Source of the DNA: Sycobia sp. Sy_11
Taxonomy: Eukaryota > Arthropoda > Insecta > Hymenoptera > Epichrysomallidae
Direction of reading: 5' to 3'
Length of the DNA stretch: 64,000 nt
NCBI GenBank assembly: GCA_018907035.1
Contig: JACCIC010000063.1
Coordinates: forward strand, 2,618,001-2,682,000
The notes under the pieces are model-generated. The model made no database searches and was not told where the DNA came from. It was given only the letters and a program-made list of their open reading frames with translations. The translations under genes were made by a program, and so were the position numbers. Shown here piece after piece: positions 1 to 64,000 of the stretch (within the stretch, counting starts at the first letter, position 1; the number at the start of each line of letters is the position of its first letter).

Positions 1-228
1 ATTCAAAATCATTAAATCAAGCCAAATACAAGTATTTAGAAAAACTTTTGTAATCAATAGAGGATGTATAATATTTTCCATTCATTAACATAAAGCAGTA
101 GTATCACCTCACAACGTACTTCCTAACTCTATTATGATTTTCGATTATATGGCTTGAGAGAAAGAGCACAATATTAAAACTTTTTTCTGCATAGTAAGTC
201 ATCAGAATGATGATTCTTTTTATCTTTA
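1..228 (+). pseudogene. Polinton-like packaging ATPase, C-terminal fragment
   Basis: The plus strand encodes a broken piece of the FtsK/HerA-type ATPase that Polinton/Maverick elements share with viruses, where it pumps DNA into capsids. Readable blocks in two frames are AKYKYLEKLL, then SIEDV and YFPF, then PNSIMIFDYMA, EKEHNIKTFFC and HQNDDSFYL. The block IMIFDYM occupies the Walker B position (usually a hydrophobic run ending in DD), and the second acidic residue is replaced by Tyr. At least three stops lie in the fragment. The gene enters from beyond the window start, so Walker A is not visible. Assignment rests on remembered family pattern, not a search; the order ATPase then DUF8207-like protein supports it. 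Confidence 0.6.
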
Positions 229-840
229 TATTAATAATAATAATACTCTACAAAATGATCACGGCAATGACAACATTAATACTTATTTTGAATTAGCTGA
301 GAGTAATATTGAACAAGATGATAAAAGTCTTGAAAAATATCTATCTAAAAATAATCTCATGATCGGAAATTTACGAATAAATTTCGCCAAGAGTCATACT
401 TATGTTACTCATACTAATATCATACTTAATAATACAAAATATCCCATCACTAATAGATTGTTAGAACTATTATTTAGAAAATTACCAGATGTACAACTTA
501 TTAACAAGAACGAACGTCAAACTTGCCAAAGAATTCTCAAAGTATCCAATGCTCATAAGAAATATTATGATAAAAATAAAGGATTATATATGTGAAATAT
601 GTGAAAAATAAAAAATTTTTAGAAATTAGTTTACCAATATTTACGTAAAAAAGGTATTTTATCTTGATTTCAAATTATAAAAAAAAATATATCCTTAGAC
701 TATATATACTTGGATAAAATGAATGAATTAATAAATCGACTAAAGGCATTGTTGATTAAAAGATCTACGATAAATCAGAACCACCTGAATGAAATATACT
801 CTATTATCGAGGAACTGTGTGAGGCTAGTGTCATATATCA
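229..840 (+). pseudogene. DUF8207-like protein of a Polinton-like element
   Basis: A reading frame is open from 155 to 595. Its later part (NLMIGNLRINF, then KYPITNRLLELLF, then VSNAHKKYYDK) matches the pattern of a widespread arthropod repeat protein class (DUF8207). After a frameshift a second block at about 700-835 (DYIYLD, MNELINRLKALL, NEIYSIIEELCEASVIY) is its usual C-terminus. Function is unproven; such genes sit in Polinton-like elements, so a structural or packaging role is an inference. The 5' end is fused without a gap to the ATPase fragment, so some sequence was lost at that join. The 3' end runs into a (TATCA)n microsatellite. Confidence 0.55.
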
Positions 841-910
841 TATCATATAATATCATATCATATTATATCGTATCATATCATATCATATAATATCATATCA
901 TATCATACTA
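833..910. repeat. (TATCA)n microsatellite
   Basis: About 75 bp of imperfect ATATC/ATATCATATA pentamer repeats. It directly abuts the interspersed repeat starting at 911. The other copy of that repeat (25049-25275) carries the same microsatellite at the same end, so the microsatellite is part of, or grows from, the repeat's terminus. Confidence 0.85.
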
Positions 911-1140
911 ATTTATAAAGACAAAGCGTGTTTTTGTTTGTACACGATAACCGAAAAAACTACTGAACCAATTGTTCTGAAATTTGACATATAGATTCTG
1001 TATTATCTTGGGAAGGACATAGGCTATGTTTTTTATTGAAAATCATTTTACTTTCATCAATAAATTAAGTTAATCGTTTTAACAATTAGTTCCACCAGCG
1101 GTCACTAGGTGGCGTCTTGAATCACGATCATCAACTCAAA
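911..1140 (+). repeat. Interspersed repeat W, copy 1
   Basis: This 230-bp stretch is closely similar to the reverse complement of 25049-25275. Shared landmarks include ACTACTGAACCAATTGTTCT, a run AAAATCATTTTACTTT, and an end near CATCAACTCAAA. There is no coding potential. The terminal ATATC microsatellite and short length fit a non-autonomous element, possibly Helitron-related since Helitron sequences occur in the window, but no diagnostic end was identified. Confidence 0.7.
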
Positions 1141-1147
1141 GTCCGCT

Positions 1148-1437
1148 TAAGGCAGTATTCTACTTTAGACCCTCGAAAAAACGCTATTTTCGTGAAATTT
1201 TTCTGAGAATGCTATTGAAAATATGGATGTAGAATTTGAAATGCATAATAAATACACTCTTGACGTACATAAAAATTTTTTTTTTATTTATTTTATACAT
1301 TTATTATACATGTAAAGTATGGTCAAATCCTACACCTCAAAAATTAGGTAACGTAGTCGTGCTCGTAAAATCGACTGATGGTCTGAAACAAAAAACTCAA
1401 ATAGTTGTATGTTCAGTATAACTCCAGAAACCGATCT
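1148..1437 (-). mobile_element. Mutator-like element terminal region X, copy 1
   Basis: About 290 bp closely matches 48779-49075 in the same orientation. There the same sequence abuts a Mutator-like transposase fragment, so both are read as the 3' noncoding part and terminus of one MULE-type element. The outer edge begins AAGGCAGTATT and the inner edge ends near AACCGATCTAACT. No transposase remains here; the next bases belong to a Helitron-like repeat. Strand follows the transposase orientation in the other copy. Confidence 0.55.
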
Positions 1438-1439
1438 AA

Positions 1440-1808
1440 CTTAGTCGTTAGGAAGCGATGCTAGCTTTCTCGGGACGACTTCTACGGAGATTATCGTGTT
1501 TAGTTGGTAGAAAACGATGTTTAGGTATGTCGAGACAACTTCTACGGGGAGTTTCGTGAATATATCTCTATGAAGAGATTCGTATTCTATCATTCGAATA
1601 CGCACACTCCGAGTAAGAGTCGTCTCTGGATATCTGGAAATTGTATTCTACCTCCCCAACACAAGATTCTCTATAGTGATCGTCCCGAGACATTTCCTAT
1701 AGTGCGAACATTATACTCTCTCTAAACGTCCTCTGGAGACACTTGGACATCTTTTTCTACCGTTCGAACTCCAAGGTACAATTTTCTCCATCGAAGCAAT
1801 ATTTATTA

Positions 1809-1858
<50 letters not shown>

Positions 1859-2061
1859 GGTCGGCAAAATATCAACTATTTGAAGTGGACGCTACATTGA
1901 AGCAGCTTTTTATACATAAGCGACGATAGGTAATTTACGATCAATTATTTATAGACATATAGATTTGTATATATAGAGTACTTTTTAGTTAGATATGATT
2001 GAATTGTTTATAAAGTCAGTTAAATTATTATCTCGGGAGAAGCCGAGACGGGGAATGCTAG
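1440..2061 (+). mobile_element. Helitron-like non-autonomous element Y, copy 1
   Basis: Copy of a repeat also present at 41548-42289. The right end has the classic Helitron 3' structure: a short hairpin (TCTCGG, loop, CCGAGA, about 2031-2048), then nine bases, then CTAG followed by T at 2062. It contains an AT microsatellite (1811-1856). It also preserves the uninterrupted insertion site (2017-2029) of a SINE that sits in the other copy. The 5' TC end was not located with confidence, so the left boundary is only where similarity begins. Confidence 0.6.
1811..1856. repeat. (TA)n microsatellite
   Basis: Pure TA dinucleotide run inside the Helitron-like repeat. The second copy has only a short AT-rich segment at the matching place, so the run expanded after insertion. 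Confidence 0.95.
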
Positions 2062-2348
2062 TTAATCTATAAGCACAATACTCCAATCAGTTTAACAAGA
2101 GTCGACGTATTTGGACGTAAGCTAGAAGAAACTAAGGGTAGTCAAGTTCCGACTAGTGTTCGATTTAAATTTAAATATAATAGTCAGTATGATATGGAAA
2201 ATAAATGACTGTGTCATCTGTGACAGCCAATGAAATTAGATTATGCCATTGATTTAAATACATTGAAAACTTGTGCAAGATTAAACGGCAAGCTTATTAA
2301 AACTTTTGAGCTAGATAAATGAAAAAATTGACATATTACCAGCAATAA

Positions 2349-2507
2349 AAAAGAATTGCTGAGTTAAGAACTTCATTAAATGAATATAAACAAAAAATTA
2401 GAAGTGATTTGATTTCTATTAGTAGCAGTGTAAAACAAATTTCACATTTAGCAATAAAAAAACTCCATGAAGTATTCAAAGAAAAGAATTGTGAGGAAAA
2501 TTCATAA
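2349..2507 (+). CDS. Small coiled-coil-like ORF in the Polinton-like block
   Basis: A frame open from just after a stop at 2346 ends at TAA 2505-2507 and encodes about 51 residues rich in Leu, Ile, Ser, Lys and Glu (start IAELRTSLNEYKQK, end VFKEKNCEENS). Spacing of hydrophobic residues suggests a helical coiled coil. No ATG opens it, so it is probably the C-terminal remnant of a larger protein. It lies between the DUF8207-like and integrase remnants on the same strand. No function is proposed. Confidence 0.3.
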   Translation, partial: KRIAELRTSLNEYKQKIRSDLISISSSVKQISHLAIKKLHEVFKEKNCEENS

Positions 2508-2573
2508 CCCTGCTTGTCGAAATTAAAATTGACGACGATTTGAACTACGTGATATACACCTCACTGGTTAACA

Positions 2574-2800
2574 AAAATATTTACCATCAACAGAGTTGCA
2601 GCAACAGATCCTACAACTTACTATTTAAAAGATTATAAAAATCAACCTATTACTGCATGTTTCTATGTATCAGAGCTTCTAGGAACCAATTATCCAGATG
2701 TTTACCTCGGTGAAAAAGTTCTTAAACGTCGGGGAGATAAAGTTTTTCTCAAGAGCTTGGATTTGATAGCTCTCACAATAGTTGGAAAAATAAAGAGAGT
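2574..2800 (+). pseudogene. Retroviral-type integrase C-terminus with chromodomain-like end (Polinton-like)
   Basis: In frame from 2574 the translation reads KIFTINRVAATDPTTYYLKD, then an FYVSELL block, then PDVYLGEKVLKRRGDKVF. A one-base shift near 2750 then gives LGFDSSHNSWKNK. These are the successive patterns of the integrase C-terminal beta domain and a chromodomain-like tail (VLKRRG...KVF..LGFDSSHNSW) seen in Polinton integrases, where the tail may bind chromatin. The catalytic core is not recognisable upstream. The frameshift and the missing core make it non-functional. Confidence 0.6.
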
Positions 2801-2859
2801 TTACAACTTAAGTAATAAGAAAATAGAAAATGATTATACTTTTAATATGTAAATTAATT

Positions 2860-3540
2860 TTGTATCATATAATTTTGTTAATGAGGATTAATAAATAAGT
2901 ACACTTCAAATTAAATAAAATATTGTTTAATTATTTCATTTTACATATACATTGTACATATTACACTGTTATCAATTCAAAATTATCTTCACCCAAAGAT
3001 TTTATAAATAATTTAATTTTATTTACATACTCGCACATATTGTTAAAAAGTCTTTTATGTTTCAGTAAATTTTTGAAATTCGATTAGGTAAAAAAGATTG
3101 GAATTTACAATCAAAGTAGACCACTGTGTTTCACCCAAATTTCGTATTAGCTTTCTTGATTTTCGTAATCATATAATTTATATTTCTTTCTAATTCAGCG
3201 ATTTTTTAGTTCGAAGAAAGTCTGCGATAGGTTCAATATTTTCAAATCCATCTGAAAAATTTTAGAAATTATCTTAAATGTTTTTTTTATATAATTATTT
3301 TCTACAATTAAAATTTAAAAAGACACCCACCTGATTAAACGAATTTGATATGAAAAAATTTTATATGAAATCAGGAGCCATTAGCTGTGCTACCAGTTGA
3401 GTAGACGACTCAGCACCAAGGAGCATCATTTCGGGAATCCGTTCCATTGTCTATGATTGTCGTTGAACAGTTGCTTTTAGGAAAAATCTGTATGTTGTTA
3501 TTATCAAAACCAATGCTTCAAAAGCCCGTTTTCGGACAAT
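2860..3540. other. AT-rich intergenic stretch
   Basis: No supported coding, RNA or repeat feature was recognised. Sequence is AT-rich with scattered poly-A/T runs. Confidence 0.5.
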
Positions 3541-3547
3541 TACAAGT

Positions 3548-3632
3548 GTTTACAAGATTTTCTATGCCTCAAAAATGTTTCCCTAGGGATGTTGGCGTTG
3601 CTGAATATGATTCTGCAATCAAATTTTTGATT
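3548..3632 (+). repeat. Inverted duplicate of an 85-bp segment (copy 1)
   Basis: About 85 bp here is nearly identical to the reverse complement of 4878-4965. The shared sense translation begins QVFTRFS and continues PQKCFPRDVG, with few differences, so the two open frames seen on opposite strands are one repeated sequence. The second copy lies within an insertion that splits the polymerase gene. A coding function is not supported. Confidence 0.75.
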
Positions 3633-4739
3633 CATCTACACTCGATTTTACGGTTGTTTTTCTTCTTCCATAAGGTCTATCTCCCCTCCATTTTCTATTT
3701 TCATGTCGATAATGCTCTGTCGTCATTTACGCAAGCTCTCTCGCTTACCACTCACTATTCCAACTTGTTTAGGTGATCTTTGTAAAGTTTTATCACTGGT
3801 CTGGTTTTCAGATTCATGCTGGTTCTAACTTGTTCAGTTAAGCAATGCACTAAGCAAACTACTATCTACTATTACTCAAACTGCTACCCATGCCTTCTTC
3901 TATTCCGATTACAACTTATTCAGTAGATATTTTAAGTATTTGTGCATTTTCACTCGCATCTCTGATTGTTCTAGGAACTTGTCCATTTAATACATGTTCA
4001 TATTCACGAATGCTATAATGTTCCCGAGCAAGAGTATCTGTTGAGTCTCTTTCTATAAAACGCTTATCGTTAATAGGATTCAAAGATTTTTTCTTTTGTT
4101 TTTTAGTTTGTAGAAGATAATGTCTAGAACGAATATTAAACTGATCTCTATGTATGATGATTTTCACTTCCAATATGTAATTTTCAAAACGTATTGTATT
4201 GTTCACTACTGCACTTTTAATACACTTGGCTTCGATATTTTCTTATTTTCTGCGATATTTGACAAGTTCATTCTCAGGATAATTTGATGTATCAAATTCA
4301 TGATTATCCTTCCGCATAAAATCATACATATCAATCTTTTTTCCGTGGTATACAAGACTATCAGTATCTATATATATAATGATTTACAGTTTTCATCTAT
4401 TCTATTGCACATATATTCGTAATGAAATTTGTAAACAAGAGTCGTAGAAAAATCCAATACGGACATCCCAACATATATAGGTTTTCTGATATGAATTTTA
4501 GTTCTCAATAACTGTACGGCAACGAAATTTTCATCAAAAATGGAGCAATTGTGAAAATTGGGACCAGCGATTACTGCTTCCGTATCATAATATCCACCCC
4601 ATCTATTTATTAACTTTGCATCAACTCCTTTTCTTTCATTTTCCATAGTCTTACCGTAAATAACATTATTCAACATTTTAAGAAATAACTTTTTTTCAAA
4701 TTCATTTTTAGCATGCTTTCTCTTTTCACTATTTAACAT

Positions 4740-5110
4740 TTATAGTACCGGAATGATGCCTACAGGCGTCATATGTTTTTTCATTATTCAAGCACAACTA
4801 AGTGGGTCCTTAACGTTATTAGGTCTCTAAACACGATTCGAGTTGGTTGCTATCTTAGATCTGCAATTTTGAAGTTTGAAAATTTGATCGCAGAATCGTA
4901 TTCAGCAATGCCAACATCCCTAGGGAAACATTTTTGAGGCTTAGAAAATCTTGTAAACACTTGAAAAATAAAAAATTTAATATGCGTATTACAATACCAG
5001 GACAAGATGACGGCTAGAGGCGTCATGCTCCGATCTGCTAAAGGCTTATCCATGGCCTAAACTCACGTTTTGAACGAAAAACAAAAATTTAGAAATTTCT
5101 CAAATTGCGG
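4740..5110. mobile_element. MITE-like insertion in the polymerase gene
   Basis: About 370 bp separates adjacent polymerase blocks (minus-strand SHGL near 5140 and LNSEKRKHAKNEFEKKLF at 4736). Short related sequences recur near its ends in similar context (GATGCCTACAGGCGTCATAT near 4753 and GATGACGGCTAGAGGCGTCA near 5010). It carries the 85-bp segment duplicated in inverse orientation at 3548-3632. Clean terminal repeats and a target duplication were not established, so the class is uncertain. Confidence 0.4.
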
Positions 5111-6325
5111 CACTCTAAAAGTGAAATCAATAATCTTTAAGCCATGGCTTCTAGTTAAATTTTAATATTCTATATATATTTTTAAGCGTAAGCCATATTG
5201 AAGTAATTGTTACAGGGCTCGATAATGTATGATATAGTGATTTTTATCGTATAATTCGTTACTAATTTTTTCATTTTACTTCTTGGAAGTGCAATATATT
5301 CGCAGGACAGAGGTCGATCTTTTTGTAAATCATGTATATTTTCAAGATATTTTAAATCAAACTCTAGTATGTATCTAGTAGAAGAATCTTCTAGTATATT
5401 AAGAAATTTCATCATCCATATTTTCAAGCCACGCAAAGCCTGCATAAAGAAGATATTGTGTCGTAGCTCAGCCGTAACCATTATTTACATCATAATAGAG
5501 CTAATAAGTATTTTCTTTTGTCTCATTAAAATCGCTACTCATATATTTATTATTTGCTTTTGCATATCGATTAGAACATTGGCTAATACGAACTCTAATA
5601 TCTTCTTCAATAAACAAATCAATATCAATATCTGTATCATATGAATAAGGCAATTTTAATTTTAGTTTCGTATATTTTAGCATGGCCTCCCATGATAGAC
5701 CGGGAGCGGTATACTAGTATACTGGATCAAGACAGTCATCTTCGAGATAATTGTTTCGAAAATTTTCGAATACATCAAGAAATAATACATTTGTTTTCGA
5801 ATAGAAATCTGAATAGTCATCTCAAATTTTAAAATTTTGCCGCACTAGTTAATCATGCTTATAACCTTCATCAGCAATAGTTGAATTATATAAATTACTA
5901 TAAAATGCATCTTTTACGGGTAGCTGTTTCTCTCGTACTCTAACAAAGAATCAAAGATATTCATATGAGAAGATTCCTTTTATTTTAACTAATTTAATTT
6001 GATCGTTTGTTCAAAAATCACTCTTAAAAGTATTTTCTAAAATACATTGTTCTTCTAGATATGAAGCTAATTTATCGAGAGCAGAAAACATAAAGCGAAA
6101 TAAATCAATAAATCTGAAACTAATACCTATATGTTTTGTATATTTTGTGAAGGAAACATATTTGCCCTTATTTTTTGATAGAATATATACTCAACCGTCA
6201 AAATTAGTTGCTTGCTCTTTAAGGAATAATGTGAATCATACCCTGAAAAATTATGGGATACAAATGATATAACTTTTGAATCATTATGATTCAAATTAAA
6301 TGAATTAAGCGCACGATCTCGATAT

Positions 6326-6384
6326 CTGTAATTTATATTGAAATTTTAAAGAATGGATAATATAATACCCTAAAATAAACTTAC
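6326..6384 (-). other. Putative intron in the Polinton-like polymerase
   Basis: On the minus strand a donor GTAAGT begins at 6384 and an acceptor ending in AAATTACAG finishes at 6326. The donor follows GGA plus two bases, after codons resembling a His/Cys finger ending TG. The acceptor is followed by one base and then TAT CGA GAT, the start of the next polymerase block. The second polymerase copy (53584-53654) has the same phase and position. Confidence 0.5.
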
Positions 6385-6444
6385 AATCCCGTGAAACACC
6401 AATGGTATTGAACCTTTGTTCAACAACACTAGTTCACCCAACTT

Positions 6445-6930
6445 ACATGCGTCCACAATGTACGAACATCTTAATATTTGATATTCATTACAAATCGAGA
6501 TTTTATACAATTGTTGAAAGCAGATTCAACATCACTCCAATTTACCTTATCGTTCTCCTTGTGCGGTAAGTTACGAATATATATATATAAACATATGAAT
6601 ATTTTAAGGTTCAAATCAATACTGTATAAACTTGCTGCTTCGTCTTACTTGTATAACTCTTACTTGTTGCAGTGATTTTTCTATAGGACTAAACCTTGAT
6701 ATAGCGGTAAGCTTAATATGTGCTAGAAAATCTTGTTTCACTTTTCAACTAAAACGTATATCTCTTGCTATAAATGAAAAACTCAACTAAGTAACAAATT
6801 ATTAAAAAGCAATATATACGAATCATGTGCAATATATGATATACCAAGTGCATATGCACTGAAAGGAAAATGGTGGGGATGTTCATTTATCTGTATAAAT
6901 AATTGAAAAACAATAAAAAATCATTCTAAC
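6445..6930. other. Intergenic stretch between polymerase remnant and VQGF gene
   Basis: No clear polymerase N-terminal homology remains. A TATA-like TGTATAAATAATT at about 6890-6902 lies just upstream of the divergent VQGF-family start at 6936 and could be its promoter. Otherwise AT-rich and unassigned. Confidence 0.35.
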
Positions 6931-6935
6931 TTATT

Positions 6936-7394
6936 ATGGAGTACATTGTAGACGTGCAAGGTTTCAAAAGCTCTTCGAATGAATTTATTTTGAAAGAGTT
7001 GCAGTAATTACTCTTAAAAACGACAGACCAACAGCTTATTTCTTTCAAGCATAGAAAAAATTGTGCATAATTTTTGAGAAAGAAAAGAGTGAGAATCAAT
7101 GGTTAGAACTGTGTTACCGTGGAGTTTTTTTGGCAATATACCATGTGAAGAAATTGAAAAAATAATCGGTAATTTTTTAAAAAATACTCAAACGATCTAT
7201 CTGATAAGTCTTCAAAAAAATATACCTGCAATAATTTTTAAACTATATTAAAAATTCTGTAGACTTAGTATCCTCCATTATAGAAATTACAAGCTTCAGG
7301 AAATACGGACTGTTCTCATCAGACGCTATGTTTTATGGTTGAATGCGTAGTACAGAATGCATATTTACTAAAATCTTGGATACTTGAAAAATAA
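6936..7394 (+). pseudogene. VQGF-family protein, divergent partner of Polinton polymerase (copy 1)
   Basis: ATG at 6936 opens MEYIVDVQGF, then NEFILKELQ. After stops, the blocks PWSFFGNIPCEEIEKII and NTQTIYLISLQKNIP appear, and a shifted frame ends VQNAYLLKSWILEK before TAA 7392-7394. I recognise this series as a family common in insect repeat-derived loci: an acidic-Val-Gln-Gly-Phe start, a middle block ending in a basic Gly-Leu-Glu-Lys-like segment, and a C-terminal Cys/Lys-Trp region. A second copy is at 56116-56867. The early D-x-Q motif invites comparison with RNase H-fold exonucleases, but this is inference; function is unknown to me. It stands head to head with the polymerase gene. Confidence 0.5.
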
Positions 7395-7824
7395 TAAACA
7401 AAAAACTTTCTGAGCCATAAAAACTCTCACGATTTTGAGGAAAAAGCCCGAGCAAGCTATAGGTTAATATTATATTTATTACTATTATTAAAATATGTAT
7501 ACACAATCAATGAATCTTATAAGAAGAAACTATCGCACTTGATAACAACCAAAGCTCCTCTTACTTATTTTAATAAAGTAATAATTTAGGGAATAGCCCC
7601 AGCAAATATTGCCAAACGCAACTTAGCATTCAAATAAGTCCGACAGCACCCTTTCTCAGAGAGGTCGGTGACGGTGACTATGAAAAGTAACGGTTTCAAT
7701 GCTCAGCGTCTCACAGGGCCCCAACATTTTAGAAACGGGTACAGCCCTCGCTCCACGAATGCTACAGACAGGTTTAATAAATGAATAGGAGAATATATAA
7801 AAAAAACTGCTGTTGCGCTAGATA
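7395..7824. other. Unassigned stretch
   Basis: No coding region is supported. The part at 7640-7770 is somewhat richer in GC (AGAGGTCGGTGACGGTGACT) but matches nothing I recognise. Confidence 0.4.
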
Positions 7825-7826
7825 TA

Positions 7827-9064
7827 CGAGGGTGGATTGATAAGTTTCCGATCTGACCAAGAGATGGCGCACCTAGGCCTACTTTGACGGGTGTTTTATT
7901 GTACCATCCTTAGATAGCTTGTAGCTATAGTTTCAGTCCGATCGTCATGTTAGTATAGGTTTGAGAGCAGGCTCAACAAGACGCCTCTGTATTTTTCGTA
8001 AAAATGGAAAAGCTGGAAAATCGGGCTGTCATCAAATACTTTTATTTGAAGGGGTTAACGCCGAAGGAAATTGAAGAAGAGATGGACTCAACACTGTGGA
8101 CATCCTCCCCATTATATTCAACCGTTAAAAAGTGGGTTTCCGAGTTGAAAAAGGATCGTGTGAGAACCTCTGATGAGCCTCGCTCAGGCCGCCCCATTGA
8201 GGTCACAACTCTAGATATGATTGAAAAAATCCATGAAATAGTGCTGAAAGACCGCTGATTAAAAGTGCATGAGATAGCTGAGACCTGTAAGATGTCATAT
8301 GAACGTGTACAAAATATTTTGCACAAACGTTTGTATATGGACAAGCTCTGTGCAAGATGGGTGCCGCGTTTGCTAACAGTCGACCAAAAATTTGACGTTG
8401 TATAAGCGTAATCCAAATGAATTTTTCATCGATTCGTAACCGTTGACGTAACTTGGGTCCACCACTATACTCCTGAAACCAAACAACAGTCTAAACAGTG
8501 GATTGGACCAGGGGAACCAACTCCAAAGAAGGCAAAAATAATTTTTTCGGCGAACAAGATTATGGCTACTGTTTTTTGGGATGCAAGAGGTATTATATGC
8601 ATAGATTACCTTGAAAAGAGTAAAACTATCATTGGTCAATACTACGCAGACTTATTGCAACGTTTGAGCCACGAAGTGAAAGTTAAACGACCTCATCTGG
8701 CGAAGAAAAAAATCTTGTCTCATCACGATAACGCACCAACGCACACGTCAATCATTGCGATTTTTGAGTTGATGCCGCACCCTGCCTACTCTCCAGACCT
8801 AGCCCCGAGTGACTATTATCTGTTTCCTAAACTCAAAAAATGGCTTGGCGGTAAGAGATTTACGAACAATGAAGAAGTAATCGAAGATGTAAATGGATAT
8901 TTTGAGGAGCTTGACGAATCAGTCGATAGAGATGGCATTACTAGACTAGAACATCGCTATGAGAAATGTATCAGCTATGGAGGAGATTATGTTGAGAAAT
9001 AAAAAAAAATTCTTAAATACGTTGTTTTTTTCGGTCAGGCTGGAAACTTATCAATCCATCCTCA
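7827..9064 (+). mobile_element. Mariner element, mellifera-like, complete but inactive
   Basis: Terminal inverted repeats (GAGGGTGGATTGATAAGTTT at the left; the complement ends AACTTATCAATCCATCCTCA at the right) are flanked by TA target duplications at 7825-7826 and 9065-9066. The 1.24 kb length is typical of mariner. The internal transposase is degenerate. Similarity to the mellifera subfamily (for example the C-terminal GDYVEK) is from remembered family pattern. Confidence 0.85.
8004..9002 (+). pseudogene. Mariner transposase (mellifera-like), broken
   Basis: From ATG 8004 the protein starts MEKLENRAVIKYFYLKGLT, with an N-terminal helix-turn-helix and GRP linker (SGRPIEVTT). Reading stops at 8256-8258, where a conserved Arg codon has become TGA, and again near 8402. 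Catalytic residues remain: Asp in TVDVTWVHHY (the following Glu became Val), Asp in HHDNAPTHTS and Asp in PSDYYLFP. Only 27 residues separate the last two instead of the usual 34, so seven residues are deleted. The last frame (8562-9002) ends GGDYVEK. It would cut and paste the element at TA sites, but cannot here. Confidence 0.85.
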
Positions 9065-9069
9065 TAATT

Positions 9070-9500
9070 AAACGAAAAGTTATAATTAACAAACTCGCAG
9101 AAAATGCTGTATAACCGAAATATGTACACAATAGGTATGAAAACGCTGCACGAGAGCTGATATAACGCGTCAACCTACAATCCCGATCGATGATGAAAAC
9201 TATCTGACGCATTTGCGCGCTACGCTCAGTTTCGAAACACGGCGGTGAAGAGCCGCGCATGCGCAGGCACAACGATATCCACTATGCTTTTAATGCTAGA
9301 TAAGAGCAATGTTCGAAACTGCGCAATAAAATATATCTGAGGTGATAAAAGTGTTCAACATACACAAACAGCTCTTAAGGAGATATCTCCTTGAAGGATA
9401 TTGCATTAATCAATTTCAATAGGTTTGTAGTGATTTAAAGTATGACGCAAAGTGTATTAAAGATTAAGAATATTATTTTATTGGATAAAATAGAAAAGAA
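9070..9500. other. CpG-richer unassigned stretch
   Basis: At 9140-9290 the DNA is richer in GC and CpG than its neighbours (for example GCGCGCTACGCTCAG, GAGCCGCGCATGCGCAGG). A perfect 16-bp palindrome AAGGAGATATCTCCTT lies at about 9379-9394. No open frame or RNA is supported. Confidence 0.4.
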
Positions 9501-9501
9501 G

Positions 9502-9775
9502 TTATAGACGTGTAAACATGGAGTTCACTAACGCCGAAATTCGCGCTATTTTAAAGTTTTCCTTCGTCAAAGGCACATCCGCTAGAGAAATGTTTCGTGA
9601 GATTAATGGTGTTTTGGAGGATGGCACGCTATCACTTCGAACCGCAGAGGAATGGTTTCGACGATTCAGAGCTGGTTAAAACGACACCATTGCTAAGCCA
9701 GCCGGTGGAAAACCTGTGACGATAAAGCATTTAATAAAGAGCAAAAAAGCGGAAGGGAGATATTTGACAACCTAA
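9502..9775 (+). mobile_element. Internally deleted cecropia-like mariner derivative
   Basis: The transposase start (MEFTNAEIRAILKFSF, then a TSARE block) is followed after about 70 codons by a jump straight to the element's 3' end, GCGGAAGGGAGATATTTGAC, then AACCTAA and TA at 9776-9777. An in-frame stop (GGTTAAAAC) falls near 9678. The N-terminal part matches the complement of 11000-11240, so this is a shortened sister of the element at 10132-11413. No 5' terminal repeat was found, so it is also 5' truncated. Confidence 0.75.
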
Positions 9776-9777
9776 TA

Positions 9778-10129
9778 TAAATCATCAAACTTTTGAAGAA
9801 AAAAAAATGTTTTAATTTTAAAATTAAAACACACGAAGTGTACAATTGCTCTTGTTCTTCTATACAAAATTCATATGAAGAGATGGAAGAATCAATAAAT
9901 TAAAAAGTTTGTGAAAAAATAAGAAGAAAAAACTGTGCAATTGTAATTAAAAAATAAAGCTACAATATGTAAAATTAAATAATAAAAAAAACATTCTTAT
10001 AATAGGATATAAATTTGCTATTTTTATATTTAATTTTGTATTAAAATTTGTATTTACGCTTAATAAATTTATTATATTGAATTAAAAAGAAAAGCTGTGT
10101 TTATTTTATTGTAATTATATATACAGGTA
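9778..10129. other. AT-rich spacer between two related mariners
   Basis: About 350 bp with very high A/T content. No feature is supported. Confidence 0.6.
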
Positions 10130-10131
10130 TA

Positions 10132-11413
10132 TTAGGTTGTCAAATATCTCCCTTCCGCTTTTTTGCTCTTCATTCAATGCTTTATGAAGAGTGTTAGAGT
10201 GGCCGGATTTACTTCAAATATGTGCCGTTTTGTTCGATAATCTGTTTCCATCTAGACGGCAACTTCATTATACCCCTTTCATAGCAATCCCTCTCTTTAT
10301 TTGCGAAGAACACGGATAGCCACTTTTCACAAGCCTCAGTTGAGTCCGACTTTACATTACCAAGGGCGTTCAACATGAACAGGAACAGATGGTAATCACT
10401 TGGCGCTATGTCCGGGCTATATGGTGGATGCGATAGAACCTCCCATCCGAACTCCCGTAGCTTCTGATGAGTCATCAACGAAGTGTGTGGTCTGGCGTTG
10501 TCCTGGTGGAACACTACACTCTTCCTTTTGGCCAAATGTGGATGCTTCTGGTCGATAGCCTGCTTCAAGTAGTACAGTTGTTCACAATAGATGGTAGAAT
10601 TAAGCGACTGGCCATATGGGAGCAGTTCGTAGTGGATGATTCCGTTCCAATTCTACCAAATACACAGCAAAACCTTCTTGGCCGTCAATCTCGGCTTGGC
10701 CACTGTTTGGGACGGTCCACCAGCCTTGGACCACGACCGTTTTCGCTTGATATTGTAGTAAGTGATCTACTTTTCGTCGCCAGTCACCATCCACTTCAAA
10801 AATGGGCCGAGTTCCTTCGGTTTCAGCAGCACATCACAGGCGTTGATTCGGTCCAGGTTTTTTTTGCGTCAAATCATGCGGCACCCAAACATCAAGTTTT
10901 TTTTGTTCACAGCTTTCTGCAGATGGTTTAAAATAGTTTGTTAACTAACTCTCATCTCTTGGACAATGTCACGAGATGCAACAAGCTGATCTAACTTGAT
11001 AAATTCCATGATTTGATCGTATTCGTCGTCACAGGTCTTCCGCCAGCTGGTTTATCTATGGTGTCGTTTTCACCGGCTCTGAATCGACGAAACCATTCCT
11101 CTGCGGTTCGAAGTGATAGCGTGCCATCCTCCAAAACACCATTAATCTCACGGAACGTTTCTCTAGCGGATTTGCCTTTGACGAAGGAAAACTTTAAAAT
11201 AGCGCGAATTTCGGCGTTAGTGAACTCCGCGTTTACACGTCTATAACTTTTGAACGTAATATCCAAACTAATCAAACATAGTGTCTTTTTTACGTTATGA
11301 CAAGACCTTTCAAATAATGTATAGTATTGCCAGATACGAGCTCTGTAGCGCTTTGTACATAGTCGCGAAATCCATAAGACAAAAAGGCGGAAGGGAGATA
11401 TTTGACAACCTAA
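10132..11413 (-). mobile_element. Mariner element, cecropia-like, complete ends
   Basis: Matching inverted ends (TTAGGTTGTCAAATATCTCC inward from both sides) with flanking TA at 10130-10131 and 11414-11415 define a 1282-bp element. Transposase is encoded on the minus strand. A deletion derivative of the same family sits just upstream at 9502-9775. Confidence 0.9.
10209..11240 (-). pseudogene. Mariner transposase (cecropia-like), degenerate
   Basis: The N-terminal region (11240 down to about 10990) encodes MEFTNAEIRAILKFSFVKG-type sequence with a helix-turn-helix and a WFRRFRAGENDT segment. The C-terminal frame (10568-10209) includes HQDNARPHTS and PSDYHLF, whose Asp residues are 34 apart as expected for DD34D mariners, and ends EQNGTYLK. 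Middle parts are in other frames (10600-10794 reads LLQYQAKTVVVQGWW). Several frameshifts and missing blocks rule out activity. Length from start to stop, 1.03 kb, is normal for the family. Confidence 0.8.
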
Positions 11414-11458
11414 TATAATATACAGGAGCAGAAAAAACATACGAGAGCAGCGAAGAAA

Positions 11459-11506
11459 TTTTTTTTTATTATTTAACATGGCTCTATTGATGCTTAGAAA
11501 TATCGA
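11459..11506 (-). repeat. Possible 3' tail of SINE S
   Basis: The order poly-T, ATTATTTAAC, GGCTCTATTGATGCTT and AAATATCG parallels the 3' end of the SINE copies at 42037-42245 and 44810-44888, with roughly 30 of 36 positions alike. It is short, so assignment is tentative. Confidence 0.35.
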
Positions 11507-11752
11507 AGAAAAAGTTATTCCTCACATCAGTAAGTACAATAACTTACTTTGTTTACTATAATTGTATATACATATACAAAGCATCGAACTTTCTTTAGAA
11601 AAACAAATAGATTGAAGGTTAGAAGCTTCTATGCTGTGTACAATTATTCCTTTCATTCCTTTCGTGCTCATCATAATAGTCGATAAACAGAGAAAAAAAG
11701 TATATTATTCTCTCTCCGACAAGCTCGTACGCGCGACAAAAAGGGCCCTGAC

Positions 11753-11756
<4 letters not shown>

Positions 11757-11791
<35 letters not shown>

Positions 11792-12030
11792 TATATTGTT
11801 TTCTCTTCGTCTAGCTCCCGTGGAAACCCCAGAAAGGAGGAATAGCTGCCACGTCATACAATCTCCAGTATGTTCTAAGATAAGACTCCTATTACCCCTC
11901 TTCTCTAATGCAGCGGGTGGTACAGGGAAAAAAGTTATATACTTTTGTCTTTCTCTCTCTAACACGCAACATATTGTCAGCAAGAAATAGTAAATGCAAT
12001 TACAAAAATGGTGTGCTGTACGAGAGAGAT

Positions 12031-12063
<33 letters not shown>

Positions 12064-12085
12064 AAGAGAGAGAGAACTGCATACT
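11757..12085. repeat. (GA)n microsatellites with surrounding GC-richer DNA
   Basis: GA runs lie at about 11757-11787 and 12028-12075. Long open frames across them on both strands come from the simple repeat and are not considered genes. The DNA between, for example GGAATAGCTGCCACGTCATA, is unassigned. Confidence 0.8.
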
Positions 12086-12164
12086 TTTCTCTCCCGCTAC
12101 CAGAGAAAGATAGAAAAGTATCTTATGCTAGACGAGGCGGAAGTCAGCGCTGTGAACTTCTGAA

Positions 12165-12267
12165 AGTTCTGGATCACCTGAAGTGATCTTGAACTACATG
12201 TGACATTAACCCCTATAAAGTTAGCGATGTGAGCTAAAAGAGGATTCACTTCCGGTGATCCAGAACT
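12165..12267. repeat. 21-bp inverted repeat
   Basis: Arms 12165-12185 (AGTTCTGGATCACCTGAAGT...) and 12247-12267 are complementary at 20 of 21 positions around a 61-bp loop. This could be ends of a very small fold-back element or a hairpin-forming site. The interior has no coding capacity. Confidence 0.8.
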
Positions 12268-12269
12268 CT

Positions 12270-13860
12270 CTTAGCTTATCTACTTATAAGACATCTAAGA
12301 ATATTATTTTTTAATTAATTATTTCATGCGAAAGTTTAGATATTAAATAAGAAAAGGAAAACGCTCCTAAAACTAATTTATTACGTATAATTGTTAAGAT
12401 AACAAAATCAAATGAAAAACAAACTTTATTATTTCATTGTAATTCTTTCAAATTTCCTTATGTCATAATTTTTCTTTTATTAAATAAACAACATAATTTC
12501 ATAATATTTGATAAATATTAATTGTAAAATAAATTTTTCATATACTAGCTAGAAACAACGTTCCAAAAAACTCATTTCTAAAACTAGTTTCTACTTTTCT
12601 TTTAATTTTATTAATAATGCCCATATTATACATTTTAAGGTTTGACTAGTTTCTAGCTTGGATGGTTGATTCTATTTTTACTACCTAGTAATCACTTACC
12701 AGCCTATTCAAAGTTAGATTTCTACTAGGGAGCCTTGCTCCAGATTAATTCCTCTGCACTCACTTATTCATAATATAGGAATATAACACTACAAATATAT
12801 AATTTAAAAATTATTTTCATACATACTTGTCGGCTCGTCTTCAAATAGTTGTTTGATAAACAAGCGAATCTAGATATTAAATTTTATCGTTTGGACTCCA
12901 AAAATACCTACCCACTTAAAATTATACCGAGGAGTTGTTCACTCTTTGAAATCATTGGGTCCTCTGAAACCAATCATTTAAACATTCTTTAAAATCAGTT
13001 GAAATTACTTGTAATAATCGTAATAATTCAAATTCGTTTTAAAGGCATTTAAAAACCATTTTTCATTTTCAACAAATTGTATGTTTGAATAAATCACGAG
13101 TAATGGAATCTTGTGAAAATATTGAAAATGTATCTATCGAAGTAATTTTAATGCTATATAAAAGTAAGTACAGGTCTGAATAATGACGATATTGTCAAAT
13201 TTTAACGTTGATTAATTTTTTCTTTCAAACGCTTTGTTTGGCAAGTCAAGTCTATTTATGTGCCAGACGTATTTTTGATGAACGTAAACTTTTTTGTGTA
13301 AACTTATAGTTAGTTATTTAACACTTTTATAATTATGTTATTTAACACTTTTTAGATAAATAGAATTATCTTTCTATCCGATTGTTTGTTTTAGTTATAG
13401 CCGTTAAATATTTGATAACGTGTTGTTAAACCCGTCAATAATCGACTATCTATACAAATATACATTGAACTAAATTAATGCAAATATGTAAATGCAGTTT
13501 AAAAATCAAAAATCCAAACTACTTTCTATTTGCCGTTACTTTCAATCTGAAGTTACTTTTTACCAATCAAATAAATATATAATCAATGCGATATGTCGAT
13601 GTAAAATGTTCAATAGGAGTCTGGGAATTTAACATTTTCCATTTTAATGTGTTGATAAAAGAACTCTATCGCACATTTTGGCAACGTATTTGTTTTTGTT
13701 TAAACTCATTTTGCTGTGTTGACAGTTTTCTGACAGTTTCTTGTAATGCTCACTTCAAACGAATAAGTTGAGTTCAATATAATGATTCTTTGATGATTTA
13801 ACATCTCAGAAACAGTTCGTAGTATATGACACCCTTTTGATCCCACTATATGCAGAGCAT
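12270..13860. other. AT-rich intergenic stretch
   Basis: About 1.6 kb without recognisable coding, RNA or repeated sequence; only short open frames, none with a known motif. Confidence 0.5.
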
Positions 13861-13865
13861 GACTT

Positions 13866-14268
13866 TATTTACATGAATATTTCGTTGCGGCGTTGATTGG
13901 GTGGGCTCGCCAGGCTTTATATACGATTTTCTGAGTATAGGGTTATCAAATAAATCCATTTTTCATCACCAGTGACAAAACCGTGCAAAAATGATTTACA
14001 TTTTTATACCGTTGCAGTCACATTTTGGATATGCAAAATAACGTTTAACGTCTCTCTGCTTGAATTAGTACAGCATCCAGTTTCCGAACTTTTGAATGAA
14101 TCCCAATGCTTTTAGGCGTAAGGAAACGGCTTATTGTGTGACGCCCAAAAGTTTTTCTTGAATCTGACAGGGATCCTTATCCAGCAAAGCATCTAGAACA
14201 GAACAATCCTTGTCTTCAACTTGAAAATCACCATTTTTCAACCGTATATATATATATATTTTCATAAC
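13866..14268 (-). pseudogene. Old mariner transposase fragment
   Basis: The minus strand gives GDFQVEDKD, LDALLDKDPCQIQEKLLGVT, a stop, LRLKALGFIQKFGNW, and further on KPGEPTQSTPQRNIHVN. These are the linker, second helix-turn-helix and early catalytic region of a mauritiana-like mariner, with stops and frameshifts throughout. A younger mariner (14271) has inserted at its N-terminal side, so this is the older of the two. Confidence 0.7.
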
Positions 14269-14270
14269 TA

Positions 14271-14856
14271 TTAGGAGTGTGAATAAGTCTTTCCCGTTTT
14301 TTGTAAGAGATGGCGCCACCAATACTGTGCGAGTATTCAATGGTTACATATGTCATAATCAAAGCTTATTCATATGTCAACAATTCCATACTAACACATT
14401 AGTTAAAATTTTTTCGTATCATAAATTTTTGATATCGTGAAAATGTCGAAATTTGAGCCGAGTCGACGTCATTTGCGGGAAGTTTCACTTTATTGGTTCA
14501 ATTTGAAGAAATCTGCTGCCGAGACGCATCGATTGCTTCAGGAGGCTTATGGAGAAGGTTGTGTCGATGATTCAAGTGTTCGCGGATGGTTTCGACGCTT
14601 CAAAAGCGGTGATTTCGACGTGGAAGACAAGGAGCGGTCCGGGCGGCCGAAAATCTTTGAAGATCGAGAATTGGCGACTTTGCTTGATGAAGATTCTTGT
14701 CAAACGCAAGAAGAACTTGCTGAAGCATTGGGAGTTGACCGAACAACCATTTCCAAGCGTTTGAAAGCCATGGGAATGATCCAAAAGCAAGGAAATTGGG
14801 TGCCGTACGAACTGAAGCTGAGAGACGTCGAACGGCGTTTTTTCACTTGCGAACAG
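14271..14856 (+). mobile_element. 5' half of a young mariner, copy C
   Basis: Begins with the same end as the full copies at 23584 and 32165 (TTAGGAGTGTGAATAAGTCT), preceded by TA at 14269-14270. The transposase opens at 14437 (MKMSKFEPSRRH) and is nearly identical to the full copies up to TTCACTTGCGAACAG at 14856, where similarity ceases. It differs from both full copies in the linker (SGRPKIFEDRELA against SGRSQIFEDREFA), so those two are closer to each other. The 3' half including all catalytic Asp residues is absent. Confidence 0.9.
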
Positions 14857-14869
14857 TCAACAATTTCCA

Positions 14870-15170
14870 ACTTTCGCTGCAAAACCAATAACGCTTTGAG
14901 TAACTTCACGTAAGACTAACCTATCTGATTCAACGACTAACTATAGCTAGCAGCAGTTGTTCATTTAATTTACAGTTCAAATTTGCGGATGTGTTCCTTT
15001 TATGAAGCACTGAAATTCCACCAAGTTGCACATGCATATGTTATAATTGGACGGATTAAAATTAAATAGCAGATAATTTTAGCATGTTTATTAAGCGGTT
15101 TGTTGAAAGAATTCTGGTATTTGCTTTGAAGACTTAGCGCGCTTTTTTAAATTGTGTATTAATATGAATA
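14870..15170. other. Unassigned stretch
   Basis: No supported feature; sequence after the mariner break does not continue that element. Confidence 0.5.
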
Positions 15171-15174
15171 TTCA

Positions 15175-16564
15175 TTCTCAATAGCTTATTCAATTGCGCT
15201 CCAAGGTATTTTATAAAATTTTCATGCTCTATATGTATCTTGTAAGGTTTCTTATATATGTATATTTAAAAATTTTTTATATCTGATCTAATATTAGGAG
15301 CGATTCTATTAAGAGGTTTACGAAACAAGATTGTTTCTGATTTATCGGCGATTATTTTCAGGTTCCAATTATTATAATGGGTATTGATATTATTAACTAT
15401 ATATTCAAAAGTATTTTCGGTAAGTTTAAGAGATTTGTTGGCAACATAAATTATTTAATCGTCAGCAAAAGCAACGATGTACGTTTTATTATCTTAGTTC
15501 AGATTAAATAATTTTGTAATATTATATGTAAATATATTAACTAATAATGGCGAATTTACGGTTCCTTGCATAAGCTCATCGATAATTTTAAATTAAAGTG
15601 AAGATGTAAATGAATCGTTCCAAATTATGAAGGATCGATTTTGAGTCATATTCCAGATTAGCTGTATCAAATTAATATGGAATTTCAGATCATGCAATAT
15701 ATAAAACAAGCCATTTAATCATACGGAATAGAAAGCTTTTTCCACATATAGTACGCAAGCGAAAATAAATTCATTATTATATAAATGGTAGTTAATATCG
15801 TTTACAATGGCGTGTGAAATACAAAGCCAAGTATAAGGACTTGGCTTATGGTTGGAGTAAGGAAAATAGGTCTATAACTGTCTGTGAATTTGAGGCATTT
15901 ATTTTTGTTGAGAATAGGAAGTAGTTTTGCTGTTTTTCAGATACACGGATTGATTAGGTAATTTCGAAAAGATTTTTTGTGTGAAGAAATTTGTAAATAA
16001 AAATAATTAGAGGTTTTATAACATTATATTTAAAAAAAGACTTATAAAATCTGATAAGCGATCTTTCTTAATAAATTTTTTAATTTAAGGTTTAATAGTA
16101 TTTTCGACTACTTTTTTGTGTCTGAATTTTTATTTAGCGATTTACTTATATGAATGGGTATGTGATTCATTACCATACATTGGTAACTGTTTGGTGAAAG
16201 CTTTGTATTTTGTCTTTTTATATATAAATTTAAATTTCTTGGTCCGATTTTCTTTTAAATTTATCGGTTGTGTTAGATTAATGGAAAATGTTAGTGATTA
16301 ATGATCGCTGCAGTAATCATATGTTTTAGATTTATCGATAATAAGATGCGTGAATGAGACACGGCTGTCTGATACGTATAAGTCAAAATACGAGTCTGCA
16401 CTCGGAAATGTGGGATTGAGAGGAGAAATAATTCTAGATTTATAAAATGCGCCTTCTTGCTCAAGCCATTTATTAAGAAATCTGGCTTTTGTGTTCGTTA
16501 TAAAATCACCCCAATTAGTTCGTCTGGCATTAAAGTTTCTTTCTATGATATAGCTGGTTTTCAA
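15175..16564 (-). pseudogene. Jockey/I-type non-LTR retrotransposon, endonuclease and RT remnants
   Basis: On the minus strand 16564-16298 encodes part of an APE-type endonuclease (ERNFNARRTNWGDF, later NPTFPSADSYFDLYVSDSR, CSDH). The reverse transcriptase follows downstream in broken frames: SYRPIFLTP (near 15890), ACVLYVEKAF, LMQGTVNSPLL, then TYIVAFADD with a stop right after the catalytic Asp pair (near 15475), and FIKYLGA. These enzymes nick target DNA and prime reverse transcription at the nick. Many stops show age. Start and poly-A end were not found. The strand order, endonuclease before RT, fits one element. Confidence 0.75.
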
Positions 16565-16888
16565 GATATAATTTAGAGAAAAGTGCCTGTAATTCCTTAT
16601 TCAAATTGTTTTTATCATAGTTAATCGCAATAATAACTATCAAAAACAAGTTGATATTTGTGCAGTTTATTTGTATTATAGTGAATTGTATTCTTTTATC
16701 ATTCATTGAACTAGAATAAAAGATTTTCTCAAAATTAAGCTACTCTTTGATTAAGATGCCAGTACTCTATCTTGGGAATTCTGCTGGCGATCAGTTCTGA
16801 TAAAGCCAAAATTATCAAAAAAAATTTATATTTTTTTGATAATTTAGTTCGCTAATTAATGTGTAATGTGCGTTACTCAGCGGCGAGT

Positions 16889-16920
<32 letters not shown>

Positions 16921-17095
16921 TATAGATCTAGTATAGTGAATAAATAACGCACGTAGTTCAATGTTAAATAAAAACTGGTCTACTTGTATTATATAATAAT
17001 ATAGCTAGGTACTAACAGCGGTCAGTAAATAAATAAACGACCAATAAGAACCGACAAAATTATAATTTAAAATGAAATACCATATTTTTCGTTCG

Positions 17096-17103
17096 TATAA
17101 AAG
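17096..17103 (+). promoter_or_regulatory. TATA box of repeat L
   Basis: TATAAAAG lies about 120 bp before the first hairpin and is preserved in the other copy (complement of 30566-30573). It suggests that the hairpin array is transcribed near the 5' end of an RNA. Confidence 0.5.
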
Positions 17104-17224
17104 TACGTTATTTTTCGATAGAAATTCTGTTCGTCTTCGGCACCTGCTGAAGAAGGCACCTCTCTAGTGAAGAAAGGGAAACAGTAAAATTCGACCGACC
17201 GACCCGTTGTCTCCCGGTGCAAAG

Positions 17225-18043
17225 TCTTCAATGAGAAAAAGGCACTCCTTTGCTCGTTTGAAGATATGACTTCTTGTGTAGGATAGGGCGCTCCCTTGCT
17301 AACAAGAAATACCGCACCGAGCGATACTCGAGAAGGCCAACGAAAAAGGAAAAATTCTATTTCTGGGTAAAGGCGCTCCTTTGTCAGAAATATAATTAGA
17401 AAATATATTATTGACGAGGTGTTCCTAAGAATAATATATTAAATTCCGTAGGGCATTCTGTTTATCTGTAAAAAATTAAAAGTCAGATTTTATCTCTGAG
17501 AAAAGGCGCTCCTTTGTCAGAGATAAAATTAAATGTGTATTAATGACGAGGCGCTCCTCGAATTAATACACACTGACCGCCGAGAAATTGTAAAATCCGT
17601 CAAAAAGGTAAAAAGTTAAAAGTCAGATTTTATATCTGAGAAAAGGCGTTCCTTTGTCAGAGATAAAATTAACGAGGTATTAATAACGAGGCACTTCTCG
17701 AATTAACACATCTAGACTAACGCAGATTAATAGTAAAGTGTCGATAAATCTTCAAGATAGGGAAATCCGTATAATTAAAGTGTTATAGGAAAAGGCGCGA
17801 CGTTTCTCCGAATCTAAATTATAGCGAGACATGTCGAAGGAAAATAATATATACCTGAGAAGTAAATAAGGAATTAAAATAAATAGAATTATGTATAATT
17901 ATAAGTATTTACTTCATACTATAACAAAATTATAATTAATTAATATAAGCGTAAAATAATTTTTTAATAAGATCAGGCGCTACTGAATTATTTAAAAATG
18001 AATAATTTTATATTATTGACGAGGAGCCCTCGGAATGATATAA
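17225..18043 (+). repeat. Array of about ten hairpins with a common apex (copy 1)
   Basis: Imperfect to perfect inverted repeats occur at 17225-17264, 17270-17310, 17353-17397, 17402-17440, 17487-17529, 17535-17571, 17627-17669, 17677-17709, 17959-17999 and 18008-18043. Most share an apical segment such as AAAGG-CGCT-CCTTT or CGAGG-CGCT-CCTCG, while outer stems differ (for example ATTTTATCTCTGA with TCAGAGATAAAAT; GTGTATTAAT with ATTAATACAC). Units at 17627-17709 are a local duplication of 17487-17571. Stem lengths are 12-18 bp. Seen directly in sequence; RNA folding and role are inference. Confidence 0.85.
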
Positions 18044-18439
18044 GAATTAAATTGGATAAATTGCGAGAAAGCGAAAACTCCGGCCGTGGAAATAGACGAC
18101 CAAAGTAAATAAAGAGAGAGCGCGAAAATAGGCCAAGGCCGAATAGCCGATAATAGGATTAAGAATTTAAGTCGCGACGAAATACGCGGAAATATAAAAT
18201 TATAATATGATAGAAATTATTAAATAGTAAAATATTATAAAATTTTTTTTCTTTTTTTTTGTTTGTTGTAGGGAGTGACTAGCAAGATCAAGTAAGAATA
18301 GCCGACATTATAATATATTTCATTTTTTTCTTATTATTTATTGTTATTATTATTCTTTGTTATTGTTATTCTTTCTTAGTGTTATTGAATAAATAGAGTC
18401 ACTTTTATTAGAATATAAAAGAATTTCAAAGAGTTATTC

Positions 18440-20580
18440 ACCTAATCCATCTGCCCGTCCTGACACGATCCTTCATCTTCCTAAGAACCCTCAAACTATC
18501 TAAATGTTCAAACTGCAAGAAGAAGATAGGAGACGGGTCGGTACAAATGTGATATTTTTTATTTTTTACACAAAAACAAAGCGTTATGTAAGAAAAAGTT
18601 AGAGAATAAAAAGTGCTTAGAATTGACCAAGAAGTATATCTGAATTTTTTTTGAAACGATTCAATGAATTTTTCCAATTTGTCATAAATTGCCAATTAGC
18701 AAAAATAAAAAAGTTGCTCAAAACTCAGCGAAAAAATTTAGGCATATTCTCTGATTGATTCTAAGTACTTTTTATCTTATTGATTTTTTCGTCGAATGCA
18801 TTATATTCGAGAAAAATATTCGTGAAAGTTTGGACAAAATTTTGCGCTTCAGGCGCCATTTTCTAGCCACCATATTAAATTTCTGGATTCAGGACCAAAC
18901 TGAATTTAAAGTACAACTCGTTTAAGCACTCATAGTGGAAAAATAAAGTTCCGTACTCAACGTTAACTCAACAAGAAATTGGATTTTAAAAAAAAGTATC
19001 GAAATTTTGCATTTTTTTGTAAACGTCGCCATATTGGATTTTTGAGTGAAAACTTTGCAATTCTGATATCAGAACTGGAAAATAGAGAAAAAAATACTTA
19101 AGAAAAAGTATATTTTCTTTGAATATATCAGTGGAATATGTGATAGATTTACGGTTGAAAACAGAGTTACGATTTCTCTGTTTTGGACGTTAAGGGGTTA
19201 AGCGTAAATAAAAGTAATGTAACAGTTTCATATTGACGCAATAAATATTTCAAAATTTTTCCAACCAATATTAAAACATATGTATAACACGGTCGTCCGA
19301 AGGCTGTAGTTCCTATACTTCTTTTCGGAACAGGACCGCACTCCTTGATCGAAGTGTAAGAGTCAGTCAAAACGGAATAAATGTTTTTTTTGTTTCAATT
19401 ATTTTAGAATTTATAGTATTATGACTTCGTATTTTATTATCAATAATTATTTATAAAAATATTTGAACATCAATTTCTAGATTTTTTTCTTTTAATAAAG
19501 TAACTGTCCCTTTAACAATTAAAATGATAAAATAGGAATGAAATAGGTAAATATCGATTAGATTTTTGTATAAAATCATTTATTACGAATATATTGATTG
19601 GAATGTTTGAAATATCTACGTATTACAAAAAATTGATCAAAATCCTTAAAAATTCTTGGAAATGGAAAGGCAATACTATTATAAAATAAAATATTATTTA
19701 CAATTTTTCGATTATTATACTCGTTTGACGAAACATACCCACATAATTCCAATATAACATATTGGAATGTCAGATTATTTTAGCCTTCTATAAATAATAA
19801 AGCAAAAAATACTCGAAACTAAATATTGGACAGTATCGTAAAAGGTATGTAAACATATGTGTTCACTGGGTCTTATTACGACCTACGTCTTTGCTACCCT
19901 ACGCGGCAAATGATTTATGAGTTTATTGTTTAGATGCTAGAAGTTATTTATAGGTTTTAAGCGTCTCACAAAGGCTTGCAGAGTTTTCTATTTCGACTGC
20001 TGTAATTAGTCTTGTGTCGTCCTTTCGTTTGAAAAGATGTTTTTTCTTTCCTCGTTTGAAATAAAGTTCATGTTAAAAGATTATTTCGTGTATCTTTATT
20101 TTAATATTCCACCTACTATATTTAATAAAAATCCAATAGGCTATGGGTCCAGATTTCGCGAGAGAACTTTCCGTGATTTTGTGGATTGTGTAATCTATTA
20201 ATAAAATAAAACTGCGTTCAATAAACAGAAAAAAAGTTTTTTTCTATTAAGTGAAAAATGGAAACAATATCAATATCTATTTATGTTATTATATTTTAAT
20301 TTATAATATCTCTTTTATAAATCCAATATATTCCCAGATAAAAATATTTTAATATAAACAAATTACAATATAAAATATAATGAAGCTGTACACAAAATTT
20401 ACATGTTAACTTATAATTTCTGATCCTTAGGTAAGGAATAATATAAATACATAAAATAAAAAAAATCGATTCACAACTCTCCATTCCCGAAACATCAAAA
20501 TTCCGAAATTTTACTATAAAAGACAACTGTATTAGTCTCAAGGAACTAGAAATCTGTAATTCTCACGCTAGTTACTAACG
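18440..20580. other. AT-rich intergenic stretch
   Basis: About 2.1 kb without a supported gene or recognised repeat; open frames here are short and without motifs. Confidence 0.5.
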
Positions 20581-20602
20581 GTAATTTATTTTTTTGTTTC
20601 AG

Positions 20603-20644
20603 AGACTCTTATGGAAGAGACGAACAATAGGATGGACAAATCGG
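20603..20644 (+). other. Candidate 42-nt microexon
   Basis: A strong acceptor (TTATTTTTTTGTTTCAG) precedes and a strong donor (CGG followed by GTAAGTTA) follows a 42-nt segment, a multiple of three, open in two frames. One frame contains an ATG (METNNRMDKS-like, exactly MEETNNRMDKS). No neighbouring exon was found, so this could be a short exon of a host gene with large introns or a chance pairing of signals. Confidence 0.25.
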
Positions 20645-20979
20645 GTAAGTTAATAGAGTGCGAGTATTGGCATGAGCTGTATACGTTTCCCGATTATTTC
20701 CGAAATTAACATGGGCTCTCTCATCACTTTGATTCTCATAACAGAAATCATTCATGCATGCATTAACCATATAAAAGGGTAGCGCGACGCGATAAATCAA
20801 TCACCATATAAGATATACATTGATCGTGGCCAGTTTCCCTATGCCAGCCTACGAATCTGAGAATCTCAGATTTTTCAGGAAATAAAAATATTAATGAATT
20901 TACTAACAAATATTTGTACCAGTCTTATAGTCTTTATAATTTTATTAATACTATTTTACGTCGCTGTATTTATTATACT

Positions 20980-21105
20980 CCCAACTCTCAATACTAATCA
21001 ACGATAAAAGTCTACGATGTATTAATAAACAAAGCACATATAAATTTTTACATCGATGATTAGGTACTTGTGCTAATCGACCGTTCTAACACTTAAACAA
21101 TCGCG
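20980..21105 (-). repeat. Decayed copy of SINE S
   Basis: The order of ACTAATCAACGATAAAAGTC, TACGATGT, AACAAAGCACATATAAAT and CTTGTGCTAATCGACCG parallels the SINE at 42037-42245 with many substitutions. Confidence 0.55.
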
Positions 21106-21549
21106 TAGTGTCGCCTTTATAAATTAACTATCATCCTTCATCTCAGCTTCATCCGAAATAATAATTAAACCGATTTAATAAAACGTTCAATCATATCTAT
21201 GTAAAAAATACTTTATGTATAAGTCTATATTCCTATAGATAATTTTTTTTTTTTCAATTACAGTTGGCACCAGTAACTAAATATTCATGGTATTTAGTTC
21301 AAAATAATAAAATATACGCAAAATATAAATATGTATATATTATGTATATCGCCTACATACGGCTTCTTGAGAAAATTATTGTACTTTCGTGTTTGGTCGG
21401 ACGAAAAAGATGTTGAGGTTGAGATAAAACACGATGTTTACATATCTTGGGATGACTGCAATGCAGTGTTTCGTTTTCAGACGATATAAAGCTTTTAAAT
21501 TGATTTTATTCACTTTAATGATTTTAATATTGAGTTTATACAAATATTT

Positions 21550-22805
21550 ACCAATTGCAATATTTCCGGTTGATCTAATTTGAGCCAGAAGACGATTGAC
21601 CAAAAATGTTTTCCCAGTACTTCCAGGAGCATCTAAGAAGAGAATCATAGGATTATTGTTATTTATACTATTACAAATAATGTAACATACTTCACATTGA
21701 GCCGCTACTAATTTAGAAATATTTATTTTTACAAATTTTTTTAATTCATCACTATCAAAATTATGTGGCAGCATTGATGGTCTCATGATTCTTACGTATA
21801 GGAGTTCGTAAACCAAAATCACATATACATTTTGCACTAAGAGTAATCACAATAGTTTTAATTTCAATAAGACCTTTATTAAATATTTCATTTGAAAAAT
21901 TTATTTCGAACTTGTTAGTTTGCCAACGAATTTGATATAAAATATCTTGACAAAAGTCCTTCTGAAACATTTCCCATAATACATGTGGTTGAGCTCTATG
22001 ACAAAATACTAATACAATTGCAAATAATTCTCTTAATTTAGACGAAGACTGTTATAATGAAGCATCAAATAGAGTATTCTTCCAATGATTATCATTTTTT
22101 ACAAACAAACCATCACACACGCAGCTTGGAATGTCTGTTGTAGAACAACATTAACAGTCTTTAAGTCATAAAATGAGATAGGACCTTCAACATTATGCAA
22201 TAAAAGATGCAAATAAAAGCATTCACTTTGATTTGGATGAATAGTATATACTCTACCCAAAGCATTGTCTTTTTTAACTCTGGGAAATCCTTCAACGGCA
22301 ACTCCGCGCATCCTTCTAATAAATTTATTGCCTCGCCAAATATAATAGGTAGGTATTTCAGGATATAGCAATGTTTTAGCAAATTCATCCGAGCGACAAA
22401 GTTCAAAGAAAGCTGTTAAAGTAGTTTGCCGAGGACCATTAAGAATATGTTGGATATTTTCTTCAGTGAAGTAAATACGTTGATGATTTTCTAAATGAAT
22501 TGCTAAATGAATGACAGTCCGATATCGTACATGAATTGAAAAATCAAAAAATCTCCAGTAAACCTCGGATGAGCATATATATCAACCATTAATATACTGA
22601 TTTAATTCATCATTTTCATTTTCAACAGAAAATGTAGCTTGATCAGAACCTTTGGTAATATATTTGCATATATATCAGATAGCTTGCACGGAATTACAAA
22701 AGTCAATGTTAATATGCGCATTGAAACAAGGTAAGAGGACTGGGCAATATGGTAAAATCCATTTATTGTCTGTATCAATTAAATTACCTCGCATAACAAT
22801 GTAGT
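21550..22805 (-). pseudogene. Helitron Rep/helicase fragment
   Basis: The minus strand starts near 22805 with MRGNLIDTDNKWILPYCP and continues LPCFNAHINIDFCNS, then YICKYITKGSDQATFSVEN, HLENHQRIYFTEENIQ, AFFELCRSDEFAKTLLYPEI, ALGRVYTIHPNQSECFYLH and the helicase Walker A region ILFLDAPGSTGKTFLVNRLL (21640-21590). This is the Rep C-terminal part and start of the Pif1-type helicase that Helitrons use for rolling-circle transposition. Several stops and frameshifts break it and similarity ends after GNIAIG at about 21550. Walker A is altered to APGSTGKT from the common GPGGTGKT. Non-functional. Confidence 0.85.
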
Positions 22806-22829
22806 AGAAAATTTACTTTATATAAAAAA

Positions 22830-23580
22830 AAGTATAAATTCGTATAGAAACAGTAGAATTGCTGATAGAATTAATGGCCAAAATAAATATATCAATTTTA
22901 ATAATTAGAAATTAATATTAATATTTGAATTTGAAGATTCGAAACTTTATCATGATTTAAATAAGTTAAATAAATAATAGTTTTAAGAAGGTTGTACTTC
23001 TTGAAGTATCAAAGAGGGATCCCAATAGAAATTAACTTCAATTTGGTTGCTTAAATAATTAATAATTCAAAAATGTATATTAGTAAAAAAAAACAAAACA
23101 CAATTTATAACAGATACCACTTCTAACAATTTATATTGAAATTTACATTTTTGGCTATATGAAATGGTATATATAGATATATGTTAATTTAAATAATTTT
23201 AATTGTTTTTAAAATTAATTTTTTTAAATAAAAATCGATAAGACCCATAACTCTTCATCTATACTGAAAACCCTTATAATATTAAAATAATTTGATTTCT
23301 GTTTGACAATTCAATAGCATGGGAACAATCCAAAAATTGTAGATTTTAAACCCTTTTAAAAAATTATTTGGTTATTTTGATACTTTTATTTGAACATTCT
23401 GTATAATGCATATTTCAAAATAATTATACAATTTTCTTCTTGCATAGAAAAAATTAGAATGTTGAAAAAAATATTAAATTATTTTTATAATTTGTTTTCA
23501 GAAATTATTTTTAGTATGATTTGGCATACAACCATCTTATAAAAGAAGAGAGAGAGAGACAATTTTTCACGTGAGAAAAA
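22830..23580. other. AT-rich intergenic stretch
   Basis: No supported feature apart from a short GA run at 23548-23559. Confidence 0.5.
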
Positions 23581-23583
23581 TTA

Positions 23584-24869
23584 TTAGGAGTGTGAATAAG
23601 TCTTTCCCGTTTTTTGTAAGAGATGGCGCCACCAATACTGTGCGAGTATTCAATGGTTACATATGTCATAATCAAAGCTTATTCATATGTCAACAATTCC
23701 ATACTAACACATTAGTTAAAATTTTTTCGCATCATAAATTTTTGATATCGTGAAAATGTCGAAATTTGAGCCGAGTCGACGTCATTTGCGGGAAGTTTCA
23801 CTTTATTGGTTCAATTTGAAGAAATCTGCTGCCGAGACGCATCGATTGCTTCAGGAGGCTTATGGAGAAGGTTGTGTCGATGATTCAAGTGTTCGCGGAT
23901 GGTTTCGACGCTTCAAAAGCGGTGATTTCGACGTGGAAGACAAGGAGCGTTCCGGGCGGTCGCAAATCTTTGAAGATCGAGAATTTGCGACTTTGCTTGA
24001 TGAAGATTCTTGTCAAACGCAAGAAGAACTTGCTGAAGCATTGGGAGTTGACCGAACAACCATTTCCAAGCGTTTGAAAGCCATGGGAATGATCCAAAAG
24101 CAAGGAAATTGGGTGCCGTACGAACTGAAGCTGAGAGACGTCGAACGGCGTTTTTTCACTTGCGAACAGCTGCTTCAGCGACATAAAAGAAAGGGTTTTC
24201 TGCATCGTATCGTGACTGGCGATGAAAAGTGGATACGTTACGATAATCCGAAGCGATGAAAATCATGGGGACTACCCGGCCATGCATCATCATCGACGGC
24301 CAAGCCAAATATTCATGGCGCCAAGCTCATGCTCTGTATATGGTGGGACCAGCTAGGTGTGGTTTACTATGAGCTTCTGAAACCGAATGAAAGGATCACA
24401 GGCGAGGTCTATCGACGACAATTGATGCGTTTGAGCCGCGCACTGCGAGAAAAACGGCCACAATACTCCGACAGGCACGACAAAGTTATTTTGCAACATG
24501 ACAATGCTCGCCCACATGTTGCACCGCCGGTGAAAACATACTTAGAAACGCTCAAATGGAAAGTCCTACCCCACCCGCCGTATAGTCCAGACGTTGCTCC
24601 GTCTGATTACCATCTCTTCAGATCGATGACGCATGGTCTGGCTGACCAGCACTTCCATTCCTACGAGGAAGCCAAAAAATGGGTGGATGACTGGATAGAG
24701 GCCAAACCGGTCGAATTTTTTCGCAACGGGATTCGTATGTTGCCAGAAAGATGGGAAAAAGTTGTAGCTAGCGATGGCCAATACTTTCAATAATTCATTT
24801 GTAACCATTTTTTCACAATAAAGGCTCAAAATTTGAAAAAAAACGGGAAAGACTTATTCATATACCTGA
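23584..24869 (+). mobile_element. Full-length mariner, copy A
   Basis: 1286 bp between TA duplications (23582-23583 and 24870-24871), starting TTAGGAGTGTGAATAAGTCT and ending with the related inverted end AGACTTATTCATATACCTGA. It is almost identical to copy B at 32165-33450 and has the same length. The transposase carries one nonsense codon. Confidence 0.95.
23750..24793 (+). pseudogene. Mariner transposase with a single nonsense codon (copy A)
   Basis: A DD34D mariner transposase of the mauritiana-like group; a start at 23756 (MSKFEPSRRHLREV) is the likely true one. Order: paired helix-turn-helix (WFNLKKSAAETHRLLQ; TQEELAEALGVDRTTISKRL), linker SGRSQIFEDRE, then catalytic Asp in VTGDEKWIRYD, Asp in QHDNARPH and Asp in PSDYHLFRS, 34 residues apart. 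Reading stops at 24257-24259 where the second Arg of a conserved KRRKSW-type segment is TGA, then stays open to 24793. Apart from that codon the gene is complete (about 345 residues). Copy B shares the stop. Confidence 0.95.
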
Positions 24870-25048
24870 TAAAATATACAAAAATCAAAAGATATCCATA
24901 AGGTATGAGTATAGTGTTAGTCAGATTAATCTGATGAACAAAAAAGATAATGCCGACCAACCGCACACCTTCTTTAGGATACGAATCCCAAATTTGGATA
25001 TGATCATTCGTCTGAGCTTGCCTGGTATGGATACTTTAAGCAGACTAG

Positions 25049-25302
25049 TTTGAGTTGATGTTCGTGATTCAAAACGCCGTCTAGTGGCCGCTTGTAAAAA
25101 ATGACTACTAAAACTGTTAACTTAATTAATTGTTAAAAGTAAAATGATTTTCAAGAAAAAACATAGCTTATGTCGTTCCCAAAATAATGGAGAATTTATA
25201 TGTCCAATTTCAGAACAATTGGTTCAGTAGTTTTTTCGGTTATCAAACAAAAATACGCTTTGTCTTTATAAATTAGTATGAAGTATGATATGATATGATA
25301 TA
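25049..25302 (-). repeat. Interspersed repeat W, copy 2, with microsatellite end
   Basis: Inverse-oriented match to 911-1140: complement of TTTGAGTTGATGTTCGTGAT through AATTGGTTCAGTAGTTTTTT, ending in a TATGA-type microsatellite (25270-25302) like copy 1. Non-coding. Confidence 0.7.
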
Positions 25303-25334
25303 TTTATATTATATATATATATATCTATATATAT

Positions 25335-25634
25335 ATTATAACGGTGCGCGTGTCCGCCTCGAACACGTGGACGGCGGGCACGACCGTTCCAAAAGATGTG
25401 CGCGGCTGGGCTCAGCCCCGAATCGTTTCGGCGAGGGAGAGGGGCGGTCCGCGAGAGGCGAAGTAACGCATGCAGAATTGCGCGGAGGTAGGGAGATCAA
25501 ATGACTACAAGAAAATTGAACAAATACAACTGGACGTGTCTTTAATTCACAACATACGTTCGGTATAACAAATACGCGAAGGCACGATGCGCGCAGGCCG
25601 AGGGTCGCTGAAGCGATTAGGCGTGTGGCGTCAG

Positions 25635-25697
<63 letters not shown>

Positions 25698-26148
25698 TAA
25701 TGGGCTGCCACTTACAGTCGGGTCGATGTTGTTGGATCGTCCGCTGGCGGCAGGAGGCGGCGGCGGCAAACTCTGAACCGATGTCAGCACGTCCTCGTTG
25801 GCCAGGGGAGGCGGTGTCCCCGTTCGTCGGTGGCCCCGGGATGGGGCAGTTACTCCGCACAGACGGGAGCCGGGTGACAGGCTCGTTAGTTCGAGCTCTG
25901 CGGCGATGTCCGCGTAACGAGCCCCGCGGTTCTCGCCTCAGCGGACGGCGGCACGCACGAAAGCGACGAAACTCGCACAATGGGCACGGAGTCCCTCGCG
26001 AAACAAAACAAAAGAACACGAAAAAAACGAGCACCCGACGGACTCTATTTTTTGAGTGTTAGAAAGAAAAAAGCTCGATCGCACGTCGCTCGTGAAGTTC
26101 TCTCTCAAAACTCCCAAAATTCGCGCGCGACCATTTCTCCCCACTCCC

Positions 26149-26191
<43 letters not shown>

Positions 26192-26520
26192 TCTCACTTA
26201 CCTCTCCGCGGTGTAGTAGTGCGTCGGCCTGTATCAAATATATATTAATATTTACATATAAACATATATACATATGTACAAGGGCTACGATGGGAGAGAG
26301 AGCATTGGGGCGTGGGAAAGCAAACGCGGCGCTTGTGTTCCCCTTCACACGCCCTCCCCCTCCAGGCGCTGGTACCCAAAGCGTGGCAGCTCGACCCAAC
26401 ATCTCTCTCTCTCTCTCTCATTTTGACCATTATGTCAGGATAGCAATTATTACACAATTCATAACTGGGGAATATCTTAATAAGGAGAGGATGGAAAATA
26501 AAGCCGCAGGTGCATTATGC
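25335..26520 (-). other. GC-rich 3' flank of the Gypsy element, possible LTR
   Basis: This CpG-rich stretch lies downstream of the pol gene on the same strand, where a 3' LTR is expected. On the minus strand an AATTAAAG signal (near 25540) lies about 200 bp from the end. GA/CT microsatellites at 25639-25700, 26151-26186 and 26402-26420 interrupt it; a purine run next to TTGGGTCG near 26402 could be a polypurine tract and LTR start. No second LTR copy exists in the window, so boundaries are unproven. Long open frames here reflect base composition. Confidence 0.35.
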
Positions 26521-26522
26521 AC

Positions 26523-26981
26523 CTAGATGGCCTGTTGATGGGTCTTGGCTTGGGCCCGAGTGCGGTGGGGGGATTGGTCCCGGGGTAGTGCTGAGCACTG
26601 GATCATCCTGGGGCGATCTGCTTTCTGCTTTACCAGGTGTATGCCACTATTGCAGGCGGCCTTGCTGTTGTGGGGCTTCGCAGGGGCTCGTGTTTGAGTC
26701 CTTCGACGGGTTACAATTTGCCTCCTAATCGGTCTCCCGAATCTATGCGGCGCGACACCGGCGTTAGATCGTGTGGCATTGCCCACGGGGGTATCGCTTC
26801 GCACGCTCGTATCGGGATTACAATAAAACGTATCGTCGGGGCGCCGTACGCTCACCAGTGGTGTTACACTACGGTTTCGTTCGCTCGCCTCGACAATACA
26901 ATCGGACGCATCACAGGCACGCTCTTCGCCCGAATGCTCTTCCGTATTGGAACCGCTATCATCTTCGGGTCGTGATATCAA
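26523..26981 (-). CDS. Open C-terminal tail region of Gypsy pol
   Basis: An open frame directly follows, in a different frame, the integrase stop at 26978. It begins ISRPEDDSGSNTEEHSGEE and later reads RFGRPIRRQIVTRRRTQ, an acidic then basic, Arg-rich composition like tails of some Gypsy polyproteins. There is no ATG at its start. It might be a tail reached by frameshift, or a chance open frame in GC-rich DNA. Confidence 0.3.
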   Translation of the reverse strand: MISRPEDDSGSNTEEHSGEERACDASDCIVEASERNRSVTPLVSVRRPDDTFYCNPDTSVRSDTPVGNATRSNAGVAPHRFGRPIRRQIVTRRRTQTRAPAKPHNSKAACNSGIHLVKQKADRPRMIQCSALPRDQSPHRTRAQAKTHQQAI

Positions 26982-27880
26982 TTATAGGGCTTCAGGTCGG
27001 CGACATGATGCTTACCAGCCTCTCTTCCTGTAGAGTCGATCAGTCGATAAACATTCGTGCCGAGCTTCTCCATGATCGTAAAGGGACCGTCGAATTTCGG
27101 GGGTTGGCAAAGCTTGGCACTGACGCCTTGTATGCTACACGAGAGGATGCAATTACGCCGCGATACGCGATCGCCAATCGCGTAATGAACATCGCGACGT
27201 CTCGCATTGTTCATTACGCGAGAGCAGCCTTTTCTTGTGCAACCTGTACGTGCTGTTCCTCCTGGCGACGATGCATGTCAGGGGCTGAGGGATGACTATT
27301 GAGTCCTATTTACCCTCTCTACCGGATTGGCTTGAGCGTGATAAGGGGGTATCGTTGAATGCTCCACCCGACGCTCCACAAGGAATTTCTCGAGGATCTT
27401 ATTACGAAATTCGGTGCCATTGTCCAATAGGAATATTTCGGGCGTACAAAACAGTAAGAATACGCGATCTTTCAACTCGCGGCGAATCGTTTGCGCATTC
27501 GCCTTTCGTATAGGGATGCACTCTACCCAGCGAGTGAAGAGATCCATGAAAACGAACAAGTACTCGTATCCTCGGGTAGATCGTGGAAACAGACCCATCA
27601 CGTCTCCAGCTACTACTGCCCAAGGACGGGTGACCGTTCGATAGCCCATCAGGCCAGCTGGTGCAGTCTGCTGTACCTTACACTGCTGGCACACGGTGCA
27701 GTCACGGACAAATTATGTCACATCTTTGTGCAATGAGGGCCAATAGTATGATCGTGCAATACGGTCATACGTCTTATCGCATCCGAAATGATCAGCTGTG
27801 GGCTCTTTATGACATTCATGAAGAACGGTACGGCGATCATCTTTAGGCACGACTAACTTCCACGCATCCTAGTCATCTAC
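26978..27880 (-). pseudogene. Ty3/Gypsy integrase
   Basis: From about 27840 downward the translation shows the zinc-binding region (HECHKEPTADHFG, YYWPSLHKDV, CTVCQQCK; His and Cys pairs retained). The catalytic core follows, with Asp in VVAGDVMG, Asp in FLLDNGTEF and Glu in NPVERVNRT (27694-27296). After a frame change near 27215 comes a C-terminal module ending FDGPFTIMEKLGTNVYRL and HVADLKPYN, stop at 26978. The enzyme inserts retrotransposon cDNA. A stop near 27725 and the frameshift break the chain, but the catalytic triad is intact, suggesting moderate age. Confidence 0.85.
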
Positions 27881-27919
27881 TAAATCTTCGACGGCAGGAT
27901 CGGGACGGTAGTAGTATAG

Positions 27920-28600
27920 TCATTGCCCGATGACCTTCCACCATGGGTGGTCTGTCGGATCGCTCACCATTTTCTTATGAAGGCGCAAATAACAGAGATC
28001 TTGCACATCGGCGACGCCGAGGGAGGCAACTTCGCAGGTTGGCTCATCTTTGGCCAAACGAGAGAGGGCGTCTGGTACGCAATTTAAGGTACTTTTCCTG
28101 TGGATGACTTCGTAATCATATCCCTGTAATTCCAAGGCCCAACGGGCGAGTCTGCCCGTGCGGTTGCGCAATGAGTACAGCCAACGAAGGCTGCTGTGAT
28201 CGGTTATCACTTGGAAGTGGTAGCCCTCGACGTACGGGCCAGCCCAGAGCACGGCTAGGCACTCACGTTCGGTGACCGAGTAATTACGCTCAGCCGCAAT
28301 CATGGTGTGAGTAGCGTAGGAGAGCACGCGCTCCACGCCATCAACTGATTGCGTGAACGCGGCGCCTAGTCCCGATTCGCTGGTGTCCGTCTGGTTGACG
28401 AACGTTTCTCCGAACGACGGTCGAGAAAGGACTGGTGCAGATGCGACGAAAGCCCGGATCTGTTCGAAGGCTTGCTGCTGCTCTTCTTCCCAATGATACT
28501 TGATGCTCTTTTTGGTTAATCGGGTGAGAGGCTCGGCAAGCCTTGCAAAATTCTCCAAGAGCTTGCGATATCAGGACGCAAGGCCTAGAAACCTACGGAG
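27920..28600 (-). pseudogene. Ty3/Gypsy RT connection and RNase H domain
   Basis: The frame opens MENFARLAEPLTRLTKKS, continues with HWEEEQQQAFEQIRAF, then the RNase H core: QTDTSESGLGAAFTQ (first acidic site), ERECLAVLWA (Glu), FQVITDHSSLRWLYSL (Asp) and VIHRKSTLNCVPDALSRL. This order is standard for Gypsy pol, where RNase H removes the RNA template. It joins the RT at about 28600 through a frameshift. The final segment reads LHKKMVSDPTDHPWW. Confidence 0.85.
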
Positions 28601-28605
28601 CTGCT

Positions 28606-29445
28606 TCAGGTTCTTTGGTGCAGCGTAAGTAAATTTGGTGCAATCTTATCCGGATCGGGTTGGAAACCGTTACGGTCCACGAGGACGCCGAGAAATCGTA
28701 CCTCTGCGAGTCCGAATTTTCTCTTTTGCCTGTTAATGGTCAAGTCGGCATCGGAAATGCGTCGCAGGATATGTTCGAGCCACCTGAGGTGCTCGTGAAA
28801 GCTCTCCGTAGCGATGATCACATAATCGAGGTAGGCGAAGGCCACCATCTCCATTTCAGGGCCGATTAGCTTGTCGCTTAACTGCTGTAAGGTTGCAGGC
28901 TCACCGGCGACACCATATGGCATACGTGTACATTCAAATAACCCCATGCCTGGGACCGTGAAGGCAGAGAGGTGTCGCGATTCCTCCCGAAGAGGGACCT
29001 GATTGTATGCGCTGCTGAGGTCCAGTGTGGAGATGTATCGCGCATTTTTCAGTTTCCGTAAAATTATGTCCATGAAAGGGAGCGGGTACGCGCTGACCTT
29101 TGACACGAAATTCAATTTGCGATAGTCCACGCAGAATCGGTAGCTCCCGTTGCTCTTGCGAACCATCACGACGCGGCTAGGCCCCTCGCTGATTGATCGG
29201 TGAATTACGCCTTGATCAAGCATTCTGCAAACTTGCGCATGCATTTCCAGCTCTATCTTCTAAGAGACCGGATAATAACGCTGCTTAATGGGCTTAGCAT
29301 CGCCGACATCGATCACGTGGTCGGTCAGATCCGTGCAGCCCAGAGGCTGATCAGTCGGAGGCAGCATTCGGTCGAGGAGTTCCTCGAGAGCTCGACGTTG
29401 ACTATCGTCAATATCACCCAAGCCTATAAAGGCAAGCGAATACAA
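28606..29445 (-). pseudogene. Ty3/Gypsy reverse transcriptase with altered YxDD
   Basis: The upstream part (29445-29260) reads ALEELLDRMLPPTDQPLG and HVIDVGDAKPIKQRYYPVS, then an in-frame TAG before KIELEMHAQVCRML. The RT frame (29244-28606) shows SRVVMVRKSNGSYRFCVDYR, then RYISTLDLSSAYNQVPL (first catalytic Asp), TRMPYGVAGEPATLQ and FAYLDYVIIATES. The catalytic box YLDD has become YLDY, so polymerisation would be lost even without the stop. LGVLVDRNGFQPDPDKI closes the palm/thumb. Gag, protease and the 5' LTR are absent; the sequence is cut off near 29445. Confidence 0.9.
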
Positions 29446-29499
29446 ATTTTAAATAATTAACAAAACACATTTGTTTGGAAAATAGATAAAACCGACAGT

Positions 29500-29621
29500 G
29501 TCAAAAGACAGTGGAAGAGACAGTGGAGAATAAAAAGTTTTTATTCTCACCACAAAAGTAAAAAAAATAGTATATTTTTCGTCACTTTACAATTCTGAAA
29601 GAACTTTATCTTTCTCGGTTT

Positions 29622-29704
<83 letters not shown>

Positions 29705-30791
29705 ATCTCTCTCTATTTACTTTGGTCGTCTATTTACATGACCGGAGCTTTCACTTCTTCGCAATCTAAGGTATTGAATTTTATATAATTCCAAGGGGCT
29801 GCATGTCAACGTTATAAAATTCTTAATTTTTAAATAATTTAGGAGTGCCTGATCTTATTTAATAATTATTATACAATTTTATTCAATACCTATAAACTTT
29901 GTGCGAATTTAAGTAAATACTTATAACTCTTATGCATGGTTCTATTAATTACAATTTCTTATTTATTTCTCTGACATATATTATTTTCGTTCGACGTGCC
30001 TCGTGAAACGACACGCCTTTTCTTATAATGCTTTAATTATATGGATTTCCCAATCCTGGCCTTTTATCGACGCTTTTCTATGATTTTACATTAGTCTAGA
30101 TGTATTAATTCGAGGAACGCCTCGTCATTAATACACATTTAATTTTATCTCTGATAAAGGAGAACTTTTTCTCAGAGATAAAATCTCACTCTAAATTTTG
30201 GCCGATTGACATAAAAGAAATGCGCGGCGGAGTTTAATATATTATTATGAAAAAAGTATAATATATTTTTGAATTCTATTACTGACAAAGGAGTGTCTTT
30301 ACTCAGAAATAGAATTTTGCCATTTTCGTTGGCCTTCTCGAGTGTCGCTAGGTACGGTATTTCTTGTTAGCAAGAGAGCACTCTTTTCTATACAAGAAAT
30401 TATATCTTCAAATGAGCAAAGGAGCGTCTTTTCCTCATTGAAGCATCTGCACCGGGAGACGACGTGTCCGTTGGTCGAATTTTACTATTTTCCCTTCTTC
30501 ATTTGAAAGGTGACTTCCTCAGCAAGTGCCGAAAACAAACAGGCCTTCTATTGAAAAATAACGCACTTTTATACGAACCAAAAAGACGTTAATTCATTTT
30601 AATTTATAACTTTTTTACTTCTTATTAGTCGCTTATTTGTTATAGTGGCCGCTGTTAGTATCCAGCTATATTATTATATTATACAAATAGACTATCTTCG
30701 ATTTACTTAACATTGAACTATGCGCGTTATTTACTTGTTATATTCTATTTATATATTATATTTTACTCGCTACTGAGTTATCCATGTTACA
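29500..30791 (-). mobile_element. LTR-like repeat L with hairpin array, copy 2
   Basis: Reverse-oriented sister of 16862-18425, starting (minus strand) TGTAACATGGATAACTCAGT at 30791, with TATA complement at 30566-30573 and hairpins at 30404-30444, 30358-30400, 30276-30317, 30140-30183, 30102-30134 and degraded ones at 29790-29870. A CT microsatellite (29625-29700) replaces part of the 3' region. It lies directly 5' of the Gypsy pol on the same strand, but nothing like it occurs 3' of pol, so belonging to that element is unproven. Confidence 0.5.
29625..29700. repeat. (CT)n microsatellite
   Basis: About 75 bp of CT dinucleotides grown from a short GA-rich spot that is only about 10 bp long in copy 1 of repeat L (about 18113-18121). 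Confidence 0.95.
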
Positions 30792-30837
30792 ATATATTAT
30801 AATATATTTATATATGTTATATATTTATATATCTAAA

Positions 30838-31060
30838 TATTAGACGATCTATTAATGTTTGAGGATTAAGGTCTAATGGAATACTGCACTTTATTTCACT
30901 TCTAAATGTGTTATTATTGGCTTTCAAGGAAAATTCAATTCCTTTGGATATCATTGTGGTTGATAAAAATTGATGATTGATATCGTTAATTTCGTAACTA
31001 CCAGTGGGAATAGTAATAAATTCCCACTATATATATATAGCTTATTATTTGTATTGTGAA
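30838..31060 (-). pseudogene. Polinton-like penton/minor structural protein fragment
   Basis: The minus strand reads EFITIPTGSYEINDINHQFL, then GIEFSLKANNNTFRSEIKC and SIPLDLNP. This is the N-terminal pattern of a jelly-roll-type protein found in insect Polinton-like loci, often annotated only as uncharacterised; a penton or minor capsid role is inferred. It follows the protease fragment on the same strand, as in a structural gene block. Repeat L truncates it at about 30835. Confidence 0.45.
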
Positions 31061-31074
31061 TATTCAAAATTGAG

Positions 31075-31320
31075 TCAAAGGTTAAATATTCGAGTAAGCC
31101 TAAAACAAATTTTAGACCAAAAAATAAATGAATTGAACTTTTGATATCTTTTAGAATTGTATTTTACTTCATTTACATTGAAATATTTCACGAGATCTAT
31201 GTGAGGCCTTAGATTACCTCTTTCGATAAGACACACAATGAGTATCTTTATTCTGTGAATCATCGAGATTAACAATAGCAGATTCGTTGTACGATGTACC
31301 ATTGTGAGGCAGACTATTCC
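31075..31320 (-). pseudogene. Polinton-like adenain-type cysteine protease fragment
   Basis: On the minus strand ESAIVNLDDSQNKDTHCVSY (near 31270-31210) corresponds to the catalytic-His region, usually GTHW. After a frame change NLRPHIDLVKYFNVNEVKYN and SKRYQKFNSF follow. In this family the catalytic Cys comes just after, but here the frame is lost. The protease matures capsid proteins in Polintons and adenoviruses. Missing Cys and a frameshift make it inactive. Confidence 0.55.
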
Positions 31321-31341
31321 TCGTGAAAACACTTCGAAAAT

Positions 31342-32160
31342 ATGGAATTTTCCGTAAAAAATGAAATAAATTGTAGTGAAGTTTGTAAAATGTTCATAAA
31401 GGCATATGGTGAGTCTGCTATGAGTAAAGCAAGGATTTACGAGTGGTATAAGCATTTCCAAGATGGCCGCGAAAACGTTGAAGATGACGAACGACCCGGA
31501 CGCCCAAGCACATCAACAACCGATGAAAACGTGAAAAAAGTGAAAGAAATTTGTTATGAACGATCGCCGAATCACAATAAGAGAAGTCGCTGATGAGATT
31601 GACATATCAGTTGGCTCATGCCATGAAATTTTTTCGGATGTTTTGGATATGAAACATGTGGCAGCAAAATTTGTTCTAAAATTGTTGAATTTCGAACAAA
31701 AACAGCGGTGAATGGAAGTTGTTCAGAAGTCGCTAAATGAAGTTTCTAAGGATGTAGAACTACTAAACCGTGTTATAACAGGTGACAAAACATGAGTTTA
31801 CGGATAGGATGTCGAAACAAAGGCTCAATTGTTCCAATGGAGGCATTCTGGATCGCCAAGACCGAAAAAGGCTCGACAAGTGCGGTCGAATGTGAAGTTT
31901 ATGCTCACTGTGTTCTTCGATTTTAATGGTATAGTGCATCATGAATTTTTGCCACATGGTCAAACAATCAATAAGGATTACTACCTACAAGTTCAACGCC
32001 GTTTGCGTGAAGCAATCCGAAAAATACGCCCGGATTTGTGGTAAAATAACTCATTACTTTTGTACCACGATAATGCACTTGCTCACACTTCATTGCTTGT
32101 TCGTGATATTTTGACCAAAAACAAAACTTTAACGATGCCTCAGCCTACATATTCTCATAA
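31342..32160 (+). pseudogene. Mariner transposase of a distinct subfamily, interrupted
   Basis: Opens MEFSVKNEINCSEVCKMFIK with GRENVEDDERPGRPSTSTTD; a frameshift near 31555 leads to NDRRITIREVADEIDISVGS and later RVITGDKT (first catalytic Asp, then a stop), KKARQVRSNVKFMLTVFFDF and YHDNALAHTSLLVRDIL (second Asp). At MPQPTYSHN, just before the third Asp, mariner copy B has inserted. The subfamily is common in insect genomes. Several stops show it was dead or dying before the insertion. Confidence 0.8.
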
Positions 32161-32164
32161 TATA

Positions 32165-33450
32165 TCAGGTATGTGAATAAGTCTTTCCCGTTTTTTTTCA
32201 AATTTTGAGCCTTTATTGTGAAAAAATGGTTACAAATGAATTATTGAAAGTATTGGCCATCGCTAGCTACAACTTTTTCCCATCTTTCTGGCAACATACG
32301 AATCCCGTTGCGAAAAAATTCGACCGGTTTGGCCTCTATCCAGTCATCTACCCATTTTTTGGCTTCCTCGTAGGAATGGAAGTGCTGGTCAGCCAGACCA
32401 TGCGTCATCGATCTGAAGAGATGGTAATCAGACGGAGCAACGTCTGGACTATACGGCGGGTGGGGTAGGACTTTCCATTTGAGCGTTTCTAAGTATGTTT
32501 TCACCGGCGGTGCAACATGTGGGCGAGCATTGTCATGTTGCAAAATAACTTTGTCGTGCCTGTCGGAGTATTGTGGCCGTTTTTCTCGCAGTGCGCGGCT
32601 CAAACGCATCAATTGTCGTCGATAGACCTCGCCTGTGATCCTTTCATTCGGTTTCAGAAGCTCATAGTAAACCACACCTAGCTGGTCCCACCATATACAG
32701 AGCATGAGCTTGGCGCCATGAATATTTGGCTTGGCCGTCGATGATGATGCATGGCCGGGTAGTCCCCATGATTTTCATCGCTTCGGATTATCGTAACGTA
32801 TCCACTTTTCATCGCCAGTCACGATACGATGCAGAAAACCCTTTCTTTTATGTCGCTGAAGCAGCTGTTCGCAAGTGAAAAAACGCCGTTCGACGTCTCT
32901 CAGCTTCAGTTCGTACGGCACCCAATTTCCTTGCTTTTGGATCATTCCCATGGCTTTCAAACGCTTGGAAATGGTTGTTCGGTCAACTCCCAATGCTTCA
33001 GCAAGTTCTTCTTGCGTTTGACAAGAATCTTCATCAAGCAAAGTCGCAAATTCTCGATCTTCAAAGATTTGCGACCGCCCGGAACGCTCCTTGTCTTCCA
33101 CGTCGAAATCACCGCTTTTGAAGCGTCGAAACCATCCGCGAACACTTGAATCATCGACACAACCTTCTCCATAAGCCTCCTGAAGCAATCGATGCGTCTC
33201 GGCAGCAGATTTCTTCAAATTGAACCAATAAAGTGAAACTTCCCGCAAATGACGTCGACTCGGCTCAAATTTCGACATTTTCACGATATCAAAAATTTAT
33301 GATGCGAAAAAATTTTAACTAATGTGTTAGTATGGAATTGTTGACATATGAATAAGCTTTGATTATGACATATGTAACCATTGAATACTCGCACAGTATT
33401 GGTGGCGCCATCTCTTACAAAAAACGGGAAAGACTTATTCACACTCCTAA
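32165..33450 (-). mobile_element. Full-length mariner, copy B
   Basis: Inverse orientation, 1286 bp, TA duplications at 32163-32164 and 33451-33452. Only a few bases differ from copy A (for example CACATACC against CATATACC near the 3' end, and one base in the transposase C-terminus). It is nested in the mariner at 31342. Confidence 0.95.
32241..33284 (-). pseudogene. Mariner transposase with the same nonsense codon (copy B)
   Basis: The protein matches copy A residue for residue in both open segments (33284-32775 and 32705-32241), including the TGA at 32775-32777 in place of a conserved Arg. All three catalytic Asp residues (GDEKW, HDNARPH, PSDYHLF) are present. Because the stop is shared, the copies descend from an already mutated parent, so movement must have used a transposase supplied by another copy, unless the region was duplicated; the flanks differ, which favours transposition. 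Confidence 0.95.
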
Positions 33451-33453
33451 TAT

Positions 33454-34190
33454 GTGATAAGAAAAAAGGAAATAAGGGTAGCTCTGCCTCTCGCCGTTAC
33501 CAACTCGCGTGTACAGAGGCCTACGTACACGTGTAGCCAAATGTATTGAAAACACAGCAGTTTTCCGATGGCACAATCTACTCTCTAGGAAGTCTAACTT
33601 CCGCGTTTCAGTCGTAAGGTGTGCGCGGGGAGCCCTTAAGAATACTTAGCAGTGAGTAGTAACATGCGTGAGAGGTTGAGAGAGCCACGAGAAAAAAAGG
33701 AGGGAATAAATAAATACATAAATAAATAACGGGGAGCGCGAGCTATTCGCCTTTGTGCGAAATAAGGAAACTTCCCGCCTCATGTTCGTCGAAGTAGACC
33801 TGCAGAGCGCGGCTTCGATAGTACGCGTGACAATGGCCGCAGGTGATAGGGCCAAAATTTGGCCGCTCTGTTGAGGCGGGGGAATAGAGCGCGGTTTCGA
33901 TAATGCGCGCGTCAACGGCCGCATACGATAGGGCCAAAACTTTATCGCGCTGTAGCGGCGAACAAGAAGAGCGCAATCGCAAAATGCTCACGTTAATGTT
34001 TTTCGGTAATTCGACCGAAAATTTCACCGCTCTCCCCACTCTGTAGCGACGGGGGGAGAGAGTGCGGGCTTTAAAAGGCCGAGCGGCGAGCGGCGGCGGG
34101 GATTTTTTCTGTTACTGTTGTGAGAGATAGTTACGTATAATAAAATTAACAAAAATAAAATATATTTAGTTCATTTTTCTCAAGAACATA
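33454..34190 (+). other. GC-rich LTR-like or promoter region with 80-bp tandem duplication
   Basis: A block far richer in GC than its neighbours. Two diverged copies of an about 80-bp unit start GAGCGCGGCTTCGATA (about 33806) and GAGCGCGGTTTCGATAATGC (about 33893); a third fragment begins GAGCGCAATCGC. A TATA-like TTTAAAAGG at 34070 is followed by a GC-rich stretch and then AATAAAAT near 34155. The layout resembles a solo LTR; its ends were not fixed. Confidence 0.4.
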
Positions 34191-34254
34191 CTCCTCTTTC
34201 CAACATTTCCACCACACATCGATTTGTAACTTTTGTTTATTAGGAACATAATCA

Positions 34255-34615
34255 GTATGGTAAACGTCGATCAAATAAAAAAATACCAGAATTAATGAAG
34301 AATGAATGTGATGGAAAAATTACGATGGAACATTGGTTTACGGAGCAAAATGTATAGTCTTTTAGTGGATGGAGGAGAAATAGTAAAAAATCTAAAGGAA
34401 CAAAATCGAGCGTTGTAAAGAAGACAATTACATTTGAAGATTATGGAAAATATCTTGATGTCCTAGTCATTATAAATCGCGAGCAGTATAAATCCGTGCT
34501 AAATTACATATAGTATATACTGAAAAACAGAAAAAACTTGCTGTAAGTCCGTATGACGAGAAAAGCTTCTTACTATCAAATAGTACAAATACTTTACCGG
34601 GGGGGATACCATAGA
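34255..34615 (+). pseudogene. Polinton-like DNA polymerase B, C-terminal end
   Basis: Successive blocks GLRSKMYSLLVDGGE, KKTITFEDYGKYLDVL and KLHIVYTEKQKKLAVSPYDE, then SNSTNTLPGG before a stop, correspond to the extreme C-terminus of the Polinton-like polymerase. It is the same region as the tail at 3985-4206 but independently mutated, and on the opposite strand. Two frame changes occur. Confidence 0.65.
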
Positions 34616-34619
34616 ATTA

Positions 34620-34797
34620 ATGAATCTATAATTTATGTAATATTTATATGTTATATTACTCTCTGACAGCATATGATGTGAGAATACATAATTTCTGTAG
34701 TTCTACAAGCACTTTCAAACGATTTTATCGTATGCATTATTACAGTGTTCGAATAACTGATTATAAATTAAAGATGTAATATTTTTTCAATCTATAG

Positions 34798-34847
<50 letters not shown>

Positions 34848-35530
34848 TACTTACTAATTATATACTGATAACTTATATTATAACCTTAAAATATAAATGT
34901 ATATTATTTTATTATATACAATTTTTGCTTGAAAAAGAATTATGTAACAGTATAAATATATGCAGTGTCCTTTAAAATTCTGTATTTAAATTTCTATTGA
35001 ATATAAATTTTTATATATATGTAAAACACCAAAAGTGTGATGATGAATATAAATATTAGATGGAATAAGGAAAGTCCATGAAAATACATTGGATATGTAT
35101 CATCTGATTGGTGAGGTAGATACCTGACGTATCGACTATGACTTGGGTTGATAGTAGCTTAAAATATTCATAATTAATTACGTTTTTCTCCATAATTATT
35201 AGCTTTAGAGCAAAAATAAATAGAATATAAAAAACTTATTTCAATAGCGTTTACAGCTTTTGTTTGAATAATTTTTTTTTAAACTCAAAATTATTACATA
35301 AAATTTGTTTTTTATCATTTTTGAGCATTTTCACAAAGTTCAGATGCCTAGCGCTGACACATCCAGATTAATTGACGCAGCGGACGATCGCTGCACTTTA
35401 GAGTACATTGAAACGAATCATTTAAACTAATTTTCGGCCGAGGATAAATTTGTAACAAAAAATTTTACTGACGCCGAACTATAAGATACTATTTGGTAGA
35501 TAGAAGTATCTTTTTAAGTATTTTAAGTAA
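34620..35530. other. AT-rich stretch with (TA)n
   Basis: A TA microsatellite lies at 34800-34842. Otherwise no supported feature. Confidence 0.6.
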
Positions 35531-35534
35531 CAAG

Positions 35535-36050
35535 TACATGATTGGCGCGAGAGGATTCATTTGGGTTAAAAAATCTTTATATTTATTTGTGAAAATTGTG
35601 CAGTATTTAAATAGTTGCTTTATATCTAATTGAAAACGATTAGTCGGATCTTTTTTATAGATATAGAAAGTTGTGATTATTATTTAAAACCAAAGTTTTT
35701 TGTAAATAATCTTGTTTTGGTAAAATTACAATAGAGTTGCCTTTATCAGATTTACATATTATTAGGTTTTCTTTTTTAAATTTATATTCAATGAAGTTAA
35801 TTAAATTTATTTTATTATAGTTATTTTCATTAATTGAACCTACTTTATTTTTTACAATAGTCTGAAAAATATTTAATATATACTTTTTAAGCACCAATTT
35901 ATCAGAATTAAGGAAGCCATTACTATTTTAAAATTTTAATGAATTTAACGCTAAATTACTTTTAACAACTAAGTCACATAAATCTATATTAATACTAAAG
36001 TTAAGAGATTATTTTAATCCCTTGTTCCACAGATCTATTTTTTATGAACA
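35535..36050 (-). pseudogene. Penelope-like element reverse transcriptase fragment
   Basis: The minus strand encodes NLINFIEYKFKKENLIICKS, DKGNSIVILPKQDYLQKTLV, then YKKDPTNRFQLDIKQLFKY and DFLTQMNPLAP. These correspond to the N-terminal region of Penelope-like RT with its (A/S)DKGN(S/A)VVI and DPT..FQ motifs, ending just before the usual GLPK(I/V)HK block, which is absent. The upstream part to 36050 is weaker. The catalytic palm is not present. Confidence 0.7.
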
Positions 36051-36116
36051 AAATTGAAAATTGGAGGAATTAATAATACAATTATAAAAGTCAAAGTTAG
36101 TATTATTCTCATTAAT

Positions 36117-36118
<2 letters not shown>

Positions 36119-36164
<46 letters not shown>

Positions 36165-36171
36165 GTTGTTG

Positions 36172-36222
<51 letters not shown>

Positions 36223-36223
36223 G
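36119..36223. repeat. (TTA)n/(TTG)n microsatellite
   Basis: About 105 bp of trinucleotide repeats. The apparent poly-Ile frame over it is not a gene. Confidence 0.95.
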
Positions 36224-36239
36224 TATAATTATTATTTAT

Positions 36240-36940
36240 GAATTACTTGTAGTAGTTGAATATGTGAGATGTGGCTGCTGAATTACGCGTTGATGTCTAG
36301 CGTCTTTGGAAAAACACTGTATTTTAATCGATTTCTTTAATTTTTTAAATTTCTTAAGATGGATTTGATGATGCAAGAAAGATATTTATTGAGCAATTAT
36401 TCTAAAGACCCAGTCTAAAAGATCAAATTCTATATTGGTGTAATGCTCGAAAATTTTTGAGAATCAATTTTAGATGGATTTCTAAATAATTACGTCTAAT
36501 GTACCACTTTTTGATTTCTTGATTAATCTAATATTTGTAAGCGAAATTCATCGCATCGACTTTACCGCTTCGTATAATCAATTCTTGCACGTTATTTTCA
36601 TATAAGATGGCACTACATTGTATTTTAAGTATTATTTACTAAAACAAAGACGACATTTTTAAAAAGCCTACTTGTACAGATATTTGAATTCCTTTAAATT
36701 CTAATCAATAATACAACATTAAAATGAGTGCCTTGAATGCTTTTATACATAAAAAATGTTAACAGTCGCTTTAAATTATAGAAGATTTACAAGAGAAATA
36801 AATACGTTGAAATCAATAGATAGTAGGATAGATAGACGTGTAAATGGACGGGGTGATATTAACGGCACATCTTGAGAATAACATTTCCTATATAATTACA
36901 AACATGTTGTAATATATCATTTTGACTTTGTCTTCATTAA
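36240..36940. other. Unassigned AT-rich stretch
   Basis: No supported feature between the trinucleotide repeat and the long inverted repeat. Confidence 0.5.
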
Positions 36941-36944
36941 CTAA

Positions 36945-38062
36945 AGCTCCCCGTGCAGAAATATTCTCGGCTTATCCCTAGTTCGGGTTAGATCCTAGTC
37001 AGTATTACTGATGATTTCCTCATGTAGATAATACTCGCCAGATCCGAGTTAGATTTCCCTATGATCATCTGATAATCGTCTTATATTAATTATAAATTTC
37101 TCGACTTTATTCAGATTTTCTTATCTTTTATCGATGTTAGAATGAAATACGTGTTTTCTATAGTCAAAATGTTACAAGAAGGAAAATTAAGGAAATGATT
37201 AGGCTTTCTATCTTGAATGTAGTTAGATGTCCTTAACTTCTCCCTTTTTGGAAAGAATGACGTATTTTCTAGACGGAATCTGATAAGTAGAAGAATTAAG
37301 GAAATGGTTAGGCTTTCTATTTTGATTCTAGATAGATTTCCTCAACTTTTTCTAATATTGGAAAAAACTATATCTTTTCTAGTCGAGACCTTACGAGTAC
37401 TAAAATCAGATTTTCTTAACGTTTTCATAAAATTATTATATGATGTTAAAGCATATTGCGTTTTTGCATAGTGCATAATACGTTAGTTTGCGAATCGTAT
37501 CGTCGTGGGTTAAATACTCATTGGAGGCCGGAATTTTTTTCATCAAAATAAAATATTTATATGTTCAACAAAGGTGTTTAACATTAAAATTTATAATAAT
37601 TAGTATATAAAAAATATATTAATAATCATTAATTGTTAATTATAATCGTATACGTAATAATGCATATAGAAAATAATTTATAAATTCCAATTAAATGGTA
37701 TGCACTACCTAAATACGTAAATATATTTTTTATTTTAAATAAATAAAAATTAAAAGAGCCAAAAAATTATTCACTTGATCGAATAATAAAATTAGAATAA
37801 TATATAAATCGTCTTAAATTCTAGATTTTCTGACTAGATTCTGTCTAGTTTCTAACTAGGTATACCTAACAAAATCTAAGCTCGTTCCCTACATAAAATA
37901 CCAATAAAAGTGGAACAAAGATATTTTATAGATTATAACCATTAAAAGTGGGACAAAGATAGATCGCAACTAGTATCAGACTAAATTTCTCTTCTCAAAC
38001 TTTAAATTTTAATAAGGAAAACTAGCCTGATACTAGTTAGATTCGAGAATGAATTATATTTG
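36945..38062 (+). repeat. Long inverted repeat, left arm
   Basis: About 1.1 kb matching the complement of 42300-43492. Inside are two to three copies of an about 115-bp tandem unit (37141-37440) with the recurring pieces AATTAAGGAAATGGTTAGGC and TTTCTAGTC. A tRNA-like segment follows at about 37465-37530 (TGCATAGTG, then TCGTGGGTT). Then comes a shared AT-rich part up to ACTAGTTAGATTCGAGAATG. Non-coding. Either two inverted insertions of one element or arms of a fold-back unit with a 4.2 kb spacer. Confidence 0.75.
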
Positions 38063-38064
38063 TA

Positions 38065-39190
38065 AAACTTTCGTACATTTATTCATTCTTGACAATGACG
38101 AAGACGTTAAAACGACTATTCAATAATATAGCAAACATATGTAAATTTTTCCAAATATTTTGATTTGTACACCTTGTATCTTATTAATTATTCTCTATAT
38201 GTCTAAAAAATTAAATATAAAATAAAATTTTAGTTACAATTTCAAGTCTGTTACAGTTTGTTATGTATAAAATACACCACGTAGATGACTTATTACTTTT
38301 AATCCGTAACAATAATAAATACAGTGTGTGTGTATGTGTGTGTGTTTGTGTGTTCAGTATATATATATATATATAGTATTATTGGATTAAATTAATAAAT
38401 ATTTTTATTAATAACTTCAGGATTTAGACTCTGAGTATGAATCGTCGGACAATACCAAAGTTAAATTTAGATAATGGGGCATCAGGTTGCCTTTTACTAA
38501 CGTAGTATAGAGATTAATTTATTTTATTTTTATTTTTCATTTTTATGATTTTTTGAATTATTAATTTTTGTATTAATTTGTATTTCGGATTCTACCGGGT
38601 GATTATATTCAAGGACAGTCTGACTGTCATTATATTAATATAGTAGATTATTCTTTAAAGACTATAAGAATTATAGAAAATATTTATTACTCTAATTTAC
38701 GGCAGTCAACATATTACAATTTGTAATTAATTTTTTGTATTAGTAGAGTTATTATATATTCTCAAAATTTACATCAATTTTTAAATTCATATTTTCTCAA
38801 ATGATATATTTATAGATATATAGATTTCTGATATTTAAAGTTATGATAAATAATACCATTGATAAATTATTCTATTTGAAGATTTCTAGTTTTTTAAATA
38901 GATTATGATGTATGGAACTAATCCATTGCGGTAACATAAAAATTTTTGAGCGTTAGATTTAATTCTTTTGACGGTATCTTAGTAAACCAACGAGCACAAT
39001 AGTAAATAATTCACTGGCGATCCTGCTACTTATCATTGATAATCACAAAATAGCATCTATAATTTTATCATACGTAGACTTTTGCATCTGTTTCAAGTAA
39101 AAAAAAAATCATACATAAAACGATGGTCTTTCTAAATTCTTTTAGCTGTCATTCCCTACGAAGAAATAAATTCCTATGTACAGTCGTACA
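38065..39190. other. AT-rich stretch inside the inverted-repeat spacer
   Basis: A TG/TA microsatellite sits at about 38322-38377. No gene or recognised repeat. Confidence 0.5.
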
Positions 39191-39199
39191 AATGGAAAG

Positions 39200-39452
39200 G
39201 TTGCTATTATTTTGCTGACTCGTATCATTTCTCCACAGCTATTAAATGCGTGCCTCTCAACTTTCGAACTCGTGCATGTATGTAATACACAAATAGAGTA
39301 GTATGTGTAGGCTTAATTTCGTGTTTGATCCTAAAGCAGCCTGAGTCAGGGTTGGGTAATGAGCAGAAAGAGAGAGAAAGAGGGGTGCTAGGTCGCCATG
39401 GTGATAAGTAACCCCGGGAAGCTAGCCGGGGTTGGCTCAAAGGGTATATAAT

Positions 39453-39516
<64 letters not shown>

Positions 39517-39950
39517 CTATTCAGTCGTCTGCATACGAGACATGTAGATCGATAAGTTGGATCTTTTTCTGTCTCTTTTTTACTCTATAGAATGTCACAT
39601 GAAGGGGATGCAAACAGCCGCAATTCACCGTTGTCGTACTCAGCAGAAGATGCCAAGATGGCCGCTCCGACACCACCATGTCAATAACAATTCTCTCCCT
39701 CTCTCTCTGTTTCAAACACGCTCATACAAACGCGCGCGCAGACACACACTCACACAAAAGCTTCCGGCCATTCGCCCCCCCCCCTCTCTAGGTTGGCTTG
39801 CGTGTTATACTAGAAGTTTATGGTTGACGTCCATTTTCTTTACAGGATGTAAGAAAAGGTTAAAAACTATTGAAGAAGACTCCAGCTCTATCTACATAAA
39901 GCATCCCTCAAAAGAGTTCTACAAATTTAACTTTTTTTAATAAATTCTAG
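39200..39950. other. GC-richer unassigned stretch with CT microsatellite
   Basis: A TATA-like GGGTATATAATTCATC (about 39440-39455) directly precedes a CT run (39455-39513). Around 39590-39800 the base composition is balanced and a frame of 127 codons is open, but it shows no motif and crosses simple repeats, so I do not call a gene. Confidence 0.35.
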
Positions 39951-40009
39951 AAATAGTTTACTCTTTACGCACATATATCTGAAAATTACAAGAATTCAAT
40001 AATCCGGTT

Positions 40010-41160
40010 GATGAACATTTTTTCCAAATTAACCCTGGTATAAATGCTGAACATTTTTAAACCACAAACAAGCTATTTCGTTATGAAGAAACCTAGAAAC
40101 AAGCCATTTCAGTTCGGTAGTAATTAGCTTAACGTAAAACGTTTTTTCGAATCATTTTGGCCGATTTATAAATACATTTTCTAAACCTATTTTTTAGGTA
40201 TTTAATACCCATATAATAGTTAGCTTCGTATGGATGTATTTTTGTACTGAAAAAAACTTCTCGTATTAAATAAATATTTTCTTGTTTTGTACCAAATAAA
40301 TCATTTTCTTAATTTAAGAAAAAATTCACTAAATTTAAAACGATGTTGTTTGCATCAAGTAAATACTTTCTTCATTTAAGAAGAGACTTTCTCAATTTAA
40401 GAAAATAATTTACTTAGTGCAAAACAAGAAATATTTACTTGACAACAGACTTTTGTTTTCAGTGTGGTTATGATTAAAATTTACCTTTAAGAAGGTTGAA
40501 ACTAGGTATAATATATAGTCTTTGCTAAAAAATTAATATTAGCATTATAGATTATTATATAAATTCATTGAAAATAATCATTATTTTAATTAATAAATTA
40601 TAAATTTATAGCGAGTTCTTAATTTTGAATTCACTTATACGCAAGCTATAACCCTTGTAGAAATCTAACAATTTTTAATACGTTGAAAAGTAGTTACTAG
40701 GTATTAAAAATAGAATCAATTGTCGTGGCTTAAAACGAAGCAAATCCTAGATTGAAAAATGTGAACATTGTTTATAAAATTAAAAAATAGGTAGAAACTA
40801 GGTTTAAAGCTGGAACCTTGTTTCTCGTTAGTAAATGAACATTTTAATTCGGATGTAAGTTTCAATTACTACAATCAAAAAAATTAATATTTCTACAATA
40901 TTATGATATTATGTTACTTAAAGAATAAAAGAAACATCAGAAAATACGTAAATAGTTTGAAATATTAAAAAAGAAAAATAATGTCTGTTTTGAAAATAAA
41001 TCTTTTGAATATCAGAAATTTAACCTGGTTTCGCAATAACTTTTATGAGAGACTCGCTGGACATCAGATTTATTTCACTCATGACACTCTCAAAAAATGA
41101 AGATTCCTTTTCATAAAAGAACCGCGTATTGATTGTTTTCTAAATATTTTAATGATATCT
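40010..41160 (+). repeat. Interspersed repeat Z, longest copy
   Basis: Parts match 43800-44460 (around ACTAGGTATAATATATA and the following 200 bp), 46330-46400, 46960-47035 and 60240-60528 (AAAAAATAGGTAGAAACTAG and TAGTAAATGAACATTTTAAT). No open frame. Its end beyond ACTCTCAAAAAATGAA recurs at 63945-64000. Confidence 0.7.
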
Positions 41161-41364
41161 TGCAAGTTAAGTGTCAATGCTAATTTTGAGGAGATATTTT
41201 AATTTAAAAAGCGGTCATATCATGCGTTGTCGGAAGTACAATGTCTGCCGTACAGGCGAGCTGACAGACGACGTTCCACAAATGGACGTGCGCGTAATTC
41301 AAAACATCATAAGATATATAAAGTATTATAACAAAAAGTATTATTATTATTTTTTTAATTTAAT

Positions 41365-41390
41365 TATTATTATTATTATTATCATTATTA

Positions 41391-41421
<31 letters not shown>

Positions 41422-41459
41422 CATTACTATCATTATTATTATCATTATTATCATTATTA

Positions 41460-41525
<66 letters not shown>

Positions 41526-41546
41526 TTATTATTTTTATTATTATTC
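41365..41546. repeat. (TTA)n microsatellite with ATC variants
   Basis: About 180 bp of ATT/ATC trinucleotides; open poly-Ile frames on both strands are artefacts. Confidence 0.95.
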
Positions 41547-41547
41547 T

Positions 41548-42289
41548 ACGGGGAGTGTCGTGTATAGTTCGTAAGAAAGAATGTCCAGGTATGTCGGGAC
41601 GATTTCTATGATGAGATTCGTATTTTATCATTCAAACACGCACATTCCCAGTAAAAGTGGATGAAAATGAATGATACGTGGACATCGTATTCTACCTCTC
41701 CAACACAAAACTCCCTATAACAGTCGTCCCGAGACATATTCTATCGTCTGAACATGATACTCTCCGAAAAAGTCGCCTCGAAACACTTTGATATCTTTTT
41801 CTACCGATTGAACTTGAAAGTACAATTATTTACATAAAAGCCGTATTTTATATATATTGTATAAATGGTCGGTAAAATATCAGCTTTTTGAAGTGGACGC
41901 TGTTTTGAAGCAGCTTTTTATACAGAAGCGACGATAGGTAAATTACGGCAATTATTTATAGTAATATAGATTTATATATATAGAGTACTTTTTACTTAGA
42001 TATTACTGAATTATTTATGAAATCGGTTAAATTATTTTTTTTTTTTTTTATGTTATTCAACGTTGCTCTATTTATGCTTTCAAATATTGGTGCTAATCAG
42101 CGACGGAGGTCTATGATGTGTTTGTAAACAAAGCACATGTAAATTATTACAGCGGTGCTTGTGTCAATCGGCCGAGACCGGGATTTGAACTCGGATCACC
42201 ATGTTACTAGTCCTTCGCTCTAGCGATCGAGCCATCGTAGGCCTCCGGTTAAATTATTATCTCGGGCTAAGCCGAGACGGGGATGCTAG
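41548..42289 (+). mobile_element. Helitron-like non-autonomous element Y, copy 2, with nested SINE
   Basis: Matches 1440-2061. The 3' hairpin (TCTCGG, loop, CCGAGA, 42260-42276) is followed by nine bases and CTAG at 42286-42289, then T, as in Helitrons. A SINE at 42037-42245 interrupts it with a 13-bp target duplication. Similarity to copy 1 starts right after the TTA microsatellite. Confidence 0.65.
42037..42245 (-). mobile_element. tRNA-derived SINE S, full copy with TSD
   Basis: Flanked by CGGTTAAATTATT at 42024-42036 and 42246-42258. On the minus strand the head resembles a tRNA: an A-box-like TGGCTCGATCGCTAGAGCG and a B box GAGTTCAAATCCC (complement of 42180-42192), giving an internal RNA polymerase III promoter. 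The body runs through CACAAGCACCGCTGTAATAA to a poly-A tail at the left end. Length about 209 bp. Not a functional tRNA gene: no acceptor stem closes. Confidence 0.85.
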
Positions 42290-42299
42290 TATCCCGTGT

Positions 42300-42982
42300 A
42301 GAATTTTATTCTCGAATCTAACTAGTATCAGGTGAGTTTTCCTTATCAAATGTTCGGACCCAGAAGGGAAATCTAGTCTGATCCTAGTTCCGATTTGTCC
42401 CACTTTTAATAGCATTATGCTTTAATAGCATAGCTAATTTTGTTTCCTCGATTAAGTGAATAATTTGTTGACTCTTTAATATTTATTTATTTAAAATAAA
42501 AAAAAAAAATATATTTACGTATTTAGGTGACGCATACCATTTAATTAGCATTCATAAATTATTTTCTATATGACTATTACGTATTACGATTTACAATAAC
42601 AATTAATAATTATTAATATATTTTTTATACACTAATTATTGTAAATTTTAATGTTAAACACCTCTGCTGAACATATAATATTTTATTCGATGAAAAAAAT
42701 TCCGACCTCCGCAGAGTATCGAACCCACGACCCTACGATTCGCAAGCTAACGCATTATTCACTATGCTAAAACGCAATATGCGATTACTATACTATAGTT
42801 TGCATATGACCGTAAAGCACTTAAGATCATATAATAATTTTATAAACACAAGATAAAACATACATAGGAAAGCAATTTTTTAAATTCTTTCCCATGTTGG
42901 AAAGATCTGCGGGTGTTTATATACTACACACACACACACACGCACACACACACGCGCGCGCGCACACACACACACACACACT

Positions 42983-43029
<47 letters not shown>

Positions 43030-43492
43030 CTAATTTTCGTACACATAAGGTCTTGATTAGAAAAGACGTCGTTCTTTCCAAAATTAGAAAAAGTTGAGGA
43101 AATCTAACTAGAATCAAAATAGAAAGTCTAACCATTTCCTGAATTCTCCTACTTGGCAGATTCCGCCTAGAAAAACACCATTCTTTCCAAAATTGTGAGA
43201 AGTTAAGAAAATCTGACTAGATCCAAGATAGAAAGCCTGATAATTTCCTTAAGTTTTCTACTTGTAAAATTTTGACTAGTGAAAACACGTATTTCTTTCT
43301 AACATCAATAAAAGATAAGGAAATCTGAATAAATTCGAGGGAGTAATAATTAATATAAGACGATTATTAGATGATCGAAGGGAAATCTAACTCGGATCTG
43401 GCGAGATTTACCTACATGAGGAAATTATCAGTAATACCGACTAGGATCTAGCCCGAATTAGGGATATACCGAGTATATTTCTGCACGAGATT
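42300..43492 (-). repeat. Long inverted repeat, right arm
   Basis: Complement of 36945-38062. It holds the 115-bp tandem units at 43060-43320. A tRNA-like stretch in the complement of about 42690-42780 reads TAGCATAGTGAATAATGCGT, then GGTCGTGGGTTCGATACTC. CA and TA microsatellites (42926-43024) interrupt it. The tRNA-like A/B-box pair hints at a SINE-like ancestry for part of the element. Confidence 0.75.
42926..43024. repeat. (CA)n/(CG)n and (TA)n microsatellites
   Basis: Adjacent CA-rich (42926-42981) and TA (42986-43024) runs, absent from the left arm of the inverted repeat. Confidence 0.95.
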
Positions 43493-43799
43493 ATATATAT
43501 ATTTGTTTTATATAAATGAATGTGTGTGCGTGCGTGTGTGTGTACATTTATTTATATAAATATATAGATTTTATATATACATCAATATATTTGTGTGTAT
43601 ATATATATATATAAACCCGCAAATCTTTCCAACATGGGAAAGAGTTTAAAAAATAGACTTATTATGTATGTTTTCTCTTGTGTTTATAAAGTTATTATAT
43701 GATGTTAAGTGATGTACGATCATAAACAAAGTATAGTATCGTAATCACATATTGCGTATATATGCGTTAGCTTCCGAACCGTAGGTTCGTTGGGTTCGA

Positions 43800-44460
43800 T
43801 ATTTTTTAGATATTTAATAATCCATAATAGTTAGTATCGTATAAATTTACTTTTGGTGATGTTTAAAGTACGCTCGTTCTATACACCTTATACATCTAAT
43901 ACATATACCTACAACGCATCAACAATAGTTGGTGCGTTGTAGGTATATGTATTAGATGTCTACACATTCGTATACAATATATGTTATACTTGTGTGAAGT
44001 CATAATCGTGCTTATATACTAACCAAGATAATGTTTCAACACTTGCAAATCACCAAATATGTCGTATATACAATGTCCATAAATTCCAGTTACCGGTCAT
44101 TTTGGTCGATATATCGATACATTATCTAAACCTATTCTTTAGGTATTTAAGACCTATAATAGTTAGTTTCGTATCAATTTACTTTTCGTTATGATTAAAG
44201 TTTATCTGAAAACAAGGTTAAACTAGGTATAATATATAACCGAGTTAAAAAATTAATATTATTGTTATGCATTATTATATAAATTTAATTAAGTTGATAG
44301 TTATTTTAATTAATAAATTGTAAATTTATATCGAGTTCCTAATTTTGAATATTGAACTCAATTATACGCATGCTATAACTTATACATATATAATACATAT
44401 TAAACGCATCGCTAATAGTTTACACATTTACATACAGTTTTAAAGTTAAACCAGTTTCGC
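43800..44460 (+). repeat. Interspersed repeat Z, two tandem partial copies
   Basis: Two stretches both resembling 40150-40650: 43800-43960 and 44090-44460 (CTATTCTTTAGGTATTTAAG, CTAGGTATAATATATAACC). The first ends in the hairpin at 43892-43959; the second has the same segment without it. Confidence 0.65.
43892..43959. repeat. 32-bp near-perfect hairpin with 4-nt loop
   Basis: Left arm 43892-43923 (starts ACATCTAATACATATACCTA) and right arm 43928-43959 are complementary at 31 of 32 positions around AATA. It looks like a pre-microRNA in shape, but the sister repeat at about 44388-44430 shows that the right arm is a snap-back copy of the left. Confidence 0.9.
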
Positions 44461-44809
44461 AAGTAATGAATATTAAAAAAAAAAAAATAAAATATTGTAA
44501 TTTACGACAAAATTTTATTCGACATATTTTCTTTGCACAATTCTTTTTTTGCTTAAATTACCTTATGGAACAAATGTACTCAGTAAAATTTACCTTATCC
44601 ATTTTTTATTGTTCTGATTACCATAGCAAATATTGTTCAAAATTAGTTTCTTATATTGAAAACAATATTTTTGTTCTATAACATATATCTTGATCAAAAT
44701 TAAATTTAAGGTAAGTTATCTGAACTTTAGAGTAATTAAATTAACTTTAATACACTTAAACTATTGTAAATGTGTATTTTACACTTAAATGTACAATTTC
44801 GTCTGAAAC

Positions 44810-44888
44810 TTTTTTTTTTATGTTATTTAACGTCGCTCTATTTATGCTTCCAAATATCGGCGCTAATCAGCGACGGAGGTCTACGATG
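44810..44888 (-). mobile_element. 5'-truncated SINE S copy with TSD
   Basis: Matches only the tail end of SINE S (poly-T, TATTTAACGTCGCTCTATTT, then GCGCTAATCAGCGACGGAGG and TCTACGATG). It is flanked by CGTCTGAAACT on both sides (from about 44799 and 44890). 5' truncation is expected when reverse transcription stops early. Confidence 0.85.
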
Positions 44889-44899
44889 TCGTCTGAAAC

Positions 44900-45440
44900 T
44901 AAAAATTGTTTAATAGATCATGCTTTTTAGGGTTTTTTGCGTGTTTCGAGAAGAAAATACCATGTGTATTCATTTTCATTTTTTGCGTATTTTATTGTGA
45001 TACAACATTAATTCTTAGAAATTTTAGCATGAAAATTCAATATTTATTTATCTTTATTGTTTCCTTTCTTAAGTTTTTATGATTTTCTTACTATCTATAT
45101 AAGTCTTCCTCAAAAATCTTATCATGTTATTAACTCTACTATTTGTCTTTTGATTTTTTCTTCACGAACACTCTTCTTGATTAAAATCTGAATTCAGAAG
45201 TTTCACGTTAAAGCTTCTTGAGACCCTTGGAATCATAGTAGTTCTTCATTATTTAACAGAGGTCGTCTCCAATACTCTGCCTCTATCGATCTACAATATG
45301 AACGTCCAAAACACAAATATAAATTATAGCCTCATACATAGTTTATCTCAGTCGGTTGGTCCGTTTTCTTCTTGGGATTACAAATTCTATCCGAGATGAG
45401 ATGACAACGATGGTAGTGACAACGTAGCAGACGGGTTTTA
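44900..45440. other. Unassigned AT-rich stretch
   Basis: No supported feature. Confidence 0.5.
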
Positions 45441-45479
45441 AGACAGAAAACTTTCCCCTCACGTGTCGACTGATTCGTG

Positions 45480-45677
45480 TGCGTATACTCAGTTGCTAGG
45501 CAACGATACCTACTAAGTTCTCTGATTGGCTTCCTGTTTACCCTTGCGAAATCGCAGTTTCTCTTTCTCTATCTCTCTAGCTCCTCCTCTCCCAGCCAGC
45601 GCGGATCCAGTACAGTCTTCCTAACTCTGTATGCCAATAGTATCTCATATTTGTCTGAGAGAGATAGAAAGATAGAG

Positions 45678-45740
<63 letters not shown>

Positions 45741-45785
45741 TGAGTGAGAAGGGGAGGAGGTGGGGAGAGGAAGAGAGTAGTATAT
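45480..45785. promoter_or_regulatory. Promoter-like patch and GA microsatellite
   Basis: GTTGCTAGGCAAC at about 45491-45503 is a 13-bp inverted repeat resembling an RFX X-box, with an ATTGG (CCAAT-type) element at about 45523 and GC-rich DNA to 45605. A GA run at 45657-45742 follows, then TAGTATATA. No transcribed gene was recognised downstream, so the call is weak. Confidence 0.25.
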
Positions 45786-45799
45786 ACAGGGCTGAGCTA

Positions 45800-46960
45800 A
45801 CTAAAAAAAATAATTTAACCTCAATGGTTGTGTAACCACTGTTAGAGTCTTTTATTGCATTTTTTCTTCGATGCTATTTCTTATTCTATTTATTTCTCTC
45901 GACATTTTGATTTCCTTTTCATTCTCGTCCCGTCTTCTATTTATGTGTGTTATGACTGCCTCTGTCACCGACATCCTTGCTTGCAATATTTTTCTTTTTA
46001 CTCTCTTATTTATTGATTTTCTCTGTACATATATCCGTGATATCTACAGCTAGCTCGTTTTTTTTCTTTACATAAGAGGAAAAAAATAAGGAGTTTGAGT
46101 ATAGCAGAACAAGTCAGCAATTTATCCTATTGCTTTATCGTAGTTTTTTTTCTCTCTATTCTTTTCACTTGACCAGAAATCTGTCTCTTATTCCCGCTTC
46201 TTTTTTGAACTTATACAGCTTACTATTATATAAAGAGGCAGAGTTTTTTTGTTTGTTTGTTACTGAAAATTTCAAAAAATATATAACCAATCGTTTTCGA
46301 CTTTTTTTTATTAGATTCGTTCCCTGTTGTAAATGCTAAATATTTTTAAACCATAAACAAGGTATTTTGTTATGAAGAAACCTAGCGACAAGGTATTTAT
46401 TGGGAAGTAAAACGGGGCGTGGCTATGAGTTTGAAAGCTAAACATGGCGGAAACAATGTCAAGAGCTACTCAGCATTCATATGGAGCAGGTGTATTTTTT
46501 TAACATTGGATAGCTTATGAGGTAAAATTACTTGCAAGACTATTCTCTTAGTAGACTTCGAATAATAAGAAGTATTATTATGTAGCAAATTACGGGAAAG
46601 CTGTCAGATTATCGTCTGTATCGTAGCTGTTTTATTATGATGCGCCGAACACAACTCCTTTTATTTATTTAGAAAGCGTCAATTTGGACTTAGTAAGATA
46701 TGAACCTGATTTACTTTTAGAATCACTAACTGCACAGTAAACATTGTAAGAACTTTTTTTAAGTTCGATAAACTCTGCAACCTCCATAATAATTTGTTTA
46801 TAATGAAAATTACATAAATAATATGAAAACTGCTATGATTTAAAGGTAATGTTTGGTGTTCCGTTAGTGAAAAAACTGACCACCAGAAGTCGTATCAACG
46901 ATTTTACTTTGCAATATTCAGCCGCAAGTACAAATATATGAAATGTTATGGTTATTCTGA
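45800..46960. other. Pyrimidine-rich and unassigned DNA with a Z fragment
   Basis: A Z-repeat fragment lies at 46330-46400 (TATTTTTAAACCATAAACAA, GAAGAAACCTAGCGAC). The rest has no supported feature. Confidence 0.45.
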
Positions 46961-47165
46961 CTAATTTATAGATACATTTTTTAAACATATTTTTTAGGTA
47001 TTTAATATCCATAATAGTTAGTTCCGCAAAATGTATTTTAAGTTATGAAACTAGACATTTTATTATGAAACTAGACAATTTTATTATGAAACTAGACAAT
47101 TGTATTATGAAACTAGACAATTTTATTATGAAACTAAACAATTTTATTATGAAACTAGACAATGC
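46960..47165. repeat. Z fragment followed by 21-bp tandem repeat
   Basis: After a Z fragment (46960-47035) come about six copies of a 21-bp unit (TATTATGAAACTAGACAATT plus T) at 47044-47165, with single-base variants. Each unit repeats a piece of Z (GAAACTAG). Confidence 0.85.
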
Positions 47166-47169
47166 AAGT

Positions 47170-47640
47170 GTAGACTCTCAGGGACTCTGAATGAAACGGG
47201 AAGAAACGAGCATCGATTGTTTTCTTTTCGATAACAAGAATGCTTTTTATAATATTGAATATGAGAGTCAAAGAGGAGTTGGGACAAGCGTACATTCGGT
47301 CTTCCGTTGCGTCCGATTTCTTTTATAAACTTAGGCGTGGTTCATCCAACTATAATAAAACATGTGAATTATGCGGCCGCGTTTTGGGCAATTCGCATAT
47401 TGAATTATACATATCAAGTGGCGCGGTAGCGCCACGAAGGCGAGTTTGAGAACCGTCGGTATGGCGCAGCCGCTACACTATTTACTTCTAAATTGAGATT
47501 TTGAATTTTCAATTCATGAAAAACATTATTTATCACTTCTTTATATATAATTTTCCAAAGCATATCTACTAGTTATGACCTAAAGAATCGTTTCCCGCTG
47601 ATATTTATGGCTAAAAAGCAGTTTCTAATATAAAACTCCG
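47170..47640. other. Unassigned stretch with short palindrome
   Basis: Contains a perfect short palindrome GTGGCGCGGTAGCGCCAC at about 47419-47436 and a 69-codon frame (47240-47449) with CELCGRVLGN. No family was recognised. Confidence 0.4.
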
Positions 47641-47693
47641 TGTGTGACTATAGAAAATAGTCAGAAACACTTTTTCCTCTATCTCTCTCTCTC

Positions 47694-47899
<206 letters not shown>

Positions 47900-48399
47900 A
47901 TTACAGCAAAAATTTCCACCAGTTAGACCGTCCAAGCTGTAGCAAAAGTTCAGCAGCAGAGCCGTCTTTAGGCATCGGAGGACTCGGGGGATGAAAAAAG
48001 CGCGGGGCCCCTATACGTGGGAATTAAGTTTCGAAAATTAAAAAATCTAATCTGTTTTGCAAATATTTGGCTAAAATATTCTATTTAATTTCTTAAAGCT
48101 TTTGATTATATCAAGAAATCAAATTAAAAAATTTACTAAATACATTTTATGTAATAATCACATGTTTGCAAAGTCAAAATTAATTTTTTCTTTTTAATTA
48201 ATAATTTACCTCTTTTAAACGAGTATTTTTGTAGCTGCGCGTGCGCGCGCATCTTAATGTCTTTGTTATATTTAAAATTAATCTGTTTTGAAAGAGATCT
48301 TTAATATCTTAAGGAAATAAAATAGAATATTTACAACTAGCCTTTTGTAGTTACTTGTATTTATTTTGTAGTTAAAGTAAAAAGTCTTTCCTAACTATA

Positions 48400-48778
48400 T
48401 TAAAGAAAATTTACTTTTCTAGATTTCTGGGCTGCAAAGATATCAATTAAGTCTTTATAATCTAAGGAAGACGCTTCTTTCTTTTCTATTGATAGAATAG
48501 CTAGCGCGTTAAGACGTTCTTGGCTTATATTAGCTCTTAAATACGTTTTAATTAGTTTTAATTTTGAAAAAGACCTTTCTCCAGAAGCGACTGTAACAGT
48601 TAATGTTAATAAGATTTTATAAACAATTCTTATATTTGGAAAGGATTCAATTATTTTATTATTTAGTATATAATTTAAAATATCAGCTATGTTTGTAGCT
48701 TCTTTTGGAATAATATATCTAAAATATCTTAATTCCATAAATAATTCCTCACCATCTATATCTTTAGAATTATCATTT
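48400..48778 (-). pseudogene. hAT transposase C-terminal dimerisation domain
   Basis: Encodes ELFMELRYFRYIIPKEATNI, then RIVYKILLTLTVTVASGERS and FSKLKLIKTYLRANISQERL, ALAILSIE. The SGERSFSKLKLIK..LR segment is the hallmark of the hAT C-terminal dimer region. It is the downstream end of the gene that starts at 51244. The last residues read AAQKSRKVNF before the stop at 48400. Confidence 0.85.
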
Positions 48779-49765
48779 AAGGCAGTATTGTACTTCAGAC
48801 TCTCGAAAAAACGCTATTTTTGTGAAATTTTTCTAAGAATGCTATTGAAGATATGGATGTAGGATTTGAAATCCTTCATAAATACACTCTTGAAGTACAT
48901 AAAAAAATTTTTTTTTATTTATTTTATACATTTGTTATACATGTAAAGTATGGTCAAACCAAACACCTCAAAAAGTAGGTAACGTTGTCGTGGTTGTAAA
49001 ATCTTGCCGACGGATGGTCTGAAACAGAAAAATCAAATAGTTTTATGTTCAGTATGACTCCAGAAACCGATCTAACTAGAATATTTTATGTACCTGCAAA
49101 AACAACAAAATGGCGGCTAAAATACGAAAGAAAAAAATTATTTTCAAAAGTGGGCTGAATACTTCATTAAAAATGCAGGCATCAGTGAGGCATGTAATTT
49201 TAACGATTTTTTCCATTATAGGCATGCTTAGGTGCCATAGCCCAAACTGTTGAATTGAAACACTCATTGTTATTTTGAGTGTTTCTGCCCAAACATCTCT
49301 CCAGAAATTTCGTTTTTGTTAGATCTTCGTAGATTGGTTTCAGCACCTCTTGTACGTCACTAACAAGACCTGGACGATGTTTATAATTTTTTAAAGCGTT
49401 GTTTGCTTCGGCCTTCTTATACTTGCGCCAGCTGTCTGAACAGTACGTATGTTGTGGTTTTTAATCTGTTGAGATTTTGTGGTAATACTGTTGACGTACT
49501 CGTGTTACTATTACCTCCTTCGTCAGTGAATCTGTTTCCGTGAAAAGAACGTTTTCTAGTTCTAGATAGACGACTAGAAGTTTTCTGTGCACGTTACACT
49601 TTGTTCGTATCCATTGCGAATAGACAGATGCTTCACTTTTGAACTTCGAATCACGAGTGATTTTCCACTACTGAAATACAGAACTGAAACACAGAAGCAA
49701 AATTATAAAGGGAAGGGAATATTGAGAAGTAAAGGTATATATTTTGATGAGAATATATATTTTAG
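48779..49765 (-). mobile_element. Mutator-like element fragment inside hAT
   Basis: The left edge (AAGGCAGTATTGTACTTCAG) matches repeat X at 1148. On the minus strand 49445-49210 encodes CSDSWRKYKKAEANNALKNY, then GLVSDVQEVLKPIYEDL and FLERCLGRNTQNNNECFNST, VWAMAPKHAYNG. This is the N-terminal-to-middle pattern of Mutator-like transposases (a conserved TQNNNE..N..VW). Stops follow. The right boundary is where hAT coding resumes (about 49765). The insert replaces a hAT segment and I saw no 9-bp duplication. Confidence 0.6.
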
Positions 49766-51244
49766 TTTCTGATAAGGGCTTAAGGCTCAACAATACTGCA
49801 TGTCTCTTCAAAAGTTCCCATCTTTTTGTAGATGCAGCAAATATACTGTAAAATCTTTGAACTACTCCAAAATACAACACAGCATAATTATTATATTGAG
49901 CTATGTCTCCTAAAAGTAGATTAAGATTATGATATGCGCAAGGAAGATAAAAAGCTATAGAATTGATATTTAAAATATGTGCTTGGACTCCATTATTTCT
50001 TCCTTTCATATTAGCTCCAATGTCATACTCTTGCCCTCTGCAATTTCTTATATCTATTCCAAGTAATTGCAATGTACTGATTAATTTTGAAGCTAAATTG
50101 TTTCCACTGCTGTCATCTACTTTAAGAAAAGTTATAAATTGCTCTTTTATTTCTATTTCCAGATTTTGGTTCTCTTTAACATAACGTATAAGTAAACTCA
50201 TTTGTTCTTGATTGGTTACATCAGGTGTGCAGTCAAGAATAACTGAATAATATTTTGCAGTATTGATGTTATCCACAATTTTTTTCTTTACTTCTAATGC
50301 CATCAGTTCAATCAAATCATTTTGTATTTGAGGGCCTAGGTATTGATCATGAATTTCTCTCTTTGTTATTCGATGAACATGCTCTTGTATAACTTGGATC
50401 AAATTCGGCAACTTTTGTATAAGCCCAAGAAATTTGCCATTAATAGGCTGGTAAAGTCTATCAATACTTCCACGAAAAGCACAATTATTTGCGGCAAGAA
50501 CTTGTACAGCAGATATAATTCGACATAAAATATCATGCCAACGTGCTTTTTCGTTATCTAATTGTTGGAGTAATTTTGTATCTATACTATTATGATTTTG
50601 AAAGGAAACAGGTGAATCCAACCATTTTTTTACATTTTCCAAATGTGACTGAGAGAGTTCATGCTCTTTTAATCTTCTACTTAAATGCTTCCAGTCATTG
50701 ATGCCTTGACCAGATAAATTACCTAATCGAATTATTCGACAAATCTTAGAACAACAAAAAAGTCGGTCTAATTTAATCAAATATACCAATCATTTTTTAT
50801 CATGAACATCGCCGTTACTTAATATGCGATTATAAAAATGATCAGAAGATGTCGGTTATCTTCGTTCTTCGGAAATGAATATTGATCCTTCAATATTCTA
50901 ATCGGACCCTTTTTTATTAAAATATCTATAATGTTTGGTAAAATGAAATTTTCCCAATTACCAGGATCATACATATTTATAAGATAAATCGCTACAAATT
51001 CAATATTCCCACTTTCCATGGAGGGATTATAATCGTGTAATTTCTCAGGAGACTTGACTAATCATGCATTCTCATTAGAATCTCCATGTTCGTCATTTAG
51101 GCCATTTCTTCGACATAATTTATTAATAAATTTATATAATGATCCACTTTCCTTTTTCTGTAACTCTGCTTTCATTTTCCGTTTTTTTGCTTTTTCTGCG
51201 CCGCTTTCATATTTTGTACTGAAATCTCTTTCTCTACTAGTCAT
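49766..51244 (-). pseudogene. hAT transposase (zinc-finger MYM1-like), N-terminal and catalytic part
   Basis: From 51244 (MTSRERDFSTKYESGAEKAK) through a region with DPGNWENFILPNIIDILIKK to the long frame 50789-49668. That frame contains LSGQGINDWKHLSRRLKEHE, SHLENVKKW, EKARWHDILCRIISAVQVLA, FRGSIDRLY, YSVILDCTPDVTNQEQMSLL (catalytic Asp region), NCRGQEYDIGANMKGRNNGV and YLPCAYHNLNLLLGD, ending ASTKRWELLKRH and PLSET. These match DUF4371/hAT transposases with a TTF-type finger. A frameshift near 50800 and the downstream insert disable it. Confidence 0.85.
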
Positions 51245-52089
51245 ATTAATAATATAAAAATTAAATTTTTTAAAAATTTAAAATAAAAAGTTTAAATTTA
51301 TCTCTTTATATAAAAAATTAAAATTAAATTATTATTCAAATTAAGTATTTGAATAAAATTATTCTATGAACAATTAGAATAAGACCAATTTTTTTAAAAA
51401 GTGTAAAAAGACCAATGTTTCTTAACAAGTTAAGAAAACAATAATTATTCCAAGCGACCGTGCTCTAATAGCGGGGCCTTTACTTAAGCTTACTAGGTAA
51501 CTAGTTTGGTTATGAGAGTTGAAAACGGGGCACCACCTACCGAGCGATATAAAACTTATCTCCAGAATTTCAATACTGGGCTGACATTATTTCCATCTTA
51601 AAATTTGGATACATTATATAATCGAAATACATTTATAAAGTACCTGTTGTACTCATTCAAATTTTATCAAGTTTGCACATATACCTTTTTTCTTCAAAAT
51701 ATTCATAATACTGTAGTTCTTAATTTCTATTTTTCTCTTTTGACGATAACGTATCTTATAATCATAATAGTTACAGTAATTCTTATGTTAACCTTAGATT
51801 CACTGTCAAAATTTTTCACAGAAAACAAGCCTTGTTTGCTTTGGTCAAAGACAAACGAAATTCTATAACCTAACTCAACCTCGAATTTTATAAAAACGGG
51901 ATTAGAAAGAAATAGTTAAAAACTATTTAATATTATAAATTTTTTTCAAGATTATACTTGATCAAAATTTCGAATGTAAAATATTCTGTCTGTGGAATTA
52001 TTGAATTTTTTTGGTATGGGAAAAAATTTTCCGGAGCACGGGGCGGCCGCCCCGGTCGCCCCCTAAAACCGACTCTGTTCAGCAGTAAG

Positions 52090-53130
52090 ACATGTGTATA
52101 GTATAGTAAGACGCTGTAATATAATAATAGCTATAGAGTACATATATAAACACATAGAAGATAAAATAATGGCTGTTGATGCAGCAGATGACATGGAAAC
52201 TAAAACCAGTATTTTATCAAATCAAAGTTAGCTTATAGTTTACGTTCCCCAGTTTCAAATGAAGTTATTACTTATTTAAAGTAAAGTTACATTTGTACAT
52301 TTTGCTTTAAGTTAAAAAATTTGAACAAGGAAATTTATATTATTATTATTGATGTGCAAATGTCATTTACATAAGATTTATATTGTGCATAAATTAAAAA
52401 CTATAGACTAATTTGAATGATCCTTCAAAATATAAATCTCATAATTCGAATTATTAATTCAAATATTTTATCATCATCATCATCATCATCGTTATAGTAT
52501 ATTCATTTTATTATTTACACATAATTTATAGTTATTATTAATAGGAAATTATTGTTAAAAATTAAATGCCCTTTATAAATATGTATGTTATTTTGTATAT
52601 TCCTTCTCTCTTTCCATTCTATAACTTTAATCCTATAATAAATATAAATCTAATCTTGAATATAATGAATACTAATAAATTGCATAAAAAATAATAAATT
52701 ACAGTTGAAAAGAATTTCTACTAATTGGATTTAGTTAATTATATAATCAGATTTTAAAGATTAGTCTTTATTCTTAATTTTGCACATGTAGAATTTTTCT
52801 TCTCAAATTCCATTTTACATGAAATTGTATAACAATATTATTTACATAATTTATTAAAAAGTGCTACATTTTTCAAACCCCCTGTGGTATAACTTAAAGT
52901 ATATTTAAGTAATTTTAATTATTTCATTTTATGCGTTTTTAATAATATAGAAAATAGTTTCAAGGATAATTATGAATAAAATATTCTAAATAACAGCTTT
53001 ACTTCTACGCATATAATTTTGAATAATAACACAAAAAATAAACAATAAGTTTACATGTTATTTTCAAATAGAAATAAAAAAACCCTTATAAAGCATAGAA
53101 CTTTTATTTAATAAAAATTATATACTAATT
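52090..53130. other. AT-rich intergenic stretch
   Basis: Includes a short (TCA)n run at 52468-52488. No gene or recognised repeat. Confidence 0.55.
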
Positions 53131-53160
53131 TAATAAATTATTACAGCGGTGCTTGTGTCT
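53131..53160 (-). repeat. Short SINE S fragment
   Basis: AAATTATTACAGCGGTGCTT and GTGTC match the middle of SINE S (42141-42170), then a TA-rich run follows. About 28 bp, so origin is likely but not certain. Confidence 0.5.
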
Positions 53161-53203
53161 AGTATATATATATATTATATATATATATTTTTAATAATCT
53201 GTT

Positions 53204-53437
53204 TAAATAATCTTTTTCACACCTCCGCTGATGGGCTGATACTGAACTATGTGATCGTGCAAGATCAAGCAATAAGCTGTAGTATTGACTGAAAAGTTCT
53301 CTTTAGCCTCAAATTCTAAACGTGCATCTAAAAGAGCGCTCTTTAGAGATTCATTTTGTCGTGAGCAATCTATAAGTATGAGAGGTTCATTTTCGGGAAA
53401 CTCTTTCTTTGCAAGCAGTGGTTGATGATCTCTTGTA
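53204..53437 (-). CDS. Polinton-like double-jelly-roll capsid protein, C-terminus
   Basis: An uninterrupted 77-codon frame, from DHQPLLAKKEFPENEP through LILIDCSRQNESLKSALLDA, RLEFEAKENFSVNTTAYCLI and LHDHIVQYQPISGGVKKII to TAA 53204-53206. The CSRQNE..K series with an Arg-Leu-Glu-Phe-Glu strand and an AYCL(I/L)HD strand is the C-terminal pattern I associate with the double-jelly-roll proteins of insect Polinton-like elements. These are related to major capsid proteins. The N-terminal part is lost. It follows the polymerase on the same strand. Capsid role is inference from family. Confidence 0.5.
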
Positions 53438-53489
53438 TAGTATATTTTTGGAAATTTGCATATATGTCATACAGTATTGCGTATTAATT

Positions 53490-55339
53490 TTTAGATATGT
53501 CAAGGTTTAAATTATTATATGGATAATATTGCAAATTCAAAAAAAGTCTCAAATTACATGAATTATGAGCAGCACCTCTGAACCTAAAGAGAAAATAAAT
53601 TAATTTAAAAAAAGGAAAATTAATTTTTTATTTATCCAAAAGAAAAAAACTTACCTTCCTGTAAGATGACAATGATCTCGTACTACCAGTTGCTCATCTA
53701 GAAATGGTTTGCAAAATATAATGCAATCGGTCGACCATTGAAAAGTTAATTCTTCAAAATCTGTGAGTTTCATTGGTTTTGGGTTTTTATAGAGATAATC
53801 AATCTGCTCAGCAATTGATTTCAGTTGGTGAGACACAAACAAACCATTGTGCAGGTGTCTTGTCGTCTGAACTTTTCTATCTATCTATATAATTTGTAAG
53901 CAGATAGTTTATCGTCAAAGCTACATTTTAAGTAGAAGTCTATACTGTATGTTTCATGAAGTTGAAAAGCATTCTTATTTTCTATAGGTTTTAATTAACA
54001 ATCAAAATCTGCATAAATTATAAAACTTACTTTTTCACTTTTATTGGAATCGTTAAATTTTTAAATATTACTCGATAAGTTTAATAAATTTATTCTATAA
54101 TCTGTAATATTTTTGCAAAGATTTTCATGCTTTTGTAACCTTTCCTCACTATAAAAATGTTACAAGCATCTTTCACAATGGTATAATTTTTTATAAGTCT
54201 TACTAACTGGTGATCCTAGAAATCTGGATATACTTTTAATCGAAACATAGTGGAATTTACGCACACTCCATTATAGTCTGGAATATTGTTTTCTTCATAC
54301 TCATCTATGTAGATCGTGAATGAGGAGAAGATTTTCATGTTTCTCCTTCTTAATTAATGAAATATGACAAGATATTTTGATCTGTACTTCCTAAGCATAT
54401 AAACATCTACTGAAATATGATTCAATTTTTCAAATTTAGAAACATCTTTATGTTTTACAGGAAATTCGATATCACCAAAGTTCAACTCGTTGGTAAATTT
54501 ATCATAATTATGAACTCTTTGAGAATTTTTGTCATTTGGATGTAATGCTGAAAGAATAGGATATTTGAAGCATTGATTCTCAAGGTTATGAACATTGATA
54601 CATGATCTTCTTGATGCTGTGAACTTAGCGAGAGGAATATATGATTTTCCCTTGTGAGGTGAAAATTTTTTCATGTTTATTGACAAACTGATAATACTTT
54701 TCAATGTCCATCCGAAATCCTTATCCGGAAATTCTTCTAGATGTGTAAGAAGCGATTTCTTAATATGTTCCTCATATCATTTTTCTAAGTCGCTAGACAT
54801 GTATACTGTAGAACTCAAATGTAAAATATTTAATGTCTGTTGTTTCTTCTCCATTTTTATGCATGGAAAACTCTGATAAAAAATAAGAATTTACTTTTAT
54901 TTCAGTATATTCTTGTTAGCAAGCTTTAACTTTATCCTCAAAGAGCTTCTGTGCGTAGACTAAGAAACTGAGAAGGTCCAAATGTTTTAAATTCACAACA
55001 ACGCCTGTTCTTATTCCATTTTTAAAAACAGATTGAATATCTCGCTATTTTACTTTTGCTGACTCGTTAGAGTTTAGACTACCTCCAACTGCTGCTACAC
55101 TATTAAGATGATAACGGAATCTTGCTTGTAAACATGAAAGATGAATCAGACATGTCAAACTTTTTGGATCTTCTGCTTGAGAGAGACCTTGTTTTTTTCC
55201 AAAATCCCACAGATTTATCATATTCTGTTCAGTTATTGTCAAATAATTTTTTGAGTTCGTATATGCTTAATTCACTGACATGCTCGTAAATATCACGAAG
55301 TTTTTTCACTTGAAATTCAACAGACGAAAGAAAATCCAT
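53490..55339 (-). pseudogene. Polinton-like DNA polymerase B, N-terminal half
   Basis: ATG at 55339-55337 opens MDFLSSVEFQVKKLRDIYEH and ELSIYELKKLFDNN, then a TGA where Arg is usual. Next come SEDPKSLTCLIHL-type sequence (shown as AEDPKSLTCLIHLSCLQARF), GKSYIPLAKFTASRRSCINV, ENQCFKYPILSALHP, NELNFGDIEFPVKHKDVSKF and KLNHISVDVYML. The last block has CIIFCKPF and VVRDHCHLTGR, a Cys/His finger. After a 71-bp intron, FRGAAHNSCNL follows. This is the N-terminal half of the enzyme whose C-terminal half occurs at 3985-6440. Several stops and frameshifts break the centre. Confidence 0.75.
53584..53654 (-). other. Spliceosomal intron in the Polinton-like polymerase
   Basis: On the minus strand GTAAGT begins at 53654 and TTTTCTCTTTAG ends at 53584. 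Removing the 71 bp joins CTT ACA GGA AG with G TTC AGA GGT GCT, giving LTGRFRGA without a frame change, as the family requires. Without splicing a stop follows at once. Confidence 0.75.
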
Positions 55340-55344
55340 CTTAC

Positions 55345-56110
55345 TTTACTTTAACTAATAAAGTATTTTCAGACTTCAGTTAATAATGCTTCTTTACTGG
55401 CTGATAAAAGTAAGCTACAAAGAAAAAAACACTGATACTATTCAACAAAGTCGTATAGATCACAGAAGAAAAAATAAGAAAGATGAAACTAAACTTATTT
55501 AACAGAGGTATAGCAACTATGTTCCTCTAAGATAATGTCTCGTTTTTAAATGAAATGAAAATCTGGAGAAGGGGAAGCAGAAGTCGAAGGAGAATAACAT
55601 TCATATAGAAAACGTTCAATAACGTGTTAGAATGAGAAGAAAATATGTATTATCTGACTAGAGGCAATCAAATATTAACCTTTTAGTACATCCATATAGA
55701 TTATCTCCTTTCTCCATGAATATCCAATCATAAACGTGAGATTCTACGGAGGACGGAGATACGTAAAATGTATCGTTTTACGACCATCTGAATATTTACT
55801 GAATATTTTCTCTCTCCTGCACTCAATCGTAAGTGACTTTCTCTAAGAATGGAGGGGATGAATTGACTTGTAACGAAAATTCCATCTTCATCCATCCAAT
55901 CGAATCTATCTTTCATTTTCTTGAATCAGCCAATTGTAACCGAACAGTCGATTCAGGAGGAGGGGAGACATCTTATAAAAATGAAGCCACAAGCATAAAA
56001 TTATCATTCCTACCTATAAAATCATCACTTCTACCTATAAAAAATAGTATATAGAAATCTAAAAATGGCTAAAGTGTGAGAATACGAAGTAATGTTTAGA
56101 AAAAGTATTC
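55345..56110. promoter_or_regulatory. Intergenic region between divergent polymerase and VQGF genes
   Basis: About 770 bp without coding support. TATAAAA at 55975-55981, and repeated CTACCTATAAAA at about 56012 and 56033, stand upstream of the plus-strand VQGF gene and could be its promoter. The span corresponds to the head-to-head gap near 6445-6930. Confidence 0.4.
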
Positions 56111-56115
56111 TACAA

Positions 56116-56867
56116 TGTCCGGAAGATAAAGTGTTTTTCTGCGACATGCAGGGATTCCAGACAAAAGGATCGCAAACTTTTATTTTAAAAGAACTCTGAA
56201 GCTTTCTGAGTTTGGAAGGAGGTGCTTTCCTACTTCGTACCTTTTTCAACAACCATTTCTGTGGCAACAATTAGCATGGGCTGAAAAAAACAGTAGACTG
56301 ACTGAAACGAAATTACAATAGAATAGATTCAGAATGTGGCGATATTTTTTATAATAGTCTGCAAAGCACATTGGAGATTTGTTGTGCTGGAATGCAGAAA
56401 TTATACGTAAAGGGTCGAAACAAAAAGGAATGGTTATCAAATCTTAACCGCACATGTAAGTTTTCATTCTTTTTCCATACTTTTCCATACTTTTCCATAC
56501 TTTTTTATACTTTTTCATAGTTTAATAATAATTTAATACTTTTCATATTTTAATACTTTTTGATACTTTAATACTTTTCATACATTACAAACTTTTTCAT
56601 AATTTTCATAATTTTTCATAATTTTTCATAGTTTTTCATAATTTTTCACAATTTTTTTTCTCTAATTTCAGAAATATAGTTGATGTAGAGAAGCTACATT
56701 GTCCATCATTGCAATCGCTACAGAGTGAAAAGCAATACGTGCATTGTGGAAACCATACGTTATGCAGAAGGCAATTACCAATGTGTGCAATCCGTAACGT
56801 AATGATTATGCGTACATGGTTAGAACATTATTTAAGTGGGAAGTACGGACGGGACGAAACTGGTTAA
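56116..56867 (+). pseudogene. VQGF-family protein (copy 2), with intron
   Basis: The plus strand encodes KVFFCDMQGFQTKGSQTFIL, KEL, then FLLRTFFNNHFCGNN, DIFYNSLQ, MQKLYVKGRNKKEWLSNL. After a gap 56455-56671 it reads NIVDVEKLHCPSLQSLQSEK, QYVHCGNHTLCRRQLPMC and RTWLEHYLSGKY to TAA 56865-56867. This is the same order as at 6936-7394: D-x-Q-G-F start, YVKGR.KK.WL block, then CPSL and a cluster of Cys/His. The cysteines (CPSL, HCGNHTLC, MC) may bind metal. Stops and shifts in the first exon show decay; the last exon is open for 64 codons. Function unknown; nuclease-like activity is only a hypothesis. Confidence 0.5.
56455..56671 (+). other. Putative intron with 10-bp tandem repeat
   Basis: Donor GTAAGTTTTC and acceptor TTTTTTCTCTAATTTCAG bound 217 bp that lie exactly where the VQGF family sequence is interrupted. 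The interior is mostly a degenerate repeat of about 10 bp (CTTTTCCATA and variants, 56470-56650). Precise joining gives a one-base frame error, so a small deletion must have followed. Confidence 0.5.
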
Positions 56868-56869
56868 TC

Positions 56870-57700
56870 AAAATGTAGTTTAATGTAATCTTAAAAAAAT
56901 AAATTTTATATTAATTAAAAAATGTAATCAGAAAGAAGTATTTCATTCTTACCTTAAAAAAAAGAAATTTTAAAAAGAAATTTTAAAATGAAAGAAATTT
57001 TAAAATAAAAAGACAAAATTCTAGGAAATATGAAATTCCAAGAATTTTCTGACATTCTAGGAATTTGGCCTCCGAAAAAGTTTTTTGGCGGGGGCCACAG
57101 GTACTTGTACACTTGTAGCTCCCCGTAGGTGAAGTTACAAGTGCTACTGCATTTAACTTTTATATTCATTTTCACATCTTTCTTTGTTGTCTTCCTCCAG
57201 TTTGGCCATTTATATTAGTGGTTGACTTCACTGCTGAATTACATTAATTACTTATTTTCATTTTCATAATCTAGTGTTCTTACACTTTGTAATCTAATGT
57301 TAAATTCCTGATTTGAAATTTGAAAACTTGTTGAATTATAAAAATAATATATTAAATTTAAGTTAAAAATATGATGTTTTGAAAATTTACAAATAAAAAA
57401 TTTGAAAAATTGTAAAATTTTACCAAGTTCGTATTCAATTTAAGAAAATAAGAAGTCCAGATTTTATAATTTCATATTTGAATGTAGGATGGAAATCATG
57501 CATAAATAGTCAAATGCATCATATTTAATTTAATTTAATTAATTATTATTATTTAATATTATTCTCTTCATTCAATATACATGCTTATTTTAATATATTT
57601 TTATTTCTTTATATTTTATATATTTCATATATTTTATATAATATATATTTTATTTTTTTTATTATTTATTTAATTATAATTTTATTAGTTTTAATTATAT
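56870..57700. other. AT-rich intergenic stretch
   Basis: No supported coding feature; a GC-richer patch at 57060-57130 is unassigned. Confidence 0.5.
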
Positions 57701-57714
57701 TCTTATTTTTTAAC

Positions 57715-57949
57715 TTATATGTCGGGTTCCAAACGCACATCGGATATTATACGCGGAACTTCTATCTTCGATCTGGAGCTGCTACTATCTGATGGGGGTA
57801 CGGTGCCGAGTTGTTTGCGCCATCTTCTTGCTCCTAAGGCGGCTCTTCTGTTTTTTCTTGGACCTCGATCTCGTCCTCCATCGATCGTATGGGTGGTTTC
57901 GCTCCTGCTTCTTAACAGCCGCAATAGGACAAAACATATTAGTTATTAA

Positions 57950-57992
<43 letters not shown>

Positions 57993-58034
57993 TATTTATG
58001 TATGTATATATGTATGTATGTAAATATTTATTAG

Positions 58035-58077
<43 letters not shown>

Positions 58078-58462
58078 TACCTGAATCGATGGCCTCAATC
58101 AATTCAGCATATTTTACAGCATGCAGAATTGTGTCTGTCATGCCCTGTACTCTAATGTACAGGGCTCTCCAATCGGCTGTAGTTGCAGTAGGTTTTCTTC
58201 CCTCCTGTGGTGACGGTGATCTCGATTTTTCAATAGACGCTGTTACCGCCTTCGTCAGTGAATCTGCTGCAATCGAGATTGCGGTGGTGGTCCTCTTGGA
58301 CTTTGTCACGCCGACCTCCTCCTGCTCCTCTCCGAACAAATCCATCGACTTGTGATGTTTCCCTTTACAGCTACGAGGAGCCTTCTCCATGGCAGGCAAA
58401 CGCTTGCCATTGCTGTTGGTGTTGGTGATGGCGTTGCCACTGGCGCTCCCTGCTACTTTCAT
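57715..58462 (-). CDS. Hypothetical two-exon gene
   Basis: Minus-strand ATG 58462 opens MKVAGSASGNAITNTNSNGK and stays open for about 125 codons, rich in Ser, Thr, Lys and Glu (AMEKAPRSCKGKHHKSMDLF, TTAISIAADSLTKAVTASIE, SPSPQEGRKP). Its last part, ALYIRVQGMTDTILHAVKYA, looks like a helical segment. A donor CAGGTAGTA at about 58075-58083 and acceptor candidates near 57918-57930 would join it to a basic tail (TIDGGRDRGPRKNRRAALGA) ending at 57715. The intron would be mostly TA repeats. The family is unrecognised; it might be a retroelement ORF1 or a host protein. GC content exceeds the surroundings. Confidence 0.3.
57956..58077. repeat. (TA)n/(TATG)n microsatellites
   Basis: Two TA runs (57956-57984 and 58038-58077) around a TATG stretch, filling the putative intron. 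Confidence 0.95.
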
Positions 58463-58755
58463 CTTTCAATTGAAAAATTTTTAAATTTGAAATCTGAAGA
58501 TAGACTATGATGCATAATATCATTGTCGTTCTGCTTTTATATCGTTTTCCAATGCTGTTTTCCCCAATATCTCGCACTAGAAAACTTTCCTATTGGTCAA
58601 AAAGAAAAATAACTGCCTACAGATTCAAACTTTGTTTAGAAAATGCGAATAAGCCCATCTTCTCTATTTTTATGATACAAGAAACTTTTCCTCATTGGTG
58701 AAGGAACTTCATTATTCCTCCTTTCCTTTCCCCCACTCACCCTTATGACGTTAAA

Positions 58756-59785
58756 GGTAAGCGAATTATACTAATTGATGATTCAATCACGGTCAGTATA
58801 TCAAAAGGCGCATATGTTCGTCTCTAATACAACACGCTTTTACTTTTTGAAAATAGACCGTCTTTATGCTGGTTTTCCATAGTCACTCTCTTTCCCATAT
58901 GCAACGATATTATATACTTTACAGAAATTGAGAGGATGCAAGGCGTGGGACCAGCAAAGGAAAATAACTCTCAGTATACAATATAGGGGCTACGTGTTTT
59001 GTATAACGATAGACAATCATAACTATCATCGGTAAGCGGATTATACTAATTGATGTGGGTACATCTCAGTTATACAAGCGTTTGCCTTTACTCGGATCCT
59101 CTCCCGTACTTTTCGAAAAGTGAACCTCGTTCAAAATAGAACATTTATATCTTGATTTTTCATAGTCACTCCCTTCCCATACGCATCGATATTATATACT
59201 TACCCAAATTGAGAGGATGCAAGGCGTGGGACCGGCAAAAAAAACTCGCTTTCAATATACAGTATAGGGGCCACGTATTTTTTATAACGCTAGACATTCA
59301 TCGTTATATACGGGAAACGGGTTATACTAATTGATGTGTTAACTTCAGTCAGTATTTCAAGAGTCACACGTGTTTGCCTCTAATACGACCCACTTGTGCC
59401 TTTTCTTTCCCTTTTACAATCGCAACGGTATTATACTCTTCCGCAATCCTGAAGATACAAATCGAGAGAGTGACAAAGAAAAACATCTTGGTTTCATTAT
59501 ACAGTATATGGGGGGATGTGTTTTCTATAACGATAGACATTCATACCCATCAACTGTAAGTGGATTATACTAATTTATTTGGGTCCGCCTCAGCTGCACT
59601 AGCGTTCGTATCTACTCGGACCCTCTTTGATGCTTCTTCCGAGAAGTGAACATTTGTCAAAATAGAACACATACTTAGGTTTTCTGTAGTCACTCCGTTT
59701 TCTAATCGTAACGATATTATACGCACGAAAAATTAAGAGGACGCAAGGCGTGAGACCGACAAAGAAAAATAACTTGTTTTTAAAT
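58756..59785. repeat. Dimeric tandem repeat (A-B-A-B), about 260 bp per monomer
   Basis: The segment GGTAAGCG-ATTATACTAATTGATG recurs at 58756, 59031, about 59313 and about 59555. A second landmark (GAGAGGATGCAAGGCGTGGG) is at about 58930, 59211 and 59732, altered at about 59462. Monomers 1 and 3 resemble each other (TCAGTATATCAA..., CTCTAATAC), and 2 and 4 resemble each other (CTCGGATCCTCT, AAGTGAAC, TCAAAATAGAAC). That is a higher-order dimer duplicated once. Non-coding. Confidence 0.85.
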
Positions 59786-59789
59786 AATT

Positions 59790-60235
59790 TATATAATTGA
59801 ATGGTTAGTCCTTTATTGACATGACTTGCAATTTTTCGACGTCTGTCTGGTAGACATTTGCCTTAGTATTATAATAATTTAGTTCGCAGAAAAGGGGCGT
59901 ATTTTTCCGAATAAATTATATTCGGTTTCTAAATTAATCACTTTTATTCCGCTGAAAATGCCTTTTCAGAGTTCTTCTGAGCAAGTAATTTTATGAGTCT
60001 TTTGGATAAATTAATATTATTTCTATTAGTTAATATATAAATCAAATTAAATTAATATTATCTATAATTATACCTATAATTATATTATCTGTATATGTTT
60101 TTTTCAAATAGGTATGACTAAAAAAATGAACATCGATTTACTCCTTGTATCTCCTATACACACGCTCTTTCTCTTCTCTCTCTCTTTCTCTCTCACTCTT
60201 CCTCTCTTCTTCATACCCTGGTAGACATCTGAGAG
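59790..60235. other. Unassigned AT-rich stretch with CT-rich end
   Basis: A pyrimidine-rich run lies at 60168-60212. No supported gene. Confidence 0.5.
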
Positions 60236-60239
60236 TTTT

Positions 60240-60528
60240 CAATAGTTAAAAAATAGTTACTAGGTATTAAAAACATAATCTGGGTTAACTATCATGGCTT
60301 AAATGTAGGCAAATCTTCGAATGAAAAATGTGAGCATTATCTATAAAATCAAAAAATAGGTAGAAACTAGGTTTGAGGCTGGAACCTTGTTTTTGGCTAG
60401 TAAATGAACATTTTAATTTGGATGTATGTTTCAATTACAAAAATCGAAAAAATTTATATTTATACAATATTATATGTAATATTCTATGGTTTATAGAATA
60501 AAAGAAACATCATGAGATACGTAAATAG
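60240..60528 (+). repeat. Interspersed repeat Z copy hosting the non-LTR insertion
   Basis: Matches 40680-40960 (GTTACTAGGTATTAAAAA, GGTAGAAACTAGGTTT, TAGTAAATGAACATTTTAAT, ACATCA-AGATACGTAAATAG). It stops at 60528, exactly where the retrotransposon's 3' end begins. Further Z sequence (ACTCTCAAAAAATGAA) reappears at 63945-64000. Confidence 0.75.
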
Positions 60529-61213
60529 TTATGCCAATGGTTGCTTTTTTGTGCCTTAAAAAGTCACTGCTTCTTGTTTCATCAATAGCAGACCATAGTT
60601 TCCTAGATGCGAGACAGTCGTTTCTTGTCTCCCACTGTTCATTATGTTTTGCTTTGATGGTTTCATCTACCTTCTTTTTAATCATATTGATCGGTGACCA
60701 CGTATGGGTGTATTCTTTGGCTCTATTTTTTCCGTTCCCAATTATGCCAGTTCATCCGCTTTGGTATTATCTTCGACAGCAAAGTATCCTGATATCCAGC
60801 AGAGTCTGACTTTGCTGTTCTGGATCCATGACTATCTGTATAAATAGTTGCCTTTTTCAGGTTTTTATTCTTTAATAGTTTCGCCGCTTTTTCAATAGCT
60901 AAGATTTCTGCCTGCAGAACATAGCATTTGAAGTTCAGTCTATATGACTTTTGGACTTGCATTTGTTCTGAGTAGATTCCTATGTCTGTTCCTTTTTCCA
61001 TTTTGATCCATTTGTGAAGACTGAGATTTTATCCTCGATTATTTTAGAGTTGTTTACCCTTCCTATGACGGTATTTCTATTTCTGTATTCATCTGGAAGT
61101 GTAGTTTGGTAACCATATAATCCAAAGGCTGTTTCAGTTCGTCTATCAGATCCATGTTCAGCTTCCCCATTTCTCACAAAATCGTTGTATGCCCATAGTT
61201 CATCTGTTTCCAA
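60490..61213 (-). pseudogene. Non-LTR RNase H domain and C-terminal tail
   Basis: TALPDEYRNRN-like sequence (TTLPDEYRNRNTVIGRV) precedes SVFTNGSKWKK (first acidic site Asp replaced by Asn). After a frameshift come GTDIGIYSEQMQVQKSYRLN, LQAEILAIEKAAKLL (Glu) and ATIYTDSHGS (Asp). Most of the segment up to the last site is deleted, then another frame gives WISGYFAVEDNTKADELA. The tail reads IKKKVDETIKAKHNEQWETR and ends RHKKATIG. RNase H helps remove the RNA template. Asn at the first site and deletions make it inactive. Confidence 0.75.
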
Positions 61214-61329
61214 AATTCGATTCCTTGAGTCTCAGAGTTCCTTTTGCAGTCAACCCTTTTATGTGTAGATCTATAGGTTATAAGTTTAACATCACTTCTA
61301 GAGCTGCCTGTGGTAGGTACACTTCTTGT

Positions 61330-62650
61330 GGCTCAGGTGATCCCTAGCGCCGCAATTCTTTGTACCTTTGCTATCGTCTTCCTGTTTACCACTTTATTCA
61401 TGGATTCCCACCATACAGAGGCTCCATAAGTAATTATGGGTCTCACTATGGCCGTGTACATCCAGTAAATGATATATGGCTGTAATCTCCATCTTTTTCC
61501 AAATATTTTCCTACAAGTATAGAACGCATTTATACCTTTCTTCGTTTTTTCCTCCACATTCCTCTTCCAGGATAGTTTGGAGTCTAGAATTATTCCAAGG
61601 TATTTTGCCTCTTTGGCGAACGTTAATTCTCGTTCTGCCAATCTCAGAGGTTCTATCTCAGGAATCTTATATTTTCTTGTGAAGAGGACGAGTTCCGTTT
61701 TATCCATGTTCACACTCAGTCCGTTTTGTCCTGCCTATATAGAAATTTCTTTTAAGATTGATTCCATGATGGCTGTGATCGTAGTTGAGTCTTTTCCAGT
61801 GATCAGTATCACCGTGTCATCTGCATAGGCTATTACTTTTATTTTTTTGTTAGTAGGGATTTTAGGATCTTATTGATCACAATGATCCCCAGGAGGGGAG
61901 AAATGACTCTCCCCTGCGGCGTACCCCTAGTGGTTCTTCTCTTTATAGTGCTATCGCTCATTTTTAAGTTTGTCGTTCTGCTTCTCAGCATTTCCATCAC
62001 CCAGTCTTGGATCAGTTATCCAGCTCTTATCTCCTCCAATGCATTCTTTATTGATTCTGTACGACTTTCTTGAAAGTTCGTCTGAAATCTTTTGGACTTC
62101 TGTGGCTTGCTTTCTCTGATTTGGGTATGAAAACCACTTTCATCTCTCTCTATCTCTTTGGTACATAGCCTAAGTTTAGGCAGTTTGACGGTATTATGCC
62201 ATCTGGTCCCGCTGATTTGTAGGGGTCGAATGAGTTTATAACCCATAATAGCTTTTCCCTTTTCACAATCTTTTCTACCATTCGTTGTTTATCCCTGTTA
62301 TTTGGGCCTCGTCGTCACGGTGGTTCGTTTTCTACTTCCTCTTCCTGAGAGCCAAGGAAGTGTCCCTCCATTAACAACTCTAGGGTTTCCATTCTCGTTT
62401 CTGTCCATGAGTGATCTGATCTTTTGGTACTCTTCAGAAACATCGGTCACTTTTGAGTATTTCTAAACCTTCCTAAACCTAGATACCTAATTTACGCATG
62501 TGACCGACTCACTGAAACTTTTTATGGATTCCCATTTAGCCCTTCTTATTTTACTTTTAAATTCATTAAAGTTGTCTTTATATTTAGACCAGCTCTCCTC
62601 TGCGCCTTATTTGCTACCAACCCTTATGAGTCTCCTAGTCCCTTCCTTAA
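61330..62650 (-). pseudogene. Non-LTR reverse transcriptase
   Basis: From about 62610 downward: SWSKYKDNFNEFKSKIRRAK, then NSFDPYKSAGPDGI, a segment with PKDFR, TPQGRVISPLLGIIVINKIL (near 61900) and the catalytic box VIAYADDTVILITGKDS (61845-61795). A thumb region follows at 61713-61333 (MDKTELVLFTRKYKIPEIEP, AKYLGIILDSKLSWKRNVEE, PIITYGASVWWES, KVQRIAALGIT). YADD is intact. Multiple frameshifts separate the blocks. The style fits the Jockey/R1/I assemblage with RNase H. Confidence 0.85.
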
Positions 62651-62769
62651 TCCTCTAAGGTCTGCATTCCATCAGGGTTTGGTGGTTTTGCAGCTCGTTC
62701 TTATTGGGCATGATTCAAGGAAGGCGTTTTCTAGGATGTCTCCAAGTTTATTAACTTGGATCTCTATCT

Positions 62770-63564
62770 CTATTTGTTGTGGGGATCTGACATTTCGAGT
62801 TGGGGCCTATTACCTATTATTTCTCTCACTAATCTAGAGAACATTGTCCAACTGCGTCCTACGACCTTGACACCCTTCTGACAGCCGGCCCCGTCTAAGT
62901 TTCGCGAGAGCTTGCATAATCCTCGATGCCACCTCAAGCCACCTTTCGGTGTCCATCGTGCCATCTGGATCATTTCGATCAATGATGTCTATCTGGACTT
63001 CCTCTGGCGACTCGAAGATTGACGAGAATTTCGGCTTTTTCACCGTTCTTTCCTCCTCCTCATTAGAGCCAACCCTTTTAGCCATCTTTCTCGATTGGGA
63101 TGTTTGTAATTTGGGTCTCTCTACTTTGGGAGAGGCAACTGCGGCCTCAGCCTTTTGAAGCTGTTGTTTTTTCTTATTAACTTTTAGGGAGGTTGTCTCG
63201 TTCTTTACGGTCGAGGCCTCCTCCCTAATCGTTTGCAACTGTGGGGAAATTTTGTGGACTTTTTCATACCTTTAGACAGTTTTCTTATATTCTTGGATAA
63301 GCTCTCCCTCGCTTGGAGTGAGTTCATCCTTTTTATCCGCTACTCTTTTTATAAACCTAATAGCGTTCTTGTAGCATTTCCTGGCTTTCAGCTCGCTATC
63401 GGGTTTCTTTCTATTCTTTCCTCCCTCTTCCTTTACGGCTTCAGCGTCCTCTTCGACGAGCATTCTTACGGCGTCAGAATCTGCTGATTCGACTTTGCTC
63501 GCCTGTGACAATAAATTGTCTCTCTTCTAGCCGTCTGGATATGCTCCCCGGACGGCCTTTCCAT
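62770..63564 (-). pseudogene. Non-LTR ORF1 (gag-like), truncated
   Basis: ATG 63564 starts MERPSGEHIQTARRETI. A shift leads to QASKVESADSDAVRMLVEED and RKCYKNAIRFIKRVADKKDE, and then QTIREEASTVKNETTSLKVN, QKAEAAVASPKVERPKLQTS. It ends in MAKRVGSNEEEERTVKKPKF and a conserved-looking DTERWLEVASRIMQALAKLR. Lys/Glu-rich, with coiled-coil potential. CCHC zinc knuckles usual in such proteins are absent because the sequence breaks off before them. Confidence 0.65.
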
Positions 63565-63939
63565 GGTAGTGGTTGGGGGTATCCCTTTTCACTTATAGTT
63601 ATTTCTCTCGATGTTCCTGGGCCAAGTGATCAACCCCAGTTGCGGTAGTGAATTTTAGCTTTGATGAGCCCCTTCCAGAATCCGAATGGGGCTTGGCCGC
63701 TTTTCAGCGGGTAGATTTTCCATAGGATTATCACCTGGGTATTTAATTTTATCATCGCTATCCACTTCGTTGTTTCTCCTTACCTTTTTATTCCATTGTT
63801 CGCGGTCGCATTGTGCGACTAGCCGAGGGGGTGGGGCTGGTCAATCCATCCCCACCCCCTTCGGCCATTCCACTACCGGCAACATGTAGATGCGCCCGAT
63901 AGCATGAAAACGTGCTCTTCTTTTTTTACAAGGTCCGGG

Positions 63940-64000
63940 TTTTTCATTAATAACTCTCAAAAAATGAAAGATCCTTTCATAAATGTGCCACGTATCGATT
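63940..64000 (+). repeat. Repeat Z, right side of the retrotransposon insertion
   Basis: AACTCTCAAAAAATGAAAGA and TCATAAATGTGCCACGTATC resemble 41085-41140 of the longest Z copy. Continues beyond the window. Confidence 0.55.

Follow-up and report, generated by a model that had tools for sequence, protein, structure and literature searches.

In the TAR element, the iron-responsive element and the MS2 operator, a set number of pairs separates a bulge from the small loop above it, and TAR lies within R. The iron-responsive element joins a C bulge to a CAGUGN loop, and in MS2-type operators two pairs stand between a bulged A and an ANYA loop. The hairpins SL-C and SL-D of Moloney murine leukaemia virus have GACG tetraloops, and we know of no internal-loop plan common to the two. 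According to the report on them, these adjacent, coaxially stacked Moloney hairpins lie between R-U5 and gag, their deletion eliminated packaging, SL-D kisses through two intermolecular G-C pairs only, and the two alone are insufficient for packaging (PMC7599994). In satellite tobacco necrosis virus 1, hairpins with AxxA loops and differing stems have been proposed to bind the capsid protein; that report describes a degenerate motif with five putative sites at the 5' end and disfavours a packaging role in vivo (PMC6475782). Packaging of Ty3 RNA has been reported to depend on UTR or POL sequences, and the accessible part of that source describes no repeated hairpin array in the Ty1 or Ty3 leader RNA (PMC4974528).

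The array described here lies at positions 17225–18044 of the window (the whole 64,000-nucleotide stretch analysed, part of a 621-Mb genome), where a covariance model, R1, finds ten hairpins, all on the forward strand. As with SL-C and SL-D, the hairpins come in pairs, and each NGCY loop holds a two-base self-complementary GC. Unlike the Moloney case, there are five doublets rather than one, the Moloney hairpins are not in R, and the loop differs, GACG being absent from the 25 commonest loops of the 231 hairpins scored. As in the satellite virus, one genome carries multiple hairpins that are alike in loop motif and unlike in stem, but here they are closely arrayed, with internal loop and pitch both fixed. 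TAR, the iron-responsive element and the MS2 operator occur as single or few hairpins with other loop and bulge sequences. Neither the loops nor the bulges here are those of the iron-responsive element, which also gave no Rfam match, and five pairs stand between the bulge and an NGCY loop, unlike in the MS2-type operators. The likeness to Ty1 and Ty3 is that of one LTR retrotransposon leader to another. A known RNA family was rejected, there being no Rfam match at the gathering score between 14000 and 34000; of three sub-threshold matches there (E up to 5), none falls on the array, and one (CRISPR-DR16) overlaps, on the opposite strand, the first hairpin of a second copy discussed below. The first-pass annotation, made from the letters of the window, knew of no element with this layout, and our literature search, in which subscription papers were largely outside scope, likewise turned up none among the papers listed.

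The ten hairpins claimed in that annotation are borne out by R1, nine of them at E ≤0.00035 and one, H2, weakly (22.3 bits, E 0.054). Eighteen hairpins went into R1, five of them from this array, so five window hairpins match it by construction. The same search returned three reverse-strand echoes of hairpins (E 0.012, 0.017 and 0.46) and five leftover AT-rich, chance-like matches (E at least 0.69). A scan for pairing with no sequence condition (score at least 24) recovered 5 of the 10 hairpins (H3, H5, H6, H7 and H10), against a mean of 0.12 and a maximum of one in 60 dinucleotide shuffles; the window copy is a decayed one. A satellite of simple palindromes, which had been considered as an explanation, was rejected: no Tandem Repeats Finder row covers 17225–18044, and the array has a fixed place in the aligned LTRs.

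The layout, first described as ten hairpins in succession, is more exactly one of five doublets, each 86–88 nt long and each folding alone into two separate stem-loops. Doublet 1 consists of H1 (17225–17264, 36.6 bits with R1) and H2 (17271–17310), the weakest of the ten. Doublet 2 consists of H3 (17353–17397, 48.8 bits, match from 17356), which has a GT/G internal loop, and H4 (17402–17440, 40.4 bits), whose loop is TGTT here and mostly TGCT in other copies. H5 (17486–17530, 57.0 bits, match from 17489) and H6 (17534–17572, 56.7 bits) form doublet 3, and the H5-like H7 (17626–17670, 52.0 bits, match from 17629) and H6-like H8 (17674–17712, 31.7 bits) form doublet 4. In doublet 5, H10 (17957–18001, 47.5 bits, match from 17960) is followed by H11 (18001–18044, 43.1 bits, match from 18007), whose loop is mostly AGCC in other copies. 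The pitch within the window doublets, measured on R1 matches, is 46, 46, 45, 45 and 47 nt; of the 253 loop-to-loop intervals found across 41 arrays, 110 measure 44–48 nt. In the folded window doublets the apex region is altered in H2 and H4, and the loop is widened in H8 and H10. The name H9 was given to a different possible stem that is not one of the ten, read by hand on the forward strand between doublets 4 and 5 (17798–17836; 11-nt arms, a loop of ~17 nt); this region has no R1 match and lies outside the shared plan. The H9 stem is altered in the second window copy.

The shared plan consists of a variable lower stem of ~9–14 bp, a 2x1 internal loop with mostly GA on its 5' side and G or A on its 3' side, five pairs ending in GG/CC, and an NGCY tetraloop. 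The constant tips and varied stems noted at first reading hold up; the constant part is not the apex alone, since the 2x1 internal loop, set off from the tetraloop by five pairs, belongs to it as well. A pairing scan of 41 arrays (40 loci, the window copy included, plus the second window copy) gave 231 hairpins, in 199 of which the internal loop is exactly 2x1 and sits five pairs below the tetraloop. The 5' side of these loops is GA in 158/199 and the 3' side G or A in 199/199. Shuffled arrays gave 0.11 hairpins each (14 in 123 shuffles), two of the 14 with a 2x1 loop. The two closing pairs are GG..CC in 153/231 hairpins, and the leading tetraloops are CGCT (111), TGCT (31), CACT (21) and AGCC (21); CACT, CGTT and TGTT loops look like CpG decay of CGCT or TGCT. 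The plan also has a direction: strict-plan matches in the 41 arrays number 88 in sense and none in antisense, and 20 further copies all have matches, with every one of their 98 R1 matches at E ≤0.001 on the LTR sense strand. Copies as divergent as ~68%–80% identity retain the plan, and we regard the hairpin anatomy as firm.

The array sits in an LTR of 1,684 bp on the forward strand (16862–18545, TGTAATG...GTACA), whose ends were read from the sequence and lie about where the homology of other copies stops. It is flanked by AATG target-site duplications, also read from the sequence, at 16858–16861 and 18546–18549. What had been called an LTR-like repeat is thus a true LTR by the TG...CA ends and target-site duplication of the window copy; many other copies start with TGTAACG and end with CGTTACA. 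A TATA box (TATAAAAG, 17096–17103, forward strand) is retained as TATAAAA in 35/47 copies aligned there, and the array begins ~120 bp downstream of it, as first stated, so that it would open the transcript. Two possible poly(A) signals, both AATAAA, follow the array on the same strand at 18108–18113 (AATAAA or ATTAAA in 35/52 copies aligned there) and 18388–18393 (35/40). Being downstream of the TATA box and upstream of both signals, the array is probably in R.

Because no primer-binding site follows position 18545, the window LTR is probably a solo LTR. In two of the 24 copies with an end listed (L016 and L035), TGGCGCCCGAA[C/T]AGGG stands directly 3' of the LTR as a primer-binding site, which we assign to tRNA-Lys. 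The DNA downstream of LTR copies with this site encodes retroviral-type proteins. Locus L042 has reverse transcriptase and RNase H (tblastn; RVT_1), then the integrase domains H2C2 and rve, and after these come matches to mariner transposase and another LTR, which likewise has a hairpin array. A protease is seen in L041 only, with a score of 24.1, just below the Pfam cut-off of 26. The pol order protease, reverse transcriptase, RNase H, integrase, assembled from these two copies, fits a Ty3/gypsy-type LTR retrotransposon as the carrier of the array. L050 and L053, ~7.3 kb apart on one contig and 98.3% identical over 1,752 aligned bases, are probably the two LTRs of one insertion.

A DNA search with the second window copy as query gave 984 first-look candidates, of which 40 were scored and produced 58 matches at 67%–100% identity; the family is therefore large, with divergent copies. 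The aligned set comprises 68 arrays from a family with hundreds of candidates, and its midpoint-rooted tree is a near-star plus a ladder of more divergent copies. Among aligned copies the position of the array within the LTR is constant. An interior location in the element was rejected, as the higher-ranking R1 matches, those listed for L042, all fall in its 3' LTR, and L041 has no match at E ≤0.1. A genome search with a loose motif, the bare 17 bases, showed hardly any enrichment (933+951, against 912+817 with the motif reversed as control). In a small sample of eight short stretches hand-picked from that search, no array outside the LTR family was seen: seven match the LTR by BLAST, and the eighth (L069) has no R1 match.

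The second window copy, W2, is a divergent, truncated copy of the same LTR on the reverse strand, with approximate limits 29690–30800 and 77%–82% identity. It accounts for the second site (29780–30480, reverse strand) that the first-pass annotation had proposed to fold alongside the array. W2 has one doublet fewer, with five R1 hairpins at E ≤0.00063 and a weak, non-significant sixth (E 0.77) at the place expected for H2. A Ty3/gypsy pol lies beside the truncated LTR (29420–27296, reverse strand), and a GA/CT microsatellite (29625–29714) lies between the two. This pol probably belongs to another family than the array's element, to judge by its reverse transcriptase, which is 52% and 35% identical to that of L042 over two stretches. 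Elsewhere in the window are three mariner copies, a fragment at 14266–14856 (forward), one at 23582–24877 (forward) with a Mos1-type HTH, and one at 32157–33452 (reverse); they are ~99% or more identical over their aligned parts and were probably active recently. The window also has an ORF of 373 aa with a DUF4371 domain (49668–50789, reverse) and a 21-bp minisatellite (47043–47163; 5.8 copies, 95% matches by Tandem Repeats Finder).

The number of doublets varies among copies, which indicates that doublets are gained or lost as units. In the window, 17468–17570 and 17608–17710 form a direct repeat with 89% identity that corresponds to doublets 3 and 4, so that doublet 4 appears to have been copied in tandem from doublet 3. 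One of these two is absent from W2 and, by the scan, from several copies fetched by similarity to W2 (for example L045, L048 and L050). Such differences would be expected if the array were an inherited by-product, a set of doublets multiplied by duplication within the LTR and now without function. We consider this the least probable of the explanations weighed here, as the divergent copies still retain the plan. Recombination, which the first-pass annotation had offered as a possible source of the array, probably contributes, given the duplicated doublet and an inverted apex described below, but by itself it would account neither for every hairpin having the sense orientation nor for the persistence of an asymmetric internal loop.

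The first-pass annotation also stated that the stems diverge while their pairing is kept. This is so between hairpin positions and hardly so within one hairpin across copies. When arms were crossed among eight hairpins (H1 and H2 left out), outer arms were paired with their own partner at 92.4% of positions on average (417 comparisons), against 46.7% with another hairpin type from the same copy and 83.1% with the same type; for inner arms the values were 88.1% (own partner), 61.9% (other type) and 87.5% (same type). A set of 18 hairpins, a biased choice picked among well-paired ones, is 95.1% paired against 64.7% when shuffled, with a covariation score of 0.75 against 0.18 and two-sided changes in 85 cells against 28. 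The best-paired natural copies of eight hairpins, again a biased choice, and one in which H2 stood in the wrong register (bulge ignored) with meaningless counts, show 148 two-sided and 6 one-sided differences and no broken pair. Other genomic copies retain pairing, as 375 of 449 alignable hairpins in the 68 aligned arrays (H2 left out) are at least 85% paired. Pairing has been selected between hairpin positions, or something has acted there that mimics selection.

Between copies of the same hairpin, 190 of 663 single changes and 20 of 40 double changes keep the pair, in counts where H2 is in the wrong register, its own figures being meaningless, and H11 has a common U.G. Covariation across genomic copies, proposed at the outset as a check, is thus weak, which is what one would expect if the differences are for the most part due to decay of inserted copies. 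Changes of the G.U type (217) and A.C type (190) show no clear sense-strand wobble bias, and this comparison was rejected as proof of RNA selection. Nucleotide diversity (pi) is 0.20 in loops, 0.17 in inner stems, 0.14 in linkers and 0.11 in outer stems, and the changes between copies of one hairpin look like neutral decay, roughly the pattern to be expected of insertions that decay while their lineage evolves. In a single case, one H5 pair of the divergent group, C-G (3), T.G (4) and T-A (3) together trace a wobble path on the sense strand.

As the first-pass annotation had anticipated, the array folds well as RNA (z −5.9), but folding as DNA is at least as extreme (z −11.1), and in neither case were any of 20 shuffles as stable. 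Local folding is at least 3 standard deviations better than the shuffle mean in 40 of the 41 arrays (10 shuffles each). The sense local fold is more stable than the antisense in 27/41, a figure that is not decisive and was rejected as proof of an RNA role. When the 1.3-kb R region of the window copy is folded without restriction, the pair probabilities of H3, H4, H5 and H7 are ≤0.27, partly, it seems, owing to cross-pairing between similar arms; a 60-nt limit on span restores H5 and H7 and leaves H3 and H4 at ~0.4.

The strength of the DNA fold, together with the near-perfect palindromic stems, the duplicated doublet and the neutral-looking decay among copies, could be explained at the level of DNA, by palindromes arising and kept through cruciform or template-switch repair plus tandem duplication, or serving as DNA protein sites, without an RNA role. 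In L012 the H10 apex looks inverted relative to other copies, as after cruciform inversion (among 16 of the 41 arrays), and this single flipped apex suggests that an inversion process may occur, yet rarely. Palindrome repair should erase the 2x1 loop and flip apices at random, yet the loop is retained in the great majority of hairpins and the strict plan is entirely in sense; this asymmetry favours RNA. Fourteen arrays of a divergent group have TA/A as the internal loop of H4, and 32 arrays of the other group have GA/G (we drew the two groups from the midpoint-rooted tree); neither form is a perfect palindrome. For the plan as a whole, we interpret the internal loop as an A bulge (a U bulge in H3) lying over a pair that may be G.G, G.A or U-A. 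We regard palindrome dynamics as the main rival at the DNA level, and as unlikely, though of some weight.

Our favoured interpretation, held tentatively and with somewhat less than even confidence, is that the array is a multivalent leader-RNA element in R, acting in packaging or dimerisation through a bound protein, through loop kissing, or through both. In its favour are the single plan, the doublets, the sense direction, outer stems that vary less than linkers, the place between TATA box and poly(A) signals, and persistence in divergent copies. Counting against it are the lack of a clear wobble bias, loops and inner stems that vary more than linkers, the low pair probabilities when the R region folds freely, the strength of the DNA fold and the scant enrichment of the 17-base motif. 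With transcription from the TATA box, ~100 nt of the genomic RNA would precede the array, which by way of R would stand near the 3' end as well; there it could provide a multivalent platform for both packaging and dimerisation. Each doublet would bind a protein, most likely the element's Gag and possibly a host protein. The self-complementary GC of the tetraloops would let hairpins kiss on the same or a second RNA through two G-C pairs, a contact as small as the one reported to hold for Moloney SL-D (PMC7599994), and gain of doublets by duplication would raise avidity. A more specific version, which we hold to be doubtful, is a polyvalent RNA code of five tandem two-hairpin modules in R, all loops sharing one self-complementary GC and all stems one bulge, in which any module could kiss any other, a capsid or host protein would bind in register, and module number would change by duplication. 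Divergence of the stems with pairing kept would then serve to keep neighbours from cross-folding.

A host factor might instead recognise the same RNA array, with nuclear export, stability or non-scanning translation as its purpose rather than packaging, and this is the main rival at the RNA level. The leader of the window copy (~17127 to the end of the LTR) contains ten ATGs, and natural examples of the ten hairpins, one taken for each position, have folding energies of −9.7 to −20.0 kcal/mol, so that ordinary scanning to gag looks hard. In setting a bulge five pairs under a small loop, the plan is reminiscent of known protein-binding hairpins, and the constitutive transport element, TAR and IRESs offer models for a host-factor role. 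Neither a host factor nor a comparable element was found, including by the Rfam search of 14000–34000 at gathering score, and we rate this possibility as rather unlikely. A presumed transcript with ten hairpins close to its 5' end could also supply small-RNA precursors or decoys for the host silencing machinery. Variable stems under a constant loop are the opposite of what would suit a guide RNA, stems of ~14–19 bp are short for Drosha or Dicer substrates, and such a role appears very improbable, only slightly less so than the functionless by-product considered above.

If the array is indeed multivalent, as in the packaging or dimerisation role that we favour, then ten near-copies of one motif, together with natural variants at many loci, would make its recognition rule directly testable, and the array would offer an example, found in nature, of a multivalent RNA tag.
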